Of a stretch of DNA of 64,000 bases, positions 1 to 64,000 are shown one piece after another. Source of the DNA: an uncultured Chlorobiota bacterium (GTDB lineage Bacteria > Bacteroidota > Ignavibacteria > UBA10030 > UBA6906); NCBI GenBank assembly GCA_900696645.1, contig CAADGV010000014.1, forward strand, positions 49,596-113,595, in the 5' to 3' direction. Below the pieces are notes generated by a model. It made no database searches, was not told the origin of the DNA, and saw only the letters and a program-made list of their open reading frames with translations. How positions within the stretch are numbered: position 1 is the first letter of the stretch; each line of letters opens with the position of its first letter. The position numbers and the translations under genes are program-made.

Positions 1-534
1 GTACACCTCGAAGTTTGCCATTGTATTGTGGCCGAACATCGGCGGTGTAAACGGCGGAACTTTTACCGCCGCTGTCGGGTCGAGTTCATGCCCGTACAAA
101 TACAGTTTGTGATAGAAACTCCACAATGAAAACAATCCGAAGTAGGTGAACAGCACGAACAGGTCAACCAGCTTCGACATTTTGCCTAACACTACAACCC
201 GCAACGCCAGCAACATCACTCCGCCGATGACGAACGGAATCCACTTGAACTCCGTGAAATCCTCCTCCTGCAACGGCCTCATGCCGATGTAATGATTCAA
301 GGAATTGATTTCACGCAGGTCGTCGCGGTTGGGCGTCTTTCCTCCCTCAAGCTTGTACGAATAGATTTTGAGTATGAGGCCATCGGGGAATTGGTTGGAG
401 TAGAGCGTCATGTTCCACAACGGGACGAAAAATGTCGGCAACAACACCAATGCTCCGACAAGGACGAGAATACGTCCCCGTAAATTAATCGGCGTTTCAA
501 AGAATGATGACGTCTTCTTGATGAGATTTTGCAT
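1..534 (-). CDS. Membrane protein downstream of nosZ, partial (C-terminus outside window)
   Basis: This open frame starts at an ATG (MQNLIKKTSSFFETP) and runs without a stop to the window edge, giving at least 178 residues; the ORF track omits it because it is incomplete. I see three hydrophobic segments, at about residues 19-38, 103-125 and 133-155, separated by a soluble loop of about 65 residues. It follows nosZ by about 100 bp on the same strand, so it probably belongs to the nos transcript. Clade II nos loci often carry integral membrane proteins (NosB-type and others) right after nosZ, but I do not recognise a diagnostic motif here. Function is inferred from position only. Confidence 0.7.
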   Translation of the reverse strand, partial: MQNLIKKTSSFFETPINLRGRILVLVGALVLLPTFFVPLWNMTLYSNQFPDGLILKIYSYKLEGGKTPNRDDLREINSLNHYIGMRPLQEEDFTEFKWIPFVIGGVMLLALRVVVLGKMSKLVDLFVLFTYFGLFSLWSFYHKLYLYGHELDPTAAVKVPPFTPPMFGHNTMANFEVY

Positions 535-572
535 AAACAGCCTTCCTTTCGATCCATCCCGACATGCATGGG

Positions 573-618
573 CAGGGACGTTCAATTGTCCGAAGGACTC
601 CTGTGGAGAACGTCCCTG
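573..618. repeat. Inverted repeat between nosZ and the downstream membrane gene
   Basis: CAGGGACGTTC is matched by GAACGTCCCTG, an 11-bp perfect inverted repeat with a 24-nt loop that itself contains GTCC-GAA-GGAC. There is no T tract, so it is more likely an mRNA-processing or dispersed repeat element than an intrinsic terminator. A related imperfect repeat sits between the Rieske and cytochrome b genes. Confidence 0.6.
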
Positions 619-634
619 CACAAAAGTCTGAGAG

Positions 635-2533
635 CTATTGTCCGGCCATTAGCTTGTTACCGTTTGTTCTTGTGGCGGAGACCCCACCGCTTCCTTTGAC
701 CAACATGTAACCCTGCATCTCCTGATGCAACGCCGAGCAGAAGTTCGTGCAGTAGTACGGATACACGCCTGCTTTATCCGCGACAAACTCAATGACTTTC
801 GTTTCACCCGGATCGGCGACTACGTTGATGTTGTATTCGTTCAGCCCGAAGCCGTGAAGTTCATCCGTTGTTTGTTCAATATTGGTGAGATAGATTGTCA
901 CCTTGTCGCCTTTGTTCACTTCGAAACTTGTCGGTTCGAGCGTTGAACGGACGGCAATCATGTACACTTCAACATGTTTTCCCGTTCTCACGACTTTTGC
1001 ATCTTTCACATCCCAAATTGCCTTCGGGTGCTTGTTCTCTTCTTTCGGATATACTTCTATCGCTTTCAGTTTGTCAGCCTTTATCATTTGCGCATAATGC
1101 GGCTCCGGCTCGGTAAAGGCATCGTACAGCAGATTCATCTTCTCGCCGCCAATATCTATAAGCTGTGATGCTTCAGGTTGCGACGGTCCGACGCTCAGGT
1201 GACGACCGTGCGACAGTTTGTTCAGCGCCACAAGGAACTCGCCGGTCGGGTTCTTCGTATCGCCTTCAGACGCTGTCAAGTGTCCGATGTTGTACGAGAC
1301 CGGAATCTTGTCAAGAATTTCCCACGTGCCTAATTTCCATTTTGCAACGGCGCTTTCAACGAACAGCGACGTGTACGCGTTCCCCTTGTCATCAAACTGC
1401 GTGTGCAGAGGACCGAGCCCGACGTTGACTTCTGCATCTTTGATGGCGTCGTAGTTCAAAACAGGAATGCCATCTTCATTGCCGGTGAAGTTCTTGTTCT
1501 GAATAGCCGTGAGCATCTTTTCAAAATTGAACACTGTAGTGATGCTTTGCAGTTTACCACTGGCAACGATGTATTTACCGTCCGGACTGATATCGACACC
1601 GTGCGGTGATTTTGCCGCAGGCAAGAGATAAACAACTCCCTCAACATCTTTCGGGTCGATTACCTTTACTCCGCCAATCATCTTGAACTTGCCGTCTTTG
1701 ATAGCTTTCTCCGCCGCAACCCAGTTCACAGCGGCAACATAGTCACGATCTTTTTGTGTTGATGTCACTTCCAACTTGCCGATTGCACGCTCGCTGTTGT
1801 AGCATGTCCAGAAACCCCAGTCCTTGCTCGGGCCCTTTCCTGCATCTCCCAAATCATAATTGAACGGCGGCATAAGCACTTGCCAGCCCAGCGACATCTC
1901 GCCGGATTTCGGATCGACAGCAATGCCGGCGACAACACCTTTGAATTTCGTGGCATAATCCTGAATGTTCTCGTAGGTTCCTTTCGGCAGCGGGATGGAG
2001 AAACGTGATCCGGCAAGAACGTACTCCGTGTTCTCGGTAACGAATGATGAACAGTGATTTCCGGACACATTGGGAAGCGGACCCAGAATCTGTTTCGTCT
2101 TGAAGTCACGCAAATCAATCCGGGCCATCCGGTTGTTTGCATTGTCGGAGATGAACAGCCAGCGTCCGTCATAGTTGCCGTTTGTTTCACTGATCGACGG
2201 GTGATGAGCATCGCCCCATGTGTAACCGCCTAACATTTCCTTGCTTTCCTTGTCAAACCCGTAACCTGTAGCCGGATATGGAGTGTACACAGGAATAGTC
2301 GAGATGTGACGCATTGAAGGCACGCCGTACACGTACACCTGTCCCGAATGTCCGCCCGATTTGAACAGATAGTACTTGTCTAAATCGCCAGGCGCCACGT
2401 ACGTTTTCAGCGCAGCTTCTTGCACGTCGGATCGTGCACCGGCTCCGCCGCGTCCCTTCTTGTCATCGCCGCAACCCATGATGATTGCCGTCAACGCGGT
2501 CAGCAGAGCGAGGAGAGTGAGCTTTGTTTTCAT
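635..2533 (-). CDS. nosZ: Nitrous-oxide reductase, clade II (lipoprotein signal)
   Basis: Periplasmic multicopper enzyme reducing N2O to N2. The 632-residue protein has a lipoprotein-type signal with the lipobox ending at Cys21, not a Tat signal, which fits clade II NosZ. The N-terminal beta-propeller carries the seven expected CuZ histidines in order: HH at 110-111 (GDAHHPSIS), then SGNH, SPHGVD, LGPLH, NIGHL and EPEPH. The C-terminal cupredoxin domain has the CuA motif C595-x3-C599-x3-H603-x2-M606. The start has AAGGTG seven bases upstream. It is preceded by a small secreted protein and the Rieske/cytochrome b/c genes that probably feed it electrons. Family and copper sites are seen directly; the electron route is inferred. 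Confidence 0.97.
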   Translation of the reverse strand: MKTKLTLLALLTALTAIIMGCGDDKKGRGGAGARSDVQEAALKTYVAPGDLDKYYLFKSGGHSGQVYVYGVPSMRHISTIPVYTPYPATGYGFDKESKEMLGGYTWGDAHHPSISETNGNYDGRWLFISDNANNRMARIDLRDFKTKQILGPLPNVSGNHCSSFVTENTEYVLAGSRFSIPLPKGTYENIQDYATKFKGVVAGIAVDPKSGEMSLGWQVLMPPFNYDLGDAGKGPSKDWGFWTCYNSERAIGKLEVTSTQKDRDYVAAVNWVAAEKAIKDGKFKMIGGVKVIDPKDVEGVVYLLPAAKSPHGVDISPDGKYIVASGKLQSITTVFNFEKMLTAIQNKNFTGNEDGIPVLNYDAIKDAEVNVGLGPLHTQFDDKGNAYTSLFVESAVAKWKLGTWEILDKIPVSYNIGHLTASEGDTKNPTGEFLVALNKLSHGRHLSVGPSQPEASQLIDIGGEKMNLLYDAFTEPEPHYAQMIKADKLKAIEVYPKEENKHPKAIWDVKDAKVVRTGKHVEVYMIAVRSTLEPTSFEVNKGDKVTIYLTNIEQTTDELHGFGLNEYNINVVADPGETKVIEFVADKAGVYPYYCTNFCSALHQEMQGYMLVKGSGGVSATRTNGNKLMAGQ

Positions 2534-2578
2534 TGATGCACCTTAAAGATGTGATGATGTTGTGTGAATTGTGAGTGG

Positions 2579-3187
2579 TTAGTGTTTGTGTTCCGAAGAC
2601 GCATCCGTGCTGTGTCCTGTCGTGGCTGACGCCTGTTGAATCCGCTCGATGTAGTGAATGAACTCAACATATGCTGCAACATAGTCACGGCCGGCATCGA
2701 CGGAGTGGTGTGCATGTTTCTCGGCCTCGACCAACTTGTTGAACCGCCTCGTCATCCCCGATGCAATGTCCGCTGTCATTTTCTGGACGAGGTTGTCAAC
2801 ATTGTGCGTTTCAATGGCCTTGTCGGCTTGCTCTATGCTGTGATCAACATGCGTTCCTTCAGGCTTAAGTCCGGTGTACGGGGCTCCTTCTCCGGCGCGG
2901 TGAATGCGGACGAGTGTCTCGAAAAAGTACATATCGGCCAGGTTTTGTGCCTCAATGCCTTTCGTCCGGACGTTGCGGGTTTTCTCGAACGATGCAATGA
3001 TCTCCGGTTCATGTTCCTTCTTGATCCATTTGAGAACGGGGGTGACGTCACCTGTTGCAAGGGCGAGTTTTGCATCCTTCACAACAGGCCCATTCATCGT
3101 GTCGCAATGGGACGAAGCCATTGCCGGAAGGAACAGAAGAAGGGTGAGGATTCTGATCATTCTGCCAATTAGAGAAGTGTGTTTCAT
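2579..3187 (-). CDS. Small secreted protein, DUF6448-like, nos-associated
   Basis: A 202-residue protein with an N-terminal signal peptide (cleavage expected near AMASS-HCD). The mature protein begins HCDTMNGPVV and is predicted mostly helical, with a His-rich tail ending SSEHKH. From memory the HCDTxDGPVV start and KWIKKE-type motif resemble the DUF6448 family; I could not check this. It lies 45 bp upstream of nosZ on the same strand. The conserved His/Cys start and His-rich end could bind a metal, so a role in copper handling or NosZ maturation is possible but is only inference. Confidence 0.75.
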   Translation of the reverse strand: MKHTSLIGRMIRILTLLLFLPAMASSHCDTMNGPVVKDAKLALATGDVTPVLKWIKKEHEPEIIASFEKTRNVRTKGIEAQNLADMYFFETLVRIHRAGEGAPYTGLKPEGTHVDHSIEQADKAIETHNVDNLVQKMTADIASGMTRRFNKLVEAEKHAHHSVDAGRDYVAAYVEFIHYIERIQQASATTGHSTDASSEHKH

Positions 3188-3247
3188 TGTTGTGACCTCA
3201 TAAATAACTATGTGACACGGTTGATGAGTATCGGGGAATGCGTTTCC

Positions 3248-4477
3248 TCATTTCCCTTTTGCCAGTTGGGCGTCTTTCTTTTGTTGTTGGTAGATGTCGT
3301 ACGCGTGACGCAACTTCTCGATGGTTTCTTTACGTTCTTCCGGCGTCAACGTGATCATAGTGGAAAGAACTACCTCCATCGTTCCGGTTGGCTTCTCGAG
3401 AAAATCATCGAGTGTCCTGCCGAACCGTGACTGCACATCTTCGACTGCCATCGCCAAATCAGGTCCAATCTGTGCTGCAGCGTCAATGCCCAGCGTGGAA
3501 ACCGAATGGCAGACGAAACAATTCTTCTTCACGAAAAATGCACCCGGGCCTTTCAACATGCGTTCCTCTTTTTCTTTCTCTTCCTCTGTCGGGATATCCC
3601 GGAAGTTATGGCCTGGGATATATTCGATAGGGATGTGTTCCTTCTTCCAGCTCATCACCAACATCGCGAGTGCTTGTGCATCTGCACTGCTGAAATTGAA
3701 ATTCGGCATCACAGTTTCAGGAACTGACTCTTTAGGGTTCTTGAAATGGGCAATCTGCCAACTGAATTCGGAATGGAACCCTTTGATGCGCTCGTAATTG
3801 AATTGTTCGGGGGATTTCATTCCTTCGTAAGTCAGATCGGGTCCGACTGTTCCGCCCCGCCCGTTGATTACGTGGCATGCGCGACAGCCCTTTTCGTTGA
3901 CGAGTTCTTTTGCGCGATTGATGTAGCCGGCTCCCTTGGTTGATTTGTCGTACCGATGGCAGGAGTTGCAGTTCATTTGCATGAGGGCTTTCTTGTCGCT
4001 CATAACATAAAACTCGCCCAGATCTCTGCCGAGAACCGGTTCCTCCCAATCTTTAATCAGTCCGTGTGCGTCGTGCATATCGGTGGCGAAACCCTGTCCG
4101 CCGTGACATGTTGTGCAGGCGAATTTGTTGACCGGATGCTTTTCCAGAATTTCTTTCGGATGCGTGCGGAATGGTTCAGGCGCGTTCTCAAGCCCTTTCC
4201 ATTCGACACCCTGATGGCACGTAATGCAGCGATCGGCTTTGTTCAGTTCCTTGACATAGACTTGCTGCAATCCGGTGGGCACTGTCGCGGCCCGTTCGGG
4301 TCCGAACTTCTCTTCTACCAGTTCTTTGAATTCGGATTGATAGCTTTTCCATTCGGGAATCATGTAGCTGTAGGAGATGAATCCCATCAACAGGAACACG
4401 GCAATGCCGATGATGCTGATAATGAGTTTATCTTTCTTCACGAATGTGAGCTTGTCTTTGATTGTCTTGTGATCCAT
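3248..4477 (-). CDS. Membrane-anchored pentaheme cytochrome c
   Basis: I prefer the start at MDHKTIKDKL (Met25 of the track ORF) because AGGAAG lies seven bases upstream; the longer frame would overlap the cytochrome b gene. The resulting 409-residue protein has one N-terminal membrane anchor (IISIIGIAVFLLMGF) and a periplasmic part with five CxxCH heme sites in order: CITCH, CTTCH, CNSCH, CRACH and CFVCH. It follows cytochrome b by about 35 bp. The arrangement Rieske, cytochrome b, multiheme cytochrome c suggests a quinol-oxidising bc-type complex whose terminal subunit hands electrons to NosZ. Heme count is seen; partner assignment is inferred. Confidence 0.93.
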   Translation of the reverse strand: MDHKTIKDKLTFVKKDKLIISIIGIAVFLLMGFISYSYMIPEWKSYQSEFKELVEEKFGPERAATVPTGLQQVYVKELNKADRCITCHQGVEWKGLENAPEPFRTHPKEILEKHPVNKFACTTCHGGQGFATDMHDAHGLIKDWEEPVLGRDLGEFYVMSDKKALMQMNCNSCHRYDKSTKGAGYINRAKELVNEKGCRACHVINGRGGTVGPDLTYEGMKSPEQFNYERIKGFHSEFSWQIAHFKNPKESVPETVMPNFNFSSADAQALAMLVMSWKKEHIPIEYIPGHNFRDIPTEEEKEKEERMLKGPGAFFVKKNCFVCHSVSTLGIDAAAQIGPDLAMAVEDVQSRFGRTLDDFLEKPTGTMEVVLSTMITLTPEERKETIEKLRHAYDIYQQQKKDAQLAKGK

Positions 4478-4512
4478 TGAAGTACTTCCTGATTCAGTGG
4501 TTGTCATGCATA

Positions 4513-5838
4513 TCAAAACTTGATCGGCATCTCCGGCCATGATTCCCACGGCCAGTAGAAATTCCAGTACGGGCCGCGCAGGAACGTGCCGATGACAGTG
4601 AAAAGAAGAACCAGCAACACGATGCCCAGGAACACCATGTTTTGCCTCCGTCGTTCATCTGCAAACCATACGCCCACGGCGTTGATGCTTGACTTGTCGC
4701 GATAGGGCCACCAGGCGGCTAACACAAGCAACAATCCGGGCAGCAGGACGCCGCCGATCAATGCGCCGTTGATGGTGAACGAACCGATTTGCACAGTCGT
4801 GATCGTGACGATTTCCTGAAGCCAGAGGAAGTACCAGGGCGCCTTTGCCGGGTTTGGCGTCACAGAGGGGTTTGCCGCCGTTTCCAGCGGGGCACGGAAA
4901 ACGAGAGTGAGCAGAACAACAACCACGAACGTCGCCGCCGTGACAAGCCAAACGCGTCGCATCAGATGAGGACTTGACGGAACAGTATTCTTCTCTTCAT
5001 CCACCATCGTGTTTTGAACGTGAACTGTCGTTCCGTTGGTGATGCCGAGCAGCGAGTAAGTTTTGGATTTGACGGGAGCGACCTTCTCTGCCTTCTGCTC
5101 CAACACTTCGTGGTCAACAATCGCAAGCCCGCCATCCTTGCGTACACGCCACATGTGCCACGAGAAAAGGAGCAGGACAAGGACGGGGAGGAAGAAAACA
5201 TGCAGCACGTAAAACCGAATCAATGCGCCCTGATCGATCGTGTTCCCGCCGAGCAGCAGAAAGCGAATCCATTCACCGACAACCGGTGCTGCGCTTGCGA
5301 TGTTCGTGCCTACAGTAATCGCCCAGTATGCAAGTTGGTCCCACGGTAGCAAATAGCCTGTAAACGACAGGAGGAGAGTTGCAACGAACAGAACAAGCCC
5401 GATAATCCAATTGAGAGGCCTGTTGGCCCCAACAGCGCTGCCATTCTTGTATGCGCCGGTAAGAAACACCCGGATCATATGCAGGAAGACAACGGCTACC
5501 ATCAGATGGGCGGCAATTCTGTGCATTCCCCTCAACAGCCATCCGAACGAGATCACGTATTCGATATCCTTCACTGAACTGTATGCCCGTTCTACTGAAG
5601 GCACGTAAAGAAACATCAGCACAACGCCTGTCAGTGTCAGAATTAGGAACAGGACAAACGAAATGGTGCCAAGATAAAACGAATAGTTCCAGGAGAGACT
5701 TCTCTTCGAAATCTTGTTCGGGAACCAGTGCAGCAGCATGTTCTTGACGATTGCGTCGCCGGCTTCCTTGTCGCTATCCGGCTTCCACGTCCAGGTCAGC
5801 TTGTTGTAGTTTCTCTTCAACGTTTCTGTGATGGGCAT
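4513..5838 (-). CDS. Cytochrome b subunit of a bc-type quinol:cytochrome c complex
   Basis: A 441-residue integral membrane protein joining the cytochrome b6-like N-terminal half and the subunit IV-like C-terminal half. Paired heme-ligand histidines are visible in the second helix (GMHRIAAHLMVAVVFLHM) and the fourth helix (VLHVFFLPVLVLLLFSWHM). The quinol-site loop reads PAKAPWYFLWLQE where many relatives have PEWYF. The first half also carries LPWDQLAYWA. It sits between the Rieske and pentaheme cytochrome genes, so the three probably form one complex. Clade II nos loci with adjacent Rieske/cytochrome b genes are known from the literature. Confidence 0.95.
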   Translation of the reverse strand: MPITETLKRNYNKLTWTWKPDSDKEAGDAIVKNMLLHWFPNKISKRSLSWNYSFYLGTISFVLFLILTLTGVVLMFLYVPSVERAYSSVKDIEYVISFGWLLRGMHRIAAHLMVAVVFLHMIRVFLTGAYKNGSAVGANRPLNWIIGLVLFVATLLLSFTGYLLPWDQLAYWAITVGTNIASAAPVVGEWIRFLLLGGNTIDQGALIRFYVLHVFFLPVLVLLLFSWHMWRVRKDGGLAIVDHEVLEQKAEKVAPVKSKTYSLLGITNGTTVHVQNTMVDEEKNTVPSSPHLMRRVWLVTAATFVVVVLLTLVFRAPLETAANPSVTPNPAKAPWYFLWLQEIVTITTVQIGSFTINGALIGGVLLPGLLLVLAAWWPYRDKSSINAVGVWFADERRRQNMVFLGIVLLVLLFTVIGTFLRGPYWNFYWPWESWPEMPIKF

Positions 5839-5863
5839 TTGGGGTCTCCTGATCTTTTCCGTT

Positions 5864-5891
5864 GTAGGGAGGTCGAATAGAACGTCTCTAC
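5864..5891. repeat. Imperfect inverted repeat between Rieske and cytochrome b genes
   Basis: GTAGGGAGGTC pairs imperfectly with GAACGTCTCTAC across a five-base loop. It resembles the GGGACGTTC/GAACGTCCC hairpin at 573-618 in sequence and in its intercistronic position, so both may belong to one small dispersed repeat family. Confidence 0.4.
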
Positions 5892-5892
5892 A

Positions 5893-6447
5893 TCAAACCG
5901 TTAATCTGAAATTCTGTTCAACCTCATCCTTCATATTCACGACGAGTTGTCCGTCATCCGGAGCAACTTCGAGTTTGTACCATTGCAAAGGTTTCGGCGC
6001 CGGGCCTGCGTAGTTCGTCCCGTCGGAATAGAATTTTGAGCCGTGACACGGACACTGAAACTCAAACGGGATATCTTTCTTCTGGCCGTCAATCTCAACG
6101 TGTTTCGGCTGGTTGAGTTTTGTGTACTTGACCGTACAGCCAAGATGTGTACACGAACCCGAAATAGCGTAGAAGGATTTTCCTTCCTTAAAGATGTACA
6201 GTCTCTTGTCCTCCAGGAACGTCATCCCATCTGCAAGAGTTGAGGGGTGTCCGATCTTGAACTTCATCGGTGGCTCGTAGAGAACGTTGGGAATGAGTGA
6301 CCGGAACGATTGAAACCCGAAGCCCGCAAGTCCCGCAAGCATGCCGCCAAGGCCGAGTTTGTGCAGAAAAGTTCGGCGTGTCTCGCTTTTGGATGTATCG
6401 CTTAGTGCTTGCTGATCTTGTTTTGATTTCCTGAATAGTTTCATCAT
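5893..6447 (-). CDS. Rieske [2Fe-2S] iron-sulfur protein
   Basis: A 184-residue protein with a twin-arginine-like N-terminus (RRTFLHKLGLGGMLAGLAG) that also serves as the membrane anchor. The Rieske cluster motifs CTHLGC and CPCHGSKF supply two Cys and two His ligands, and the conserved proline loop follows as GPAPKPL. It lies only 9 bp downstream of the FAD/Fe-S oxidoreductase and 54 bp upstream of cytochrome b. As in other bc complexes it should carry electrons from quinol to the cytochrome c subunit on the periplasmic side. Confidence 0.95.
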   Translation of the reverse strand: MMKLFRKSKQDQQALSDTSKSETRRTFLHKLGLGGMLAGLAGFGFQSFRSLIPNVLYEPPMKFKIGHPSTLADGMTFLEDKRLYIFKEGKSFYAISGSCTHLGCTVKYTKLNQPKHVEIDGQKKDIPFEFQCPCHGSKFYSDGTNYAGPAPKPLQWYKLEVAPDDGQLVVNMKDEVEQNFRLTV

Positions 6448-6456
6448 GATGGCTCC

Positions 6457-8352
6457 CTAAACGGCTTCTCTTTGTTCGTAATAAAACACTTCCATCGTCA
6501 TTGCATCGGTCGGGCAGCGGACAGCGCACAAGCCGCAGCGTATGCATGTCTCGTCGTCTTTCAACATTGCCGATGCCGGTTGGAATGGGTCAATATTGTA
6601 CTGCTCAATCAGCTTTGCTTTCGTCCCCTCATCTACATCCAACTCTGAAAGCGGCACGAGTTTCAGGCAGTATTCCGGGCAGATATCGACGCAGCGGTTA
6701 CACATCACGCATTTCTCAGCATCGTAGATTGTCTGCACATGGCAAGCGAGGCAACGCTCGGCCTGCTGTCGTGCCTGCTCTTCCGTGTAGCCTACTTCGA
6801 CTTCCGAAATGCCGGTACGACGATTCAAGTCTATTGAAGGCGGAGCTTCCCGCTCAAGCTGCTCAAAGTCTTCGGGCCGTGTGAAGCGACGGGTTGGGAT
6901 CTTTTCGATGGAAAGATTGTAAAACGTTTCGGGCTTGATGCCGCGAAGGAATTCGTCGATCGAAAGCGCGGCCCGCTTGCCATTTGCCACCGCGTCAATA
7001 ATGTTCCGCGGCCCGAACGCAACATCTCCTCCGGCAAAAACCCCCTTGGCGCTTGTAGCAAGCGTTTCAGAGTCGATCTTGATAAGTTTTGCGGGATTCA
7101 GCTCAACGCCATCTTCCGGCTTGATGAACGAAAGATCAGTCTGTTGCCCGATGGCGAGAATGATAGAATCGATTTCGAATACTTCAGAAAAGTCAGCGTC
7201 ATATTCGGGATTGAATCTGCCATTTTCATCGTACGTTCGCTTCACGCCGATAAACTCAATCGCTTTTACTTTTCCGTTCTCGCCGATGAAACGCTTCGGT
7301 CCGCGCTGCGGGTGAAACACAACACCTTCGCGCTGCGCTTCCTCAAATTCCTCGTGCCCTTGCGCAGAGCGCAGAACGGGCATTTCCTCGAACGACTCAA
7401 GGCTGGCGATGTGTACCTCCTGCGCACCGCCGCGCATTGCGGTTCGTGCTGCATCAACTGCCGCGTGAATATCCGAATTTTCCGGTTCTCCGCGCAATGC
7501 CGTACGAGCCGCGTCGAAGGCAACGAAACCTCCACCAATCACCAATACTTTCCTGCCGAGATTGACGCGGTAGCCGTTGTTGATGTTCAGTAAATAGTCG
7601 ATTGCCTTGACGACTCCGTCGAGGTTACTCCCTTCGATGTTGAGGTCACGCCCCTTCTGCGTGCCGACGGAGATGAATACCGACTCGAAGCCTTGTGCTT
7701 TCAGTTCTTTCAGTCCGAACTTCTCCGTCAGAGGAGTGTTGTATCTGATCTCGACGCCGAGAAAGCGAATCTTTTCAATCTCTTTGTCAATCAAACTGCG
7801 TGAGAGGCGATACTCGGGAATACCATGCCGCAGCATGCCACCGGCGACATTCGTTGCCTCAAACACCGTCACCTGATATCCCATCAAAGCCAAATCGTGA
7901 GCGCACGAAAGTCCTGCGGGCCCCGAACCGACGACGGCGACTTTTTTGTTCTTGACGACGTTTTTTCTTGCGGCGACCTGCATTGGCAGGTGCCAGAGCC
8001 ACTTGTTGCCCGGCTCTTCTTTGCCGTCAAACAGTTCGTCTTGCGTATCCGGCAGCACCGACTCGACTCCGTATTTTTCTGTCACGAAGCGCTTTAATGC
8101 ACGAATGCTGACAGGGGCGTCAATCTTCCCGCGCCGACACCAGTCTTCACACGGTGCCGCGCAGACCCGGCCGCAGACGCTCGCGAACGGATTGGGTGAA
8201 CGGGCGGTGAGGTATGCTTCTTCGAATTTTTGTTCCGCGATCAGTTGAACGTATCGTCCGGCGTCCGTATGAATCGGGCAGCCTATCTGGCAGGGGACGA
8301 GGTTTTTCCAGAATTCAATGTCGGGGATTTGTATGCGGAACTTGTCTGCCAT
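6457..8352 (-). CDS. GltD-like FAD/NAD(P) oxidoreductase with N- and C-terminal Fe-S domains
   Basis: A 631-residue cytoplasmic flavoprotein. The N-terminal glutamate-synthase-small-subunit-type Fe-S domain has cysteines in PCQIGCP, CGRVC and CEDWC. An FAD-binding Rossmann motif follows (VAVVGSGPAGLSCAHDLAL), then a second nucleotide-binding motif (VLVIGGGFVAFDAARTA). The C-terminus carries two ferredoxin-type [4Fe-4S] motifs, CVMCNRCVDICPEYC and CIRCGLCAVRCPTDA. It directly precedes the Rieske gene. NAD(P)H- or ferredoxin-linked electron input to the quinone pool or bc complex is plausible from context but not shown. The standard GltD role with a large subunit is unlikely, since no gltB lies nearby. 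Confidence 0.9.
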   Translation of the reverse strand: MADKFRIQIPDIEFWKNLVPCQIGCPIHTDAGRYVQLIAEQKFEEAYLTARSPNPFASVCGRVCAAPCEDWCRRGKIDAPVSIRALKRFVTEKYGVESVLPDTQDELFDGKEEPGNKWLWHLPMQVAARKNVVKNKKVAVVGSGPAGLSCAHDLALMGYQVTVFEATNVAGGMLRHGIPEYRLSRSLIDKEIEKIRFLGVEIRYNTPLTEKFGLKELKAQGFESVFISVGTQKGRDLNIEGSNLDGVVKAIDYLLNINNGYRVNLGRKVLVIGGGFVAFDAARTALRGEPENSDIHAAVDAARTAMRGGAQEVHIASLESFEEMPVLRSAQGHEEFEEAQREGVVFHPQRGPKRFIGENGKVKAIEFIGVKRTYDENGRFNPEYDADFSEVFEIDSIILAIGQQTDLSFIKPEDGVELNPAKLIKIDSETLATSAKGVFAGGDVAFGPRNIIDAVANGKRAALSIDEFLRGIKPETFYNLSIEKIPTRRFTRPEDFEQLEREAPPSIDLNRRTGISEVEVGYTEEQARQQAERCLACHVQTIYDAEKCVMCNRCVDICPEYCLKLVPLSELDVDEGTKAKLIEQYNIDPFQPASAMLKDDETCIRCGLCAVRCPTDAMTMEVFYYEQREAV

Positions 8353-8384
8353 TGTCGTTGCAGATGTGTGATCGGTTCAATACT

Positions 8385-9206
8385 TCATGGCTTCCTGGCA
8401 ACTACGACCAGATCTTTTGATGTTTCAGAAATATATGGCTCGAGCGAGATGCCTCCGAAAAAGGAAACGTCTGCAAAGCCGGCACTCGTGAGCTTCTCTT
8501 CCAATTCCGCTTTCCTGATGGGATTGAGTGTGATGGTATTGAGAGATTGCTCCGTCCTGTTGTCTTTCTTTTCCGATTTCAGAATGTTGAAGCGGACAAA
8601 TTCGCCTTCATAGTCATAAAAGCGAGTGAACGTCGTATCTCCGATTTCTTTCACGTTCTGCACTCTTTCACGATTCGCAAGAATGCGATCGTAGTTCAGT
8701 ATCTGAAGGAAAAGATATCCCCCCGGATTGAGAACGGAGAAAAAACTGCCCAACGCAGCGTGAAGCTGTTCGTTCGACAACAAATGGGCAAGCGAGTTAC
8801 CGAGACAGAAAACTGCATTGAAACTGCAGTCAAGAGATTGTGCGAGGGTCTCAAATTCAGCCCGGACTGTCTGCACAGGAAGATTGAGCTGACGGGAATG
8901 TTCGGCGAGTTTCTGTAACATAGCGTCGGAAATATCTATGGCCGTGACGTTCACTCCCAGTTGGGCAAGTACGAGGGAATGAAATCCGGTGCCGCAGCCG
9001 GCATCAACAGCAGTCTTGATGTCATACCGTTCCGTGATCATGCGGAAGTAGGGGCGTTCGGTGACAAACCGCTTCTCGAAGCCCGTCATCGCATCGTAGT
9101 CTGCCGCAAGCGCATTGTAGAAATGCACAACGTCTTCTTCCTTGTTCATCTCGGTGGATTTGGTTGATAATCTGAAATCAGATAACATACTCTGAAACAT
9201 ACTCAC
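8385..9206 (-). CDS. Class I SAM-dependent methyltransferase
   Basis: The frame opens at a GTG overlapping the rrf2 stop by four bases; an ATG at 9149 (MNKEEDVVHFYN) is an alternative start matching where homology-like sequence begins. Motif I reads AVDAGCGTGFHSL, followed by VTAIDISDAML (motif II acid), consistent with a small-molecule or cofactor methyltransferase fold. The substrate cannot be told. It is the first gene after the regulator in the nos cluster. If the 9149 start is right, the palindrome at 9177-9196 is intercistronic instead of coding. Confidence 0.85.
   Translation of the reverse strand: MSMFQSMLSDFRLSTKSTEMNKEEDVVHFYNALAADYDAMTGFEKRFVTERPYFRMITERYDIKTAVDAGCGTGFHSLVLAQLGVNVTAIDISDAMLQKLAEHSRQLNLPVQTVRAEFETLAQSLDCSFNAVFCLGNSLAHLLSNEQLHAALGSFFSVLNPGGYLFLQILNYDRILANRERVQNVKEIGDTTFTRFYDYEGEFVRFNILKSEKKDNRTEQSLNTITLNPIRKAELEEKLTSAGFADVSFFGGISLEPYISETSKDLVVVARKP
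9171..9196 (-). promoter_or_regulatory. Second Rrf2-type operator candidate
   Basis: On the plus strand ATCAGA-N8-TCTGAA (9177-9196) repeats the geometry of the palindrome at 9670-9689, and a third half-site TCTGAA lies immediately beside it at 9171-9176. It falls between the rrf2 stop and the alternative methyltransferase start at 9149, where it could control an internal promoter for the respiratory genes. Confidence 0.5.
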
Positions 9207-9661
9207 AAAGAAACATTTGACATGCCTGAAGCGATTCTGAACGCAGGCTGCTTCGTATCCTTGGCCATTGCCGCAATATTCTTACTTATGAGCATCTGGT
9301 ACACCCCTTCGCGCAATACCGACCATTGTTCGTGGACCGAGCAGGGATTCGTATCGTTACACTCCGAGAATCCGAACACACACATCCTGGTGAAATCCGT
9401 TCCGTCAATCGCTTCGACTATATGAAAAAGGGTAATATCCTGTGGCGGCATCCCGAGCGCAAAACCGCCTGCGGGTCCTTTGTGCGACAGAAGAAGCCCT
9501 TTGCGAGTCAACGATTGCAATATCTTGCCCAGAAAGTGGTATGGAATATCGAGGCGTTGCGCCAGTTCACGAATAGATGTCATCTCTCCATGATGTTTCA
9601 GTGCCAGGTACAGTACACTCTGAATTGCATATTCACACTGCCGACTAAAAATAAGGCTCAT
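9203..9661 (-). CDS. Rrf2-family transcriptional regulator with three-cysteine cluster motif
   Basis: A 152-residue protein with an N-terminal winged helix (FSRQCEYAIQSVLYLA, then IRELAQRLDIPYHFLGKILQSL) typical of Rrf2/IscR/NsrR. Three cysteines in C-x6-C-x5-C (CVFGFSECNDTNPC) are placed as in the Fe-S-binding members IscR and NsrR. It is the first gene of the minus-strand nos cluster and has a palindrome overlapping its own promoter. By family and position it is probably an Fe-S sensor of NO or redox state that autoregulates and controls nitrous-oxide respiration. The sensed signal is inference. Confidence 0.92.
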   Translation of the reverse strand: MSLIFSRQCEYAIQSVLYLALKHHGEMTSIRELAQRLDIPYHFLGKILQSLTRKGLLLSHKGPAGGFALGMPPQDITLFHIVEAIDGTDFTRMCVFGFSECNDTNPCSVHEQWSVLREGVYQMLISKNIAAMAKDTKQPAFRIASGMSNVSL

Positions 9662-9669
9662 AAGAGGTA

Positions 9670-9717
9670 TTCAGACTTATTTATCTGAAATATACTATCC
9701 TCCATCTGAAAAGTCAA
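9670..9717 (-). promoter_or_regulatory. rrf2 promoter with overlapping palindromic operator
   Basis: On the minus strand TTGACT (9712-9717) and TATATT (9689-9694) are separated by exactly 17 bp, a good sigma70-type promoter. The perfect inverted repeat TTCAGA-N8-TCTGAA (9670-9689) touches the -10 element and covers the likely start of transcription. Another half-site, ATCTGAAA, lies in the spacer (9704-9711), 21 bp from its twin at 9683. This layout fits repression. Confidence 0.6.
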
Positions 9718-9819
9718 GTCTGTTGAAGATTAATTCTGCGCCCTCACGATGTTGCTTCTCCAGACTTGCTTAAGTAGATTACCACGCAAATCGTCAGGTT
9801 CAATCAATCCAAAGAATAT

Positions 9820-10248
9820 ATGGAAAACGACAAGCCGGGCGTTCGACCGCCAGCCATTCCGGAACCGTCCTCCAAAATGACGAAGAGATTTCGTTGGAAG
9901 CTCTGGGTCTTTATGATACTGTTTGTCCCTGTTGTGCTGTTTGCCGGGTATACGTGGTTCGTCCTTAACTGGAGCTATTCATCGGGAGAACGAGCGGGCT
10001 ATGTTCAAAAACTCTCGAAAAAGGGATTCATAGCGAAAACGTGGGAAGGTGAGCTTGCCATGGTTTCGATGCCGGGAACGTTGCCTGAGATATTTCACTT
10101 TACCGTACCGAGTGACGAAGTTGCCGCGCAGATCAATGCATCTCTTGGAAAACGGGTGAAGCTGCACTACGAACAACATATAGGCATTCCGAGCAGGATT
10201 TTCGGGGAGAGTGAGTATTTCGTAAACAAGGTTGAGATTGTTGAATAG
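9820..10248 (+). CDS. Single-pass membrane protein, conserved hypothetical
   Basis: A 142-residue protein with a proline-rich cytoplasmic start, one membrane helix at about residues 28-52 (WVFMILFVPVVLFAGYTWFVL) and a soluble C-terminal domain of about 90 residues containing SSGERAGYVQKLSKKG and HYEQHIGIPSRIFGES. From memory, similar proteins occur in many Bacteroidota and Proteobacteria as uncharacterised proteins, sometimes misannotated as 6-phosphogluconate dehydrogenase. It is divergent from the nos cluster and shares the 158-bp upstream region with rrf2. Function unknown. Confidence 0.8.
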   Translation: MENDKPGVRPPAIPEPSSKMTKRFRWKLWVFMILFVPVVLFAGYTWFVLNWSYSSGERAGYVQKLSKKGFIAKTWEGELAMVSMPGTLPEIFHFTVPSDEVAAQINASLGKRVKLHYEQHIGIPSRIFGESEYFVNKVEIVE

Positions 10249-10421
10249 CAGACAGTGTTTGCAACATTGAAAATACTGCTTGACTTTCACTCACGCGTCG
10301 GGTAATTTGACGTCACGTTACCCATCTGTGTTTCTTTTGTTATTGTTCTTTTCAGCATTTTGAAGAGGCCTGCATCCTTATTGAGAATGGAAGCCCCGCG
10401 GCGGCGAATCGTGACAAGTCA

Positions 10422-10814
10422 TTGGTGCGTGATCGATTCTGGTGGACGCTCTTTGCAATCGGTGTTATAACCGTAGTCAGCGGCAGCATTCAGTGTACTG
10501 TGCCGCGGCTGCTCCTGCAAGCCCTCTCGCCGGAGGTAACAGTAGCGAGCGAGCATTTCCTGAGAATCACAGGAGTTCTGACTGCTGTATTTGGCGCCTT
10601 GCTGGTTCATGCACTTATCACGGCTGAGCCGCAACACGTCGCAGTTCTGTGGGTGGGAATTCAGAAAGTAGTAACCGCGTCGGCTGTTGGACTTGCTATT
10701 CAGGATGCCATCTTCTCACCATTGGCACTTGCTGCAGCAGGATTTGACATGGTGGCAGGGGTGATGATCATTGCATTCTGGTTTTGGCTGAAGCAGCAGG
10801 CAAACGAATCATAA
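10422..10814 (+). CDS. Small polytopic membrane protein of unknown function
   Basis: A 130-residue protein beginning at GTG, since no in-frame ATG lies close upstream. It has four hydrophobic segments, at about residues 8-28, 45-68, 72-92 and 98-123, with little soluble sequence. I do not recognise the family. It precedes the five-gene phosphatase/TIR set by 19 bp, so it could be its first gene, although it looks unrelated in content. Confidence 0.65.
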   Translation: MVRDRFWWTLFAIGVITVVSGSIQCTVPRLLLQALSPEVTVASEHFLRITGVLTAVFGALLVHALITAEPQHVAVLWVGIQKVVTASAVGLAIQDAIFSPLALAAAGFDMVAGVMIIAFWFWLKQQANES

Positions 10815-10833
10815 GCGAATTAATTCGAACCCC

Positions 10834-12288
10834 ATGTCGCTCGTTCTTCATCCACGTCTCACAAATCATCCGGGCAATTGCGTGCAGGTATGGCTCGGAT
10901 TATTCGAGCGGACTACCACGCCTACTCTCCAATGGTTTCTCGACGGACAACTGACGTTCCCCCAAATCATTCGGCCCCTCAACAATATCCGGCCACTTGA
11001 CCTCGTCGACTACAACGAACCCCGCGTCTTCTCCGGCGTGTTTCAATTCAACAACCTTCTACCGAGCACACGTTATACAATTGAGGTCCGGGGAGGCGGT
11101 GAGTCCGCCTCGTTGAGCGTGTACACGCTTCCCGATGCCGTGACGGACAGGATGGGGGAGTGGTTCAACATCATGCTCGTCTCGTGTTTCTATCAGCCGG
11201 AGGATCGGCAGGGGTTGGCGGGCGAGCTTGTCTCACGGATTCCGCTTCCACTTCGACCGCATATGACTCTCCTCATGGGCGACCAAGTGTATCTTGACCT
11301 CCCGACGTTACAGGATTTCAAGGATGATGTCGGATGGCTTGCGCGGAAGTTTGAACGCGATTATACCTGCAACTGGCGCGGCCCCAATGGCTTTGCAAGA
11401 CTTCTTGCTGCTGCTCCCGCAGTTTCAACTCCCGATGACCATGAATACTGGAACAACTTCCCGCATATGAGCTTGTGGATCGGCAACTCGTGGTCGAAAG
11501 CGGGAAGGGATCGGTGGACACAAGCCGGTCGCATGATGTATGAGGGATTTCAACTTGCAGCGCCCGGCACAATAGGCGATCATCTTGTTGTAGAGATTCC
11601 GCCTCTCTCAATCTTTGTTGCCGATACACGATCGTTGCGCGATCCGGATAACATGAATATGCTGCGTCCCGGCGGCATTCAACCGATTGTCGATTGGGCG
11701 AACGATGTGGCGGCCCGGGGCCGTTTCGGCATATTAGTAACAGGACAATCACTTCTGGACAAACCCGCAAGCGATCTCGAAGGAAAGTTTGCCGACTATG
11801 CCCTTGCGAATTACAACGAATTTACCCCGCTCGTTCAAGCTCTGGATCGACTCGCCGAGGCTGGTCGCGAAGTGATTCTGATTACCGGAGATGTGCATTG
11901 GGGCCGCGTCGCTGAAGCAATGAACCGGACGGATGCGCGGAAGAAAATCTTCGAAGTTATTTCGTCTCCAACATCCCTCGTGACAACGGTTGGCTACGAT
12001 CAATTTGCCAAGATAGCGTCGTTCGTCAAAGGACTGTTTGGAAGGAAGGATCCGTGGCCCCGTCACGCCGATCCTGATGATGTCCCCCATTTTCTCGCCC
12101 GGCAGGTCCTCGGTCCAAAGTACGGATGCGTGAAGTACCACGGCCAGAAAGGCAATCATGTGGCGATCTTGTCGTTTCGACAGGTCGGCTTTGGATTGGA
12201 TACACGGGTAACATACTTTCCCATTCATACGGAGTTGCAGTATCGGACACCGGTTGAAGTCAACATTCCGCGGCTCGGTCCCAAGTAA
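10834..12288 (+). CDS. PhoD-like metallophosphoesterase
   Basis: A 484-residue protein without a signal peptide. About 100 residues of beta-sandwich sequence (PSTRYTIEVRGGG) precede the metallophosphatase domain. Metal-binding motifs of the PhoD-like family are visible in order: GDQVYLD near residue 150, DDHEYWNNFP near 200 and ITGDVHWGR near 350. Lack of an export signal is unlike classical secreted PhoD alkaline phosphatases. It heads a compact same-strand set of five genes with gaps of 15-70 bp that ends in a TIR protein, so a role other than phosphate scavenging is likely; the substrate is unknown. Confidence 0.85.
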   Translation: MSLVLHPRLTNHPGNCVQVWLGLFERTTTPTLQWFLDGQLTFPQIIRPLNNIRPLDLVDYNEPRVFSGVFQFNNLLPSTRYTIEVRGGGESASLSVYTLPDAVTDRMGEWFNIMLVSCFYQPEDRQGLAGELVSRIPLPLRPHMTLLMGDQVYLDLPTLQDFKDDVGWLARKFERDYTCNWRGPNGFARLLAAAPAVSTPDDHEYWNNFPHMSLWIGNSWSKAGRDRWTQAGRMMYEGFQLAAPGTIGDHLVVEIPPLSIFVADTRSLRDPDNMNMLRPGGIQPIVDWANDVAARGRFGILVTGQSLLDKPASDLEGKFADYALANYNEFTPLVQALDRLAEAGREVILITGDVHWGRVAEAMNRTDARKKIFEVISSPTSLVTTVGYDQFAKIASFVKGLFGRKDPWPRHADPDDVPHFLARQVLGPKYGCVKYHGQKGNHVAILSFRQVGFGLDTRVTYFPIHTELQYRTPVEVNIPRLGPK

Positions 12289-12321
12289 CGGCGAACAATC
12301 ACATTCAGTGGAGATAATCCG

Positions 12322-13086
12322 ATGCTTAATATCCTGCAGGCTGATGTTAAAAGCCCGAATCCGGATTTCGCAAAAGTCCCGCGCAAGTCAAACGAGGACA
12401 ATATTGCATGGCTCGAACGCAATATGGCGGATACGGATGAAAGTGTTTCTCTTGTGATGTTGGGAGGTAAGAACCCCATCGACTTCAGGCTCCGGCTTGC
12501 CCAGGCACATGTCCGTGATGATCTGACGCCAAGTAGTTGGTCGCATGTTATGCTGCTCGGCAAGCCGTCAAAGAATCTTGAATCGACAACTGTTCATGAA
12601 ATCTCCCTCTATCCCTCGGATGGATTCAACTATCCCGTGCCGACGAACGCGGAACAGCAGGGCAAACTTAAAACGTATGCCGACGCGGAGGAATTTCCGA
12701 ACATTGCAGTCATCAACGTTCCTGTGCAGCAATCGATGGTAAAAGATGCGTTGCGCAAGTATCGGCATCAGCGTGCCGTACTCGACGGGGTTGAGTTGGT
12801 TGTTATGTGGCTCGCCTTCGTGTGGGGAGTCGGCAGGTCGGGAAACCCCTTGCTGGACGGGAATGGTGTCCCCTCGGCTGCGATGATCGAGGTTGTTATA
12901 AGTTCACTCGGGTATGAATTGACGCCGGGATTGCCGAGCCGCGCAAGCTGTCCCGAAGCAATCTGGCAGGCGGCAAAATGGTGGCATGAGTATTACGAAC
13001 GTGATAAGCGAGAGGGGCTTACCGGCGCCTGGTGTGTAACGCACAAATTGATTGATGATGATGATAGAATGTTGAATGGCGCTTGA
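12322..13086 (+). CDS. Permuted papain/NlpC-P60-like protein, possibly lacking the catalytic Cys
   Basis: A 254-residue cytoplasmic protein. SSWSHVMLLG resembles the histidine motif of circularly permuted NlpC/P60 (YiiX-like) proteins. Downstream, GVPSAAMIEVVISSLGYELTPG aligns by eye with the usual nucleophile region CSxLVxxxxxxxGxxLtPg, but a serine takes the place of the expected cysteine. A different cysteine follows in SRASCPEAIWQAAKWWH. It may therefore be a serine-nucleophile, inactive or lipid-binding variant. It has a good RBS (GTGGAGAT) and lies 33 bp after the PhoD-like gene. The fold assignment is by eye and moderately secure. Confidence 0.6.
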   Translation: MLNILQADVKSPNPDFAKVPRKSNEDNIAWLERNMADTDESVSLVMLGGKNPIDFRLRLAQAHVRDDLTPSSWSHVMLLGKPSKNLESTTVHEISLYPSDGFNYPVPTNAEQQGKLKTYADAEEFPNIAVINVPVQQSMVKDALRKYRHQRAVLDGVELVVMWLAFVWGVGRSGNPLLDGNGVPSAAMIEVVISSLGYELTPGLPSRASCPEAIWQAAKWWHEYYERDKREGLTGAWCVTHKLIDDDDRMLNGA

Positions 13087-13155
13087 CGAATGACGGCCGA
13101 TATCCGGCTTGAGGAGAAAATCACAATCTGTTGAACAATTCATAGTGAGGAAGAT

Positions 13156-13536
13156 ATGCCGCTGAACAAAATCCCGATCAACGAAACAGGGGGTACGGTA
13201 ACTGTTGAAATTTCATTCGGTTACGCACAAGTGGGGGCATACACACTTTTGCTGTGGAACAAAACAGGGAGTGACTACAAGCGGTTGGGAGAAGGGATGA
13301 ATACGGATAATATTCCGGACGAATTCAAACTACCGAAGCCGGTCAAGAACAACGTCGGCAAAATTCTCGACTGTCTTGCAACTATCATCAGTCCGAAGCC
13401 GGAGGAAGGGGGTCGTTACCGGGTGGACATGATTGTCCGGCAGGATGGTGAGGAATGCGGCCGCGAATCGTATGAAGGAACAATATCGACGAAATCCATT
13501 TCAGTCAGGCTTGCTGCACAACTCAGCACATCATAA
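13156..13536 (+). CDS. Small predicted beta-rich protein of unknown function
   Basis: A 126-residue protein with no signal peptide or membrane segment. The pattern of alternating hydrophobic residues (TVTVEISFGYAQVGAYTLLLW; GRYRVDMIVRQDG) suggests a beta-sandwich. I recognise no family. It sits 69 bp after the permuted papain-like gene and 15 bp before the outer-membrane gene, inside the phosphatase/TIR set, preceded by GAGGAAG. Confidence 0.7.
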   Translation: MPLNKIPINETGGTVTVEISFGYAQVGAYTLLLWNKTGSDYKRLGEGMNTDNIPDEFKLPKPVKNNVGKILDCLATIISPKPEEGGRYRVDMIVRQDGEECGRESYEGTISTKSISVRLAAQLSTS

Positions 13537-13551
13537 CACAAGGGTCTCCCC

Positions 13552-14598
13552 ATGAAATCGCTTGCATTTGCAGTTCTCTTGCTGGTCTACACAATTCCGC
13601 TCGCAGCCCAGGAGTTGGCGCCCGGTGAATTGCGAGCCTCCGATGCGCGGTTGAACTTTTCCGTGCCCGATGCACCGGCGTTTGCCATCCTCAACTATAC
13701 CCCCTCAGTGATCATCCGGCCGACTACCGTGAGGGAAATCGGGCTTGCTGTTGCCGACTTCATCCGGGGCGGCAGCGTTCTGCCGAAAGCGTTTGCCGCG
13801 GAGTTTTCCCCCGGCTTGTTGGCCGGAGGAAGCACGCTGTCGATCCGTGAATACAATGCAAATCCGTTTTGGTACAGAACGCGCATCTCCATTGCAAGCC
13901 GCTCGTTTGATGACAATACCGGACGGATTCAGGCGAGCCTCGGTGTTCGCATGACGTTGATGGACGACGCGGATCCCCGCATGAACCGGCACTTCATTCA
14001 GGATATGTCGAAAATGGCGATGAGCATCAACCAGACTCTTTCCAGAAGTGTTCAGGTGGCGCCGCCTACAGAAAGCGGAGTTGTCTCAGTTCAATCGCCT
14101 GACCTTGAAGTATTGGAGGCGGAAGTCAGCCGGTTGCGGGCACAGCAACGCGATGAAAGCTGGAATGCCAACATTGCGGAAATAGCCGCTGCGGTGAGAT
14201 TCAGTTCGAGGGATTCGCTCGCAAAGAATGCCGTTGCCGATAAATACCAGCTTTGGATAGCAGCATCCTTCGGTGCATCAGAGTGGGGGCAGTTTATCTT
14301 CAACCTTACCGGGTCGGTGGAGCGGGCACAGAGCTTTGTGATGGATTCGACCAGCATCGCCATGAATTCCCGTTTCTACTTCGGCTCGAATTCGATCAAG
14401 GTATACGGAGAAGGGCAAATAACCGCGTTGGATAATTCTCCCGCCTTGTATCTGTTCAACATCGGCGGGGAAATAACACCGATCAGCAGTTTTTGGCTGG
14501 AATTTTCCGCAGGCTTTGAAAAGCGGGGAAAGGAACCGGCCATCATTCGTACAGCATTTCATGTCCGTTGGGGGTTGCCCGAAGGACTTATCAACTAA
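13552..14598 (+). CDS. Secreted protein, probable outer-membrane or periplasmic protein of the TIR operon
   Basis: A 348-residue protein with a clear signal peptide (MKSLAFAVLLLVYTIPLAAQE). A short coiled-coil-like stretch (LEVLEAEVSRLRAQQRDE) lies near residue 190. The C-terminal half shows amphipathic beta strands (FYFGSNSIKVYGEGQI, FWLEFSAGFEKRG, FHVRWGLPEG) like a small beta-barrel or the end of one. No family is recognised. It is the only exported soluble product in the five-gene set and sits just before the TIR membrane protein, which could link envelope state to the TIR domain. Confidence 0.75.
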   Translation: MKSLAFAVLLLVYTIPLAAQELAPGELRASDARLNFSVPDAPAFAILNYTPSVIIRPTTVREIGLAVADFIRGGSVLPKAFAAEFSPGLLAGGSTLSIREYNANPFWYRTRISIASRSFDDNTGRIQASLGVRMTLMDDADPRMNRHFIQDMSKMAMSINQTLSRSVQVAPPTESGVVSVQSPDLEVLEAEVSRLRAQQRDESWNANIAEIAAAVRFSSRDSLAKNAVADKYQLWIAASFGASEWGQFIFNLTGSVERAQSFVMDSTSIAMNSRFYFGSNSIKVYGEGQITALDNSPALYLFNIGGEITPISSFWLEFSAGFEKRGKEPAIIRTAFHVRWGLPEGLIN

Positions 14599-14634
14599 GT
14601 AGTTCGTTGTTCTTTAGAATACAAGAGGTACACC

Positions 14635-15831
14635 ATGTCCGGAATCTTCATCAGTTACCGCCGGCAGGATAGCGCCGGTTGGGTCGGCCGCTTGACTGAT
14701 TCATTGAAGGAGAATTTTGGTGAAGATCAGATCTTCATGGATATTGAGGCGATTGAAGCCGGAGTTGATTTCGTCGAATCCATCAACAAAGCGGTCGGCT
14801 CGTGTCAGGTGTTGCTGGCCATTATCGGGCCGCGATGGCTTTCCGTTACGGATCAGAGCGGACGCAGACGGCTTGATAATCCCGAAGATTTCATACATCT
14901 GGAGATTGCCGCGGCATTGCAACGCAACGTTCGAGTGATTCCCGTGTTGGTGGGCGGAGCCGAGATTCCTGCGAGCGATCAACTGCCCGATGATCTGAAG
15001 CCGCTTGCCCGCCGTCAGGCACATGAGATTTCCGACACCCGATGGGAATACGATTCCGAACAGTTGGTGAAGCTTCTTGAAAAGGCGTTAGGTCGCAAAT
15101 CCAAGAAAAAATCCGCTGCCGAATCCGGCGCATTCCAATCTGCAGTTCTCCCTCCATCACAAAAAGGAGTCAGCGTCAAAGCAAGTATAGGACTGGTACT
15201 CAGTCTCTTTGTCTTTCTCTTCCTCCTCTCCGGCGATCCGATGGATACAAACACGGCAGTCGGCGCCATCATGTTTTTGCTGACTGCTCTTGTGCTGGGA
15301 ATAATTGCATTCTACGATGTGAAGCTGAACAAAGTAAGAGGGAAAGTCCTGGCAATCGGCTCAATAGCCCTTGCGGTGATTCTATGCTTTGTCGTATTCG
15401 GGAGGTTCTCCTCACATACTCCTGCCCAACAGGGTGACCTACCCTCAGATACCTCCGCTGCAATAGCGCAGGTTGCACCGTCAACTGTTGACCCATCTGA
15501 TCAGCAGCCAGCAGCACAACCGGAGTATCGTTCGACTGCGCCAGCGAGAGTGGTGAACATCACCGGTTCATGGCAGGATGCGGAGGGAGGAATCCTGTAC
15601 TTTCAACAAGAGGGAAACACGTTTGTTCTCAGTGGTACCGACGACAATGGAATCGAAATGCACGGCAACGGCTTCATCGATCAACAAATCGTCACCTTTG
15701 ATATCGGAGCAAACGGATACACCCTCGGCCGCGCGCAAATGATTCTCTCCGACAACAGAAGAGAAATGCGAGGCACGCTATATGTCCCGCTCACGGGAGC
15801 GTCGGAGAGTCTTGTTCTTCGCAAGCAGTAA
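14635..15831 (+). CDS. TIR-domain transmembrane protein with C-terminal beta domain
   Basis: A 398-residue protein. Residues 1-150 form a TIR domain (GIFISYRRQDSAGWVGRLTDSL, then DIEAIEAGVDFVESI and LLAIIGPRW); Glu90 in HLEIAAAL sits where NADase-type TIR domains have their catalytic glutamate. Three membrane helices follow, at about residues 180-198, 206-224 and 235-256. The final ~90 residues (GSWQDAEGGILYFQQEGNTF) look like a small lipocalin-like beta domain outside the membrane. TIR domains in bacteria often cleave NAD+ or signal in defence. Last gene of the five-gene set, 36 bp after the secreted protein. NADase activity is inferred. Confidence 0.88.
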   Translation: MSGIFISYRRQDSAGWVGRLTDSLKENFGEDQIFMDIEAIEAGVDFVESINKAVGSCQVLLAIIGPRWLSVTDQSGRRRLDNPEDFIHLEIAAALQRNVRVIPVLVGGAEIPASDQLPDDLKPLARRQAHEISDTRWEYDSEQLVKLLEKALGRKSKKKSAAESGAFQSAVLPPSQKGVSVKASIGLVLSLFVFLFLLSGDPMDTNTAVGAIMFLLTALVLGIIAFYDVKLNKVRGKVLAIGSIALAVILCFVVFGRFSSHTPAQQGDLPSDTSAAIAQVAPSTVDPSDQQPAAQPEYRSTAPARVVNITGSWQDAEGGILYFQQEGNTFVLSGTDDNGIEMHGNGFIDQQIVTFDIGANGYTLGRAQMILSDNRREMRGTLYVPLTGASESLVLRKQ

Positions 15832-15907
15832 ATTCTCTGTGGAGTTGCTTACCTACACAAAAATGTCTTGAGACCCCTGTAACCTTTCACAAGACCCGCC
15901 GTACTTA

Positions 15908-15922
15908 CTGACCATCAGTCAG
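15908..15922. promoter_or_regulatory. TetR-type operator candidate 1
   Basis: CTGAC-CATCA-GTCAG is a perfect 5-bp inverted repeat in the 190-bp gap before the tetR gene. Almost the same sequence recurs at 16000-16013, a pairing expected for autoregulation by a TetR repressor. Confidence 0.55.
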
Positions 15923-15999
15923 TCCCTTTGCTAAAGTAAATTTAATCTATCATCGTATTGACAAATGGCTCGACTTAAGCTATATTTGAACCCATTAAA

Positions 16000-16013
16000 T
16001 GACTATCAGTCAG
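16000..16013. promoter_or_regulatory. TetR-type operator candidate 2
   Basis: TGAC-TATCA-GTCA(G) repeats the palindrome found 92 bp upstream with one base changed in the centre. It ends 17 bp before the tetR start, so a bound repressor would block transcription of the regulator and the efflux genes. Confidence 0.55.
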
Positions 16014-16030
16014 TAAATTGATTGGAGCAA

Positions 16031-16723
16031 ATGAAAATGGGCATAATTGAGCGAAAAGAGCGGGAAAAAGAACAGCGCCGTGAAGAAATAGTCACGGCTG
16101 CAGAGAAGATCTTCTTTGAAAAAGGGCTTGCCATAGCAACTATGGATGAAATCGCAGAGGCCGCAGAACTGAGCAAGGGGACTCTGTATCTCTACTACAA
16201 GAGCAAAGAAGACCTTTACCTTGCAGTGGCAATGCGCGGCTCGGAAATCATGTACAAAATGTTTCTTGAAGCGACATCCCCTGAAAAATCCACGATCGAG
16301 AGAATTGCCGGCCTTGCTGAGGCATACTACCGGTTCTTCAAACAAAACCGCGACTACTTCCGGATGTATCAGTACTTCGACAACTCGCAGTTTCATAAGC
16401 AGGTTTCCCAAGATATGCTGCACACGTGCGCAACCAACGACCAGAAGATATGGGATCTGGTAATCGGGCTGATACAGCAGGGTATTGATGAAGGGTTGTT
16501 TGATGCGGATCTCGATGCAAAACAGGCGGCAATCATTCTCTGGGCGAACGGGAATGCCATTATGAGATTGATGGATCGGGAGGATACGTACTTCACTGAA
16601 CACATGAAGTTGGATTTGGAAGCGACATTACAGAAAGCATACCAGTTGATTCTCGAAGGAATGATGACCAAGAAAGGAAAAGTAAAGTATCATGCAATCA
16701 GACAGATTGAGGAGACAGTATAG
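16031..16723 (+). CDS. TetR-family transcriptional regulator of the efflux operon
   Basis: The ORF track begins at a TTG; I prefer the ATG at 16031 or 16037, which follow GGAG. The ~230-residue protein has the TetR helix-turn-helix ([26 protein letters not shown]) in the first 65 residues and an alpha-helical ligand-binding part after it. Its stop codon is one base from the TolC-like start, so regulator and pump genes are one transcript. Repression through the two upstream palindromes and release by a pump substrate is the expected mode, inferred from the family. Confidence 0.92.
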
Positions 16724-16724
16724 G

Positions 16725-18050
16725 ATGAAGAAACTGTTTGTTGTATCTCTGGCATTGCTCGGAGGGATACTGACGGCGCAAGCCCAACAGACTCTTGAGT
16801 TGACGGTGGACAAAGCGATTCAACTCGGGCTCGACAACAGCAAAGCGTTACACGCGTCGCTGATGAGGTTGAACTACGCAGATGCAAAATCCTCGGAAGT
16901 CAACGCGTTACGGCTTCCCAATCTCAAATTCGTCGGTGGGTATACGCGGCTCAGCGACGTACCACCGTTCGCCGTGACGTTGCCCGCACAACTTGGCGGG
17001 AACTCATTCACGCTGGCACCCTCAGTTCTGAACAACTACGCAATGAAAGTCAGTCTCGAGCAACCGCTGTTCACCGGTTTCAAGCTTGATGCGGCTTCGG
17101 CGGCTGCAGACTACAGTGCAAAAGCGTACGAACAGGAATATGCCCGGAGCAAATCCGACCTCGTGTACAATGTCCGGCTTGCGTACTGGAATTTGTTCAA
17201 GGCGAGAGAGTTGAAGAAGGTAACAGACGAGAACGTCGAGCAGGTTAAAGCCCATCTCAAGGATGTCGAACTGATGCTTGAGCAGGGAATGGCCACAATG
17301 AGCGACGTCCTGAATGTTCAGGTGCAACTCTCTGATGCGCAGCTTCGTCAGATTGAAGCGGATAACAACGTTCAGCTTGCGATGATTTCGCTCAACAATA
17401 CCATCGGCATCCCGCTGCAGACGAGCATCGTGATTGATTCGGATATCACTCATACGGCCTCGGCGAACTATGCGAATCTGAATTCTCTCATGGAACGGGC
17501 AATGGAGAAGCGTCCCGAACTTAAAGCAATGGAGTATCGTGTGCGAGCCGCCGAAGCCGGGGTTACGGCGGCGAAGGCAGGTTGGTGGCCGCAGATTTTT
17601 CTGAGCGCAAACTACAACTACAACAGGCCGAACCAACGCATCCAGCCTATGCAAGATATGTTCAAGGATACATGGGACGTGACCCTGGGTGTCTCGCTGG
17701 ATATTTGGAACTGGGGCAAGACTCTTCATCAAACTGATCAGGCAGGTGCACAGTATGAGGAGGCAAAGGATGCGTTGACGCAGGTTCGTGATCAAATCAC
17801 GCTTGAGATCACTCAGGCATATCTTACTCTGAACCAGGCAAAGGAACGAACGGTTGTTGCGGAAATGGGTGTCCAGCAAGCACAGGAAAGCTACAGGGTT
17901 ACAAACAAGCGTTTCAAGGAAGGGCTTGCGCAGAACAGCGATATGCTTGATGCTGAAGTGGCGTTGCTAACCGCAAAGACGAAGTATACGCAGGCGCTTG
18001 TTGACTATGAATTGGCCGAAGCCCGGCTGCAACGGGTTATCGGCGAGTAA
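16725..18050 (+). CDS. TolC-family outer-membrane efflux protein
   Basis: Start placed at MKKLFVVSLALLGG, one base after the tetR stop, giving 441 residues with a signal peptide cleaved near AQAQQ. The mature protein shows the duplicated outer-membrane efflux protein pattern: long alpha-helical stretches (YNVRLAYWNLFKARELKKVT; LEITQAYLTLNQAKERTVV) and the typical RFKEGLAQNSDMLDAE before the last helix. It forms the outer-membrane channel of the adjacent tripartite pump. Confidence 0.94.
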   Translation: MKKLFVVSLALLGGILTAQAQQTLELTVDKAIQLGLDNSKALHASLMRLNYADAKSSEVNALRLPNLKFVGGYTRLSDVPPFAVTLPAQLGGNSFTLAPSVLNNYAMKVSLEQPLFTGFKLDAASAAADYSAKAYEQEYARSKSDLVYNVRLAYWNLFKARELKKVTDENVEQVKAHLKDVELMLEQGMATMSDVLNVQVQLSDAQLRQIEADNNVQLAMISLNNTIGIPLQTSIVIDSDITHTASANYANLNSLMERAMEKRPELKAMEYRVRAAEAGVTAAKAGWWPQIFLSANYNYNRPNQRIQPMQDMFKDTWDVTLGVSLDIWNWGKTLHQTDQAGAQYEEAKDALTQVRDQITLEITQAYLTLNQAKERTVVAEMGVQQAQESYRVTNKRFKEGLAQNSDMLDAEVALLTAKTKYTQALVDYELAEARLQRVIGE

Positions 18051-18095
18051 AACAGAATGTACACAACCAACCAACCATTTTTTGAAGGAGTTTGT

Positions 18096-19145
18096 ATGAG
18101 ACGGGTAAAGGCAATCGGAATCGGCGTTCTGGTTCTCGGTACAATCGTAACAATCCTGTTGTACAACAAAACGCAGATGCAGGCAAAATCGAAAACTACG
18201 GTGATTACATCGTATCCGGTTTCAGTGGCGAACGTAACGAAATCACAACTGTCGGAAACACTCTCACTCGTCGGCACGATTGCGGCGAACAGTGACGTTG
18301 CCATTGTCTCCGAAACACAGGGCAGAGTCGTTGCCATCAATGCAAATGTCGGCGACTTCAAGTCTTCGGGAGCCATGCTTGTTCAGATTGATGATGAGTT
18401 GAAGAAAGCGGAATTTATCAAAGCAGAAGTCAATTATGAGCGGGCAAAGAAGGATGCCGAACGCTTCAAGAGTCTGCGTGAAGAGCGTGCCGCTACCGAA
18501 TGGCAAAAGGAAAATGCTTGGCAGGCATTCAAGGTCGCGGAAGCGCAATATGTCCGATCCCGGAAAGAGTATCGTGACACGAAGATCAGCACGCCGATTG
18601 CAGGCATTGTGACTTCACGTCCGGTTGATGTCGGGACGATGGTGCAGCCCGGAATGGTCGTGGCAAACGTCGTCGATATTTCGAAGCTCAAAGTAAGGCT
18701 GAATGTCGCGGAACAGGATGCATTCAAACTGAAAGCCGGTGATCCGGTGGAAATCACCACGGACGTGTACCCTGGAGTCAAGTTTGCCGGAAGGATTGCC
18801 AGCATCAGCGCAAAGGCCGACGAATCACACACATATCCCGTTGAAATCACGCTGCCCAACAGCAAGGACCACCCCCTGAGGGCGGGAATGTTCGGCCGTG
18901 TGAATTTCGTGTCGATGACAAGAACGGAGACGCTTGCGATTCCTCGTGAAGCGCTTGTCGGCAGTGTGAAGAATCCGCAAGTCTTTGTTATTGAAAACGG
19001 TATGGCAAAGCGCCGTGACCTCGTTGTCGGCGACCTCATAGGGTCAAAGATTGCCGTGCTGCAAGGTTTGCGCGAAGGCGAAACCGTTGTCGTGAGCGGC
19101 CAGAACAATCTGAAGGACAGTGTCACCGTTGACATCGTGAACTAA
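18096..19145 (+). CDS. RND efflux periplasmic adaptor (membrane fusion protein)
   Basis: The start at MRRVKAIGIG is preceded by GAAGGAG six bases upstream and is preferred to the longer track ORF. The 349-residue protein has an N-terminal membrane anchor, a lipoyl-like domain split around a helical hairpin (VGTIAANSDVAIVSETQGRV; KISTPIAGIVTSRPVDVG), then the beta-barrel and membrane-proximal domains typical of HlyD/AcrA adaptors. It links the TolC-like channel and the RND permease encoded on either side. Confidence 0.94.
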   Translation: MRRVKAIGIGVLVLGTIVTILLYNKTQMQAKSKTTVITSYPVSVANVTKSQLSETLSLVGTIAANSDVAIVSETQGRVVAINANVGDFKSSGAMLVQIDDELKKAEFIKAEVNYERAKKDAERFKSLREERAATEWQKENAWQAFKVAEAQYVRSRKEYRDTKISTPIAGIVTSRPVDVGTMVQPGMVVANVVDISKLKVRLNVAEQDAFKLKAGDPVEITTDVYPGVKFAGRIASISAKADESHTYPVEITLPNSKDHPLRAGMFGRVNFVSMTRTETLAIPREALVGSVKNPQVFVIENGMAKRRDLVVGDLIGSKIAVLQGLREGETVVVSGQNNLKDSVTVDIVN

Positions 19146-19176
19146 GCTTTTGCCGAATCGAAAAGGAAACCATCAC

Positions 19177-22100
19177 ATGACACTCACTGAATTATCCATC
19201 AAACGTCCGACGCTGATCGTCGTCATTTTCGCAGCGTTGACTGTCGTCGGACTCTTCAGCTTCACACAACTCAAGTACGAGTTGCTTCCGAAGATCACCC
19301 CACCGTTTGTCGCCATCACGACGGTATATCCGGGAGCTTCACCCAACGAAGTTGAAACCTCAGTCACGAAAGTGATCGAAGACGCCGTTTCCGGCATCGA
19401 CAAAATATCAACGCTGTACGGTACGTCGTCCGAAGGCGTAGCGTTCGTGTCAATTGAATTCACGATGTCGGCGGATGTGAACATTGCCCTGCAGGATGTC
19501 CAGCGCAAAGTGAACGAAGTTGCTTCACAACTCCCTCAGGGATCGAAAGCGCCCATCGTTTCGAAGTTTGCGCTCGATGAGTTGCCGGTTCTTCGCATGG
19601 GATTGACTTCCAATATGCCGTCACGCGAGTTTTATCAGCTTGTGAAGGACAAAGTCCGGGCAAAGCTCGCTAAGGTGCCGGGTGTCGGACAGATTACGCT
19701 CGTCGGCGGCGATGAACGGGAAATCAAAGTCAACGTAGATGCCCAGAAGCTTCGTTCGTACGGTCTTTCATTGCTGCAAGTAACGCAGGCGATCAAGTCA
19801 TCCAATCTTGATTTCCCGACGGGAAAAGTAAAGGAAGGCGGGCAGCAGTACATCGTTCGTATTGCCGGAAAATTCTCTTCCGTTGATGCGATGCGGGACC
19901 TTGTTGTTGCGCAGTCAAGACAAGGCGGCGATATCAAGCTGTCGGATATTGCCGAGATTGAGGATGGACAGAAGGAGTACAGCCAAATCAGCCGCATTGA
20001 CGGCAAAACATCAATCGGCGTTCTTGTGTCGAAGCAATCCGATGCAAACACCGTTGATGTAAGCGCCCTTGTGCGGGAGGAAATTCCGAAGATTGAAGAA
20101 CTCTACAAAGAACACGGACTCAAGTTCGACATTGCTCAAGACGGCTCGACGTTCACGCTCGATGCGGCTAATGCCGTGAAGAAAGATCTTGCCATTGCCG
20201 TGCTTCTAGTTGCGATTGTGATGCTTGCATTCCTGCACAGCATCCGCAACTCTGTTATCGTTATGATTGCGATTCCTGCGTCACTGATTTCGACATTCAT
20301 TGCGATGTATGCATTCGGGCTGACGCTGAATCTGATGACACTACTCGGCCTTTCGCTTGTTGTCGGTATTCTTGTTGACGATTCGATTGTCGTGTTGGAG
20401 AACATCTACCGTCATCTTGAGAAAGGAGAGGAGAAACGTGCAGCGGCACTGAAGGGCCGGAACGAAATCGGCTTTGCGGCCCTTTCGATTACACTTGTTG
20501 ACGTTGTCGTGTTCGTGCCTCTTGCGCTCGTCTCCGGCCTCGTCGGCAACATTATGCGTGAGTTTGCGCTGACGGTCGTCTTCTCAACGTTGATGAGCTT
20601 GTTCGTCTCGTTTACGATAACGCCGCTTCTTGCATCACGCTTCGCCAAGCTCGAACATCTCACCAAAAACTCATTGTTAGGCAAGTTCGGCGTCTGGTTT
20701 GAAGAGAAGTTCGAAGCGATGACGCGTTCGTATCTGCAAATTCTGAAATGGGGATTGGGCAATCGAGGCAAAGTGGTGATGATTACGGTGGCGTTGCTGA
20801 TTGCTTCCTTTGCCCTCGTTCCGCTCGGGTTCATCGGGTCGGAGTTCATCGCTGTTGCCGACCGCGGCGAATTTGCTGTGACGCTCGAACTGCCGCCCGG
20901 CTCAACAGTCGAAAACACCAACTTCATTACACAACAGGCCGAGCGGATGATTTCGCAAATGCCCGAAGTGCGGAAGATGTTCGTCAACGTCGGCGCGTCG
21001 AGCGACGGCTTTCTTGCACAATCCTCCAACAATATCGCCGAATTGACTGTGACGCTTGTTCCCAAGCGTGAGCGCAAGAAATCCACCGATAATGTTGCGG
21101 ATGAAATCAAGCAGAAGCTTGCGGAAATTCCCGGCGCGAAAGTCCGTGCAAATCCCATCGGCATCTTTGGTACGGCAAACCAAACGCCGATTCAGCTTGT
21201 GGTCAGCGGAACGTCGTATGAAGACGCGAAGCACGCCGCGGAACAGGTGGCCGATGTTGTTCGCAGAATTCCCGGCACTGCCGACGTTCGCCTCTCGTCC
21301 GAAGAAGGCAAGCCCGAAACACGCGTTGAAATCGACCGCCAGAAAATGGCCGCTTTTGGCCTGAATTTGGCGGAAGTGGGGCAAACGCTGCGTGTGGCGT
21401 TCAACGGCGATGATGATTCGAAATTCCGTGAGGGCGATAATGAGTACGCCATTCGCATCCTGTTTGATCAATTTGACCGGTCTAAAACGTCGGATATCGG
21501 CAGCGTGACGTTCGTGAACCGCAAGGGAGAACTGATTGAGTTGAAACAATTCGCCGACATCTATCAGGCAACCGGCCCCACGAAGTTGCAGCGCCAGGAT
21601 CGGAATCCGTCGGTTACGGTGTTGTCGCAAGCAGTCGGACGCCCGAGCGGAAGCATCGGGGAAGATATTAAAGCAGGACTTGCGAAGATCAAGCTGCCGC
21701 AGGGAGTAAACATTGCGTACAAAGGCGACCTGCAGAATCAGGCGGAAGGGTTTGCGAGTCTCGGTCTTGCGTTGATTGCCGCGGTGTTGTTCATGTACAT
21801 GATTATGGTGGCGCTGTATGATTCGTATGTCTATCCGTTCGTGGTTATGTTCTCCGTGCCGGTTGCGATGATAGGCGCGTTGCTTGCGCTTGCGTTGACG
21901 ATGAAGTCGCTGAGCATCTTTTCGATTCTCGGCATTATCATGTTGGTGGGATTGGTCGGCAAGAATGCAATTCTTCTCGTTGATCGCACGAACCAAATGC
22001 GTACAGAGACGAACCTCAGCACATATGATGCGCTGATCGAAGCCGGACAAACTCGCTTGCGCCCGATCATGATGACGACGGTGGCAATGGTGTTTGGCAT

Positions 22101-22341
22101 GCTGCCGATTGCGATGAGTACCGAAGCGGGCGCCGAGTGGAAATCCGGACTTGCGTGGGCAATCATCGGCGGACTCACCAGCTCGCTGCTGCTCACGCTT
22201 GTACTCGTACCCGTTGTGTACCTCTACGTTGACAGCCTGAAGGAGAAAATCCCCGCTCTCTTCAAGCGCGTCGCGTGGACGAGCAAGCTCTCGCTGAAGA
22301 AACGCATCCCCGATTTGCATCCGCATTTTCAACCGGAGTAG
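19177..22341 (+). CDS. RND-family efflux permease (AcrB/HAE-like)
   Basis: Start taken at MTLTELSIKRPTLI (AAGGAAA upstream), giving 1054 residues. Twelve membrane helices in two groups flank two large periplasmic loops, as in all RND pumps. Helix 4 carries VGILVDDSIVVLENIYRH with the paired aspartates used for proton relay. The second half has VGLVGKNAILLVDRTNQ. Hydrophobic substrates are likely but cannot be specified. A strong terminator follows 22 bp downstream, closing the tetR-efflux operon. Confidence 0.95.
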   Translation: MTLTELSIKRPTLIVVIFAALTVVGLFSFTQLKYELLPKITPPFVAITTVYPGASPNEVETSVTKVIEDAVSGIDKISTLYGTSSEGVAFVSIEFTMSADVNIALQDVQRKVNEVASQLPQGSKAPIVSKFALDELPVLRMGLTSNMPSREFYQLVKDKVRAKLAKVPGVGQITLVGGDEREIKVNVDAQKLRSYGLSLLQVTQAIKSSNLDFPTGKVKEGGQQYIVRIAGKFSSVDAMRDLVVAQSRQGGDIKLSDIAEIEDGQKEYSQISRIDGKTSIGVLVSKQSDANTVDVSALVREEIPKIEELYKEHGLKFDIAQDGSTFTLDAANAVKKDLAIAVLLVAIVMLAFLHSIRNSVIVMIAIPASLISTFIAMYAFGLTLNLMTLLGLSLVVGILVDDSIVVLENIYRHLEKGEEKRAAALKGRNEIGFAALSITLVDVVVFVPLALVSGLVGNIMREFALTVVFSTLMSLFVSFTITPLLASRFAKLEHLTKNSLLGKFGVWFEEKFEAMTRSYLQILKWGLGNRGKVVMITVALLIASFALVPLGFIGSEFIAVADRGEFAVTLELPPGSTVENTNFITQQAERMISQMPEVRKMFVNVGASSDGFLAQSSNNIAELTVTLVPKRERKKSTDNVADEIKQKLAEIPGAKVRANPIGIFGTANQTPIQLVVSGTSYEDAKHAAEQVADVVRRIPGTADVRLSSEEGKPETRVEIDRQKMAAFGLNLAEVGQTLRVAFNGDDDSKFREGDNEYAIRILFDQFDRSKTSDIGSVTFVNRKGELIELKQFADIYQATGPTKLQRQDRNPSVTVLSQAVGRPSGSIGEDIKAGLAKIKLPQGVNIAYKGDLQNQAEGFASLGLALIAAVLFMYMIMVALYDSYVYPFVVMFSVPVAMIGALLALALTMKSLSIFSILGIIMLVGLVGKNAILLVDRTNQMRTETNLSTYDALIEAGQTRLRPIMMTTVAMVFGMLPIAMSTEAGAEWKSGLAWAIIGGLTSSLLLTLVLVPVVYLYVDSLKEKIPALFKRVAWTSKLSLKKRIPDLHPHFQPE

Positions 22342-22362
22342 GTGGGAAGTTCCGGTGCGAGA

Positions 22363-22396
22363 AAAGCCCTGAGCGTGAAAGCGCTCGGGGCTTTTT
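22363..22396 (+). terminator. Rho-independent terminator of the efflux operon
   Basis: AAAGCCCTGAGCG pairs with CGCTCGGGGCTTT around the loop TGAAAG and is followed by TTTTT. The stem is 13 bp with one mismatch. Confidence 0.88.
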
Positions 22397-22459
22397 GTTT
22401 TCCCTCCCATTATCCCGTATATTCGCGTGGTTTCCCAATTCATACGAGACAACAGCGTA

Positions 22460-23152
22460 ATGCAAAAATCAGTACTCGTCGTTGATGACGAAAAAGACAT
22501 CATTGATATGCTCAAGTACAATCTTGAGAAGGAAGGCTACAAAGTCCTGACGGCACGCGACGGCAAGAAGGCGCTCGATCAGGCCAAACACTCGCCCGAT
22601 CTGATACTGCTCGACGTGATGATGCCGGAAATGGACGGCTGGGAAGTGTGCAAGCAACTGAAGCGTGACGTAAAAACTGCTTCTATTCCGGTCGTTTTTC
22701 TTACGGCAAAAGGAACCGAGTTCGACGAGGTTCTCGGCCTTGAGTTAGGGGCGGATGACTACATGGTCAAACCTGTGGCCGTTCGGACGCTTCTTGCTCG
22801 CGTGAAAGCAGCTCTTCGCCGCAAGGAAAATGCTACAACAGATTCCACTTCTTCCGCCAATGAGATTCTTCGAGTTGACAAACTGGAGATCAATGTTCCC
22901 AACTATACTGCTTCGGTCGGCAACAAGGAAATCACGCTGACGCGTAAAGAATTCGAAACACTCGTCTATCTTGCCCGCAACAGAGGCCGCGTGATGACGC
23001 GGGAAGTTCTGCTGAATGTTGTGTGGGGACAAGACGTGCGTGTTGTTGACCGCACGGTGGATGTGCATATCAGCAAAATCCGTGAAAAACTCGGCTCTTA
23101 CGGCGACTACATTGAAACGGTGAAGGGTGTCGGCTACAGAATGAAGGCGTAA
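22460..23152 (+). CDS. phoB: OmpR/PhoB-family response regulator
   Basis: Start placed at MQKSVLVVDDEKDIID (Met12 of the track ORF), giving 230 residues. The receiver domain has the acidic pair DDE, phospho-acceptor Asp in LILLDVMMPEMDG, conserved Thr in FLTAKGTE and Lys in DYMVKPV. The C-terminal winged helix ends with the PhoB-like VVDRTVDVHISKIREKLG. It overlaps the histidine kinase by one base (TAATG) and stands ahead of a phosphate-uptake island whose promoters carry 11-bp-spaced repeats, so PhoB is the best identification. Confidence 0.9.
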   Translation: MQKSVLVVDDEKDIIDMLKYNLEKEGYKVLTARDGKKALDQAKHSPDLILLDVMMPEMDGWEVCKQLKRDVKTASIPVVFLTAKGTEFDEVLGLELGADDYMVKPVAVRTLLARVKAALRRKENATTDSTSSANEILRVDKLEINVPNYTASVGNKEITLTRKEFETLVYLARNRGRVMTREVLLNVVWGQDVRVVDRTVDVHISKIREKLGSYGDYIETVKGVGYRMKA

Positions 23153-24603
23153 TGCGCATGCGTCGTATTCAAACGAGGATTACCCTTACCTACTTCCTGC
23201 TCACGTTGTTTGCGTTCATCGCGTTTGCGATAGTAGCGAGTCTCGCAACACAGCAACATCTCACCAACCAGAAAATTGCCGAGCTTTCCAGGCGGATTGA
23301 TGTCATTATCCCCCTTCTCAAATCTGAAATAAACAATGACCCGGCCGTTCTTCACCGGCAAATCAGGAATCTCGCGTTGGCAGCCGATCTCCGCATTACA
23401 CTGATTGATTCTACCGGAGTTGTGCTGGCGGATTCCGACGTGCCGTTTGAGGGAACGCCGGGCATCAAGAATCATTTACAGCGTCCCGAAATTCAACAGG
23501 CGATGCGGGAGAACATCGGTACGGATATGCGTCTCAGCTCGACGGTGAATGAAGAATTCCTGTATGTTGCAAAAACCGTTGATATGAGAGGGGCAAACGG
23601 AGACTTGCGTGGAGTGAAATTCATCCGGCTCAGCGCGCATCTTCGTGATATTGCAACAATGGCGAAGGAAGAAAGAATCAACATTTTGATTGCCGGCGCG
23701 GTTGTGCTTGTGCTCGTTACAGGGATAAGCCTTTTCGTCTCACACCGCATCGCAATCCCGATGGAGCAGATTGCAGATGCCGTCGAGAATATCCGGTCGG
23801 GCGATCTTGACACGCGCATCGAAGTCAAAGAGAATGACGAAATCGGGAGAGTGGCGCAGGCGGTGAATGAAATGGTGGAGAAGCTCAAGACGGATATAGT
23901 CCAGCTCAAAAAGCTTGAACGGGTACGCAGCGAGTTCCTGGGCAACGTCTCGCATGAGTTGCGCACGCCGATTTTCTCGTTGCAGGGATTTCTGGAGACG
24001 TTGCTTGAAGGGGCGATTGACGATACTGCGGTAAACAGGGATTTTGTACAGAAGGCGTACAATCATTCGGTTCGTCTCAACACGTTGTTGGGCGATCTTA
24101 TCACCATCTCGCATATCGAATCGGGTGAGATGAAGATGAGTTTCCGCTATTTTATTCTCAATGAACTGTTATCTTCAGTCGTTGAGGAATTCACACCAAC
24201 GGCGGAGAATAACAAGGTTTCTCTCAGGCTTGCCCCCAATCTTCCTTCCAATGTCGAAGTGTTGGGAGATAAGGAACGGCTGCACGTTGTGTTCGACAAT
24301 CTGTTGGAGAATGCCATCAAGTACAACAAACCCGGTGGTGAAGTGATTGTCTCGTTCGAACGGCAGAACGGCAAAGTCCGACTCAGTGTTGCGGATACGG
24401 GAGTTGGCATTGCCCCCGAACATCAGCCGAGAATTTTCGAGCGTTTCTATCGCGTCGACCGGAACCGCTCGCGGGAAGTCGGAGGTACGGGGCTCGGGCT
24501 TGCCATTGTGAAGCATATCATTGAAGCGCACGGCAGCAGTGTGCAGATTGAAAGCAAAGTTGGAAAAGGGAGCGTGTTCAGTTTTACGTTGAAGATGGCA
24601 TAG
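23152..24603 (+). CDS. phoR: Sensor histidine kinase, PhoR-like
   Basis: A 483-residue membrane kinase. Two membrane helices (about residues 8-30 and 175-198) enclose a periplasmic sensor region of about 145 residues. A HAMP domain follows (RIAIPMEQIADAVENIRSGDLD), then HisKA with the phospho-His in VSHELRTP and HATPase motifs N (LLENAIKYNKPGG), G1 (DTGVGIAP) and G2 (GGTGLGLAIVK). It is translationally coupled to phoB. A large periplasmic loop is unusual compared with enterobacterial PhoR but common elsewhere. PhoU, encoded 12 kb away, probably modulates it. Confidence 0.9.
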   Translation: MRMRRIQTRITLTYFLLTLFAFIAFAIVASLATQQHLTNQKIAELSRRIDVIIPLLKSEINNDPAVLHRQIRNLALAADLRITLIDSTGVVLADSDVPFEGTPGIKNHLQRPEIQQAMRENIGTDMRLSSTVNEEFLYVAKTVDMRGANGDLRGVKFIRLSAHLRDIATMAKEERINILIAGAVVLVLVTGISLFVSHRIAIPMEQIADAVENIRSGDLDTRIEVKENDEIGRVAQAVNEMVEKLKTDIVQLKKLERVRSEFLGNVSHELRTPIFSLQGFLETLLEGAIDDTAVNRDFVQKAYNHSVRLNTLLGDLITISHIESGEMKMSFRYFILNELLSSVVEEFTPTAENNKVSLRLAPNLPSNVEVLGDKERLHVVFDNLLENAIKYNKPGGEVIVSFERQNGKVRLSVADTGVGIAPEHQPRIFERFYRVDRNRSREVGGTGLGLAIVKHIIEAHGSSVQIESKVGKGSVFSFTLKMA

Positions 24604-25326
24604 ATGAACAAATCGGGTCAGTCTCTTACGGCGGCTGCGATGCCGCTTCTTCTCGTGTTGCTATCCGGTTGTGCGTCTGTTTCCTCGCCGACAAGAGTGG
24701 AAATTATCGAAGGCTTGGGATTGTTTGACTCGCTGATTCCCGTTCCGGCGGACAGCATTATCGGTTTGTATGAACGGTACGATCCGGCGACTTTCCATTC
24801 AATCTACAAAAACGACCTTGAGCTTGTGCAGCAGTTCATCGACTCGATGAACACGCATCTCGATGAAGCATCGAGGATTGACACGCTTGCTATTGATCAC
24901 GCAATAGAGAATTTCGGCAATGCCGCCCGCTCGCAGAAAACCATCTTCATTTCCAGCAGCTACTTCTTTCTCTTCAACGATCCGGCTGTTGTCCGCTCGG
25001 TGCTGACGCATGAATTCGGCCATATCTACCACGACAAACTGACGCCCGATCAGCGTGAGATGCTTGAACAAATCTGGCTGGAAATGCAGGAACGGGCGCT
25101 CTTCTATATTTTTCGTGACGGCGAGTATTCGGAGAATGCAAAATTTGGCGGCCATCCTGATGAGAGTCCGGCGGAGTTGTTTGCGTCGGGATTCAATCTG
25201 TTCAACAACAAACAGGATGAGCTGAACGTACGACTTCGGTACGTCAGCACCGAACACCATCAGCTTGTTGAGAGATTGAGAAACCTCGTCGTCGCCAGCA
25301 CGCTTTCCACAAAATTCCTTCCCTGA
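24604..25326 (+). CDS. Lipoprotein with HEFGH zinc-protease motif
   Basis: A 240-residue predicted lipoprotein (lipobox LLSGC, Cys near residue 24) starting immediately after the phoR stop. The central HEFGHIYHDKL matches the HExxH zinc-metalloprotease signature, and a downstream DESPAELFASGF supplies a possible third ligand Glu as in gluzincins. The surrounding sequence does not match M48 or other families that I can name. Its tight coupling to phoBR suggests an envelope task connected with phosphate starvation, but this is inference from position. Confidence 0.78.
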   Translation: MNKSGQSLTAAAMPLLLVLLSGCASVSSPTRVEIIEGLGLFDSLIPVPADSIIGLYERYDPATFHSIYKNDLELVQQFIDSMNTHLDEASRIDTLAIDHAIENFGNAARSQKTIFISSSYFFLFNDPAVVRSVLTHEFGHIYHDKLTPDQREMLEQIWLEMQERALFYIFRDGEYSENAKFGGHPDESPAELFASGFNLFNNKQDELNVRLRYVSTEHHQLVERLRNLVVASTLSTKFLP

Positions 25327-25382
25327 CCTCTTCAATTCTGCCAAGAGTCAGCCGAAAGTTGACTGTTTCTACGCTCTTTTTC

Positions 25383-25438
25383 TTCAATATTTCGTAAACC
25401 CCTCTTAACACTCCCGTAACATTGTTTTCGTAACTTTG
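25383..25438 (+). promoter_or_regulatory. Pho box and promoter for the TonB receptor operon
   Basis: TTCAAT, GTAAAC, TTAACA and GTAACA start at 25383, 25394, 25405 and 25416, exactly 11 bp apart, as in PhoB/PhoP direct-repeat operators. After a 9-bp gap comes TAACTTTG (25431-25438), a perfect match to the Bacteroidota -7 consensus TAnnTTTG. The receptor gene starts 78 bp further on. A weak hairpin (AGTCA/TGACT) just after the lipoprotein gene may end the phoBR transcript. Confidence 0.65.
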
Positions 25439-25515
25439 TAGCGGTCAAATCAGATTCACCACTTGAAATACCAACAGTCGTATCATTTTCACAAACATCA
25501 TAAGGGTCAGGCCAC

Positions 25516-28242
25516 ATGATGAAAAACATCGGCGCTACCATTTTTCTCGTAATGCTCTTGCTGGGAACCCTCGGGACAATTCATGCCCAAACAGGTGTGC
25601 TTGCAGGGAAGGTCTTTGACGAACAAACCGGCGAGGAACTCGTCGGGGCGAACGTTCTGATAGTCGGGACGACAACCGGCGCAACAACGGATATTGACGG
25701 CAAATACACGGTGCGCAACATTCCGGTCGGAACGTATAGCGTTCGTATCTCCTTTGTCGGCTACGGGACAAAGACGGTTACTGACGTGGTCATAAAGGCC
25801 GGACAACCGGCAACGCTGAATGTGAGTCTCACATCCTCGACTGTCGAGGCCGATGAAATCGTTATTACCGCGGAACGTGTGCGGGCAACGGAAAGCGCCT
25901 TGCTTGCCGAACGCAGGAAAGCAGCGGCAATTGGCGATGGCATCAGCGCCGAGCAAATTAAACGGGCTCCGGACGCAACATCGGGCGATGCGCTGAAGCG
26001 GGTGACAGGAATTTCGATTGTTGATAACAAATTTGTGTACGTCCGCGGCATTACCGACCGCTATAACGGCACAACGGTTGACGGTGCTTCGGTGACAAGC
26101 ACGGAAGTGGGGAAGAAGGGCTTCTCGTTCGATCTTATTCCATCCAATCTTATTGAAAACACGACGGTTGTGAAAAGCGCAACGCCCGATCTGCCGGGCG
26201 ATTTTACCGGCGGACTCGTTCAGGTGAACACGCTCGACATTCCGACCGACCGTCTTATCAAAGCTGGCGTGTCAAGTTCGTACAACACTGTTTCGACGTC
26301 GAAAGATTTCCTGGTCTCGCAGGGCGGCAAACGCGATTGGTTGGGATATGACGACGGCAGCAGGTCGATGCCGGAACAGAATGGTTCGATGACAGAGTTT
26401 GCAAGATCGCTTCCCAACAACTGGGCTCCACAACAGAAAAAAGCTCCCTACAACGGGTCGTTCTCCCTCACGTTCGGCGATCAGTTTATTCTCGGAGATG
26501 AAGAGACAAGCGAGAGCAGGCTGGGACTTATCACATCGCTCTCGTACAGCAACAGCTTCCAGCGCACGAACTTCAAAGTAAATGAATTGACGAGCGGAGG
26601 GTTTCCACTCCGCCGGTTCGACGGGTTAAAAGATGAGTATTCGGTGTTGTGGGGGGCAATCGTTAACGCAACGTATAAGATTTCCAATCTTCACAAAATC
26701 AGCTTCAAGAACAGTTACAACAGATCCGCCGATGATGACGTCAGCCAATATCAGGGAGAAGACGGCAACACGGGAAGCGAAGTCCGCAGCACCGCCATTC
26801 AGTGGACACAGCGCTCGGCCTATACCGGACAGATTGTCGGCGACCACAATTTCCCCGAATTGGGTGGATTGATGTTGCAGTGGCGTGGAACAGCATCTTC
26901 ATCGTTGCGAGAAGACCCTGATAGAAAGCTTGTTCCGTACGTCAGGCAGATTGGTTCGGCGCCCGAGGATCCTTTCTATGTTGCGACAAGCGACCGGAGT
27001 TGGGAGAAAGCGAACGACAGAAGCAAAGGCGTTGGATTGGATTTTTCTCTCCCCGTCGGGACTCTGAAAACAAAAGGTGGCTTGTACTACGAAGGACGAA
27101 CCACTGATTACAAGATTCGTGCGTACAGAATAACAGGCGTTGCCGGCACACCGTTCCAGTTGTACTCATTGCCCATTGACAGCGTGTTTCGGCCGGAGAA
27201 TTTAGGTGCAGGCGGGTTTGCATTCTTTGAGAATCCCAGCAACGTCGCCAGTTTCTACGATGGCGATCAAGAACTCATAGCAGGATACGCGATGGTGGAT
27301 GTGCCGTTTGCCGTTGCCGGACAGGACTTCCGTTTCGTCGGAGGGGCACGTTTGGAGAATTCTCTGCAAACGTTGCGCAGCACACGCTCGCTGACCGACC
27401 CGACTCCGGAAACAACCCAATTCAAGAAGATTGATATTCTTCCTTCGATGAATCTGACGTACATTGTCAATCCGATCACAAACTTCCGTCTTGCGTACAG
27501 CCAGACGTTGAATCGTCCCGAGTTTCGCGAGCTTGCTCCTGTTGCATATTACGACTTTGACAGGCTTGAGACCGTGTTCGGGAACCCGAACCTGCAGCGT
27601 GCGTTGATCAAGAACTACGATGCACGGGTTGAAGTGTTCCCGGCCCCTGGCGAAGTGGTTGCCGTCAGTTATTTCCACAAGTCTCTCTCTTCTCCGATCG
27701 AAGAGGTTATCGATGTGTCATCGACGCCGGTTCGATCCTATGTCAATTCGAATCGTGCAAACAACAGGGGATGGGAAATCGAGTTTCGTAAGTCATTAGA
27801 CTTTCTTGGAGGCTACTTCAGCAACTTCATGCTGTACGGCAACTACACAAGAGTCACATCCGAAGTCGAGGTGCTGGATGAGGTAACACCGGGCGTGTTT
27901 CAGGTTTCTAGGCGGCCGCTGCAAGGACAATCGCCGTACATGGTCAATCTTGGATTCTTCTTCACGGAACCGACGACGAGAACATCAGTCAGCATCTTCT
28001 ACAACAAAGCCGGCCGAAGAATCGATGCCGTCGGCTCTGCCATCAGCGAGCCTGATGTGTACGAGGAGCCGCGGGATCTTGTGGATATCACGGTGTCACA
28101 GCCGTTGTTCAACATGTTTGAAGTGAAGTTTGCGGTAAAGAATCTGAACGGAAGAGAGCAGTTTCTCTCTAAGCGTGATCAGATCTATCGCAGCAATGAC
28201 ACGGGAACATCGTATTCACTCTCGTTGTCTGCTACACTGTAA
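25516..28242 (+). CDS. TonB-dependent receptor with carboxypeptidase-regulatory N-terminal domain
   Basis: A 908-residue outer-membrane receptor. A signal peptide (cleaved near IHAQT) is followed by a CarboxypepD_reg-like beta domain (GKVFDEQTGEELVGANVLIVG), the plug domain (GDALKRVTGISIVDNKFVYVRGI) and a long C-terminal barrel ending in the aromatic-poor LSLSATL. It has a Pho box upstream and a T9SS-sorted partner gene downstream, so it probably imports a phosphorus-containing compound or a cofactor needed under phosphate limitation. The ligand is not identifiable from sequence. AGGGTCAG lies 5 bp before the start codon. Confidence 0.92.
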   Translation: MMKNIGATIFLVMLLLGTLGTIHAQTGVLAGKVFDEQTGEELVGANVLIVGTTTGATTDIDGKYTVRNIPVGTYSVRISFVGYGTKTVTDVVIKAGQPATLNVSLTSSTVEADEIVITAERVRATESALLAERRKAAAIGDGISAEQIKRAPDATSGDALKRVTGISIVDNKFVYVRGITDRYNGTTVDGASVTSTEVGKKGFSFDLIPSNLIENTTVVKSATPDLPGDFTGGLVQVNTLDIPTDRLIKAGVSSSYNTVSTSKDFLVSQGGKRDWLGYDDGSRSMPEQNGSMTEFARSLPNNWAPQQKKAPYNGSFSLTFGDQFILGDEETSESRLGLITSLSYSNSFQRTNFKVNELTSGGFPLRRFDGLKDEYSVLWGAIVNATYKISNLHKISFKNSYNRSADDDVSQYQGEDGNTGSEVRSTAIQWTQRSAYTGQIVGDHNFPELGGLMLQWRGTASSSLREDPDRKLVPYVRQIGSAPEDPFYVATSDRSWEKANDRSKGVGLDFSLPVGTLKTKGGLYYEGRTTDYKIRAYRITGVAGTPFQLYSLPIDSVFRPENLGAGGFAFFENPSNVASFYDGDQELIAGYAMVDVPFAVAGQDFRFVGGARLENSLQTLRSTRSLTDPTPETTQFKKIDILPSMNLTYIVNPITNFRLAYSQTLNRPEFRELAPVAYYDFDRLETVFGNPNLQRALIKNYDARVEVFPAPGEVVAVSYFHKSLSSPIEEVIDVSSTPVRSYVNSNRANNRGWEIEFRKSLDFLGGYFSNFMLYGNYTRVTSEVEVLDEVTPGVFQVSRRPLQGQSPYMVNLGFFFTEPTTRTSVSIFYNKAGRRIDAVGSAISEPDVYEEPRDLVDITVSQPLFNMFEVKFAVKNLNGREQFLSKRDQIYRSNDTGTSYSLSLSATL

Positions 28243-28308
28243 GAAATGTTTCACAGGGTCAGGATTAATCAATCATCTTTTTCAAATTTATCCCCAGGAG
28301 GTAACGTA

Positions 28309-30033
28309 ATGGTCAAGAGGATAGCAACTGTGTTAATCCTTGTACTCTGTAGTTCGTTCGCGCTTGCGCAGAAGCCGCAAGCGGTTATCGGCGCGGGATT
28401 GGGAGCGCCGTTCAAGTCTGCATACTTTCAACCCGGCGGAACGGTGAGAACCCTCTCCGCGGATACTGTGTACATTCTTACCGGTATTTACTATGTCGAT
28501 TCACTGGCTGTCATCAACATCGCCCCGGGAACAGTGATTCTTGGTGATTCGGCAACAGGCGCCACATTGTGCATTAAGCGGGGCGGGAAAATCTATGCCA
28601 ACGGTACGGTAGATCGCCCTATCGTGTTTACGACGCGGAACAATCCCGGCAATCGCAGAGTCGGGCAATGGGGCGGCCTTATCCTGCTTGGCACGGCCCG
28701 CAACAATCAAAGCCTGAACCAGACAATTGAAGGCGGACTTCATCCTTCAGCCGTGTACGGCGGAACAAACGATGATGATTCGAGCGGCGTTGTAAGATAC
28801 GTCCGAATCGAATACGGCGGGATTCCGTTCCTTACCGACAACGAGGTCAACGGATTGACGATGGGAAGTGTTGGTCGCCGCACCGTCATCGAATATGTTC
28901 AAACGAGCTTCAACAATGACGACGGCTTCGAGTGGTTCGGCGGAACCGTCAATGCACGTTACCTCGTCTCATGGCGCAATCTTGACGACGACTTCGATTC
29001 TGATTTCGGCTGGAGCGGCCGTGTGCAGTTCGGCTATGCCTTGCGCGACCCGGCAATTTTTGATGCAAGCACAGGAAGCAACTCGAACGGTTTTGAGACA
29101 GATAATATGGGAGGAAGCTCCGGTCCCTGGCCGGCGCGCCCGACAACGAGCGGAATCTTTTCCAACATGACGCTCATTGGCCCTGCTTCCGATACAAGCC
29201 AATACGGAAGCATTTCGCCCAAACATGATTATGCATTGTTTATCCGCCGGCGTTCTTCGATCAGTATCTACAACTCATTGTTTGCCGGTTTCCGTCACGG
29301 GCTGGTGTTGCGCAATGACAGCACGCAGTGGAATGCCAGCGTTGACAGCCTGCAGATTCGCAATACCAGCATTCAGGCCGGCCGTCGTACTGTTGGAGTC
29401 GATACACCTCCGGCATCATTCTCGGGTACGGGAGGATTCAACGGTTTCAACGCTGAAACTTGGTTCCTGACTTCGGGATGGGGCAACATCGGAACTGCGC
29501 CGCGCCAGCCATCGGCCGTCGGGTTGGGTGCGGCGGCATTCGTCATGGGCGTAGGTACCGATCCCCGGCCGGCACTTGGGTCTGAGCCTGTAACAGCCGG
29601 TACAAACTTTTCCAATCCGCGCCTGAACGGGTTCATCACAACTACATACCGAGGCGCATTCGATCCTGCGTTGCCGATGAATCAACAGTGGACTGCAGGC
29701 TGGACGAACTTCGATCCGCAGAACACGAATTATCTGACAAGCGTGAAGGAAGTGTCGCAGACTGTTCCGCAAAGGTTCGAACTCGGTCAGAACTATCCTA
29801 ATCCCTTCAACCCGACAACGAATATTCAGTTCCAGATTCCGAAGAACAGCTTCGTCACGTTGAAGGTGTATAACATGCTCGGACAGGAAGTGGCAACACT
29901 GGTGAATCAACAGTTGAGTGCAGGTTCATTTGTTGCCGATTTCGATGCGGCGAATCTTGCGTCCGGTTCGTACATCTACCGCTTGTCTGCCGACGGTGCG
30001 GTGCAGTCGCGCAAAATGGTTCTCATGCGCTAA
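28309..30033 (+). CDS. Secreted T9SS-sorted protein with right-handed beta-helix-like repeats
   Basis: Start placed at MVKRIATVLILV, which has AGGAGGT nine bases upstream; 574 residues. A signal peptide is cleaved near ALAQK. The body shows repeated short strands and Asp/Asn-rich turns (GVVRYVRIEYGG; TVIEYVQTSFNNDDGFEWFGG), like a parallel beta-helix. The last ~85 residues are a type IX sorting domain (NYPNPFNPTTNIQF ... KMVLMR). It lies 66 bp after the TonB receptor and probably works with it at the cell surface. No enzymatic motif is visible. Confidence 0.85.
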   Translation: MVKRIATVLILVLCSSFALAQKPQAVIGAGLGAPFKSAYFQPGGTVRTLSADTVYILTGIYYVDSLAVINIAPGTVILGDSATGATLCIKRGGKIYANGTVDRPIVFTTRNNPGNRRVGQWGGLILLGTARNNQSLNQTIEGGLHPSAVYGGTNDDDSSGVVRYVRIEYGGIPFLTDNEVNGLTMGSVGRRTVIEYVQTSFNNDDGFEWFGGTVNARYLVSWRNLDDDFDSDFGWSGRVQFGYALRDPAIFDASTGSNSNGFETDNMGGSSGPWPARPTTSGIFSNMTLIGPASDTSQYGSISPKHDYALFIRRRSSISIYNSLFAGFRHGLVLRNDSTQWNASVDSLQIRNTSIQAGRRTVGVDTPPASFSGTGGFNGFNAETWFLTSGWGNIGTAPRQPSAVGLGAAAFVMGVGTDPRPALGSEPVTAGTNFSNPRLNGFITTTYRGAFDPALPMNQQWTAGWTNFDPQNTNYLTSVKEVSQTVPQRFELGQNYPNPFNPTTNIQFQIPKNSFVTLKVYNMLGQEVATLVNQQLSAGSFVADFDAANLASGSYIYRLSADGAVQSRKMVLMR

Positions 30034-30049
30034 TCGTGTTGAGAGTCAC

Positions 30050-30074
30050 GCCGGAGAGGAACTTCTTCTCCGGC
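30050..30074 (+). terminator. Hairpin just after the T9SS protein gene
   Basis: GCCGGAGA and TCTCCGGC form a perfect 8-bp stem with a 9-nt loop, starting 17 bp after the stop codon. No clear T tract follows, so termination or 3'-end stabilisation are both possible. Confidence 0.45.
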
Positions 30075-30118
30075 TCCTGATTCTGAGTTGTTCGAGCTGG
30101 CGAGTTGTTCACAAATCC

Positions 30119-30136
30119 ATCCACAGATGTGGATAA
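30119..30136. promoter_or_regulatory. Palindrome containing one perfect DnaA box
   Basis: ATCCACA-GA-TGTGGAT is a 7-bp inverted repeat; on the minus strand it reads TTATCCACA, the consensus DnaA box. Only one perfect box is present, so this is not evidence of an origin. Confidence 0.35.
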
Positions 30137-30227
30137 GAAACTGAATAAAGGTTGTTGAGAGAGAAGAGAAGGTTTTCAGATACAGTTCGCAGTGATCAAT
30201 CCACCCACTCCTTGATGGGATGGAACA

Positions 30228-30275
30228 GAGGCTTCACCAACGACTCTGACCCTCGTTGTGTGAAGCCTCACCATT
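30228..30275 (+). terminator. Long-stem terminator-like hairpin upstream of the porin promoter
   Basis: GAGGCTTCACCAACGA pairs with TCGTTGTGTGAAGCCTC (one bulge) around CTCTGACCC and is followed by ACCATTTTT. It separates the TonB receptor transcript from the porin/pst promoter. The remainder of the 30034-30436 gap holds the palindrome and Pho box listed separately; I see no gene in it. Confidence 0.6.
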
Positions 30276-30321
30276 TTTCGTCGAATTCAGGCTAAAAAGA
30301 TGCAAAACGGCCATTCATCTC

Positions 30322-30377
30322 TTTACAATTTCTTAACATTGGGTTTACATCGGGTTGACCCGATCTGTGTAGATTTA
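30322..30377 (+). promoter_or_regulatory. Pho box and promoter for the porin-pst operon
   Basis: TTTACA, TTAACA, TTTACA and TTGACC begin at 30322, 30333, 30344 and 30355, a perfect 11-bp period. After the same 9-bp gap as in the other Pho promoter comes TAGATTTA (30370-30377), close to TAnnTTTG. The promoter sits downstream of where the longest porin ORF would begin, which argues for the shorter porin start. Confidence 0.75.
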
Positions 30378-30436
30378 TGCCCGACAGTTGCAAGGGGCTG
30401 TCACTACGGTCATTCACAACTACAAAGGGTCAGACT

Positions 30437-31819
30437 TTGTACATCAGCGCCATCCTCCGAGTGGGCGCAATGGTGATGTATATCTCCACCATGACACTCG
30501 CACAACAGGCAGAGCAGGATTCCTCGTTACGCGATGAAGTTGAACATCTCAAAGCGGTCGTTGAAGGTCTCCAGGAATCGTCAACAGAGTACCAGGGCAT
30601 CGTCGAGCAACTGCGCAAGATCAAGATTTCCGGCTACATGCAAACGCAGTTCCGATGGACTGACGTAAACGGAACACTCTCTCCGTTCTCCGGCGGCAAC
30701 TTCCCGACGAACAGCAACAAAGTGTTTCAGGTACGCCGGGGACGCATCAAAATCAACTACGATAACGTTCTTACACAATTCGTTCTGCAGTTCGACGCCG
30801 TTCCGGCAGGGTTCTCCATCAAGGATGCATTTCTTTCGATCACCGATCCGTGGATGCAATCATTCGGATTGCAGATAGGTGTGTTCGACCGTCCGTTCGG
30901 GTACGAGATTTCCTTTTCCTCGAACATGCGCGAGGCGCCGGAGCGTTCACGCATGTTTCAAACGCTGTTTCCCGGCGAACGGGATCTTGGCGCAAAGCTC
31001 TTCTTCGCCCCGCAGCTTGGTGATTTGACATGGCTGCGGGCAGACGTCGGTATCTTCAACGGTACGGGAGCAAATGCGAATGAATTCGACAGTTTCAAGG
31101 ATGTGATCGGACGTGTTGGCGCACAATTTCCGTTTGAAGATATCGGAGCGGAAATTGATGTCGGCGTGTCGGGGTACTTCGGCAACGTCCGCAACAATAC
31201 GAAATATCTCTGGGAAACTGGAGAGGTGTTTCCGGGCGTCAGGGGTTTTGTGGTTGATTCGGCGCTTTCGAATTTGGGAGATGGCGTTGCGCGGCGCTAC
31301 ATGGGCGTTGATGCGCAATTCTACTATGATGTTCCGTACATCGGTGGCCTTGCATTGCGTGCCGAATACATAACCGGCAAGCAGCCCGGCGGTTCGGAGT
31401 TGATTGCCGCAACAGCAAGCAGTGGAAGAAGTCAAACAACTGTCAGTCCGGCGTCGCAGCCGACGGGGCCGCTGTACCTTCGCAAGTTTGCCGGATGGTA
31501 CGTCAATCTCGTGCAGAATATCGGCAACGCGCATCAGGTCATGGCGAAGTACGATGTGTATGATCCGAACACCGAGGTCGGTAAAGGCGAGTTGTTCGAG
31601 TCGAGCAATCTTTCTGCTGCCGATCTGAAATACTCTACTCTCGGCTTCGGCTATGCGTATCATTGGGATGGGAATATCAAATTCATTCTCTACTACGAAA
31701 TCGTTAAGAACGAAACAGTCACGCCGGTGTCGGGGACATCGGCAACGCTGTCTCCATACTTCAAGGATGTGAGAGACAACGTGTTGACGTTTCGCATTCA
31801 GTATAGATTTCCGTTTTAG
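30437..31819 (+). CDS. Phosphate-selective porin (OprP/OprO-like)
   Basis: The track ORF starts at 30377, inside the inferred promoter, so I place the start at the TTG at 30437, four bases after AGGGTCAG; an ATG at 30470 would cut the signal peptide short. The ~460-residue protein has a signal sequence cleaved near TLAQQ, a short coiled coil (LRDEVEHLKAVVEGLQE) and a beta-barrel beginning ISGYMQTQFRW with the FQVRRGRIKINYDN strand typical of OprP-type porins, ending in FRIQYRFPF. It heads the pst operon and should give phosphate access to the periplasm. Confidence 0.85.
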   Translation: MYISAILRVGAMVMYISTMTLAQQAEQDSSLRDEVEHLKAVVEGLQESSTEYQGIVEQLRKIKISGYMQTQFRWTDVNGTLSPFSGGNFPTNSNKVFQVRRGRIKINYDNVLTQFVLQFDAVPAGFSIKDAFLSITDPWMQSFGLQIGVFDRPFGYEISFSSNMREAPERSRMFQTLFPGERDLGAKLFFAPQLGDLTWLRADVGIFNGTGANANEFDSFKDVIGRVGAQFPFEDIGAEIDVGVSGYFGNVRNNTKYLWETGEVFPGVRGFVVDSALSNLGDGVARRYMGVDAQFYYDVPYIGGLALRAEYITGKQPGGSELIAATASSGRSQTTVSPASQPTGPLYLRKFAGWYVNLVQNIGNAHQVMAKYDVYDPNTEVGKGELFESSNLSAADLKYSTLGFGYAYHWDGNIKFILYYEIVKNETVTPVSGTSATLSPYFKDVRDNVLTFRIQYRFPF

Positions 31820-31851
31820 AGATTTGTTTCAACAACATACAGGGTCAGAAC

Positions 31852-32676
31852 ATGAACAAGCTGCTTCTCACGGCTGTTGTCGGTGTATTTGTGTGGACAA
31901 GCATTTATGCGCAAGAGAAAATTACAGTCAAGGGCTCGGATACGATGGTGATTCTTGCGCAACGTTGGGCTGAGAGGTACATGTCCGCAAACAAGAATGT
32001 CGTCATACAAGTGACAGGCGGTGGCTCGGGAACGGGAATCTCGGCACTGATCAACGGCACAACGGATATTTGCAACTCATCCCGCCCGATGAAACCGGCC
32101 GAACGTGACAAACTGAAGCAGCGATTCGGCACTCGCGGTATCGAGATCAAATGCGCGCAGGACGGATTGTCAATCTATGTACATGAATCGAATCCCGTCA
32201 CGGAACTGACTCTGCCGCAAATCAAGGATATCTACACAGGGAAGATCACGAATTGGAAGGATGTTGGCGGACCGAACGAGCGTATTGTGTTGTACAGCCG
32301 CGAGAACAACTCGGGCACGTATGTCTACTTCAAAGACAATGTGCTTAATGGAGATGATTTTGCCGCTACCGCGCAGAATATGCCCGGAACCGCCTCGGTG
32401 GTAAACGCGGTTGCAAAGGACAAGAACGGCATCGGTTACGGCGGCGCTGCATACGGAAAGGGTATTCGTGAGTTGAAGGTGAGGAAGGACGCAAGCTCGC
32501 AAGCATACGCGCCCACGCGGGAAACAATTACTTCGGGAGTCTATCCGATCAGCCGGTATCTGTTCATGTACATCAAGAATAGGCCGACGGGCATAATGAA
32601 GGAATACATCGACTGGATTCTCGGAGACGAAGGACAGAGTGTTGTGAATGAAGTCGGGTATTTCCCGATCCGGTAG
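31852..32676 (+). CDS. pstS: Phosphate-binding periplasmic protein PstS (copy 1)
   Basis: A 274-residue exported substrate-binding protein (signal cleaved near SIYAQE). Phosphate-contact motifs of PstS are present: KGSDTM, GGGSGTG, SSRPM and SRENNSGTY. It is followed 40 bp later by a second, closely similar copy and then pstC. The start is preceded by AGGGTCAG three bases upstream. It delivers phosphate to the PstCAB importer. Confidence 0.93.
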   Translation: MNKLLLTAVVGVFVWTSIYAQEKITVKGSDTMVILAQRWAERYMSANKNVVIQVTGGGSGTGISALINGTTDICNSSRPMKPAERDKLKQRFGTRGIEIKCAQDGLSIYVHESNPVTELTLPQIKDIYTGKITNWKDVGGPNERIVLYSRENNSGTYVYFKDNVLNGDDFAATAQNMPGTASVVNAVAKDKNGIGYGGAAYGKGIRELKVRKDASSQAYAPTRETITSGVYPISRYLFMYIKNRPTGIMKEYIDWILGDEGQSVVNEVGYFPIR

Positions 32677-32716
32677 TTGCATGGTGTTAGAAGTATATCT
32701 TAGGAAGGAGTAAAAG

Positions 32717-33541
32717 ATGAAGAACATTCTGATGCTCATTGTTGTGTCATTGCTGGGTTCATCATTCATATCGGCAGCCGAAAAAATAACAGTCAAAGGT
32801 TCCGACACGATGGTGATTCTCGGGCAGCGATGGGCGGAAATGTACATGCGGGCGAACAAGGATGTGATTATTCAGGTAACCGGCGGAGGTTCGGGAACGG
32901 GAATCTCGGCGCTGATTAACGGCACAACGGATATCTGCAATTCTTCCCGTCCGATCAAGGAATCCGAGCGGGCGAAGTTGAGCGAAAAGCAAGGCTCACG
33001 CGGCGTCGAAATCAAATGCGCGCTCGACGGCCTTGCCATCTACGTGCATGAATCGAACCCTGTAAAAGAACTTACGCTTGCGCAAATCAGGGATATCTAC
33101 ATGGGCAAGATAAGGAATTGGAAAGAAGTCGGCGGGCCTGACCAACGCATCATTCTCTACAGCCGCGAAAACAACTCCGGCACGTACGTGTATTTCAAAG
33201 ATGAAGTCTTGGGTGGGATGGACTTCGCCAAGAATGCGCAGAACATGGCCGGAACCGCGGCTGTCGTGAATGCTGTTGCCAAAGACAGGGCAAGCATTGG
33301 CTACGGTGGTGCGGCGTACGGCAAAGGGATTCGTGAGCTGAGCGTGAAGAAGGATGCCAACTCTCCGGCATACGCGCCGACAATGGAGAATATTCGCACG
33401 GGCAAGTACCCGATCAGCCGCTTTCTGTTCATGTACACAAAATCCCGCCCGACAGGGGCGCTCAAGAACTTCATTGACTGGACTCTGAGCGCAGAAGGTC
33501 AAAAGATTGTCGGCGAAGTCGGATATTTTCCCATCAGATAA
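32717..33541 (+). CDS. pstS: Phosphate-binding periplasmic protein PstS (copy 2)
   Basis: Also exactly 274 residues and clearly homologous over its whole length to the preceding gene, with the same KGSDTM, GGGSGTG, SSRPI and SRENNSGTY motifs, so it arose by tandem duplication. Differences are spread through the protein (for example AKNAQNMAGTAAVVN here against AATAQNMPGTASVVN). It has a strong RBS (GAAGGAG). The two copies may differ in affinity or stoichiometry; this cannot be told from sequence. Confidence 0.93.
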   Translation: MKNILMLIVVSLLGSSFISAAEKITVKGSDTMVILGQRWAEMYMRANKDVIIQVTGGGSGTGISALINGTTDICNSSRPIKESERAKLSEKQGSRGVEIKCALDGLAIYVHESNPVKELTLAQIRDIYMGKIRNWKEVGGPDQRIILYSRENNSGTYVYFKDEVLGGMDFAKNAQNMAGTAAVVNAVAKDRASIGYGGAAYGKGIRELSVKKDANSPAYAPTMENIRTGKYPISRFLFMYTKSRPTGALKNFIDWTLSAEGQKIVGEVGYFPIR

Positions 33542-33554
33542 CGGAACGAGAAAC

Positions 33555-34700
33555 GTGTCCCCTGAGCAACTCGATGATCGAGACGTCGCGAATCCCGTCG
33601 CAACAGCGGCAGGTCAGCAACGCTCTTCGAACAATGGTGACAATCATAGCGGAAGACTGAACAAAGCCGAGTTGAAAAAGAGATTCCGGCTTGGAGAATT
33701 TCTTGCGGAGAAGTTGGTCACGTCGATTGCCATGGTGTCGTTGGCCGCGATTGTTCTGATCTTCCTGTTTGTGTTTCGTGAGGCGGCGCCGATTTTTATT
33801 CAGAAGGAAAGACCCGTTCATACTGTCGAGGTGGAAGAGGAGGAGACGTACGGCGAAGAATTTTTGGGCGAGGGAGCCCAGCGTCTCAGTGAAGAAAGCG
33901 CAGGCAAACCCTCGGTGGAATCCAGCGGCAGCGAGGGGGAGGCCTCGCTTTCCAATCTTCTCTCAACAACGTGGCAACCTGTCGCAACCGAACCAAAGTA
34001 CGGTCTCTGGCCGCTTATTGTCGGAACGCTGAAGGTAACAGTGATTGCTGTACTTATAGCCGCGCCGCTTGCTATTCTTGCGGCACTTTTCACTTCCTCG
34101 TTTGCGCCGCGTTGGTCGCGAGAATACATCAAGCCTGCCATTGAACTTCTTGCCGGATTTCCGTCGGTTGTGATCGGGTTCTTTGCCCTTGTAACACTTG
34201 CAACGGCAATGCAAAGTGTGTTCGGTTACCAGTACAGGTTGAACGCACTGCTCGGTGGCATTGCGATGTCGTTGGCTGTCATTCCCATCATCTATACCGT
34301 TTCGGAAGATGCGATTACCGCCGTTCCCCGCTTCATGACGGAGGCATCGCTTGCGCTCGGCGCAACGAAATGGCAAACGGCCCTGTTTGTGACTCTTCCG
34401 GCTGCAACGCCCGGCGTGTTTGCGGCGATTTTGTTGGGATTCGGCAGGGCGTTTGGCGAGACGATGATTGTGCTGATGGCAACCGGCAACGCGGCACTGA
34501 TGTCGTGGAGTATTCTCGAGCCGGTTCGCACAATGTCTGCAACCATCGGCGCGGAGATGGCCGAGGTCGTGTTCGGCGATACGCATTATCATATTCTCTT
34601 TTTCATCGGGGCAATCCTTTTCATTTTCACGTTTGCACTAAATGCGATAGCAGAGGTGTTCATTCGCGAACGTTTGTTGAAACGGTTCAAGGGAGTGTGA
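33555..34700 (+). CDS. pstC: Phosphate ABC transporter permease PstC
   Basis: The track ORF begins at a TTG within pstS; I prefer the GTG at 33555, 13 bp after the pstS stop, giving about 381 residues. A cytoplasmic N-terminus of about 45 residues precedes the first helix, then an unusually long, Glu/Ser-rich periplasmic segment (VEVEEEETYGEEFLGE ... SNLLSTTWQP) comes before the remaining helices. The permease coupling motif reads [25 protein letters not shown]. Downstream pstA starts one base after its stop. Confidence 0.92.
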   Translation: MSPEQLDDRDVANPVATAAGQQRSSNNGDNHSGRLNKAELKKRFRLGEFLAEKLVTSIAMVSLAAIVLIFLFVFREAAPIFIQKERPVHTVEVEEEETYGEEFLGEGAQRLSEESAGKPSVESSGSEGEASLSNLLSTTWQPVATEPKYGLWPLIVGTLKVTVIAVLIAAPLAILAALFTSSFAPRWSREYIKPAIELLAGFPSVVIGFFALVTLATAMQSVFGYQYRLNALLGGIAMSLAVIPIIYTVSEDAITAVPRFMTEASLALGATKWQTALFVTLPAATPGVFAAILLGFGRAFGETMIVLMATGNAALMSWSILEPVRTMSATIGAEMAEVVFGDTHYHILFFIGAILFIFTFALNAIAEVFIRERLLKRFKGV

Positions 34701-34701
34701 G

Positions 34702-35607
34702 ATGAAGCTGAAACGCCGTCTCATGGGATCGTGGGTTGTGGGCACCAGCGCAGTTGCCACGCTGACGATCATTGTCGTGATGCTCGCGATGACGGCAAGC
34801 ATTGTGTGGGGAGCGAAAGACACGATTTCGTGGGAGTTTCTCACCGCTGCCCCGCGTGAAGGAATGACGGAGGGAGGAATCTTTCCTGCAATTATCGGGA
34901 CGGTATTGTTGGTGCTGCTGATGTCGATTGCAGGAGTTCCGGCTGGCGCAATCACTGCCGTGTACCTCAGCGAGTACGCAAGCCAGAAGTCCATCATCGC
35001 ACGATCAATCCGGTTTGCCGTGAATACGCTGGCAGGCGTCCCTTCGATTGTATTCGGGTTGTTCGGACTCGGGTTCTTCGTTCAGTTTGTCGGAGGGGGA
35101 ATGGACGATATGTTTTCGGGAGGCGGAGAACTCCGGTGGGCGCAACCGAACATTCTCTGGGCCAGTCTGACCATGGCGCTTCTGACATTACCCGTCGTGA
35201 TTGTTTCCGTTGAAGAGGCAATCAAAACGGTGCCGCAGGATTTGCGGGCAGGAAGTCTTGCGCTGGGCGCAACAAAGTGGCAGACAATCTGGAAAGTTGT
35301 GCTTCCGAATTCGATGAACGGTATTTTTACGGGGGCAATTCTTGCGGTCAGTCGCGGTGCGGGCGAAGTAGCGCCCATTCTCTTTACCGGTGCAGCGTAC
35401 TTTTTGCCGCATCTGCCGAATGCCATCTCCGACCAGTTCATGCACCTCGGCTACCACGTGTATATTATGTCGACGCAATCGACCAACGTCGATGCGACAA
35501 AAGGAATTCAATATGCCACAACACTGGTGTTGTTGGGGCTGACTGTAACACTCAATCTCTCGGCGATCATCCTCCGCTCGCGGATGAGAGCCCGGCAGAT
35601 CCATTAG
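34702..35607 (+). CDS. pstA: Phosphate ABC transporter permease PstA
   Basis: A 301-residue permease with six predicted membrane helices and the coupling motif [24 protein letters not shown]. The [15 protein letters not shown] segment in a late helix is typical of PstA. It starts one base after the pstC stop and ends two bases before the pstB start, so the three are translationally linked. Confidence 0.94.
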
Positions 35608-35609
35608 CG

Positions 35610-36380
35610 ATGACAACGATGCTTTCATCAACAAAAATACGAACACAGAACCTCAACCTTCACTACGGCCCCAAGCAGGCCTTGAAGGATATCAGCATTG
35701 ATATTCCTGTCAGACGCGTGACGGCATTCATCGGCCCTTCCGGCTGCGGAAAGTCAACCTATCTGCGCAGTCTCAACAGGATGAATGATTTGATCGATGA
35801 TGTGACGATTGACGGGAAGGTGTATATCGATGATGTTGACATTTACGACAAGGATGTTGATGTGGTCGAACTACGCAAGCGGGTGGGAATGATCTTCCAA
35901 AAATCCAATCCCTTTCCCAAATCCATTTATGACAACGTAGCCTACGGCCCGCGTATTAACGGTGTGAATGAGAAGAGGAAACTTGACGAGATTGTCGAAC
36001 AAACCCTCATCCGTTCCGCCCTCTGGTCTGAAGTGAAGGACGATTTGCGCAAAAGCGCCCTTGCCCTCTCAGGCGGACAGCAACAGCGCCTCTGCATAGC
36101 CCGTGCCCTTGCCGTCGATCCCGAAGTGTTGCTGATGGACGAGCCCGCCAGCGCCCTCGACCCGATTGCCACGGCTAAGATTGAAGAACTAATTTATGAG
36201 TTGAAAGAGAAGTATACAATCGTTATTGTAACTCATAACATGCAGCAAGCGGCACGGGTCAGTGATTTTACGGCGTTCTTCTATCTGGGGGAATTGATTG
36301 AGTATGATGAGACAAAGAAGATGTTTACAACTCCCGTCAAGAAGCAGACTGAGGAGTATATCACCGGACGATTCGGCTAA
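35610..36380 (+). CDS. pstB: Phosphate ABC transporter ATP-binding protein PstB
   Basis: The track ORF runs far upstream through pstA; the real start is [20 protein letters not shown] at 35610, giving 256 residues, the usual PstB length. Walker A is GPSGCGKST, the signature LSGGQQQR and Walker [12 protein letters not shown]; the PstB-typical [11 protein letters not shown] follows Walker A. It powers phosphate import with PstCA. Confidence 0.96.
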
Positions 36381-36388
36381 GGTGCAGC

Positions 36389-37096
36389 ATGAACACAACA
36401 CGAGGCATTCCGGAAAGGGAATTAATGCACAGGCATTTTGAGTACGAGCTTGACGGATTGAAGTCCAACATCATCAAGATTGCGAGTCTTGCCGAAGAGG
36501 CTATCGCCCGGTCTATCAGGTCGCTGCTCGAACAGAAGAAGGAAGTCGCCTACGAAGTGATTGAATTCGACAAGCAGATCGATGCTTATGAAATCGTCAT
36601 CGACAATCATGTGGTGGATATTCTGGCGTTGCAGCAGCCGGTTGCTGTTGATCTGCGGTTTATTCTTGCCGCCTCGAAAATCAACAACGATCTCGAGCGG
36701 ATTGGCGATCACGCAGTCAACATCGCGGAGTCGGCCCTGGTGCTGGCGAATGCGCCGCACATCAAGCCGCTCGTGGATATCCCCATCATGGCCGACACGA
36801 CCAAGCACATGCTGCGCGACGCCATCGACGCGTTTATTCACCGCGACGCACAGAAAGCCCGACTCGTTCTGGAAAAGGACGACACGATTGATAATCTGAA
36901 CAAGAAGATTGTGGGCGACCTCGTGGCCCTCATGCGGAAGGAGCCCTCAACAATCGACCAGGCTCTTGACCTGATTCGTGTCAGCCGCAACCTCGAACGC
37001 GTTGCCGACCTTACGACCAACATTGCGGAGCAGGTGATTTTTATGGCGGAAGCCCGTGTGGTGAAGCACCATCTCAACGAGCTGCCGGAGAAGTAG
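36389..37096 (+). CDS. phoU: Phosphate signalling regulator PhoU
   Basis: A 235-residue all-helical protein with the duplicated PhoU three-helix domain: the first half has the metal-binding signature DLRFILAASKINNDLERIGDHAVNIAE and the second repeats it as DLIRVSRNLERVADLTTNIAEQVIF. It may start at MHRHFEYELDGLK (36425) instead of the ATG at 36389. It follows pstB by 8 bp and, by family, represses PhoR signalling when phosphate is plentiful. Confidence 0.95.
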   Translation: MNTTRGIPERELMHRHFEYELDGLKSNIIKIASLAEEAIARSIRSLLEQKKEVAYEVIEFDKQIDAYEIVIDNHVVDILALQQPVAVDLRFILAASKINNDLERIGDHAVNIAESALVLANAPHIKPLVDIPIMADTTKHMLRDAIDAFIHRDAQKARLVLEKDDTIDNLNKKIVGDLVALMRKEPSTIDQALDLIRVSRNLERVADLTTNIAEQVIFMAEARVVKHHLNELPEK

Positions 37097-37113
37097 GTTT
37101 ACCGCAGGCAAAG

Positions 37114-37380
37114 GGTGAAACACATCCTGCTGCCCTGTGTATCCAACCCTTTCAGGGTTGTCGGGTTTGCGCCGTGTGTTTGTCACAGGGGACTCCGTCC
37201 CCTGCTATAGTATCCGACGCCGTTGGGGTCGGAAAAGATGGAGTAGTTGGTGCCAGTCCTTGTTGACTCCGAAGGGGTCAGATACTAAAGGTTGGGGTGA
37301 AACCCCAACTATAGAAGATATGAGACTGATCTTCACCCTGAAGGGGTGAAATACATCCTGTTGCTTTGTGTTCCAGCCCG
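37114..37380. repeat. Array of hairpin repeats after phoU
   Basis: The phoU-desaturase gap holds a direct repeat, GGTGAAACACATCCTGCTGC (37114) and GGTGAAATACATCCTGTTGC (37345), each extending for about 35 bp with small changes. Between them lie short hairpins: CAACCCTTTCAGGGTTG, CAGGGGACTCCGTCCCCTG, GTTGGGGTGAAACCCCAAC and CACCCTGAAGGGGTG. Sequence similarity and palindromy suggest a dispersed intergenic repeat family. No gene is visible in 37097-37435. Confidence 0.6.
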
Positions 37381-37435
37381 CCGGTGTGGCTCATATTAAT
37401 CAATCCGCGTCATCCGCGTTCCGTTCTTTTCGCTA

Positions 37436-38470
37436 CTACGTATTCAACCCGAACGCAACATCCCTGTCGAAAATCCAGCTGAACTTTTCCTTCCCCGAAA
37501 AACTTACACGGTCGGCAAGCTTCGCGTAGCGTTCCGAAAGGTTGCAGAGATAATCCTGCGCCTTCGCTGCAACATCCGAGAGGCCCTGAATCGTTTCCAG
37601 TCTCCAGTGTTCCACCAGATCCTCGATAATGTCCGAGTAATCCTTCACGGTGTACACGCCGGTTTTCTGCGCGACAATCGAATACTTCTCGAATAAGTTC
37701 TTGTCCCTGCCGTCGTACATCAGCACGGCCGGCATGGTGATTTTCGTTTTCATCATCTTGGCAAACGAGAGAACGGCCTGCGCCGGATCGAGTTCGAACA
37801 CCTTGCTCATGAACAGCTTGTACGCCTTCTCGTGCCGCGCCTCGTCGCCCGCAATCAGGCCGCAGATTTTGTGGAGCATATCCTCGCCCGACTTTTTGGC
37901 AAGCACGCCCACGTTGCGGTGCGAGATTTTCGTCGCCCGTTCCTGAAATGATGTGTAGATGAATCCGAGATACGGATCATCGCCCGTTTGCGGGTCGAAG
38001 CCGTTGTTGATGAGGTGGTGGACTGTTGTTTCGACGGCGCGCATATCCACGCGGCCGGAAAGGTACAGGTACTTGTTGAGCAAATCGCCGTGGCGGTTTT
38101 CCTCCGCAGTCCAGCCGCGGCCCCACTGTGCCCATGGCGTGTCGCTTGCGCCCGTCGGGTCCTTCACGCCCTGCAGCCGGTTGATCCACGACTGGTAGGT
38201 GGGGAGCGCCTCCTCCGTTACCATGTCGCCCACCAGCACAACTAACAGGTCATCCGGCAGCACCGACGCCCGCGACCGGAACTCGGCGAGTTGCGTGTGC
38301 CAGTCTTCCTGTGTAATGTCGGGAAGAAAATCGCTGGGCTGCCAACTCTCCTCCACAGGTACGAGAAGTTCGGAGAGATGCTCCTTGACAAATCCCTCCA
38401 TGCTTTTTATGACTTCAAACCGGGAAGACGTTACGGGGATATCATTTACAGACGCCACACATTGCTCCAT
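37436..38470 (-). CDS. Acyl-ACP desaturase (stearoyl-ACP desaturase family)
   Basis: A 344-residue soluble di-iron enzyme. The two helices binding the di-iron centre show EENRHG and DEARHE (ExxH twice), and the family lengths and spacing match FA_desaturase_2. It introduces a double bond into acyl-ACP, tuning membrane fluidity. It is alone on the minus strand, with hairpin repeats after its stop codon and an IS remnant upstream. The electron donor (ferredoxin-like) is not encoded nearby. Confidence 0.93.
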   Translation of the reverse strand: MEQCVASVNDIPVTSSRFEVIKSMEGFVKEHLSELLVPVEESWQPSDFLPDITQEDWHTQLAEFRSRASVLPDDLLVVLVGDMVTEEALPTYQSWINRLQGVKDPTGASDTPWAQWGRGWTAEENRHGDLLNKYLYLSGRVDMRAVETTVHHLINNGFDPQTGDDPYLGFIYTSFQERATKISHRNVGVLAKKSGEDMLHKICGLIAGDEARHEKAYKLFMSKVFELDPAQAVLSFAKMMKTKITMPAVLMYDGRDKNLFEKYSIVAQKTGVYTVKDYSDIIEDLVEHWRLETIQGLSDVAAKAQDYLCNLSERYAKLADRVSFSGKEKFSWIFDRDVAFGLNT

Positions 38471-38515
38471 TTAAGTAGAAAATTCAAAGAACTGTGCATC
38501 AATATGACGCTATTC

Positions 38516-38545
38516 GGGGTGAATTACAAGGGTGATCTTCACCCC
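38516..38545. repeat. Hairpin at the edge of the IS3-like remnant
   Basis: GGGGTGAA and TTCACCCC make a perfect 8-bp stem with a 14-nt loop. The right arm runs into GAATTCGGACACAAAG, which may be the terminal inverted repeat of the adjoining IS remnant. It could also end transcription from one side. Confidence 0.45.
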
Positions 38546-38563
38546 AGAATTCGGACACAAAGT

Positions 38564-39273
38564 TAGTGATTAGTGATGCAATGTTGTTCACACTCCACCG
38601 GTGTCATATATCCCAGGCTTGAGTGTAAGCGTTTGCGATTGTGGAACGCTTCGATGTATTCAAAGATTTTCCGTCTCGCTTCATCTCTGTTTCAAATCTT
38701 TCCCAATGGATCAGCTCGGTCTTCAGCGTGTGAAAGAATGTTTCAGTAATCGCATTGTCGTAACAGTTGCCCGTGCCCGACATGCTCTGCACCATCTTGT
38801 GTGCTCCGAGGATCGTTCGCACAGTGTCACTGGCATACTGGCTTCCACGATCAGAGTGAAAGACCAGTCCGGGCGCAATCATACGATGCGTGAGTGCAGA
38901 ACGAAGGGCTTGTGCAACCAAGTGCCGCATTGATCCGATGACTCATAGCGTAGCCAACGATGCGGCGTCCGAATACATCCAGGATTACCGCCAAGTACAG
39001 CCAACCTTCTCGCGTCCAGATGTAGGTCATGTCACTCGTCCACAGCTGATTCGGATTCGAGGGTTTCAGCAGCCCTGACTTTGTTCTGAGACTAATAAAG
39101 GATGCACGATACTCTGCCGATGGCTTTGGTCTAAAGGGGATGTTGCTGTATTCAAGAAGTTCAGCGCTGATGCAGACTCTCTTTGTCGGCATCGGGTACA
39201 GTCCAAAAATCGAATCAATATTCGTTTCGTTTGGAGTAAATGCCGTCACCGTGCGTTGACAGAGGAGCCGCAC
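38564..39273 (-). pseudogene. IS3-family transposase (OrfB, rve integrase core), frameshifted and truncated
   Basis: Three reading-frame pieces on the minus strand together spell an IS3-type DDE integrase. The first piece contains NQLWTSDMTYIWTREGWLYLAVILDVFGRRIVGYAMS. After a frameshift near 38920 the second has GLVFHSDRGSQYAS and NCYDNAITETFFHTLKTE. After another near 38690 the third reads [25 protein letters not shown]. The N-terminal part of OrfB and all of OrfA are missing, so it cannot be active. A possible end sequence, CTTTGTGTCCGAATTC, follows the stop. It marks this region as a site of past insertions. Confidence 0.88.
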
Positions 39274-39326
39274 TTCACATAACAGAACCTATATTGAAAG
39301 TCGAGCGAGGTAGCTCGGCGTGAACT

Positions 39327-39408
39327 GCACGTCCCGACAACAGCGGTCGGGATGTGCACCCTTGCTTCAGTCATCCCGACAGAAAGCGTCGGGATTCCTT
39401 CAGCAAGG
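39327..39408 (+). other. Stacked stem-loops upstream of the IS110 fragment
   Basis: GCAC-GTCCCGAC pairs with GTCGGGA-t-GTGC (39327-39357). Next, ATCCCGAC pairs with GTCGGGAT (39373-39395), nested inside an outer stem CCTTGCT/AGCAAGG (39360-39408). IS110-group elements encode a structured guide (bridge) RNA upstream of the transposase, so this could be a remnant, but that is speculative. Confidence 0.4.
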
Positions 39409-39473
39409 CTCGTGGAGGAAAGAGAAAACCTCCTCGTTGCAGATTATGTTGTGGAACTCGTATGTTCCAGTAA

Positions 39474-39675
39474 TCAATGGGGCTCAAGGCCCAAAGCCGG
39501 CTGTATCTCGACAAGCAACTCAAAGTGATGAATGTTCAATTGGAAACACTTGCACAGACAGAGAAATACCGTGAGCGCGTTGGGCTGCTCACGCAGATTC
39601 CCGGGGTGGGAATCTACAGTGCAATGACGATCCTGATTGAGTTGCAGGATGTCGAGCGTTTTCAGATTTTCTATC
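39474..39675 (+). pseudogene. IS110-family transposase fragment
   Basis: About 65 residues match the transposase_20 region of IS110/IS116/IS902 enzymes: RLYLDKQLKVMNVQLETLAQ followed by LLTQIPGVGIYSAMTILIELQDVERF. Both the N-terminal DEDD catalytic domain and the C-terminal end are absent; after ERFQ the frame runs into unrelated sequence. It is a dead fragment. Confidence 0.75.
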
Positions 39676-39728
39676 ACGGCCAGAGGCTGCTGAGCCTTTG
39701 GCTCAGAGAACTTGACTTTCAATATAGG

Positions 39729-39784
39729 AGCGGTTGCAGCGGACGGTCCGCTGCGCGGCCCGCCGCTGAACCGGAGTGTTAGGC
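39729..39784 (+). other. attC-like half-site upstream of the methyltransferase cassette
   Basis: GCAGCGGAC-G-GTCCGCTGC is followed by GCCGCTGAACCGGAGTGTTAGGC. The end has the shape of a 3' attC half: L' box region then GTTAGGC matching the integron core site GTTRRRY. The 5' half is not recognisable and may have been lost to the element inserted to the left. Confidence 0.5.
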
Positions 39785-39804
39785 CCTATTCTAGCGAGGC
39801 ATGA

Positions 39805-40419
39805 ATGTTTGAAAGAGCTGTCCAAGAGATGTTCTGCAAGAAGGCCACGATTCCCGAGGATCTTCCATGGCATAGCGACAAACCGGCGACGTTCCTCGTC
39901 GATGCAGTGTCGCGCCGAAGGGATGCAGGAAAGGCTCTCGACTTGGGATGCGGTACAGGCGTGTTATCGGTCTACCTCGCGAAGCAAGGCTGGGAGGTGA
40001 TGGGGCTGGATTTCATCCCGAAGGCATTGGAGATGGCCTCCAAACGAGCCGAGGCCAATAACGTGAAAGTCAGCTGGGTGATGGCCGATCTCCTCAAGTG
40101 GGAAGCCCCCGACCAGTTCGACCTGATCCTGGATTCGGGATGCCTTCACACGATCACTTCCCGCAACATGACGCGATATAAACAGCAACTTCTTTCCTGG
40201 ATGACACCGGAGACGGATTTCATTCTCGCTCATTGGGGTAAGCGCCATGTGTTTGATTGGAGACCCGTTGGCCCCCGAAGAAGGACGCGGCAGGTGTTGG
40301 CTCGTTTCGTTTCACCGGAACTCCGAGAGGAAGCTTACGAACAGGAGATCATGACCGGTATTCCGCTGCCGATCGGCCCGCGGGTTCTGGGGCAGTGTTT
40401 TTGGTTCAAGAGATCGTGA
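39805..40419 (+). CDS. SAM-dependent methyltransferase in an integron-like gene cassette
   Basis: A 204-residue class I methyltransferase: motif I LDLGCGTGVLSVYLAKQG, acidic motif II VMGLDFIPKAL, and LILDSGCLHTI after strand 4. It resembles small thiopurine/tellurite-type methyltransferases, but the substrate is unknown. It starts 20 bp after one GTTAGGC core site and its 3' end is followed within 16 bp by an attC-like palindrome ending in another GTTAGGC, so the gene looks like a mobile cassette. No integrase gene is present in the window. Confidence 0.85.
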   Translation: MFERAVQEMFCKKATIPEDLPWHSDKPATFLVDAVSRRRDAGKALDLGCGTGVLSVYLAKQGWEVMGLDFIPKALEMASKRAEANNVKVSWVMADLLKWEAPDQFDLILDSGCLHTITSRNMTRYKQQLLSWMTPETDFILAHWGKRHVFDWRPVGPRRRTRQVLARFVSPELREEAYEQEIMTGIPLPIGPRVLGQCFWFKRS

Positions 40420-40434
40420 TAGCAAACCTTGGCG

Positions 40435-40532
40435 GCCCGAACCATCCGCTGCAGCAGACCGGGGCCGCATGTAGCGGTTCCGGGGCTCAATGCCCACCGA
40501 GCGGCCCCGGCTGCTGAGCTGGGTCGTTAGGC
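40435..40532 (+). other. attC-like recombination site (cassette end)
   Basis: CAGCAG-a-CCGGGGCCGC (40452-40468) pairs with GCGGCCCCGGCTGCTG (40501-40516), a 16-bp stem broken by one extra A, the kind of extrahelical base used by integron integrases. It starts near GCCCGAAC and ends with GTTAGGC (40526-40532). Translated, it gives the PLQQTG...GPGC tail often seen on cassette-like ORFs. Confidence 0.65.
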
Positions 40533-40533
40533 G

Positions 40534-41141
40534 GCACGGGCGGTGTCAAGGTGTATGCAGTTGCCGCGCGCGAAAGTAGCGCAAACGCAAAACTGTGCCC
40601 GCTGAAATCGTCGGCGGTGCGTGGGGGAAGAATCAATCGAAGGGGTTACCTGCCCGCCATTGATGTTCATTAAGGGCAAGCGGGGGGGGGGCGATCGATT
40701 CGTGCCTGCACGCCGGAGTTTGTTAGAGTAGTTTCGGCACGCAGGCGTGGGTTACGATTTCAGATGTTCTCTTGGTTACTTCTCTTCTAAAGACAAGTAA
40801 CAACAAGCAACCCCCGAACAATCGAGGCAGTCGTTTCACCGCGGTTGCCATCGGGAGCGAGTTTGTCCATTTCAGGACCCTTGAATAACGTTGTTTGAGC
40901 GGCCAACAGAGCGTTGAATTCACGAGTCTCGTTGTCGCCCCCCCCCGCCCTGTTTTACCCGAAGCACGCAAGAAGCTATCGCACGTAGGTACGTTCAGTT
41001 GCGCCCGAACCTCGGCCCGAGGATAAAGCAAGTTGCCGTAACAACACCGGCTCCCTTCCTTATTCACTATCACAAGAGTCTTGAAACTCACTTATCATTT
41101 GGGTAGAATGTGAAGCACATTCATCTCACACATGAGGATTC
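40534..41141. other. Gene-poor gap with complementary G and C homopolymers
   Basis: No convincing gene is seen here. The gap holds a run of ten G (40682-40691) and a run of nine C (40938-40946), both joined to CGA/TCG so that GGGGGGGGGCGA and TCGCCCCCCCCC are inverted repeats. The minus strand at 40710-40735 reads CTCTAACAAACTCCGGCGTGC, which resembles the start of another attC. It may be decayed cassette sequence. Confidence 0.4.
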
Positions 41142-42410
41142 ATGCTCGATATCAAGTTTATTCGTGAACACGCAGAGATTGTCAAAGAAGGAGTCACAAG
41201 AAAGGGGGAGGATCCCGCAAGAGTTGATGAGGCGCTTGCGCTCGACGAGAAACGAAGGCACAAGCTGGCGCACGCCGAGCAACTGAAAGCACGCAAAAAC
41301 AGCGTCTCAGCCGAAGTAGCGAAGAAGAAGTCAAAGGGGGAAGATGCAACCGCCGTCTTTGAAGAAATGCGGAAAGTTGCCGACGAGATCAAGTCACTGG
41401 ATCATGAACTGGCGGCTATCGAGGCAGATCTGCGGAACGTGCTGCTCGCCATCCCGAATATTCCGCATCCGTCGGTGCCGGTCGGAAGAACACCCGAAGA
41501 GAACCAAATCGTCGCAACGTGGGGCGAGCCTCCTGTCATCGACTTCAAACCGAAACCGCATTGGGAGCTTGTCGAGAAGCTGGGAATTATCGATTTCCCG
41601 CGCGGCGTGAAGATTACGGGAGCCGGTTTTCCCGTGTATGTCGGGAAAGGGGCGAAGCTGGAACGGGCGCTCATCAATTTCTTTCTTGACAAAGCGGAAG
41701 CGGCAGGCTATACCGAAGTGATGCCGCCGCATGTCGTGAACGCGGCAAGCGCCACCGGCACCGGGCAACTGCCGGACAAGGAAGATCAGATGTACGTCGC
41801 CACAAAAGACGAGTTTTACCTTATCCCCACCGCCGAAGTGCCCGTTACGAATTTCTACCGCGACGAAATTTTGGGCGAAAAGCAACTCCCCATCAAGATG
41901 TGTGCGTACACGCCCTGCTTCAGGCGCGAGGCAGGCTCGTACGGCAAGGATGTACGCGGGCTCAACCGGGTCCACCAGTTCGATAAAGTCGAGCTTGTCA
42001 AGTTCGTGCATCCCTCAACGTCGTACGACGAGCTCGAAAGTCTTCGTGCTGATGCTGAACGCCTGTTACAGAAACTCGGGCTGCATTATCACGTACTGCT
42101 GATGTGTTCGGGGGACTTGGGATTTACGCAGACAAAGAAATACGATCTGGAAGTCTGGTCGATAGGCCAGCAGAAATGGCTCGAGGTTTCCTCGTGCAGC
42201 AACTTTGAGTCGTATCAGGCGCGGCGAATGAATATCCGGTTCAAGCCGGCTGCGGGCGGAAAGCCGGAGATTGTGCACACACTCAACGGCTCGGCGCTTG
42301 CATTGCCACGCATTGTTGCGGCGATTATCGAGAACTACCAGACTCCCGAAGGCAAAGTGATTGTGCCGAAAGTGCTGCACCAATACACAGGTTTTGAAGT
42401 GATTGGGTGA
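41142..42410 (+). CDS. serS: Seryl-tRNA synthetase
   Basis: A 422-residue class II aminoacyl-tRNA synthetase. The first ~110 residues are the tRNA-binding helical arm; the catalytic core shows the TAEVPVTN motif, motif 2 (CFRREAGSYGKDVRGLNRVHQFDKVE) and motif 3 (LNGSALALPRIVAAIIEN). It charges tRNA-Ser with serine. Length is normal. It stands alone, with the cassette region upstream and ABC genes downstream. Confidence 0.97.
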   Translation: MLDIKFIREHAEIVKEGVTRKGEDPARVDEALALDEKRRHKLAHAEQLKARKNSVSAEVAKKKSKGEDATAVFEEMRKVADEIKSLDHELAAIEADLRNVLLAIPNIPHPSVPVGRTPEENQIVATWGEPPVIDFKPKPHWELVEKLGIIDFPRGVKITGAGFPVYVGKGAKLERALINFFLDKAEAAGYTEVMPPHVVNAASATGTGQLPDKEDQMYVATKDEFYLIPTAEVPVTNFYRDEILGEKQLPIKMCAYTPCFRREAGSYGKDVRGLNRVHQFDKVELVKFVHPSTSYDELESLRADAERLLQKLGLHYHVLLMCSGDLGFTQTKKYDLEVWSIGQQKWLEVSSCSNFESYQARRMNIRFKPAAGGKPEIVHTLNGSALALPRIVAAIIENYQTPEGKVIVPKVLHQYTGFEVIG

Positions 42411-42470
42411 GCCAATCTGCACGCAGCGAGTCATTGATTGCTGCGGGCAATATGTTCTTTTTGAGATTGC

Positions 42471-44231
42471 ATGAAACCACTGCTACGGCTGCTGCCGTAT
42501 CTTGCAAAATACAAGCGGACCCTTTTCGTCGGGTTCCTGACGGTTGTGGGGAGTAACATCTTTACCGTTTTACCTCCGTTGTTCATCGGGGAAGCGATCG
42601 ACCTCCTGAAAGAAGGGCTTGAAGCGAAGAGCATTGGCGGCACCGATCTCGTGACGTATGCCGTCGGCATAGTTGTATTCTTCCTTATCGCGGGCACGTT
42701 TACATTCTTCACCCGTCAAACTCTCATTGTCGTTTCCCGCCACATTGAGTACGATTTGCGGAACGATTTCCTTTCTCATATCCAGAAACTCTCGCTATCA
42801 TTCTACCAGAACACCCCAACCGGCGACTTGATGGCGCATGCCACCAATGATATCAGCGCCGTGCGCAACTGCCTCGGCCCCGGCATCATGTATCCCACCG
42901 ACACGATACTCGCCTTTACAATGGTGATTGCGATGATGCTTCGCATAGATTGGGAACTGACGCTTCTTGCGATGATTCCGTTGCCGTTTGTGTCATTCGC
43001 GGTGTACCGGTTGGGTAAAGTGGTACATAAAAAATTCGAGGAACGGCAGAAACAATACGGCGAGATGACGACGCGGGCGCAGGAGAACCTCTCCGGTATC
43101 CGGGTCGTGAAGGCGTATGTGCGGGAAGAGTACGAGACGGGGTTGTTCCGGACGATGAGCTTCGAGTATCTGAAGAAGAACCTCGTGCTGGCCCGCGTGC
43201 AGTCCATTATGTGGCCGCTGATGTTTCTGCTCGTCGGACTTTCCCTCGTTATCACAATCTACTTCGGCGGATTGAAGGTGATTGCCAATGAACTTTCGGT
43301 GGGCGGCCTTACAAAATTTCTGATTTATCTGACGATGCTCATCTGGCCGATGATTGCCTTCGGCTGGGTGATCAACATTCTGCAGCAAGGCGCCGCCTCG
43401 ATGGACCGCCTCGCGAAAATTTTCGATACAAAGCCGGAAGTGCAGGATGCCGAACAGACAGATCACACGATTACAGAGATTAAGGGAGCGATTGAATTCC
43501 GCAACGTTTCGTTCACGCACAAAGGGGCGGTACGGGCATCGCTTTCCGACATCAACTTGATGGTTCCGAAAGGCGCTACTCTGGCTGTTATCGGCTATAC
43601 AGGAGCCGGCAAGAGTACGTTCGTTAATCTCATTCCCCGACTGTACGACGCAACCTCCGGCGATGTCCTGATTGACGGACGAAATGTGAAGGAGATTCCG
43701 CTGGAAGTCCTGCGGAGAAACATCGGCTACGTGCCGCAGGAGACGTTCTTGTTCTCGGATTCCCTCGCGGAGAACATCAGCTACGGCACGGACAACGGCA
43801 CGGAAGAACACGTCCGCGATGCTGCCGAAATCTCGCAGATAGCGCGTGATATCAGCGACTTCCCTCTGGGATACGCCACGATGCTCGGCGAACGCGGCAT
43901 CACGCTGTCAGGCGGACAAAAGCAGCGAACGAGCATAGCGCGGGCAGTTATGCGCAAACCGAAAATTCTCATACTTGATGATGCCCTCTCCGCGGTTGAT
44001 ACATATACGGAAGAAGAAATCCTGAAACGTCTTCGCCGGATTATGAAGGACAGGACGAGCATCATCATCAGTCATCGCATTTCAACGGTCAAAAATGCCG
44101 ACATGATTGTGGTGATGGATGACGGCAAGATTGTTGAACGCGGCACACACGACGAACTGGTGGAACGCGGCGGCGTATATGCTGAGTTACATCAAAAGCA
44201 GTTGTTGGAGCAGGAACTGGAAAACCTCTGA
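42471..44231 (+). CDS. Heterodimeric ABC exporter, subunit with degenerate Walker B
   Basis: A 586-residue half-transporter: six membrane helices in the first ~320 residues, then an ATP-binding domain with Walker A GYTGAGKSTF, consensus signature LSGGQKQR and Walker B LILDDALSAVD, in which Asp replaces the catalytic Glu. The next gene overlaps it by one base and has the complementary defect in its signature. This pattern is known from heterodimeric exporters such as TM287/288 and BmrCD. Substrate unknown; multidrug or lipid export is typical. Confidence 0.93.
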   Translation: MKPLLRLLPYLAKYKRTLFVGFLTVVGSNIFTVLPPLFIGEAIDLLKEGLEAKSIGGTDLVTYAVGIVVFFLIAGTFTFFTRQTLIVVSRHIEYDLRNDFLSHIQKLSLSFYQNTPTGDLMAHATNDISAVRNCLGPGIMYPTDTILAFTMVIAMMLRIDWELTLLAMIPLPFVSFAVYRLGKVVHKKFEERQKQYGEMTTRAQENLSGIRVVKAYVREEYETGLFRTMSFEYLKKNLVLARVQSIMWPLMFLLVGLSLVITIYFGGLKVIANELSVGGLTKFLIYLTMLIWPMIAFGWVINILQQGAASMDRLAKIFDTKPEVQDAEQTDHTITEIKGAIEFRNVSFTHKGAVRASLSDINLMVPKGATLAVIGYTGAGKSTFVNLIPRLYDATSGDVLIDGRNVKEIPLEVLRRNIGYVPQETFLFSDSLAENISYGTDNGTEEHVRDAAEISQIARDISDFPLGYATMLGERGITLSGGQKQRTSIARAVMRKPKILILDDALSAVDTYTEEEILKRLRRIMKDRTSIIISHRISTVKNADMIVVMDDGKIVERGTHDELVERGGVYAELHQKQLLEQELENL

Positions 44232-46027
44232 TGCACGAAGAAGAAATACTCGGCAAGGCATACGACGCCTCGTTGATGCGACGACTGTTGTTCTATATCC
44301 GCCCCTACCGGTGGCACGTTGTTTTGGGCATTGTGTTGAGTGTTGCGGTGTCGGGACTTGAAGCCGTGCGCCCTTACTTCACAAAAATCGCCGTTGATGT
44401 CAATATCGCAGAGAAGGATGGCAACGGACTTCTGGTCACTGCATTGGCATTTCTTGGCGTGTTGCTGTTGCGCGGTGTTATCCAATATTTCAACGCGTAC
44501 TTGACGCAATGGATCGGTCAAAAGACGATCTTCGATTTGCGCATGCAGGTCTTTGAGCATCTTCAATCTCGGAGTCTCCGGTTCTACGACAAGAATCCCA
44601 TCGGCCGGCTCATCACCCGTGTCACAAACGATACCGAAGTATTGAACGAGATGTTCTCGTCCGGCATCGTGATGGTATTCAGTGACATCTTTACCATCAT
44701 CGGCATTCTCTCCTTGATGTTTACTATGAACTGGCAGCTTGCGCTGATTTCGCTGAGCGTGCTGCCGCTGCTGTTCTACGGAACGTTTCTCTTCCGCAAG
44801 AAAGCCCGTGAAGCGTATCGTGAGGTTCGTATCCAGATCGCTCGCATCAATACGTTCATGCAGGAACACATCACCGGAATGATGGTTGATCAGGTGTTCA
44901 ACCGGGAGAAGAAATCGTTCGAGAAATTCACAGAGATCAACGCCGCTCACCGCAATGCCAACATCAAATCCATTTTTTACTACGCCCTCTTCTATCCGGG
45001 AGTCGACCTCATCGGGGCCATTGCCGTCGGGTTGATTATCTGGTATGCGGGCGTTGATGCACTCGAAGGAACGATTACTGTAGGCACGGTAATCGCGTTC
45101 CTGCAATTCAATGAAATGTTCTGGCGGCCGATCCGTGACCTGTCGGAGAAGTACAACATCATGCAGACTGCGATGGCGTCTTCCGAGAGGATATTCAAGC
45201 TGCTGGACGACAAAACGGCGATCGTCGATCCCGTGCATCCTGTTCCTTTTGAACAGGTAAAAGGGGCTATCGAATTCAAGAATGTCTGGTTTGCCTATAA
45301 CGTTGGCCTGACGGATGCCGAAACGGAGTGGATTCTGAGGGATGTTTCGTTCAGGATCAATGCGGGGGAAACGGCGGCGTTTGTGGGGCATACCGGAGCG
45401 GGGAAAACCACCATCACCAACCTGCTCTGCAGGTTCTATGATGTTCAGAAGGGCGAAATTCTGATAGACGGCGTCAACATCAAACAAATACGTCAGCAGG
45501 AATTGCGAAAGCATATTGCTGTTGTGCTACAGGATGTGTTTCTGTTTTCGGGCGACATTTCCTCCAATATCAATCTGGGAGACGGGACAATACCAAGAGA
45601 AGCGGTGGAGCAGGCAGCACGCACAGTCGGGGCGGACGAATTTATCCGGCAACTGCCCGGCGGATACGATGCGGAAGTGAAAGAACGTGGCGCAACTCTC
45701 TCGGTCGGGCAGAAGCAATTGATTTCCTTTGCGCGGGCGCTGGCGTACAATCCGCAGATTCTCATCCTTGATGAAGCGACATCGAGCATTGACACCGAAA
45801 CGGAACAACTGATCCAGCAGGCGATCGAGAAGCTGCTACGCGGAAGGACATCCATCGTAATCGCCCACCGGCTTTCGACAATACAGAATGCCGGCAAAAT
45901 CATCGTCATGCACAAGGGCGAAATCCGTGAGATCGGCACGCATCAGGAATTGCTGGCGCACGGCGGAATTTACTTCAAATTGTACCAGTTGCAGTACAAA
46001 GACCAGGAGGTCAGGCTAACGGCATAA
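44231..46027 (+). CDS. Heterodimeric ABC exporter, subunit with degenerate signature
   Basis: A 598-residue half-transporter overlapping the previous gene by one base (TGATG). Six membrane helices are followed by an ATP-binding domain with Walker A GHTGAGKTTI, signature LSVGQKQL (Gly to Val) and intact Walker B LILDEATSSID with catalytic Glu. Paired with the previous subunit it forms one competent and one non-hydrolysing ATP site. Export function is inferred from family. Confidence 0.93.
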   Translation: MHEEEILGKAYDASLMRRLLFYIRPYRWHVVLGIVLSVAVSGLEAVRPYFTKIAVDVNIAEKDGNGLLVTALAFLGVLLLRGVIQYFNAYLTQWIGQKTIFDLRMQVFEHLQSRSLRFYDKNPIGRLITRVTNDTEVLNEMFSSGIVMVFSDIFTIIGILSLMFTMNWQLALISLSVLPLLFYGTFLFRKKAREAYREVRIQIARINTFMQEHITGMMVDQVFNREKKSFEKFTEINAAHRNANIKSIFYYALFYPGVDLIGAIAVGLIIWYAGVDALEGTITVGTVIAFLQFNEMFWRPIRDLSEKYNIMQTAMASSERIFKLLDDKTAIVDPVHPVPFEQVKGAIEFKNVWFAYNVGLTDAETEWILRDVSFRINAGETAAFVGHTGAGKTTITNLLCRFYDVQKGEILIDGVNIKQIRQQELRKHIAVVLQDVFLFSGDISSNINLGDGTIPREAVEQAARTVGADEFIRQLPGGYDAEVKERGATLSVGQKQLISFARALAYNPQILILDEATSSIDTETEQLIQQAIEKLLRGRTSIVIAHRLSTIQNAGKIIVMHKGEIREIGTHQELLAHGGIYFKLYQLQYKDQEVRLTA

Positions 46028-46142
46028 GCCGGAAAAACAGGTTGCAACTCTACGCCCTCTTCACTATTATCAAGTAGTCTCCCCCGCAGTTCATACCCGT
46101 TCATAATCACACAATCATTGTACAATCTTGCAAGGAATTACG

Positions 46143-47165
46143 ATGAATCCTGACCGCGAATCTTCAGCAAAATTCATGACGTTGGAACGGCATATTGTGG
46201 AAGAAGAGAGAAAGCATCCCCAGGCAACGGGCGAATTCTCCGGCGTGATGCATGCACTCTCTCTTGCCGTCAAGCTTGTGTGGCGCGAAGTAACAAAGGC
46301 CGGGCTCGTGAACATTCTCGGCAAAACCGACCGCATGAATGTTACCGGCGACGAAGTCAAGAAGCTCGATGAGTTTGCCGATGAAACCATTTACAAAGCA
46401 ATGGATCACGGCGGACATTTGTGTGTGATGGCATCGGAAGAAAACGAGGATCTCCTGCAGATTCCCGATCAGTACGAACATGGCAAGTACGTGCTGCTGT
46501 ACGATCCGCTGGATGGGTCCGGCAACATTGACGCCAATATCACTGTCGGGACGATTTTTTCCATTTTGCGCAGGGTAACTCCGGAAGGAAAGGGTCGGCT
46601 CGAAGATGTGCTGCAGCCGGGGTACAAGCAAGTAGCAGCCGGGTACGCGCTGTTCAGCTCAAGCATGATGTTTGTGTATTCAACGGGTCATGGTGTTCAC
46701 GGGTTCACGCTCGATCCCTCCGTCGGCGAGTTTCTCCTTTCACACGAAAACATCCGTATGCCACAGCGCGGGGCCATCTATGCTGTCAATGAAGGCAACT
46801 ACAACCGGTGGGAGCCGAACATGAAGCGGTACATTGACTGGTTGAAGACGGAGGACAAAGCCGATGGCAGGCCGTACTCGCTCCGCTATATCGGTTCGCT
46901 CGTCGCCGATGTCCACCGCACGCTGATGTACGGCGGCATCTATTGCTATCCCGGCGATACAAAGAATCCCAACGGAAAATTGCGACTGATGTATGAAAAC
47001 AATCCGCTTGCCTACATCGTCGAGAATGCAGGCGGCGCTGCATCCGACGGGAAGCAGCGCATTATGGATATTGTTCCGACGAAGCTGCATCAGAAGACAC
47101 CGCTCTTTATCGGGAGTGCCGATGACGTGAGATTTGCAGAAGAATTTCTGGCGGGTAAACGGTAA
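46143..47165 (+). CDS. fbp: Fructose-1,6-bisphosphatase, class I
   Basis: Start at MNPDRESSAKF, with AAGGAA upstream; 340 residues. Metal and substrate motifs of class I FBPase are present: ASEENED, YDPLDGSGNIDANITVGTIF and the sugar-binding NPNGKLRLMYENNPLAYIVE. It converts fructose 1,6-bisphosphate to fructose 6-phosphate in gluconeogenesis. A bidirectional terminator separates it from the converging ybgF-like gene. Confidence 0.96.
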   Translation: MNPDRESSAKFMTLERHIVEEERKHPQATGEFSGVMHALSLAVKLVWREVTKAGLVNILGKTDRMNVTGDEVKKLDEFADETIYKAMDHGGHLCVMASEENEDLLQIPDQYEHGKYVLLYDPLDGSGNIDANITVGTIFSILRRVTPEGKGRLEDVLQPGYKQVAAGYALFSSSMMFVYSTGHGVHGFTLDPSVGEFLLSHENIRMPQRGAIYAVNEGNYNRWEPNMKRYIDWLKTEDKADGRPYSLRYIGSLVADVHRTLMYGGIYCYPGDTKNPNGKLRLMYENNPLAYIVENAGGAASDGKQRIMDIVPTKLHQKTPLFIGSADDVRFAEEFLAGKR

Positions 47166-47190
47166 CCGAATGCAATTCGCTGAAACGAAA

Positions 47191-47217
47191 AAACCCCGAC
47201 TCGGTGAGCCGGGGTTT
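47191..47217. terminator. Bidirectional terminator between fbp and the ybgF-like gene
   Basis: AAACCCCGACTC and GAGCCGGGGTTT pair around GGT with one G-A mismatch. A-rich sequence precedes it and TTTCTAATTTC follows, so it can stop both converging transcripts. Confidence 0.85.
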
Positions 47218-47238
47218 CTAATTTCTTATGGGAAGATC

Positions 47239-47937
47239 TCACAACGAACTCATCTTCGATCGTGCACGTCCCGCAAGCTGGCTCGCCGGATAGAGCGTAA
47301 GCAGTTTCTGAAACGCCTCGCGTGCTTGTTCACGGTTTCCTGCCTGAAGATACGAATTGCCGATCATATACTGCGCATCATCCGCCTTATCCGATCCGGC
47401 CATACCTGTAACAGTTTGGAACTGTTGAATGGCCTCGTCATATCTCTTCAACCCGAAATACGATTCGCCGATCCAGTAATAGCAGTTGTCAAGCAGGTCC
47501 TCGCTGATTCCCCCCGTAACCAAGCTGCTGAAGTGGTCGATTGCTTCCTGAAAGTTTCTATTCCGGTATTTTGAAAGAGCAACTTCGTATCCCCCGGAAA
47601 ATGCAGCCGACGATCTTGGCGCTGCAGGGGGCGGTGTAGTGGCAGCAGGCCGCGGTGTGATAACCGCTTCGCGCATGCGTGTTTCAAGCTCCGAATTGCG
47701 TGCCGAGAGATTGGTGTTTTCCGTTGCAACGACTTCGAGTTGTTGCTGCAATTTCCGGTTTTCATTTGAAAGGCTGTCGAGCCGGTATTCGAGCTGGGCC
47801 GTTGTTGAAATGGGCGGGGTACTTGTCCAGTCTTCACTCGTTGTCTCCTCCACCGTTCCGCATCCGGCGGACATCATTGCCAATCCGGCAAGCGCGACCA
47901 CGACGAGAAATGATATGTGAGCCCCTAACTGTTTCAT
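47239..47937 (-). CDS. CpoB/YbgF-like lipoprotein with coiled coil and TPRs
   Basis: Start set at MKQLGAHISFLVVVA (Met29 of the track ORF), giving 232 residues. The lipobox ends MSAGC. A coiled coil (LEYRLDSLSNENRKLQQQLEVV) is followed by a proline-rich linker and three TPR units (YDEAIQQFQTVTG; YMIGNSYLQAGNREQAREAFQKLL), the architecture of the Tol-Pal partner CpoB/YbgF. No tol genes lie next to it here. It probably helps link outer-membrane constriction or peptidoglycan synthesis during division. Confidence 0.88.
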   Translation of the reverse strand: MKQLGAHISFLVVVALAGLAMMSAGCGTVEETTSEDWTSTPPISTTAQLEYRLDSLSNENRKLQQQLEVVATENTNLSARNSELETRMREAVITPRPAATTPPPAAPRSSAAFSGGYEVALSKYRNRNFQEAIDHFSSLVTGGISEDLLDNCYYWIGESYFGLKRYDEAIQQFQTVTGMAGSDKADDAQYMIGNSYLQAGNREQAREAFQKLLTLYPASQLAGRARSKMSSL

Positions 47938-48069
47938 GAAGATTCTCCTAAGGATGAACGTGAAATGTAGATGGACATCTTCCCGAACATGTGCATCATG
48001 GTTCAAATGTATCAAACCCATCAGGTAAAGTCAAGCAGCGTGCAAAATTGTGGCTTTCGTGTCACGGAT

Positions 48070-48978
48070 TCAGCGAAGTGCGGCCTTCAAGTGTTTGGCA
48101 ATCTTTCTGCAAATCTCCAACACCACCACATCGGGCACGCCGTCACTATGCTTCGATTGCAGCCGCATGTCGCAGATTTCGTTCACATAGTCAACCGCAA
48201 CAAAGCGGCCGTCATCCGCAACGGCGATTTCTGTCGAGAAGAATTCCAGTTTGCAGACGGCATGGATTTTTTTTGTGATGGAAATGAGAGGGCGAAGGCG
48301 GTGCGCCGTCATTTCCTGTCGCGAGATCAGATGGTAGATGTGTGTCTCATCGTCCCACCAACACGGAATGACGCTTCCGAACACGAAGAACACCCGGAAC
48401 CACGCCTTCCTGTTCTCCATCCGAACAGGCACAATCTTTTCCTGCAGCAGGTACTTGTCATTCTTGTGATGCTGCCGCGTTTCGATGATATCTTTCAGCG
48501 AAGCCGCGTTCAGCACAACCCCGATGCCTCCCCCCGTTGTGTTGGCCGGCTTGATGATAAAGGGCCATTTCAGATTGGCGATATCGCTGAGGCGAAGCTC
48601 GATTTCCTTCTTCTTGTTATGGGGCGAGATGATGACGGAAAACGGCACTTCGATGCCTTTCGTGATGAACTCGAGATGCATCGTTGCCTTGTCGATTGCA
48701 TGATGAACGTCATCAGGATGATTGATGAACAGCGCCCCGGATTTTTTCATGAAGCGGGCAAGCGGCGGAAACTTCTCGTCGCCGTCACCGGCGCGGTCGA
48801 GAAACGCGCCGAACCTGAGTTCGCTCTTCTGCATGTTCCCGAGAGTTTCCTGCACATTATGATGGGTGATGGAGTACGACTTCAACTTGAGCCGCTGGAC
48901 TTCCGATTCTAACATGGCAACGAAGTCGGTGTCGAATTCCCAATCCCAGGCAATAGCAAGATGGTAATAGTCGGGCAT
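48070..48978 (-). CDS. ATP-grasp domain protein
   Basis: A 302-residue protein with an ATP-grasp fold: KWPFIIKPANTTGGGIGV supplies the Lys and glycine-rich ATP loop, LLQEKIVPV the hinge and FVAVDYVNEICDM the late Asp/Asn metal-binding motif. The N-terminal third may bind the carboxylate substrate. Similar proteins are called RimK-like or glutathione-synthetase-like, but I cannot name the ligation catalysed. It stands alone on the minus strand between two envelope genes. Confidence 0.85.
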   Translation of the reverse strand: MPDYYHLAIAWDWEFDTDFVAMLESEVQRLKLKSYSITHHNVQETLGNMQKSELRFGAFLDRAGDGDEKFPPLARFMKKSGALFINHPDDVHHAIDKATMHLEFITKGIEVPFSVIISPHNKKKEIELRLSDIANLKWPFIIKPANTTGGGIGVVLNAASLKDIIETRQHHKNDKYLLQEKIVPVRMENRKAWFRVFFVFGSVIPCWWDDETHIYHLISRQEMTAHRLRPLISITKKIHAVCKLEFFSTEIAVADDGRFVAVDYVNEICDMRLQSKHSDGVPDVVVLEICRKIAKHLKAALR

Positions 48979-49102
48979 GATAACAAGTGATCGTGTCGTG
49001 TGATAGATATTAATACGAAATTCGGGGTTTCAATCAAGAATCCTCTTCTTGTTATTCACCCGTGTTATGAATATATTTTTCGTGAAAAACACGAGGGGAT
49101 TT

Positions 49103-50827
49103 GTGAAAAAGCTGTTCATTGCATGTGTATGTGTTGCCGGTGCCTCGCTGGTTCTCGGCGGCTGTTCGGGAAGCAAGCAAGCTGTTCCGTCAGCGGGCGC
49201 AAACGAACAAACCGGGGCAAGTCCCCGTCCGCCGATGCACGATGTCGCCACGCAGCACATGATCAACGGCTCGTTGTACGAAGTGAAGGGCGAGTATGCA
49301 CAGGCGATTCTCGAATTTCAGGATGCCCTCCGGTACGCAAAAGACCCCGCCATCTACTATGCCCTTGCGAAAAATTACGCTGCATTGAACAAGCATTCGC
49401 TTGCCATTGAGTCTGCGCGGCAGGCGGTGAAACTCGACCCCGCCAACCCGGAATACCGCCGCATTCTTGCCGCATCGTACGCGCATACGTTCGAGTTTGA
49501 CTCCGCCGCGGCGATGTATGAAGATATTGTGAAACGCGATTCAACGAACATCGAATCGTGGTTCAATCTTGCGCGCCTGCAGCAGGCACGCAATCCGCAA
49601 AAAGCCCTTCAGACTCTTGAAGAGATAACCAACAGATTCGGGCCTCAATGGGAGATTTTGTTGCAGATTGTCGAGCTGCACAACGCCGCCGGCGATTTTG
49701 CCCGGGCCGCCGAGGCGATGAAAAAAATGACGGATCTGGATCCCTCCAATCTCGATTTGAAACAAAGTCTTGCCCGCGCATTTGTCCGCGCCAATCAGCC
49801 GGAAGAGGCGCTAAGCATCTATCTTGATTTACGCGAACGCGATCCCGAAAACAATGAATACGCCGCGGAACTCGGCGGTGTATATCTGATGCAGAAGGAA
49901 TATGCCAAGGCTGCAAAAGAGTTTGCCGTTACGCTTGCGCAGGATACCGTCAATGTTGAGGACAAGCTTCGCATCGGGCAGATGTACTTCAGCCAGCTTG
50001 AAAAAGATTCCACTATTGCGCCGTATGCCCGCGACGTGTTTCAACGCATCCGGAAAGCGCATCCGCAGGATTGGCGTGCCTACTGGTTCCTTGGTGCAAT
50101 CGGCGCCATTACCCGCGACGATTCTCTTTCTCTCATCAATTTCAAAAAAGTCACCGAGCTGGCAAGTTGGAATGCGGACGGATGGGTGTATCTCTCTTCC
50201 GTGTTCTTGGAGAAAAATGATTTCGATGCCGTCGTTACCGTTCTCGAATCAGCCCTGAAAGTTCTGCCGGAAGAACCCCGGATTCATTCGATACTCGGGT
50301 TTGCGTACAACAGACTCGGCCGGAATAAAGAGGCCATCAGTGTGCTGGAAAAAGCCCGAACGCTCGATCCGAAGGACATGAACACGCTCTCGCAGCTCGC
50401 ACTGATTTATGACGGAATGAAGATGTATGCAGAGTCCGACTCATTGTACGAAGATGTGCTGCGCATCGATCCCGACAATCATCTCGTTCTCAACAACTAC
50501 AGCTACAGCATGTCCGAACGGGGGTTGCAGTTGCAGCGGGCGCTGGCAATGTCGAAGCGGGCCATCGAGCAGCAACCCGACAACCAGGCATATCTCGACA
50601 CGTACGGGTGGATTCACTTCAAGCTCGGCAACTACGCCGAAGCGGAAAAGTGGATAAAGAAAGCAATCGACAAAGGGAATGCGAGCGCCGTCCTCTATGA
50701 ACATCTCGGCGACGTGTATGAGCGGATGAACGACACCGAGCGTGCATTGGAACAGTGGGGCATTGCATTGAAGCTCGACGCCGATAATGCCGAACTGAAA
50801 GAAAAGATTTCCCGTTCCATGCGATGA
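49103..50827 (+). CDS. TPR-repeat lipoprotein
   Basis: The track ORF starts further upstream; I place the start at the GTG at 49103 (MKKLFIACVCVAG), with GAGGGG before it, since this gives a normal lipoprotein signal ending VLGGC. The ~574-residue protein then contains at least ten tandem TPRs (for example YAQAILEFQDALRYAKDPAIYYALAKNYAAL and HSILGFAYNRLGRNKEAISVLEKA). It overlaps the next gene by four bases (ATGA). It is the first of four coupled envelope/regulatory genes; a scaffold role in the outer membrane is likely. Confidence 0.88.
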   Translation: MKKLFIACVCVAGASLVLGGCSGSKQAVPSAGANEQTGASPRPPMHDVATQHMINGSLYEVKGEYAQAILEFQDALRYAKDPAIYYALAKNYAALNKHSLAIESARQAVKLDPANPEYRRILAASYAHTFEFDSAAAMYEDIVKRDSTNIESWFNLARLQQARNPQKALQTLEEITNRFGPQWEILLQIVELHNAAGDFARAAEAMKKMTDLDPSNLDLKQSLARAFVRANQPEEALSIYLDLRERDPENNEYAAELGGVYLMQKEYAKAAKEFAVTLAQDTVNVEDKLRIGQMYFSQLEKDSTIAPYARDVFQRIRKAHPQDWRAYWFLGAIGAITRDDSLSLINFKKVTELASWNADGWVYLSSVFLEKNDFDAVVTVLESALKVLPEEPRIHSILGFAYNRLGRNKEAISVLEKARTLDPKDMNTLSQLALIYDGMKMYAESDSLYEDVLRIDPDNHLVLNNYSYSMSERGLQLQRALAMSKRAIEQQPDNQAYLDTYGWIHFKLGNYAEAEKWIKKAIDKGNASAVLYEHLGDVYERMNDTERALEQWGIALKLDADNAELKEKISRSMR

Positions 50828-51600
50828 TCCGACGAAACGTCTGCCTGTTGCCGGTTCTCACCCTTCTTGTCGTGTCGTGTGCACCCAAGCGTTCCGAACT
50901 GCTTCTCAATACCGATGCTACTTCTCCTGCAATCCTTCTCAACAGGCTGGAAGAGCGCGAAGCAAAACTCACGACGCTTGTCGGGCGGGGGATTGTGACG
51001 TTCGACAGTCCGGAAATGGCCGGCTCCGCGTCGTTTCTGTCGAACATGAAAAAACCCGATTCTCTGCTCGTCACGCTGGCAGGCCCGTTCGGTATTGAAG
51101 TCGGTACGCTGTTTCTTTCGCGTGAGAAGTACGTCATGTACAACAGTCTCGAGAACAGTGTCGCCACGGGCGATCCGACAGGTGCGGCACTCCGTTCCGT
51201 TATTCCTTTTGAACTGACTCCCGAACAAATACTCAACGCGTTTGCCGGCGTGTTCAGTATTCCGTATTCGGAAAAAGAGTTGCAGGGATATGCAATTGAG
51301 GATGACATGTTTTTTCTTACATATTCATGCGGGAAGAATACCTGCCGGTATTGGATTGACCCGCGCTATCTGGTTGTGTCGCGTTTCGAACAGCGGGATG
51401 CAGATGGAAATCTGCTTGTTGAAGCGCGGGCGTCGTCATTCACCGAGCAGGACGATGCCGTTGCTGCCCGGCGTATTCGCATCACGTTTCCGCAACAAAG
51501 CAGGCAGCTTTCCATTGCCTACAGTTCGTTGACGCTGAACGGCGGCAAAACGGATTTTCGTTTCTCTATTCCGTCCAATGCAAAACCACGCTTTCAGTGA
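50824..51600 (+). CDS. LolB/DUF4292-like lipoprotein
   Basis: A 258-residue lipoprotein (lipobox VVSC). The sequence after it (LTTLVGRGIVTFDSPEMAGSASFLSNMKKPDSLLVTLAGPFGIEVGTLFLS) resembles DUF4292 proteins of Bacteroidota, which share the half-barrel fold of LolB/LolA. It overlaps the TPR lipoprotein gene by ATGA and precedes the EnvC-like gene by 6 bp. A role in lipoprotein or lipid transfer to the outer membrane is inferred. Confidence 0.8.
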   Translation: MIRRNVCLLPVLTLLVVSCAPKRSELLLNTDATSPAILLNRLEEREAKLTTLVGRGIVTFDSPEMAGSASFLSNMKKPDSLLVTLAGPFGIEVGTLFLSREKYVMYNSLENSVATGDPTGAALRSVIPFELTPEQILNAFAGVFSIPYSEKELQGYAIEDDMFFLTYSCGKNTCRYWIDPRYLVVSRFEQRDADGNLLVEARASSFTEQDDAVAARRIRITFPQQSRQLSIAYSSLTLNGGKTDFRFSIPSNAKPRFQ

Positions 51601-51606
51601 CAGTGT

Positions 51607-52791
51607 ATGAAGTATGCGCTCTGCATAGTGATGTTGTTGGTGACGGCCGCCCCTGCTTTTGCGCAGGATGAAATCACTAAGCGGAAAAATGAACTGCAGA
51701 ATATCCGCAAACAGATTCAGGATTTCGAACAACGGATCAAACAGCAGCAGGCAAGGGAAAAGTCAACGCTTGAGCTTCTCGATTCGTATGATCGGAAAGG
51801 GACTCTGCTTCGCAAGCTGATTGCAAGCCTGAAAGCGGAAGCAGCCGTCTTGCAGAACTCCATCGGAAAAACGAAAGCCGAGTTGAACCAGCTGGATACG
51901 CAATTGAAATTTTTGAAACAGCATTATGCGCAGTATGTGAAATCGGCGTACAAGTCGGGCAGGGTGTATGATGTGGAGTTGCTGCTTTCTTCGCGCTCGA
52001 TCAATCAGGTGTTTGTCCGTTCGTACTATTTGCGTCGATTCACCGAGCAGCGCAAACGCGACGCGGACAAGATTGACATGAAGCGTGCTGAAGTTGAGCA
52101 GGTGCAGTACCGGTTGCAGTCACAGCTTGCCGAGGAACGGCGTCTAATTGCGGAAAAAGGAGCGGAAGAAGATCGCTACGCGTCCCTCGCCGCCGACCGC
52201 AAAAAAGTGCTTGCCGACATTAGAAAAGACAAGAACACATTCCAGCGGGAGATCGATCGTCAGAAGAAAGCCGCAAAAGAACTGGAGAACGTGATTACCA
52301 GTTTGATTGAGGCCGACAGATTGAAGAAAGAAAAGCGTGACGCCGCAGTCAAAGAAGGCATTCTTCCGCAGCCCCCCCCGATAACAGGAAACTTCGAATC
52401 GAAAAAAGGAAAGCTTCGCTGGCCTGTGAGTCAGGGACTTGTTGTGGCAAAGTTCGGCAATCAAATCCACCCGCGACTCAAGACGGTTACAACCAATACC
52501 GGAATTGACATTCAGGTAAAGGCCGGCTCGCCGGTAAGTTCTGTTGCCGATGGCGAAGTCTCGACAATTCTTTGGTATCCTTCGTACGGCAATCTTCTCA
52601 TTATCAATCACTACAACGGTTATCGCACCGTGTACACGCATCTTTCTGAGATCAGCGTGACAGAAGGACAGAAGGTGAATGAAGGCGATCTTATCGGGCG
52701 GAGCGGCGAGGCAATCGACGGCCCGCGGCTGCATTTTGAATTGTGGAAAGAACGCGAGAAACAGAACCCCGAACACTGGCTCAGCCGATGA
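51607..52791 (+). CDS. EnvC-like coiled-coil protein with degenerate M23 (LytM) domain
   Basis: A 394-residue exported protein (signal cleaved near AFAQD). About 230 residues of coiled coil ([21 protein letters not shown]) precede a C-terminal peptidase_M23 domain ([29 protein letters not shown]). The first zinc ligand is Asn instead of His (TNTGIDI) and the HxH motif is RLHFEL, so it is probably not a protease but an amidase activator, as in EnvC. The next gene overlaps its stop by ATGA. Confidence 0.9.
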
Positions 52792-55430
52792 AACGGTTTG
52801 TCATTCCTGCCGCAATAGCTTGCGCCTCGCTTGTTGTCACACTCATCCTCGGCAGTCCGCTAAATTCTCTTGAGGAGCAGGTCACATCGGTCAAGTACAG
52901 CCTTCGCGGTGACCAGCACGCCGACACGAACATTGTCATCATCTACATCGACAATGAGGCCGTAAAGGAGCTTGGCTGGCCGGTCCGTCGCAATTTTCAT
53001 GCGCTGATGATCAGCGCCCTCGCCGATTTGAAAGTGAAAGCCATCGGCGTGAATATCCTGTTTGAAAATCCGACACTTGAATATCCCGAATACGATCAGC
53101 TTCTCGCCCGCATTGTTGGCGATGCGCGTACAGTTGTGCTGAGTTCGTATTTCGATAAACTTGTGCTAAGCGGCTGGAAGCTTGCAAGAATTGGTGATGA
53201 AGATGTGCCGCTTGCAGACGATGATTCAACCCGTATGTTCGACTTTCCGCTTGTGTCGGATGTTTATCGTTTGGGAGACGGGCTGCATCTTCCCATGTCA
53301 TCGCTTGTCCGTGCGGCAGCGGGTATCGGGCATGTCAATATTGAGGATGATGGCAGGATTTCGCTTTTTGTGGCCAGCGATCAGTTTGTGATTCCTTCTC
53401 TCGGAACGGAAATTCTGCGTGTGTATTCGGGCGTCAGCAGAAACGCGATACGCTTCGAGCATAACCGGCTTGCGTTGCGCAAAGAAGGAAAGTTGCTCGA
53501 AATACGCACGGATGAGGGGAAAGTCAGGCTGCATTTTCCGGGCAGGATTTCTTCATTCACCCTCTATCCCTTTCTTGAAATACTGAAGTCGTATGATGCC
53601 CTTCGTTCAGGCCGCGTGCCGCTTATTCCCATTGGCAATCTGAAGAACAAGATCATCCTCATCGGCGTCATAGCGGAAGGCCGGACCGAGACGTTCGCAA
53701 CGCCGGTTGATCCGCGCTTTCCTTCGCTCGGACTTCATGCCGTGTTTCTTGACAATGCGCTGCGTTCCGGATTCCTGCAGAGTATGCCGTGGTGGGTTGA
53801 CGTACTGCTGGCTTTGCTGGTCGGTTATCTCTGCGCATTTTCGGCTCTGCATTTTGTGTCGTCGGCCCGGTGGGTTGTTCCATTTGCGACGATCCTCGCG
53901 GCAATCCTGATTTCGCATCTTCTGTTCGTCATCGTCCCGCTTGTGCTTCCTGTCGTGCCGCTGATTGTTGCCGGATTGATTTCGACAACGGCGGCTCTCT
54001 TCTACAGACATCGCTTCGTTCAGGAACAGCTCAAAAGAGCTCTGACTGAAAAAGAGCGCATTGCCGCCGAGTTGCAGGATCGTGAAGCAAAAGTCGCCGC
54101 TCTTGAGCGTGAGTTGGTTTCTCTCGAAAGAAACAAATCTGCCGACAGAACAGCCGGATTGTTGGAGGAAATCCGCAAGTACAAAGCGGAAATTCACGCG
54201 CTGAGTTCACGCAAGGACGATATGGAGGAGGCAGCCGTTCTTGACGCTGCAACGGAAGCGCAAATGTTCGAGGGGATGGTCTATCAATCGGGTGGCACGA
54301 TGCAGGCCGTTACAGATTTTGTATGCAAGATCGCCGCGAGCGACGCAACTGTTTTGATTTTGGGAGAAAGCGGAACAGGCAAAGAGATGGTTGCCCGCGC
54401 AATTCACAAACGAAGCAACAGAGCCGGAAACGCTTTTATTGCCGTGAATTGCGGAGCGTTGGCGGAGAGTTTATTGGAAAGTGAATTGTTCGGGCATGAA
54501 AAGGGGGCATTTACGGGAGCGGTGAAGGAGAAAGCCGGCCGCTTCGAGCTTGCCGACGGTGGAACGATTTTTCTTGATGAGATCGGTGAGGTGAACGAAG
54601 CGTTCCAGTTGAAATTGCTTCGTGTTCTGCAGGAGGGCGAAATCGAACGCGTCGGCGGAACGAAAACCATCAAGGTGAATGTCCGGGTCATCGCCGCCAC
54701 GAACAAGGATCTGAAACAATCGGTGAAGGAGAAGCGATTCCGGGAGGATCTTTTCTACAGACTGAATGTACTTTCAGTCGAGCTTCCGCCGTTGCGTGAA
54801 CGGCAGGATGACATTCCGCTGCTTGTCAATCATTTCATTCAAAAAGAACATGCCGGAATGAAGGTGTCGAAGAACGTATTGAATACACTGCAAACATATT
54901 CGTGGCCGGGAAACATCCGTGAACTCGAAAGCGTGATCAAGCGTGCGGTACTTCTCGCAAAAGCGGAGAAGCGTCACATGATCAGCATGAAGGATCTGTC
55001 AGACGAAATTTCCGCCGCTGCAAACAATGCCATTGCGATCGAGGATCAGATTCTTGAGTCGTTGCGGGAGAAGAGCTTCTCGCGCAGCGCCATCACGGAA
55101 ACAGCCGATGAGTTGGGCGGGCTTAACCGCGGCACTGTTGCCGAATATCTGCGCGGCCAGTGTCTGAAGGCGTTCGTCGATCACACGTACGATCTTGACA
55201 CGGCCGTTCGCTACATCTCCCTTTCGTCCGACGCGGCGGTCAACGAGCGCGTCAGAAAGAAGATGCAGGAGTATCTTGCCAACATCGCCGGGGCTGTTGA
55301 CTTCGACAAGCCGTGGGAGGAGGTCAGGTCAGCGCTTCGCCCGAAGATGAAGAACCTGCCGCAAAAGTATGACGCAACGCTCGAACAAGTTGCAGAGGCA
55401 TATTTCCGCCGTGTGTGGAGGGATTTCTGA
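52788..55430 (+). CDS. Membrane-bound CHASE2-sigma54 (AAA+) transcriptional activator
   Basis: Start at [17 protein letters not shown], overlapping the envC-like stop; 880 residues. One N-terminal helix is followed by a CHASE2 sensor domain (about 25-330: [19 protein letters not shown]), two or three helices (about 335-420) and a coiled coil (about 430-495). The AAA+ domain has Walker A GESGTGKE, the sigma54-contact loop GAFTGA, Walker [12 protein letters not shown] and the arginine-finger region. The C-terminus has a helix-turn-helix-like segment ([21 protein letters not shown]). CHASE2 usually precedes kinases or cyclases, so joining it directly to a sigma54 activator is unusual. A sigma54-type promoter follows. 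Confidence 0.9.
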
Positions 55431-55439
55431 AATCGCCTG

Positions 55440-55472
55440 AATTGCAGGCTTCCCGCACTTCTTTCGCAATTT
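55440..55472 (+). promoter_or_regulatory. Upstream activator site candidate 1
   Basis: AATTGC-N21-GCAATT forms an inverted repeat about 150 bp upstream of the sigma54-type promoter. Its inner part AATTGCAGGC and TTCTTTCGCAATTT recur in site 2; TTCCCGCACTT is also present twice around it. Confidence 0.5.
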
Positions 55473-55517
55473 CCCGCACTTCCCGAAACCTACCTTGACT
55501 TTCATCCCCGCTACTTC

Positions 55518-55548
55518 AATTGCAGGCAGCGCCATTTCTTGGCAATTT
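55518..55548 (+). promoter_or_regulatory. Upstream activator site candidate 2
   Basis: AATTGC-N19-GCAATT repeats site 1 (AATTGCAGGC ... TTTCTTGGCAATTTT), about 75 bp before the promoter. Paired palindromes at this distance are typical binding sites of sigma54 activators. Confidence 0.5.
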
Positions 55549-55607
55549 TAAGCTGTATTTGCAGATTTCTTGCATCAAAGAAGAATGCATTACATTGAAT
55601 AGCTAAC

Positions 55608-55623
55608 TGGCACGGTGGTTGAT
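55608..55623 (+). promoter_or_regulatory. Sigma54-type (-24/-12) promoter candidate
   Basis: TGGCACGGTGGTTGAT matches the sigma54 consensus TGGCAC-N5-TTGCA at the GG/-24 element exactly and at three of five positions of the -12 element. It lies 75 bp before the next lipoprotein gene and just after the gene for a sigma54 activator. Confidence 0.6.
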
Positions 55624-55698
55624 CTTTGATTGGCAGAATTAAACAAACAAAGTTGGTCTGATGTCAAATAACAAATTTAACAAACAAGGGAGGAAGGT

Positions 55699-56670
55699 AT
55701 GAAGAAGTCTTTTGCTCTGCTCTGGACGATTGCTGTGACGGTAGGGCTGCTTGTCACAGGGTGTAACAAAACCGCAAACGGACCGGAAGAAGGAGGCGCT
55801 CCGGCGGGTGTGACCGATGAACAATCGGCAATGAAAACCGCCGCCGAGAATGATGAGTTTGTGAAGAATGATGAACTCACATTCGCGGATCAGACAATCA
55901 CGTCAACCGACTACGCATACGTTGCCGGACAGATTCAAGCTTCGATAACGCCGATCCGCTGGGGACGATTCATCACAAGCGTCACGCGTCAGACGACAGT
56001 CACGATTCAGCCCGGTGACACGATAGCGATTGTTCGTGTACACAAAACGATCAACGGGACGCTCAAGATCCGTGCAATTACATTGCTGGGCGATACTGTT
56101 CTCGTCGAAAAACCATTCAGCGATGAATCCGACCGCAACGTGATGTTCAAGCGTGTACGCCGCGGAGCCGAACGTTTCTGGTTGAATTGGATTCCGGTTG
56201 CCACGTCGCTGGTTGACGGCGGTACGCCGAACGGCCAGATCGACATCAAGTCGATTGAACTGACCACCCGCGGCGGAACAACGATCACGATCACTGATCC
56301 GCTCAGATATTTTCTCCGCTATCGCTGGCTGCGATTGCCGCACGGTGATCGCGACATGCTCGAATTCAATGGCACGGATACTGTCCGCGTAAAGGTGACA
56401 TTGGAGAGTGCATCGGCGGATACCGATCTGGTAGCGTTGCGATTCGGTGCCAACTCGCTGCACAGAAATCGTGCGCGCATGGTTTTGACAAGCCAGACCA
56501 TTGGCGGCACACTCGGCTTTGTGAAGACGTATGAGCAGAAGTTCTTCGTCCACAATCGCCCCGGCTACTTCCATGCCGGCGTTGAAGCAATGACAAAAGC
56601 AACACTGTACGACGACAACCTGAGCGCCTACAGCGTCAGTTGGTGGGGCGTACCGTACAGAGTGTATTGA
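55699..56670 (+). CDS. Predicted lipoprotein, first gene after the sigma54 promoter
   Basis: A 323-residue protein with a lipobox (LLVTGC, Cys22), followed by a Glu/Ala/Asp-rich linker and a beta-rich body (VTIQPGDTIAIVRVHKTINGTLKIRAITLLGD). I recognise no family. RBS AGGGAGGAAGG precedes the start. A terminator-like hairpin follows, yet the next genes are in the same direction and of similar type, so partial read-through is likely. Its position suggests it is a main target of the CHASE2-sigma54 regulator. Confidence 0.8.
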   Translation: MKKSFALLWTIAVTVGLLVTGCNKTANGPEEGGAPAGVTDEQSAMKTAAENDEFVKNDELTFADQTITSTDYAYVAGQIQASITPIRWGRFITSVTRQTTVTIQPGDTIAIVRVHKTINGTLKIRAITLLGDTVLVEKPFSDESDRNVMFKRVRRGAERFWLNWIPVATSLVDGGTPNGQIDIKSIELTTRGGTTITITDPLRYFLRYRWLRLPHGDRDMLEFNGTDTVRVKVTLESASADTDLVALRFGANSLHRNRARMVLTSQTIGGTLGFVKTYEQKFFVHNRPGYFHAGVEAMTKATLYDDNLSAYSVSWWGVPYRVY

Positions 56671-56694
56671 GCAGGTGTTGATGGTGGGGAGAAA

Positions 56695-56735
56695 GCGCAG
56701 CCTCTCGATTCGTTGGGGGGGCTGCGCGTCTTTTC
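56695..56735 (+). terminator. Terminator-like hairpin after the first lipoprotein gene
   Basis: GCGCAGCC pairs with GGCTGCGC around a 17-nt loop and is followed by GTCTTTTC. It may attenuate expression of the downstream lipoprotein, transglutaminase and FecR genes. Confidence 0.6.
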
Positions 56736-56782
56736 ACCGTTGAAGATGACGCCAAGTTTAAGCTTATTAGGGCGGTAGTGAT

Positions 56783-57616
56783 ATGAATACGAAATTATCC
56801 ATAGCGATCCTGATCGCAGCAATACTGGCGGGCTGCCAGAAACCCACCGAAGTGCAGCTGCGCGATGATCAATCTCCGCTTGAAATCGAAGCGATCAGTG
56901 ATGCCGATACATCGCTTGACGAAACGGCGGTGGATACGACGGCGCTTCTGCCGCGTGATCATCGTGACTACATCGGGTTTGCGACAGTCAGCTCCGTCAA
57001 GTCCGATTGGGGAAATGGCGTGCGGCAATCTGTGCACGCCCGGGTCGTGGTTGTCAACAAATCAAACCGGATTCCATTTCGTGACAGAGGGGTGTTCTTC
57101 GGCAGGTTGCTGGGAACCGTGCGCATCAACGGAGAAATCATGATTCCCCGCCTCCGTATTCAGGGCAATCTCGACAGCGGCATCGAGTATGTGCGGGACA
57201 TCCTCAACCATCTGCCCCGGCGGGTGTATACGTTCACGGCTGATTCCCTTGCTTCTCCCTTGACGATTGAGTCCCCGGAAAATCTCGTTGTCGCATCACC
57301 GGTAGGGGGGCAACGCATCGCACGCGAAAACGATTTTGAGTTGCGATGGTCGGGTGAGGAGAGAATCTCGCTGATTGTCAGCAGGATGGTCGTCGAGCAG
57401 GGAGAAGTAACGGTCGTTCCCGTTCTGCATATCAAAGCAAGGCAAATACACGACCGTGTTGTTCTCAGCAGACGAATTCTCAGTTTGCTTCCGCGTGGTG
57501 ATTATGTATTCAGCTTTGTGGCATCAAACAGAGGTGAGTATCAGACAGCGCGGTATCAGGGAAAAGTACTGATGCAGGCGTCATCAATTTACAATGTTCG
57601 GGTTGATTTGATTTAG
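56783..57616 (+). CDS. Predicted lipoprotein of unknown function
   Basis: A 277-residue protein with a lipobox (AILAGC, Cys18) and a low-complexity Asp-rich linker. Two similar beta-rich halves are visible (LDSGIEYVRDILNHLPRRVYTFTA; IHDRVVLSRRILSLLPRGDYVFSF), so it may contain an internal duplication. No known family. It is followed 5 bp later by the porin-like/transglutaminase gene. Confidence 0.78.
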   Translation: MNTKLSIAILIAAILAGCQKPTEVQLRDDQSPLEIEAISDADTSLDETAVDTTALLPRDHRDYIGFATVSSVKSDWGNGVRQSVHARVVVVNKSNRIPFRDRGVFFGRLLGTVRINGEIMIPRLRIQGNLDSGIEYVRDILNHLPRRVYTFTADSLASPLTIESPENLVVASPVGGQRIARENDFELRWSGEERISLIVSRMVVEQGEVTVVPVLHIKARQIHDRVVLSRRILSLLPRGDYVFSFVASNRGEYQTARYQGKVLMQASSIYNVRVDLI

Positions 57617-57621
57617 CATCT

Positions 57622-59610
57622 ATGACACAAAAGGGTCTGATGATTATGCTGGGTCTCGCCATGACTCTCTCGAATACGTACGGCCAATCATTGTTCAGCG
57701 CCCGCGCAACGGCGGTGGGCGCGTACGCGCCGTTTGTTGCCGATACGAGAGGATTTGTGAGCAACCCTGCAGGTCTTGTCGGACTTCGTGATTGGGAGTT
57801 TACAACATCAACCTACTTTGCGCGGTCGGACAACGGATTTGTTTTTCACGGACTCGCGCTCGGCAAGAGATTTCTTGACGACTTTGCCGTCGGCGTGCAG
57901 TATTCTCCCGGTTCGCTGCTTGAGTTTCTTATTCCGTCGGGTCTTTCCATCAACACGGGGGACAGTGTGGTTTCCCTCGACAAACGTGTCTCTTATTCGG
58001 AAGATTTTGCAATCGGATTTGCGTACAGGTTCGACGGGGATTTTTCAGTCGGCATCGGAGGGAGAATCCGGCGGGAGAAAGTCAGCGACACGGAATACAA
58101 ACTGATTCCCAACGTCGAAATTGAAACAACAGATTATACAAACCGGACTTTCCTCGGCGACGTGAGTATTTTGTGGAAGCCGACCCCGTCTATCACTCTG
58201 GTTGGAATGGCGAAGAACCTGCTCAGTACGGGCAGCACGTCATTTCCTGATGATCTTTCAGAATTCGAAATGCCGGCAAACCGGATTTTTGAGTTTGGCG
58301 TGAAGTACGACGTCGGTTCGGGCATCACGGTTGCAGGTGTCGGAAGCACGAACGAATCCGGCATGACGGGATTCGAATTCAAGATGCCCTATAATTTTGC
58401 ATTCCGAAGCAGCCTTTACTTCGACAACAATGAGTCGCCGTTTGTATACGCGTACGGCGTCGGTGCAGGATGGGGTTACGGCTTCCTCGAAGTGGATGCC
58501 GCCTTTCTCGGCTTCGTCAATCCGGACAGGCATTCCGGAAGATCCACAGCAGCAAACTTCAACGCCTCGCATATCACAAATCTCGATTTGCATGCGTACA
58601 CCCGGAATAAACTTGTGCTGTCGTTGAAGGCAATATTCGGCAACGTACGTGAGAGCTTGTTGCAGATTCAGGGAGTGGAAATACTGAGCGGCGTCTATCC
58701 TTCGTCGTACGAACTGTTTGCATTTCGTCCGATCGGCAGGGTTCGCGTCAGGAATATCTCTGACAAGACTATTCAGGCGAGGGCGAGTATTTTTATTGAG
58801 AGATTTATGAATGCTGCAACAGAGTCCGAGCCAGTGGAGTTGCTGCCCGGAGAAGAAAGGGAAATTCCGTTCAATGCCGTACTGAACGATCAGGTTCGTT
58901 CAGTGACGAAACTGACCGTCAGGGAAGCCAACGTGTACGTCTCAGCTTCCGCGAGCGAAGAGTACGACGATCGGGTGCAAACCAGAGTGTTGATTCATGC
59001 CCGCAACGATTGGGACGGCGATGTTCACTCACTTCGCTACTTCGTTACTCCCGACGATCCTGACATTCTGCGCTACACGCGTGATGTGTTGCTGCAGTAC
59101 AGGGATTCGCTTGCGGTTGTTCGGAAAGAATTGGAGCCGCTGATGAAGGCAAGGATTCTCTTTAATGAATTTGCGGAAAAGCTCGTCTATGTCGGCGACC
59201 CTAAACAGAGTAGCGATTATGTTCAATATCCTTCGGAAACGTTGGTGATGAAAAGCGGCGACTGTGACGACATGACGGTTTGTTTTGCTTCGTTGTTGAG
59301 CAGCGTCGGCATATCAACCGCATTCATTGATGTTGTGCCGCCGCAGAATCCGGAGAAGAGCCACGTCTACATGATGTTTGATACGGGACTCGACCCGAAG
59401 TTCGGATCCAGCGTAAGTGAAAATCCGAAACGATACATCGTCCGAAAAAATCGCCACGGCAACAAAACCATCTGGCTTCCTATCGAAACGACAGTTGTCG
59501 CTCAGGGTTTCGAATCAGCGTGGTCGTTGGGTGCGCAACAGTACCTTGAAGATGCGGAGATCAATCTCGGCCTTATCAAAGGTTGGGTGAAGATTGTGGA
59601 TGTTTATTAA
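57622..59610 (+). CDS. Outer-membrane PorV/UPF0164-like barrel fused to a transglutaminase-like domain
   Basis: A 662-residue exported protein. The N-terminal half starts like PorV/UPF0164 barrels (ARATAVGAYAPFVADTRGFVSNPAGLVGL) and continues with alternating strands to about residue 340. A beta-sandwich linker follows (SVTKLTVREANVYVSASASEE). The C-terminal ~170 residues are transglutaminase-like: nucleophile Cys in SGDCDDMTVCFASLLSSVGI and the His in KSHVYMMF. A barrel joined to a transglutaminase domain is an uncommon combination. It sits between a lipoprotein and the FecR gene. Confidence 0.82.
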   Translation: MTQKGLMIMLGLAMTLSNTYGQSLFSARATAVGAYAPFVADTRGFVSNPAGLVGLRDWEFTTSTYFARSDNGFVFHGLALGKRFLDDFAVGVQYSPGSLLEFLIPSGLSINTGDSVVSLDKRVSYSEDFAIGFAYRFDGDFSVGIGGRIRREKVSDTEYKLIPNVEIETTDYTNRTFLGDVSILWKPTPSITLVGMAKNLLSTGSTSFPDDLSEFEMPANRIFEFGVKYDVGSGITVAGVGSTNESGMTGFEFKMPYNFAFRSSLYFDNNESPFVYAYGVGAGWGYGFLEVDAAFLGFVNPDRHSGRSTAANFNASHITNLDLHAYTRNKLVLSLKAIFGNVRESLLQIQGVEILSGVYPSSYELFAFRPIGRVRVRNISDKTIQARASIFIERFMNAATESEPVELLPGEEREIPFNAVLNDQVRSVTKLTVREANVYVSASASEEYDDRVQTRVLIHARNDWDGDVHSLRYFVTPDDPDILRYTRDVLLQYRDSLAVVRKELEPLMKARILFNEFAEKLVYVGDPKQSSDYVQYPSETLVMKSGDCDDMTVCFASLLSSVGISTAFIDVVPPQNPEKSHVYMMFDTGLDPKFGSSVSENPKRYIVRKNRHGNKTIWLPIETTVVAQGFESAWSLGAQQYLEDAEINLGLIKGWVKIVDVY

Positions 59611-59621
59611 AGGAGGAGATT

Positions 59622-60329
59622 ATGAAAGGCTTCCGGTTATTTCTTGTTTTCATTCTTACATGTGTGCTTGCAGCAGTTGCGTTTGGCGGGGAAAATATCT
59701 CTGTTCACAAAGTGCAGGGAAATGTGATGATTCGGGTGGGCGTTACGGAAACGTGGAACAAGGTCAATACCGGCGACGTGCTGAACCCCGATGCAACCGT
59801 ACGAACAGGAAAAAACAGTTCTGCCGTAATCTTTCTCTTATCTGCCAATAAGAGGGTTCTTCTCCCTCCCGAAGTGATGGTGGATATTTCCGACATGAGG
59901 GAACTGACGCAGGAAGAACTGATGCTGAAGTTGACGATGGAAAAAGTCCGGGCATCATCCTACGAATGGAAAAACAAGGAAATGAACATCCCGGGCACAA
60001 CCGTTGTTCACGGTGAGGCGAAAGACAAGAAGGATGCATCAGCAGAAGCCAACATTGAGGCGGGGCTGCTGCAACTTAATGGCATCCGCGTGCTGTACGA
60101 GAACGGATACTATTCCACCAGCGCGTTGAGAACGATGGATGTGTTGCGACGATATCCTTCGCTTGGAGAGAAGTTCGAGTATCGTATGCTGGGGGCGCAA
60201 GCTCTGGAAAAGGCAAGGTTGAAAGGGGAAGCGTTGAACGAATATGTTCTCATCTCCCAACTCCCTTCGCTGACGCGGGAGCAACGCGATGTTGTACAGA
60301 GCAGGATATCCCAGTTGAAGAAGCAGTAG
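59622..60329 (+). CDS. FecR-domain protein with helical repeats
   Basis: Start at MKGFRLFLVFILT with a strong RBS (AAGGAGGAG); 235 residues. Signal peptide, then a FecR-like domain (VHKVQGNVMIRVGVTETWNKVNTGDVLNPDATVRTGKNSSAVI), then a helical C-terminus that looks like degenerate TPRs (YYSTSALRTMDVLRRYPSLGEKFEYRMLGAQALEKA). FecR-domain proteins are often found beside CHASE2 cyclases. Here it ends the operon controlled by a CHASE2-sigma54 activator. Confidence 0.85.
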   Translation: MKGFRLFLVFILTCVLAAVAFGGENISVHKVQGNVMIRVGVTETWNKVNTGDVLNPDATVRTGKNSSAVIFLLSANKRVLLPPEVMVDISDMRELTQEELMLKLTMEKVRASSYEWKNKEMNIPGTTVVHGEAKDKKDASAEANIEAGLLQLNGIRVLYENGYYSTSALRTMDVLRRYPSLGEKFEYRMLGAQALEKARLKGEALNEYVLISQLPSLTREQRDVVQSRISQLKKQ

Positions 60330-60373
60330 TGTTCCAACGCATACCGGTCGGGGGTGCCCGTTGCTTTCGAAAT

Positions 60374-60440
60374 AGAGAACGGCGTCTCTGTGGAGTCAAA
60401 AAATATCATCAGACCTACTCCACAGAGTTCGCCGTTCTCT
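60374..60440. repeat. Long inverted repeat (23-bp arms) after the FecR gene
   Basis: AGAGAACGGCGTCTCTGTGGAGT is matched by ACTCCACAGAGttCGCCGTTCTCT with one small bulge, over a 20-nt AT-rich loop. It lacks a following T tract. It could be a transcription stop, a stable 3' end or a small repeat element. The rest of 60330-60593 has no gene that I trust. Confidence 0.6.
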
Positions 60441-60593
60441 CTATAAGTTAGCGCATTTCCTTTCTGTTGCAAGAAAAGAAACGGGTTACGCGAATCCTCC
60501 TGTAGAAGCCGGTTGCGTTTTGTCCGCAATACTGTTAGTTTCGACCATTATTGTCGGGCCTTTTCTACCAATGGTTACTCCACTCTCATCATT

Positions 60594-62276
60594 ATGACAC
60601 GCCGGCATATTCTCATCACATCGGTGTTCATTTTCGTCGCAACGATGATGACGTTTGTGAACGCCGTAAACTCGGATTTTGTGAATTGGGATGACGATGC
60701 ATACATCGTCAAGAACCCGCATATCAGGCAGTTGGATGGCACAACAGTTTCCTGGGCATTCTCGAACTCGTATTTCTACTCCTGGATTCCCCTGACTCTC
60801 CTTTCCCATGCAACAGATGTTGCCCTGTGGGGGCTGAATCCGAAAGGGCATCATTTTACGGGCGTGCTGTTGCATTCATTCAATGCAACGTGGATTTTTC
60901 TTGCGGGCGTTTTGTTGTTTCGCCTCGGGGAGAGTGCCAGCAAGCATTCTGCATACGTGATGAGGGGCGGCTTCACGGCGGCAATGCTGTTGGGGAGCGG
61001 GGTGTGTGCATTGTTGTTTGCCATGCATCCGTTGCGCGTCGAATCGGTAGCGTGGGTTTCGGGGAGAAAAGAATTACTCTGTACGTTTTTTCTTGTACCG
61101 GCGTTTGCGTCGTATTTTTTCTGGCGGTTTCGCCGGCGAGAGAGATGGCTCGTCGCAACATATATTCTGTTTGCGTTAGCATTGTTGTCAAAGCCTGTAG
61201 CTGTCATGTTCCCGTTTGTTCTCGTCATCGTTGATGCGTGGTGGCTCAAGAGAGGAGAAACCAAATCGGCCCTGTTCGGATATTTTGTCGAAGGTAAGAT
61301 TCTGATGATGTTGATGAGTGCTGCTGTGGTTCTCATCAATATGTCGGGTCCCCGGGGCGTTGCAGGAAATGTTTTTGGTGAGATAGGTATTGTCGAGCGT
61401 CTGCTGTTTTTTCCCTATGCCGTGCTTTTCTATGTCTGGAAAATGTTGGCGCCGTTTGACTTGTCCCCGGTGTATCCTGAACTCAACCGGACGCTCCTTC
61501 TGCTTTCGCCTCTTGTTCTTGTCGCGGCGGGGTATGCGCTGTTCGCACTGAAAGCGAAGCGCCGTACAGGACTTGCAACGGCATTTCTGGCGTATATCGT
61601 TTTCATTGCTCCCACGTTTGTCGGCGTTCCGACCGGACTTCAACCTCTTGCCGACCGATACACATATCTATCCACAATTCCGCTTTTCCTGTTTGTTGGC
61701 GGCTGCGGGGAGTGGTGGTGGAGGAGATCGTCGTCGTCGCCCGGGAAATTGTATCAACGGGAAGCGTTGTTCGTTCTTCTTTTTATTCTTTGTGGAATCA
61801 ATGCTTATCGTACAGTTCGCCACGTTTCTATCTGGCACAATTCCGTTTCGCTGTGGAGTCAGGCGGTACGGTATGCACCTTCCTCGCGCAATGAGTTTGA
61901 AGCGCGTAAACCCTATCTCAAGCCGGACTATCTTGACGCCCTGACCATGCTCGGAACGGCATATTATGACTCGCAAAATCCGGAGAAGGCTGCCGATGCG
62001 TTCAGAATGATTGTCCTGCTTGATTCCTGCAATGCCGAAGGGTATCACCGCCTGGGATACATTCAGGCCGGGCAGGGTTTGATTGACAGCTCAAAGGCTT
62101 CCTTCAAGAAGGCGATTGCATGCAATGTCCGTCACGCAAAAGCCCATTTCGATCTTGGCATGCTGCTCACACAACAGGATAGTTTGAGCGCGGCCCTTCC
62201 TTCGTTGCGCACATCGGCCCGACTCGGCTTCCATGATGCGCAAGAATTCCTCCGCGTCCGCGGCATCGAGTGGTAG
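60594..62276 (+). CDS. TMTC-like multi-pass membrane protein with C-terminal TPRs
   Basis: Start taken at MTRRHILITSVFIF (Met28 of the track ORF), about 560 residues. Loop motifs WDDDAYIVKNPHIRQLDG and HATDVALWGLNPKGHH plus about ten membrane helices match the GT-C-like family that includes TMTC O-mannosyltransferases. The last ~110 residues are TPRs (GYHRLGYIQAGQGLIDSSKASFKKAI). Protein or lipid glycosylation is the likely task; the acceptor is unknown. Confidence 0.85.
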   Translation: MTRRHILITSVFIFVATMMTFVNAVNSDFVNWDDDAYIVKNPHIRQLDGTTVSWAFSNSYFYSWIPLTLLSHATDVALWGLNPKGHHFTGVLLHSFNATWIFLAGVLLFRLGESASKHSAYVMRGGFTAAMLLGSGVCALLFAMHPLRVESVAWVSGRKELLCTFFLVPAFASYFFWRFRRRERWLVATYILFALALLSKPVAVMFPFVLVIVDAWWLKRGETKSALFGYFVEGKILMMLMSAAVVLINMSGPRGVAGNVFGEIGIVERLLFFPYAVLFYVWKMLAPFDLSPVYPELNRTLLLLSPLVLVAAGYALFALKAKRRTGLATAFLAYIVFIAPTFVGVPTGLQPLADRYTYLSTIPLFLFVGGCGEWWWRRSSSSPGKLYQREALFVLLFILCGINAYRTVRHVSIWHNSVSLWSQAVRYAPSSRNEFEARKPYLKPDYLDALTMLGTAYYDSQNPEKAADAFRMIVLLDSCNAEGYHRLGYIQAGQGLIDSSKASFKKAIACNVRHAKAHFDLGMLLTQQDSLSAALPSLRTSARLGFHDAQEFLRVRGIEW

Positions 62277-62433
62277 CACTCCCTGCGTTGATTATGTAGC
62301 AATTTTCATTCGCGAATTGTTGGCATCAATCCGCCAAGCAGAGTATATTATTAAGCAAATAATTCCGTGCCGGTCATCAAACTGACGGCATCGGGAAGTA
62401 TGTTTTGTTCTTTTCCATTTGTGAGGAGTAGCC

Positions 62434-63879
62434 ATGAGGCGCATCTTTCCAATCCTGCTGACACTTGCACTGTGCTTTCCTGAAGCGAGGGCTCAGTATA
62501 GCTGGGTGTCGGCGTATCCGAGTCTGCCAACGTTCAGCCTGCCTGTTGAGTTGGTGAATGCCGGCGACGGCACTAACAGGATGTTTATTGTCCAGCAACG
62601 GGGAATCATCTACGTCATTGAAAATTCTCCGACTGTCTCGACCCGCAAAGTGTTCCTCGATCTTTCCGACAGAGTATCGCAGTCGGGCAGTGAAATGGGC
62701 CTTCTGGGACTTGCCTTCCACCCCGACTATCGCAACAACGGGTACTTGTACGTGAACTACACCGGCGGTTCTCCGTTGACCTCCTATGTCTCACGTTATC
62801 AGGTCAGTGCATCAAATCCGGACTCGGCGGTGCGAAGCAGTGAATTGATCCTCTTGACTGTTGCCCAGCCGTTCACCAACCACAATGGAGGCAAGATTGC
62901 ATTCGGCCCCGACGGATATTTGTACATCGGGCTGGGAGATGGCGGAAGTGGAAACGATCCAGGCAATCGTGCCCAAAACAGATCTTTGCTGCTGGGGAAG
63001 GTTCTACGCATCAACGTTGACAGCACAGCCGGCGGCAACAACTACACAATTCCCCCAACCAATCCCTACTTCGAAAACACCCAAGGGTGGCGGCAGGAAA
63101 TCTATGCATACGGCATCCGCAATCCCTGGAAATTTACTTTTGACAGATTGAACGGCACGCTGTGGTTGGGAGATGTCGGACAAGATGCGCGCGAGGAAGT
63201 TGATATTATCATCAGCGGCGGTAACTACGGCTGGCGGTTGATGGAAGGATCGCTCTGCACACCCGGCGTCAACCCAAACTGTCTCGATACGGCAGGACTC
63301 ATTCGTCCCGTGTGGGAGTATCCCAACGCGGGTTCGGATATCGCGGTAACGGGAGGATATGTGTATCGCGGTTCTCTGATCCCTTCTATGGTCGGTAAAT
63401 ACCTCTGTGCGGATTACGGATCGGGCAAGACATGGGCGCTGACGTACACCGGTATCGGCACAGCCACGGCCGTGCTTCTCACCGACGAAACGTATGCCAT
63501 TTCCACGTTCGGCGAAGACGAACAGGGGGAATTGTACTTATGTTCCTACAGCTCTACGGGTCGAATCTACCGGTTGAACGGGCCCCCTTCATCGGTCGGT
63601 GAAATCGGAACTCCCGTTCAATTCGGGCTTGAGCAGAACCACCCTAATCCCTTCAATCCGACTACCGAAATTCGTTTCCGGATTGCCGAAGGCGGCGTCG
63701 CCACGTTGAAAGTATTTGATATGTTGGGAAGGGAAGTTGCAACATTGGTGAACGAGAATCTCCCTTCCGGCACCCACGTGCGTACATTCGATGCCGCAGG
63801 GCTTGCCAGCGGCGTGTACTATTACCGGTTGACGGCAGGAACACTTATCGAGACCAGAAAAATGATCCTTGCCAGATAG
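62434..63879 (+). CDS. Glucose/sorbosone dehydrogenase-like PQQ beta-propeller, T9SS-sorted
   Basis: A 481-residue secreted protein (signal cleaved near ARAQY). The six-bladed propeller has family motifs GLLGLAFHPDYRNNG, NHNGGKIAFGPDGYLYIGLGDGG and YAYGIRNPWKFTFD of GSDH/YliI-type dehydrogenases. The last ~85 residues form a type IX sorting domain (NHPNPFNPTTEIRFRI ... KMILAR), so it is exported and anchored or released at the surface. PQQ or heme dependence is inferred. Confidence 0.9.
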   Translation: MRRIFPILLTLALCFPEARAQYSWVSAYPSLPTFSLPVELVNAGDGTNRMFIVQQRGIIYVIENSPTVSTRKVFLDLSDRVSQSGSEMGLLGLAFHPDYRNNGYLYVNYTGGSPLTSYVSRYQVSASNPDSAVRSSELILLTVAQPFTNHNGGKIAFGPDGYLYIGLGDGGSGNDPGNRAQNRSLLLGKVLRINVDSTAGGNNYTIPPTNPYFENTQGWRQEIYAYGIRNPWKFTFDRLNGTLWLGDVGQDAREEVDIIISGGNYGWRLMEGSLCTPGVNPNCLDTAGLIRPVWEYPNAGSDIAVTGGYVYRGSLIPSMVGKYLCADYGSGKTWALTYTGIGTATAVLLTDETYAISTFGEDEQGELYLCSYSSTGRIYRLNGPPSSVGEIGTPVQFGLEQNHPNPFNPTTEIRFRIAEGGVATLKVFDMLGREVATLVNENLPSGTHVRTFDAAGLASGVYYYRLTAGTLIETRKMILAR

Positions 63880-63935
63880 GTTCAAATGACCACTGGTGAC
63901 AAAAGTAGACAGGTTTTTTGAGGCATATTCCACAG

Positions 63936-63984
63936 GAATGGAGGTCGAAAGCGGAGTCCCAAGTGGTTGGGACTCCGCCATTCC
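63936..63984. repeat. Strong hairpin near the window end
   Basis: GCGGAGTCCCA pairs perfectly with TGGGACTCCGC (63951-63978), flanked by GGAATGG/CCATTCC. It follows the dehydrogenase gene and a TTTTTT run on the upstream side. It may be a terminator or the edge of a repeat. Confidence 0.5.
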
Positions 63985-64000
63985 CGTGGGTCCGGCTATC

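Follow-up and report, generated by a model that had tools for sequence, protein, structure and literature searches.

The five closely packed genes at positions 10,834 to 15,831 of the window (the whole 64,000-nucleotide stretch of DNA that was analyzed), here called A to E, comprise three independent pieces rather than the single unit that the original prediction had proposed: A-B and C-D each occur widely as a pair of their own and come together only in this genus, and E, a TIR gene, was found in no genome but this one and that of one congener (G096). We tentatively favor, with slightly less than even confidence, the view that the locus is a genus-level mosaic of an A-B phosphodiesterase module acting on a lipid-like substrate, a C-D envelope pair, and a TIR protein, E, added in this lineage. 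The strict, cross-phylum A-B pair is the most interesting part of the locus. Literature searches found no paper describing either the A-B pair or the C-D pair.

The five-gene locus and its conservation in the genus

The locus and its upstream flank contain the following features:

9820..10248, + strand: up0, small membrane protein; conserved flank in the genus, in the same place in G096 (81% identity) and in a second congener, G146 (68%)
10422..10814, + strand: up1, small membrane protein with a TTG start; conserved flank (92% in G096, 67% in G146)
10834..12288, + strand: A, PhoD-fold metallophosphodiesterase without a signal peptide (sub-threshold Pfam match, AF2, Foldseek)
12322..13086, + strand: B, protein of permuted NlpC/P60 (YiiX/LRAT-like) fold, probably not a standard cysteine enzyme (AF2, Foldseek)
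13156..13536, + strand: C, small soluble protein adjoining D (homologues upstream of D)
13552..14598, + strand: D, exported protein, possibly an outer-membrane barrel (N-terminal signal-like segment)
14635..15831, + strand: E, TIR domain, three membrane segments, and a C-terminal outer region (TIR_2, topology)

All five ORFs lie on the forward strand, and the intergenic gaps from A to E are 33, 69, 15, and 36 bp, in agreement with the 15-70 bp originally given. The original descriptions of the products (a cytoplasmic PhoD-like protein, a papain-like protein, a small beta protein, an exported protein, and a TIR membrane protein with an outer domain) were likewise borne out by the evidence given below. 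Among the five, only E passed a Pfam cut-off (TIR_2); B, C, and D had no Pfam match. No excess of promoter-like or terminator-like sequences was found at the five-gene locus.

As the original prediction required, the gene order is kept in another genome. G096 carries all five genes in the same order, with protein identities from A to E of 93, 87, 87, 96, and 89%, and also carries up0 and up1 in the same order upstream; its copy of E is interrupted by a contig end, with the last part found on another contig. Conservation of the five genes in order at 87-96% identity shows that their coding status is not due to chance. The genes up0 and up1 are part of the same genus-conserved stretch as A-E. 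At the same chromosomal place, G146 encodes up0, up1, an unrelated 271-aa membrane protein, C, D (which spans two contigs), and a TetR protein, with no trace of A, B, or E at this matching locus. An unrelated membrane protein therefore stands in G146 where A-B would be, indicating that the slot upstream of C is variable. We considered and rejected a five-gene unit, since relatives of C, D, and E were absent from all other A-B loci examined and G146 has neither A, B, nor E.

An alternative is that A to E are housekeeping genes with no connection to one another that point the same way by chance in a single genus, which would fit both a five-gene order known from two congeners only and a window context of respiratory, efflux, and phosphate-uptake genes. 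We consider this account quite improbable: order, identity (87-96%), and tight spacing are kept in both carriers, A-B and C-D are each real pairs, and the same partner families (GMC, ALO, SIR2, EEP, and patatin) recur near both of them. Against the mosaic reading, the five genes may still have come to act together in the two genomes that carry them all.

The phosphate-uptake region of the window (22427-37093; response regulator, histidine kinase, permease, ABC ATPase, and PhoU) includes duplicated phosphate-binding-type proteins (31852-33538) and lies at least 7 kb downstream of the PhoD-like gene A. Control of A by a Pho regulon was considered and rejected, as the window holds 49 Pho-box matches against 63 expected, none of them directly upstream of A. 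A fragment at 39477-39779 reads like an IS110-type transposase, without a Pfam match at 1e-5.

The A-B pair

Against the Pfam PhoD model (PF09423), A scored 23 bits (E 4.9e-5), below the curated cut-off of 27; judged by that cut-off, A is a divergent PhoD relative rather than a family member. Its fold was clearer. The AF2 model of A (pLDDT 93.2) gave PhoD (2yeq) as the top Foldseek match (E 5.4e-19, prob 1.00), which corresponds to the PhoD/purple-acid-phosphatase fold. Among 35 homologues, the residues S117 and C118, G149, D150, and Q151, Y153, D155, D201, D202, and H203, N207, G352 and D353, and H355 are invariant. By motif alone, D150, Y153, D155, D201, D202, H203, N207, D353, and H355 are predicted to form a metal-ligand-type set. 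We looked for a signal peptide, a membrane segment, and a hydrophobic N-terminal segment in A and saw none; A thus does not show the Tat export that is a trait of the PhoD family. A profile sequence search with A against the PDB gave nothing useful, and a search of viral contigs returned one weak match. The same genome also has two ordinary PhoD genes above the Pfam cut-off (L202 and L203), separate from A.

The AF2 model of B (pLDDT 92.6) had as its best PDB match in Foldseek 3kw0 (BcPPNE, a permuted NlpC/P60 protein; prob 0.97-0.99, E 2.6e-3), with a TM score of 0.3-0.5, suggesting a moderate resemblance. Position 185, which corresponds to the catalytic Cys site, is Ser in 31 of 37 homologues and Cys in one of the 37, and H75 is kept in 19 of 37. 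The catalytic Cys and His that define permuted NlpC/P60 enzymes are thus not conserved in B; with the Cys site mostly Ser and the His lost in half, ordinary cysteine-enzyme activity of B is therefore doubtful. The distant relative B' of genome G042 has a Cys at the catalytic position.

Within the class, A and B matched the same six of 245 genomes and were adjacent every time. A profile scan of genome contigs recovered 216 relatives of A and 78 further loci, and the A-B loci span at least eight phyla (Nitrospirota, Pseudomonadota, Planctomycetota, Myxococcota, Acidobacteriota, Thermodesulfobacteriota, Actinomycetota, and Bacteroidota). In about 75 of the 78, a relative of B is the next gene after A on the same strand; it is missing from that place only at contig ends (L047, L079) and in two distant copies from Rubrobacteraceae. 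Pairwise distances of A and B are correlated (r=0.785, n=31, 0/5000 permutations), a pattern that shared host descent of paired genes can also produce. In a tree of A, the window and congener copies form their own branch, apart from the copies in another family of the same class. A pair kept adjacent across at least eight phyla is almost certainly one working unit.

Most A-B neighbors elsewhere are ordinary. GMC oxidoreductases occur near A at 11 loci in several phyla, Lipase_3 lies directly upstream of A-B in Betaproteobacteria, abhydrolase genes are near A at other loci, and ALO-type FAD oxidases are found near A-B within the class. Only a few A-B loci have defense neighbors: one copy of A-B is near a type II CBASS operon, one near a Septu pair, and one near a SIR2 gene and an RloB/AAA pair. 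The Septu-type case is a PtuB-like gene near A-B in Anderseniella (locus assigned by eye). On a Roseibium plasmid (NZ_CP114790.1; L200, 10013-19101), A-B has a helicase gene on one side and the complete type II CBASS operon on the other; AbiE genes lie further out. In G042 (L023, 7221-12100), the distant A' and B' (the latter keeping a papain-type Cys) lie among a SIR2-like gene and an M19 dipeptidase gene, with the RloB/AAA_21 pair about 4 kb away.

We postulate that A is a cytoplasmic PhoD-type metal-dependent phosphodiesterase acting in a conserved two-gene module with B. As a permuted papain-fold partner, B would most likely bind or present a lipid-like substrate, or hold A, rather than act as a cysteine hydrolase, and the two proteins together would most likely hydrolyze a phosphodiester in a phospholipid or similar molecule. 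This lipid reading is suggested by the folds and by the GMC oxidoreductase, Lipase_3, and abhydrolase neighbors. One member of the PhoD family is a secreted phospholipase D (PMC4223295). Hydrophobic lipid-binding pockets are a feature of permuted NlpC/P60 proteins (PMC3142127), one of which is a phospholipase toxin (PMC12994826). Because A lacks the export signal of characterized PhoD enzymes, a lipid outside the cell is not an obvious substrate. In coupling a phosphodiesterase to a papain fold that is seemingly catalytically altered, A-B is a ready biochemical target.

The C-D pair and its changing neighbors

C is beta-rich by inspection and yielded no profile match and no PDB relative. D has an N-terminal signal-peptide-like segment and no other membrane segment; it is possibly an outer-membrane barrel, a class to which one of 14 D members matched (OMP_b-brl), at an E value of 0.059 only. 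A profile sequence search with D against the PDB gave nothing useful, and in viral contigs the D profile yielded no conserved stretch of use. Of the 245 class genomes, 21 have a D relative by profile search, as do 28 of the 396 genomes from the phylum. Homologues of C, found in 11 class genomes, are directly upstream of D in nearly all, and at most other D loci an ORF of 117-135 aa occupies that position. C and D distances are also correlated (r=0.825, n=13). The two genes are paired across Bacteroidota, and outside this genus always without A-B. We propose that C and D would together form an envelope pair whose neighbors change between genomes.

Those neighbors include Endonuclease_NS (twice), patatin (twice), LCAT, Tle1-like, GH46, GH108, and Amidase_2, as well as DUF900, EEP, ThsB_TIR, SIR2, and GMC/ALO oxidases. 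For most of them, the oxidases aside, the distance to D is no more than about 3 kb, and the same families are seldom seen at other places in the loci sampled; the partner families were chosen by inspection before counting, without a matched control. At one locus (L143, 7868-16946), a single run comprises an ALO oxidase, a GMC oxidoreductase, a calcineurin-type phosphoesterase, exported genes, Endonuclease_NS, C, and D. At another (L187, 8394-15949), C-D occurs with an EEP hydrolase, a CD-NTase-looking nucleotidyltransferase, an ImmA-like gene, and a weak relative of A. Related membrane proteins of unknown family are encoded at two C-D loci (L138, 3818-4630, and L186, 10279-10959), one of them directly before SIR2.

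This variety raises the possibility of an arsenal for antagonism or lysis, in which the constant element, C-D, would serve as carrier of, or protection from, lytic enzymes that vary (lipase, nuclease, wall hydrolase, or NADase), with A-B and E as the cargo here. In addition to the lytic, nuclease, and NAD-type families near C-D in different genomes, the membrane protein that holds the A-B slot in G146 is related to one encoded next to SIR2 where genome G037 carries C-D. However, many Flavobacteria-type copies of C-D have housekeeping neighbors only, A-B stands alone in many genomes, and the partners, as mentioned, were picked by eye. Delivery of C-D partners by a type VI secretion system (T6SS) was rejected, as 23 of 24 carriers lack the sheath protein VipB, which also speaks against an arsenal. 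On balance we consider this explanation unlikely; C-D with its changing lytic neighbors could nonetheless mark a class of effector locus outside T6SS. Very improbable, in our estimate, is a composite in which A-B is a two-protein enzyme, with a pseudo-papain lipid-binding subunit of a cytoplasmic PhoD-type phosphodiesterase, C-D is a Bacteroidota pair that carries exchangeable enzymes of lytic or NAD-consuming type, and both are joined here to a membrane TIR protein as an attack or defense device.

The TIR protein E and comparison with known systems

E matched TIR_2 at 51.7 bits, and its TIR domain aligned with SARM1 at E values of 3e-7 to 9e-7. Glu90 of E lines up with the glutamate of WVHKEI in SARM1, the known catalytic residue E642. 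Three membrane segments follow the TIR domain, and the C-terminal region is outside by topology. Under the mosaic reading, E would be a membrane-anchored TIR protein, probably NAD-consuming as judged from its sequence, that was gained in this lineage. The genome holds six TIR_2 genes.

The original prediction linked TIR domains to immunity or NAD signaling, and the catalytic-type glutamate agrees with that part of the claim. We weighed a TIR-based anti-phage (abortive infection) system, in which E would act as NADase effector and the pairs A-B and C-D would serve in sensing, signal processing, or delivery. Consistent with such a system are the glutamate, the CBASS operon beside A-B on the Roseibium plasmid, the distant A'-B' of G042 beside SIR2 with the RloB/AAA_21 pair nearby, and a locus (L149) where C-D is near ThsB-type TIR genes. 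Conversely, no further copy of E came up in a phmmer search of the other A-B and C-D loci examined; in addition, D is exported and E has an outer domain at its end. The defense context is weak as well: defense genes are near few A-B loci, and PADLOC matches among A-B neighbors are scattered. The window's ordinary genes give a comparable generic scatter, and we thus see no defense enrichment near A-B. Taken together, these data make an anti-phage system improbable. A defense role is possible, its positive support being the TIR domain and a few neighbors; a compact operon with a TIR gene is not necessarily a defense system.

In line with the original statement that the set matches no named defense system, PADLOC and NCBIfam named none for the five genes, and PADLOC has no model for A-D. 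E scored 28.6 bits against the ThcB4 model (cut-off 220) and only weakly against PADLOC ThsB, which does not place it in Thoeris. Neither ThsA, SAVED, CARF, nor another known TIR partner was found near E, ThsA had no match among the neighbors of the five genes, and no CBASS CD-NTase was present among the five genes or the scanned window ORFs.

Four groups of known systems offer comparisons. (i) A shares the fold and a conserved set of metal-ligand-type residues, the GDxxY and DDH motifs included, with the PhoD family (B. subtilis PhoD, 2YEQ; S. chromofuscus phospholipase D), but it has no export signal, falls under the Pfam PhoD cut-off, and is paired with B; on a reading of the motifs, A has Asp where B. 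subtilis PhoD seems to carry the Cys iron ligand. (ii) B has the same overall fold as the permuted NlpC/P60 proteins (BcPPNE 3KW0, YiiX, LRAT, and Tox-Act1), with the His, Glu, and Ser/Cys region in the same order, but is mostly Ser at the Cys site, has lost the His in half of the homologues, and is a near-obligate neighbor of a PhoD-fold enzyme. (iii) At a few loci A-B or C-D lies near genes of CBASS, Thoeris, or Septu islands, but neither pair belongs to those systems, and the majority of copies have other locations. (iv) E shares with the TIR NADases (SARM1 and Thoeris ThsB) the TIR fold, by sequence, and the aligned glutamate, but differs from them in having three membrane helices and an outer domain.
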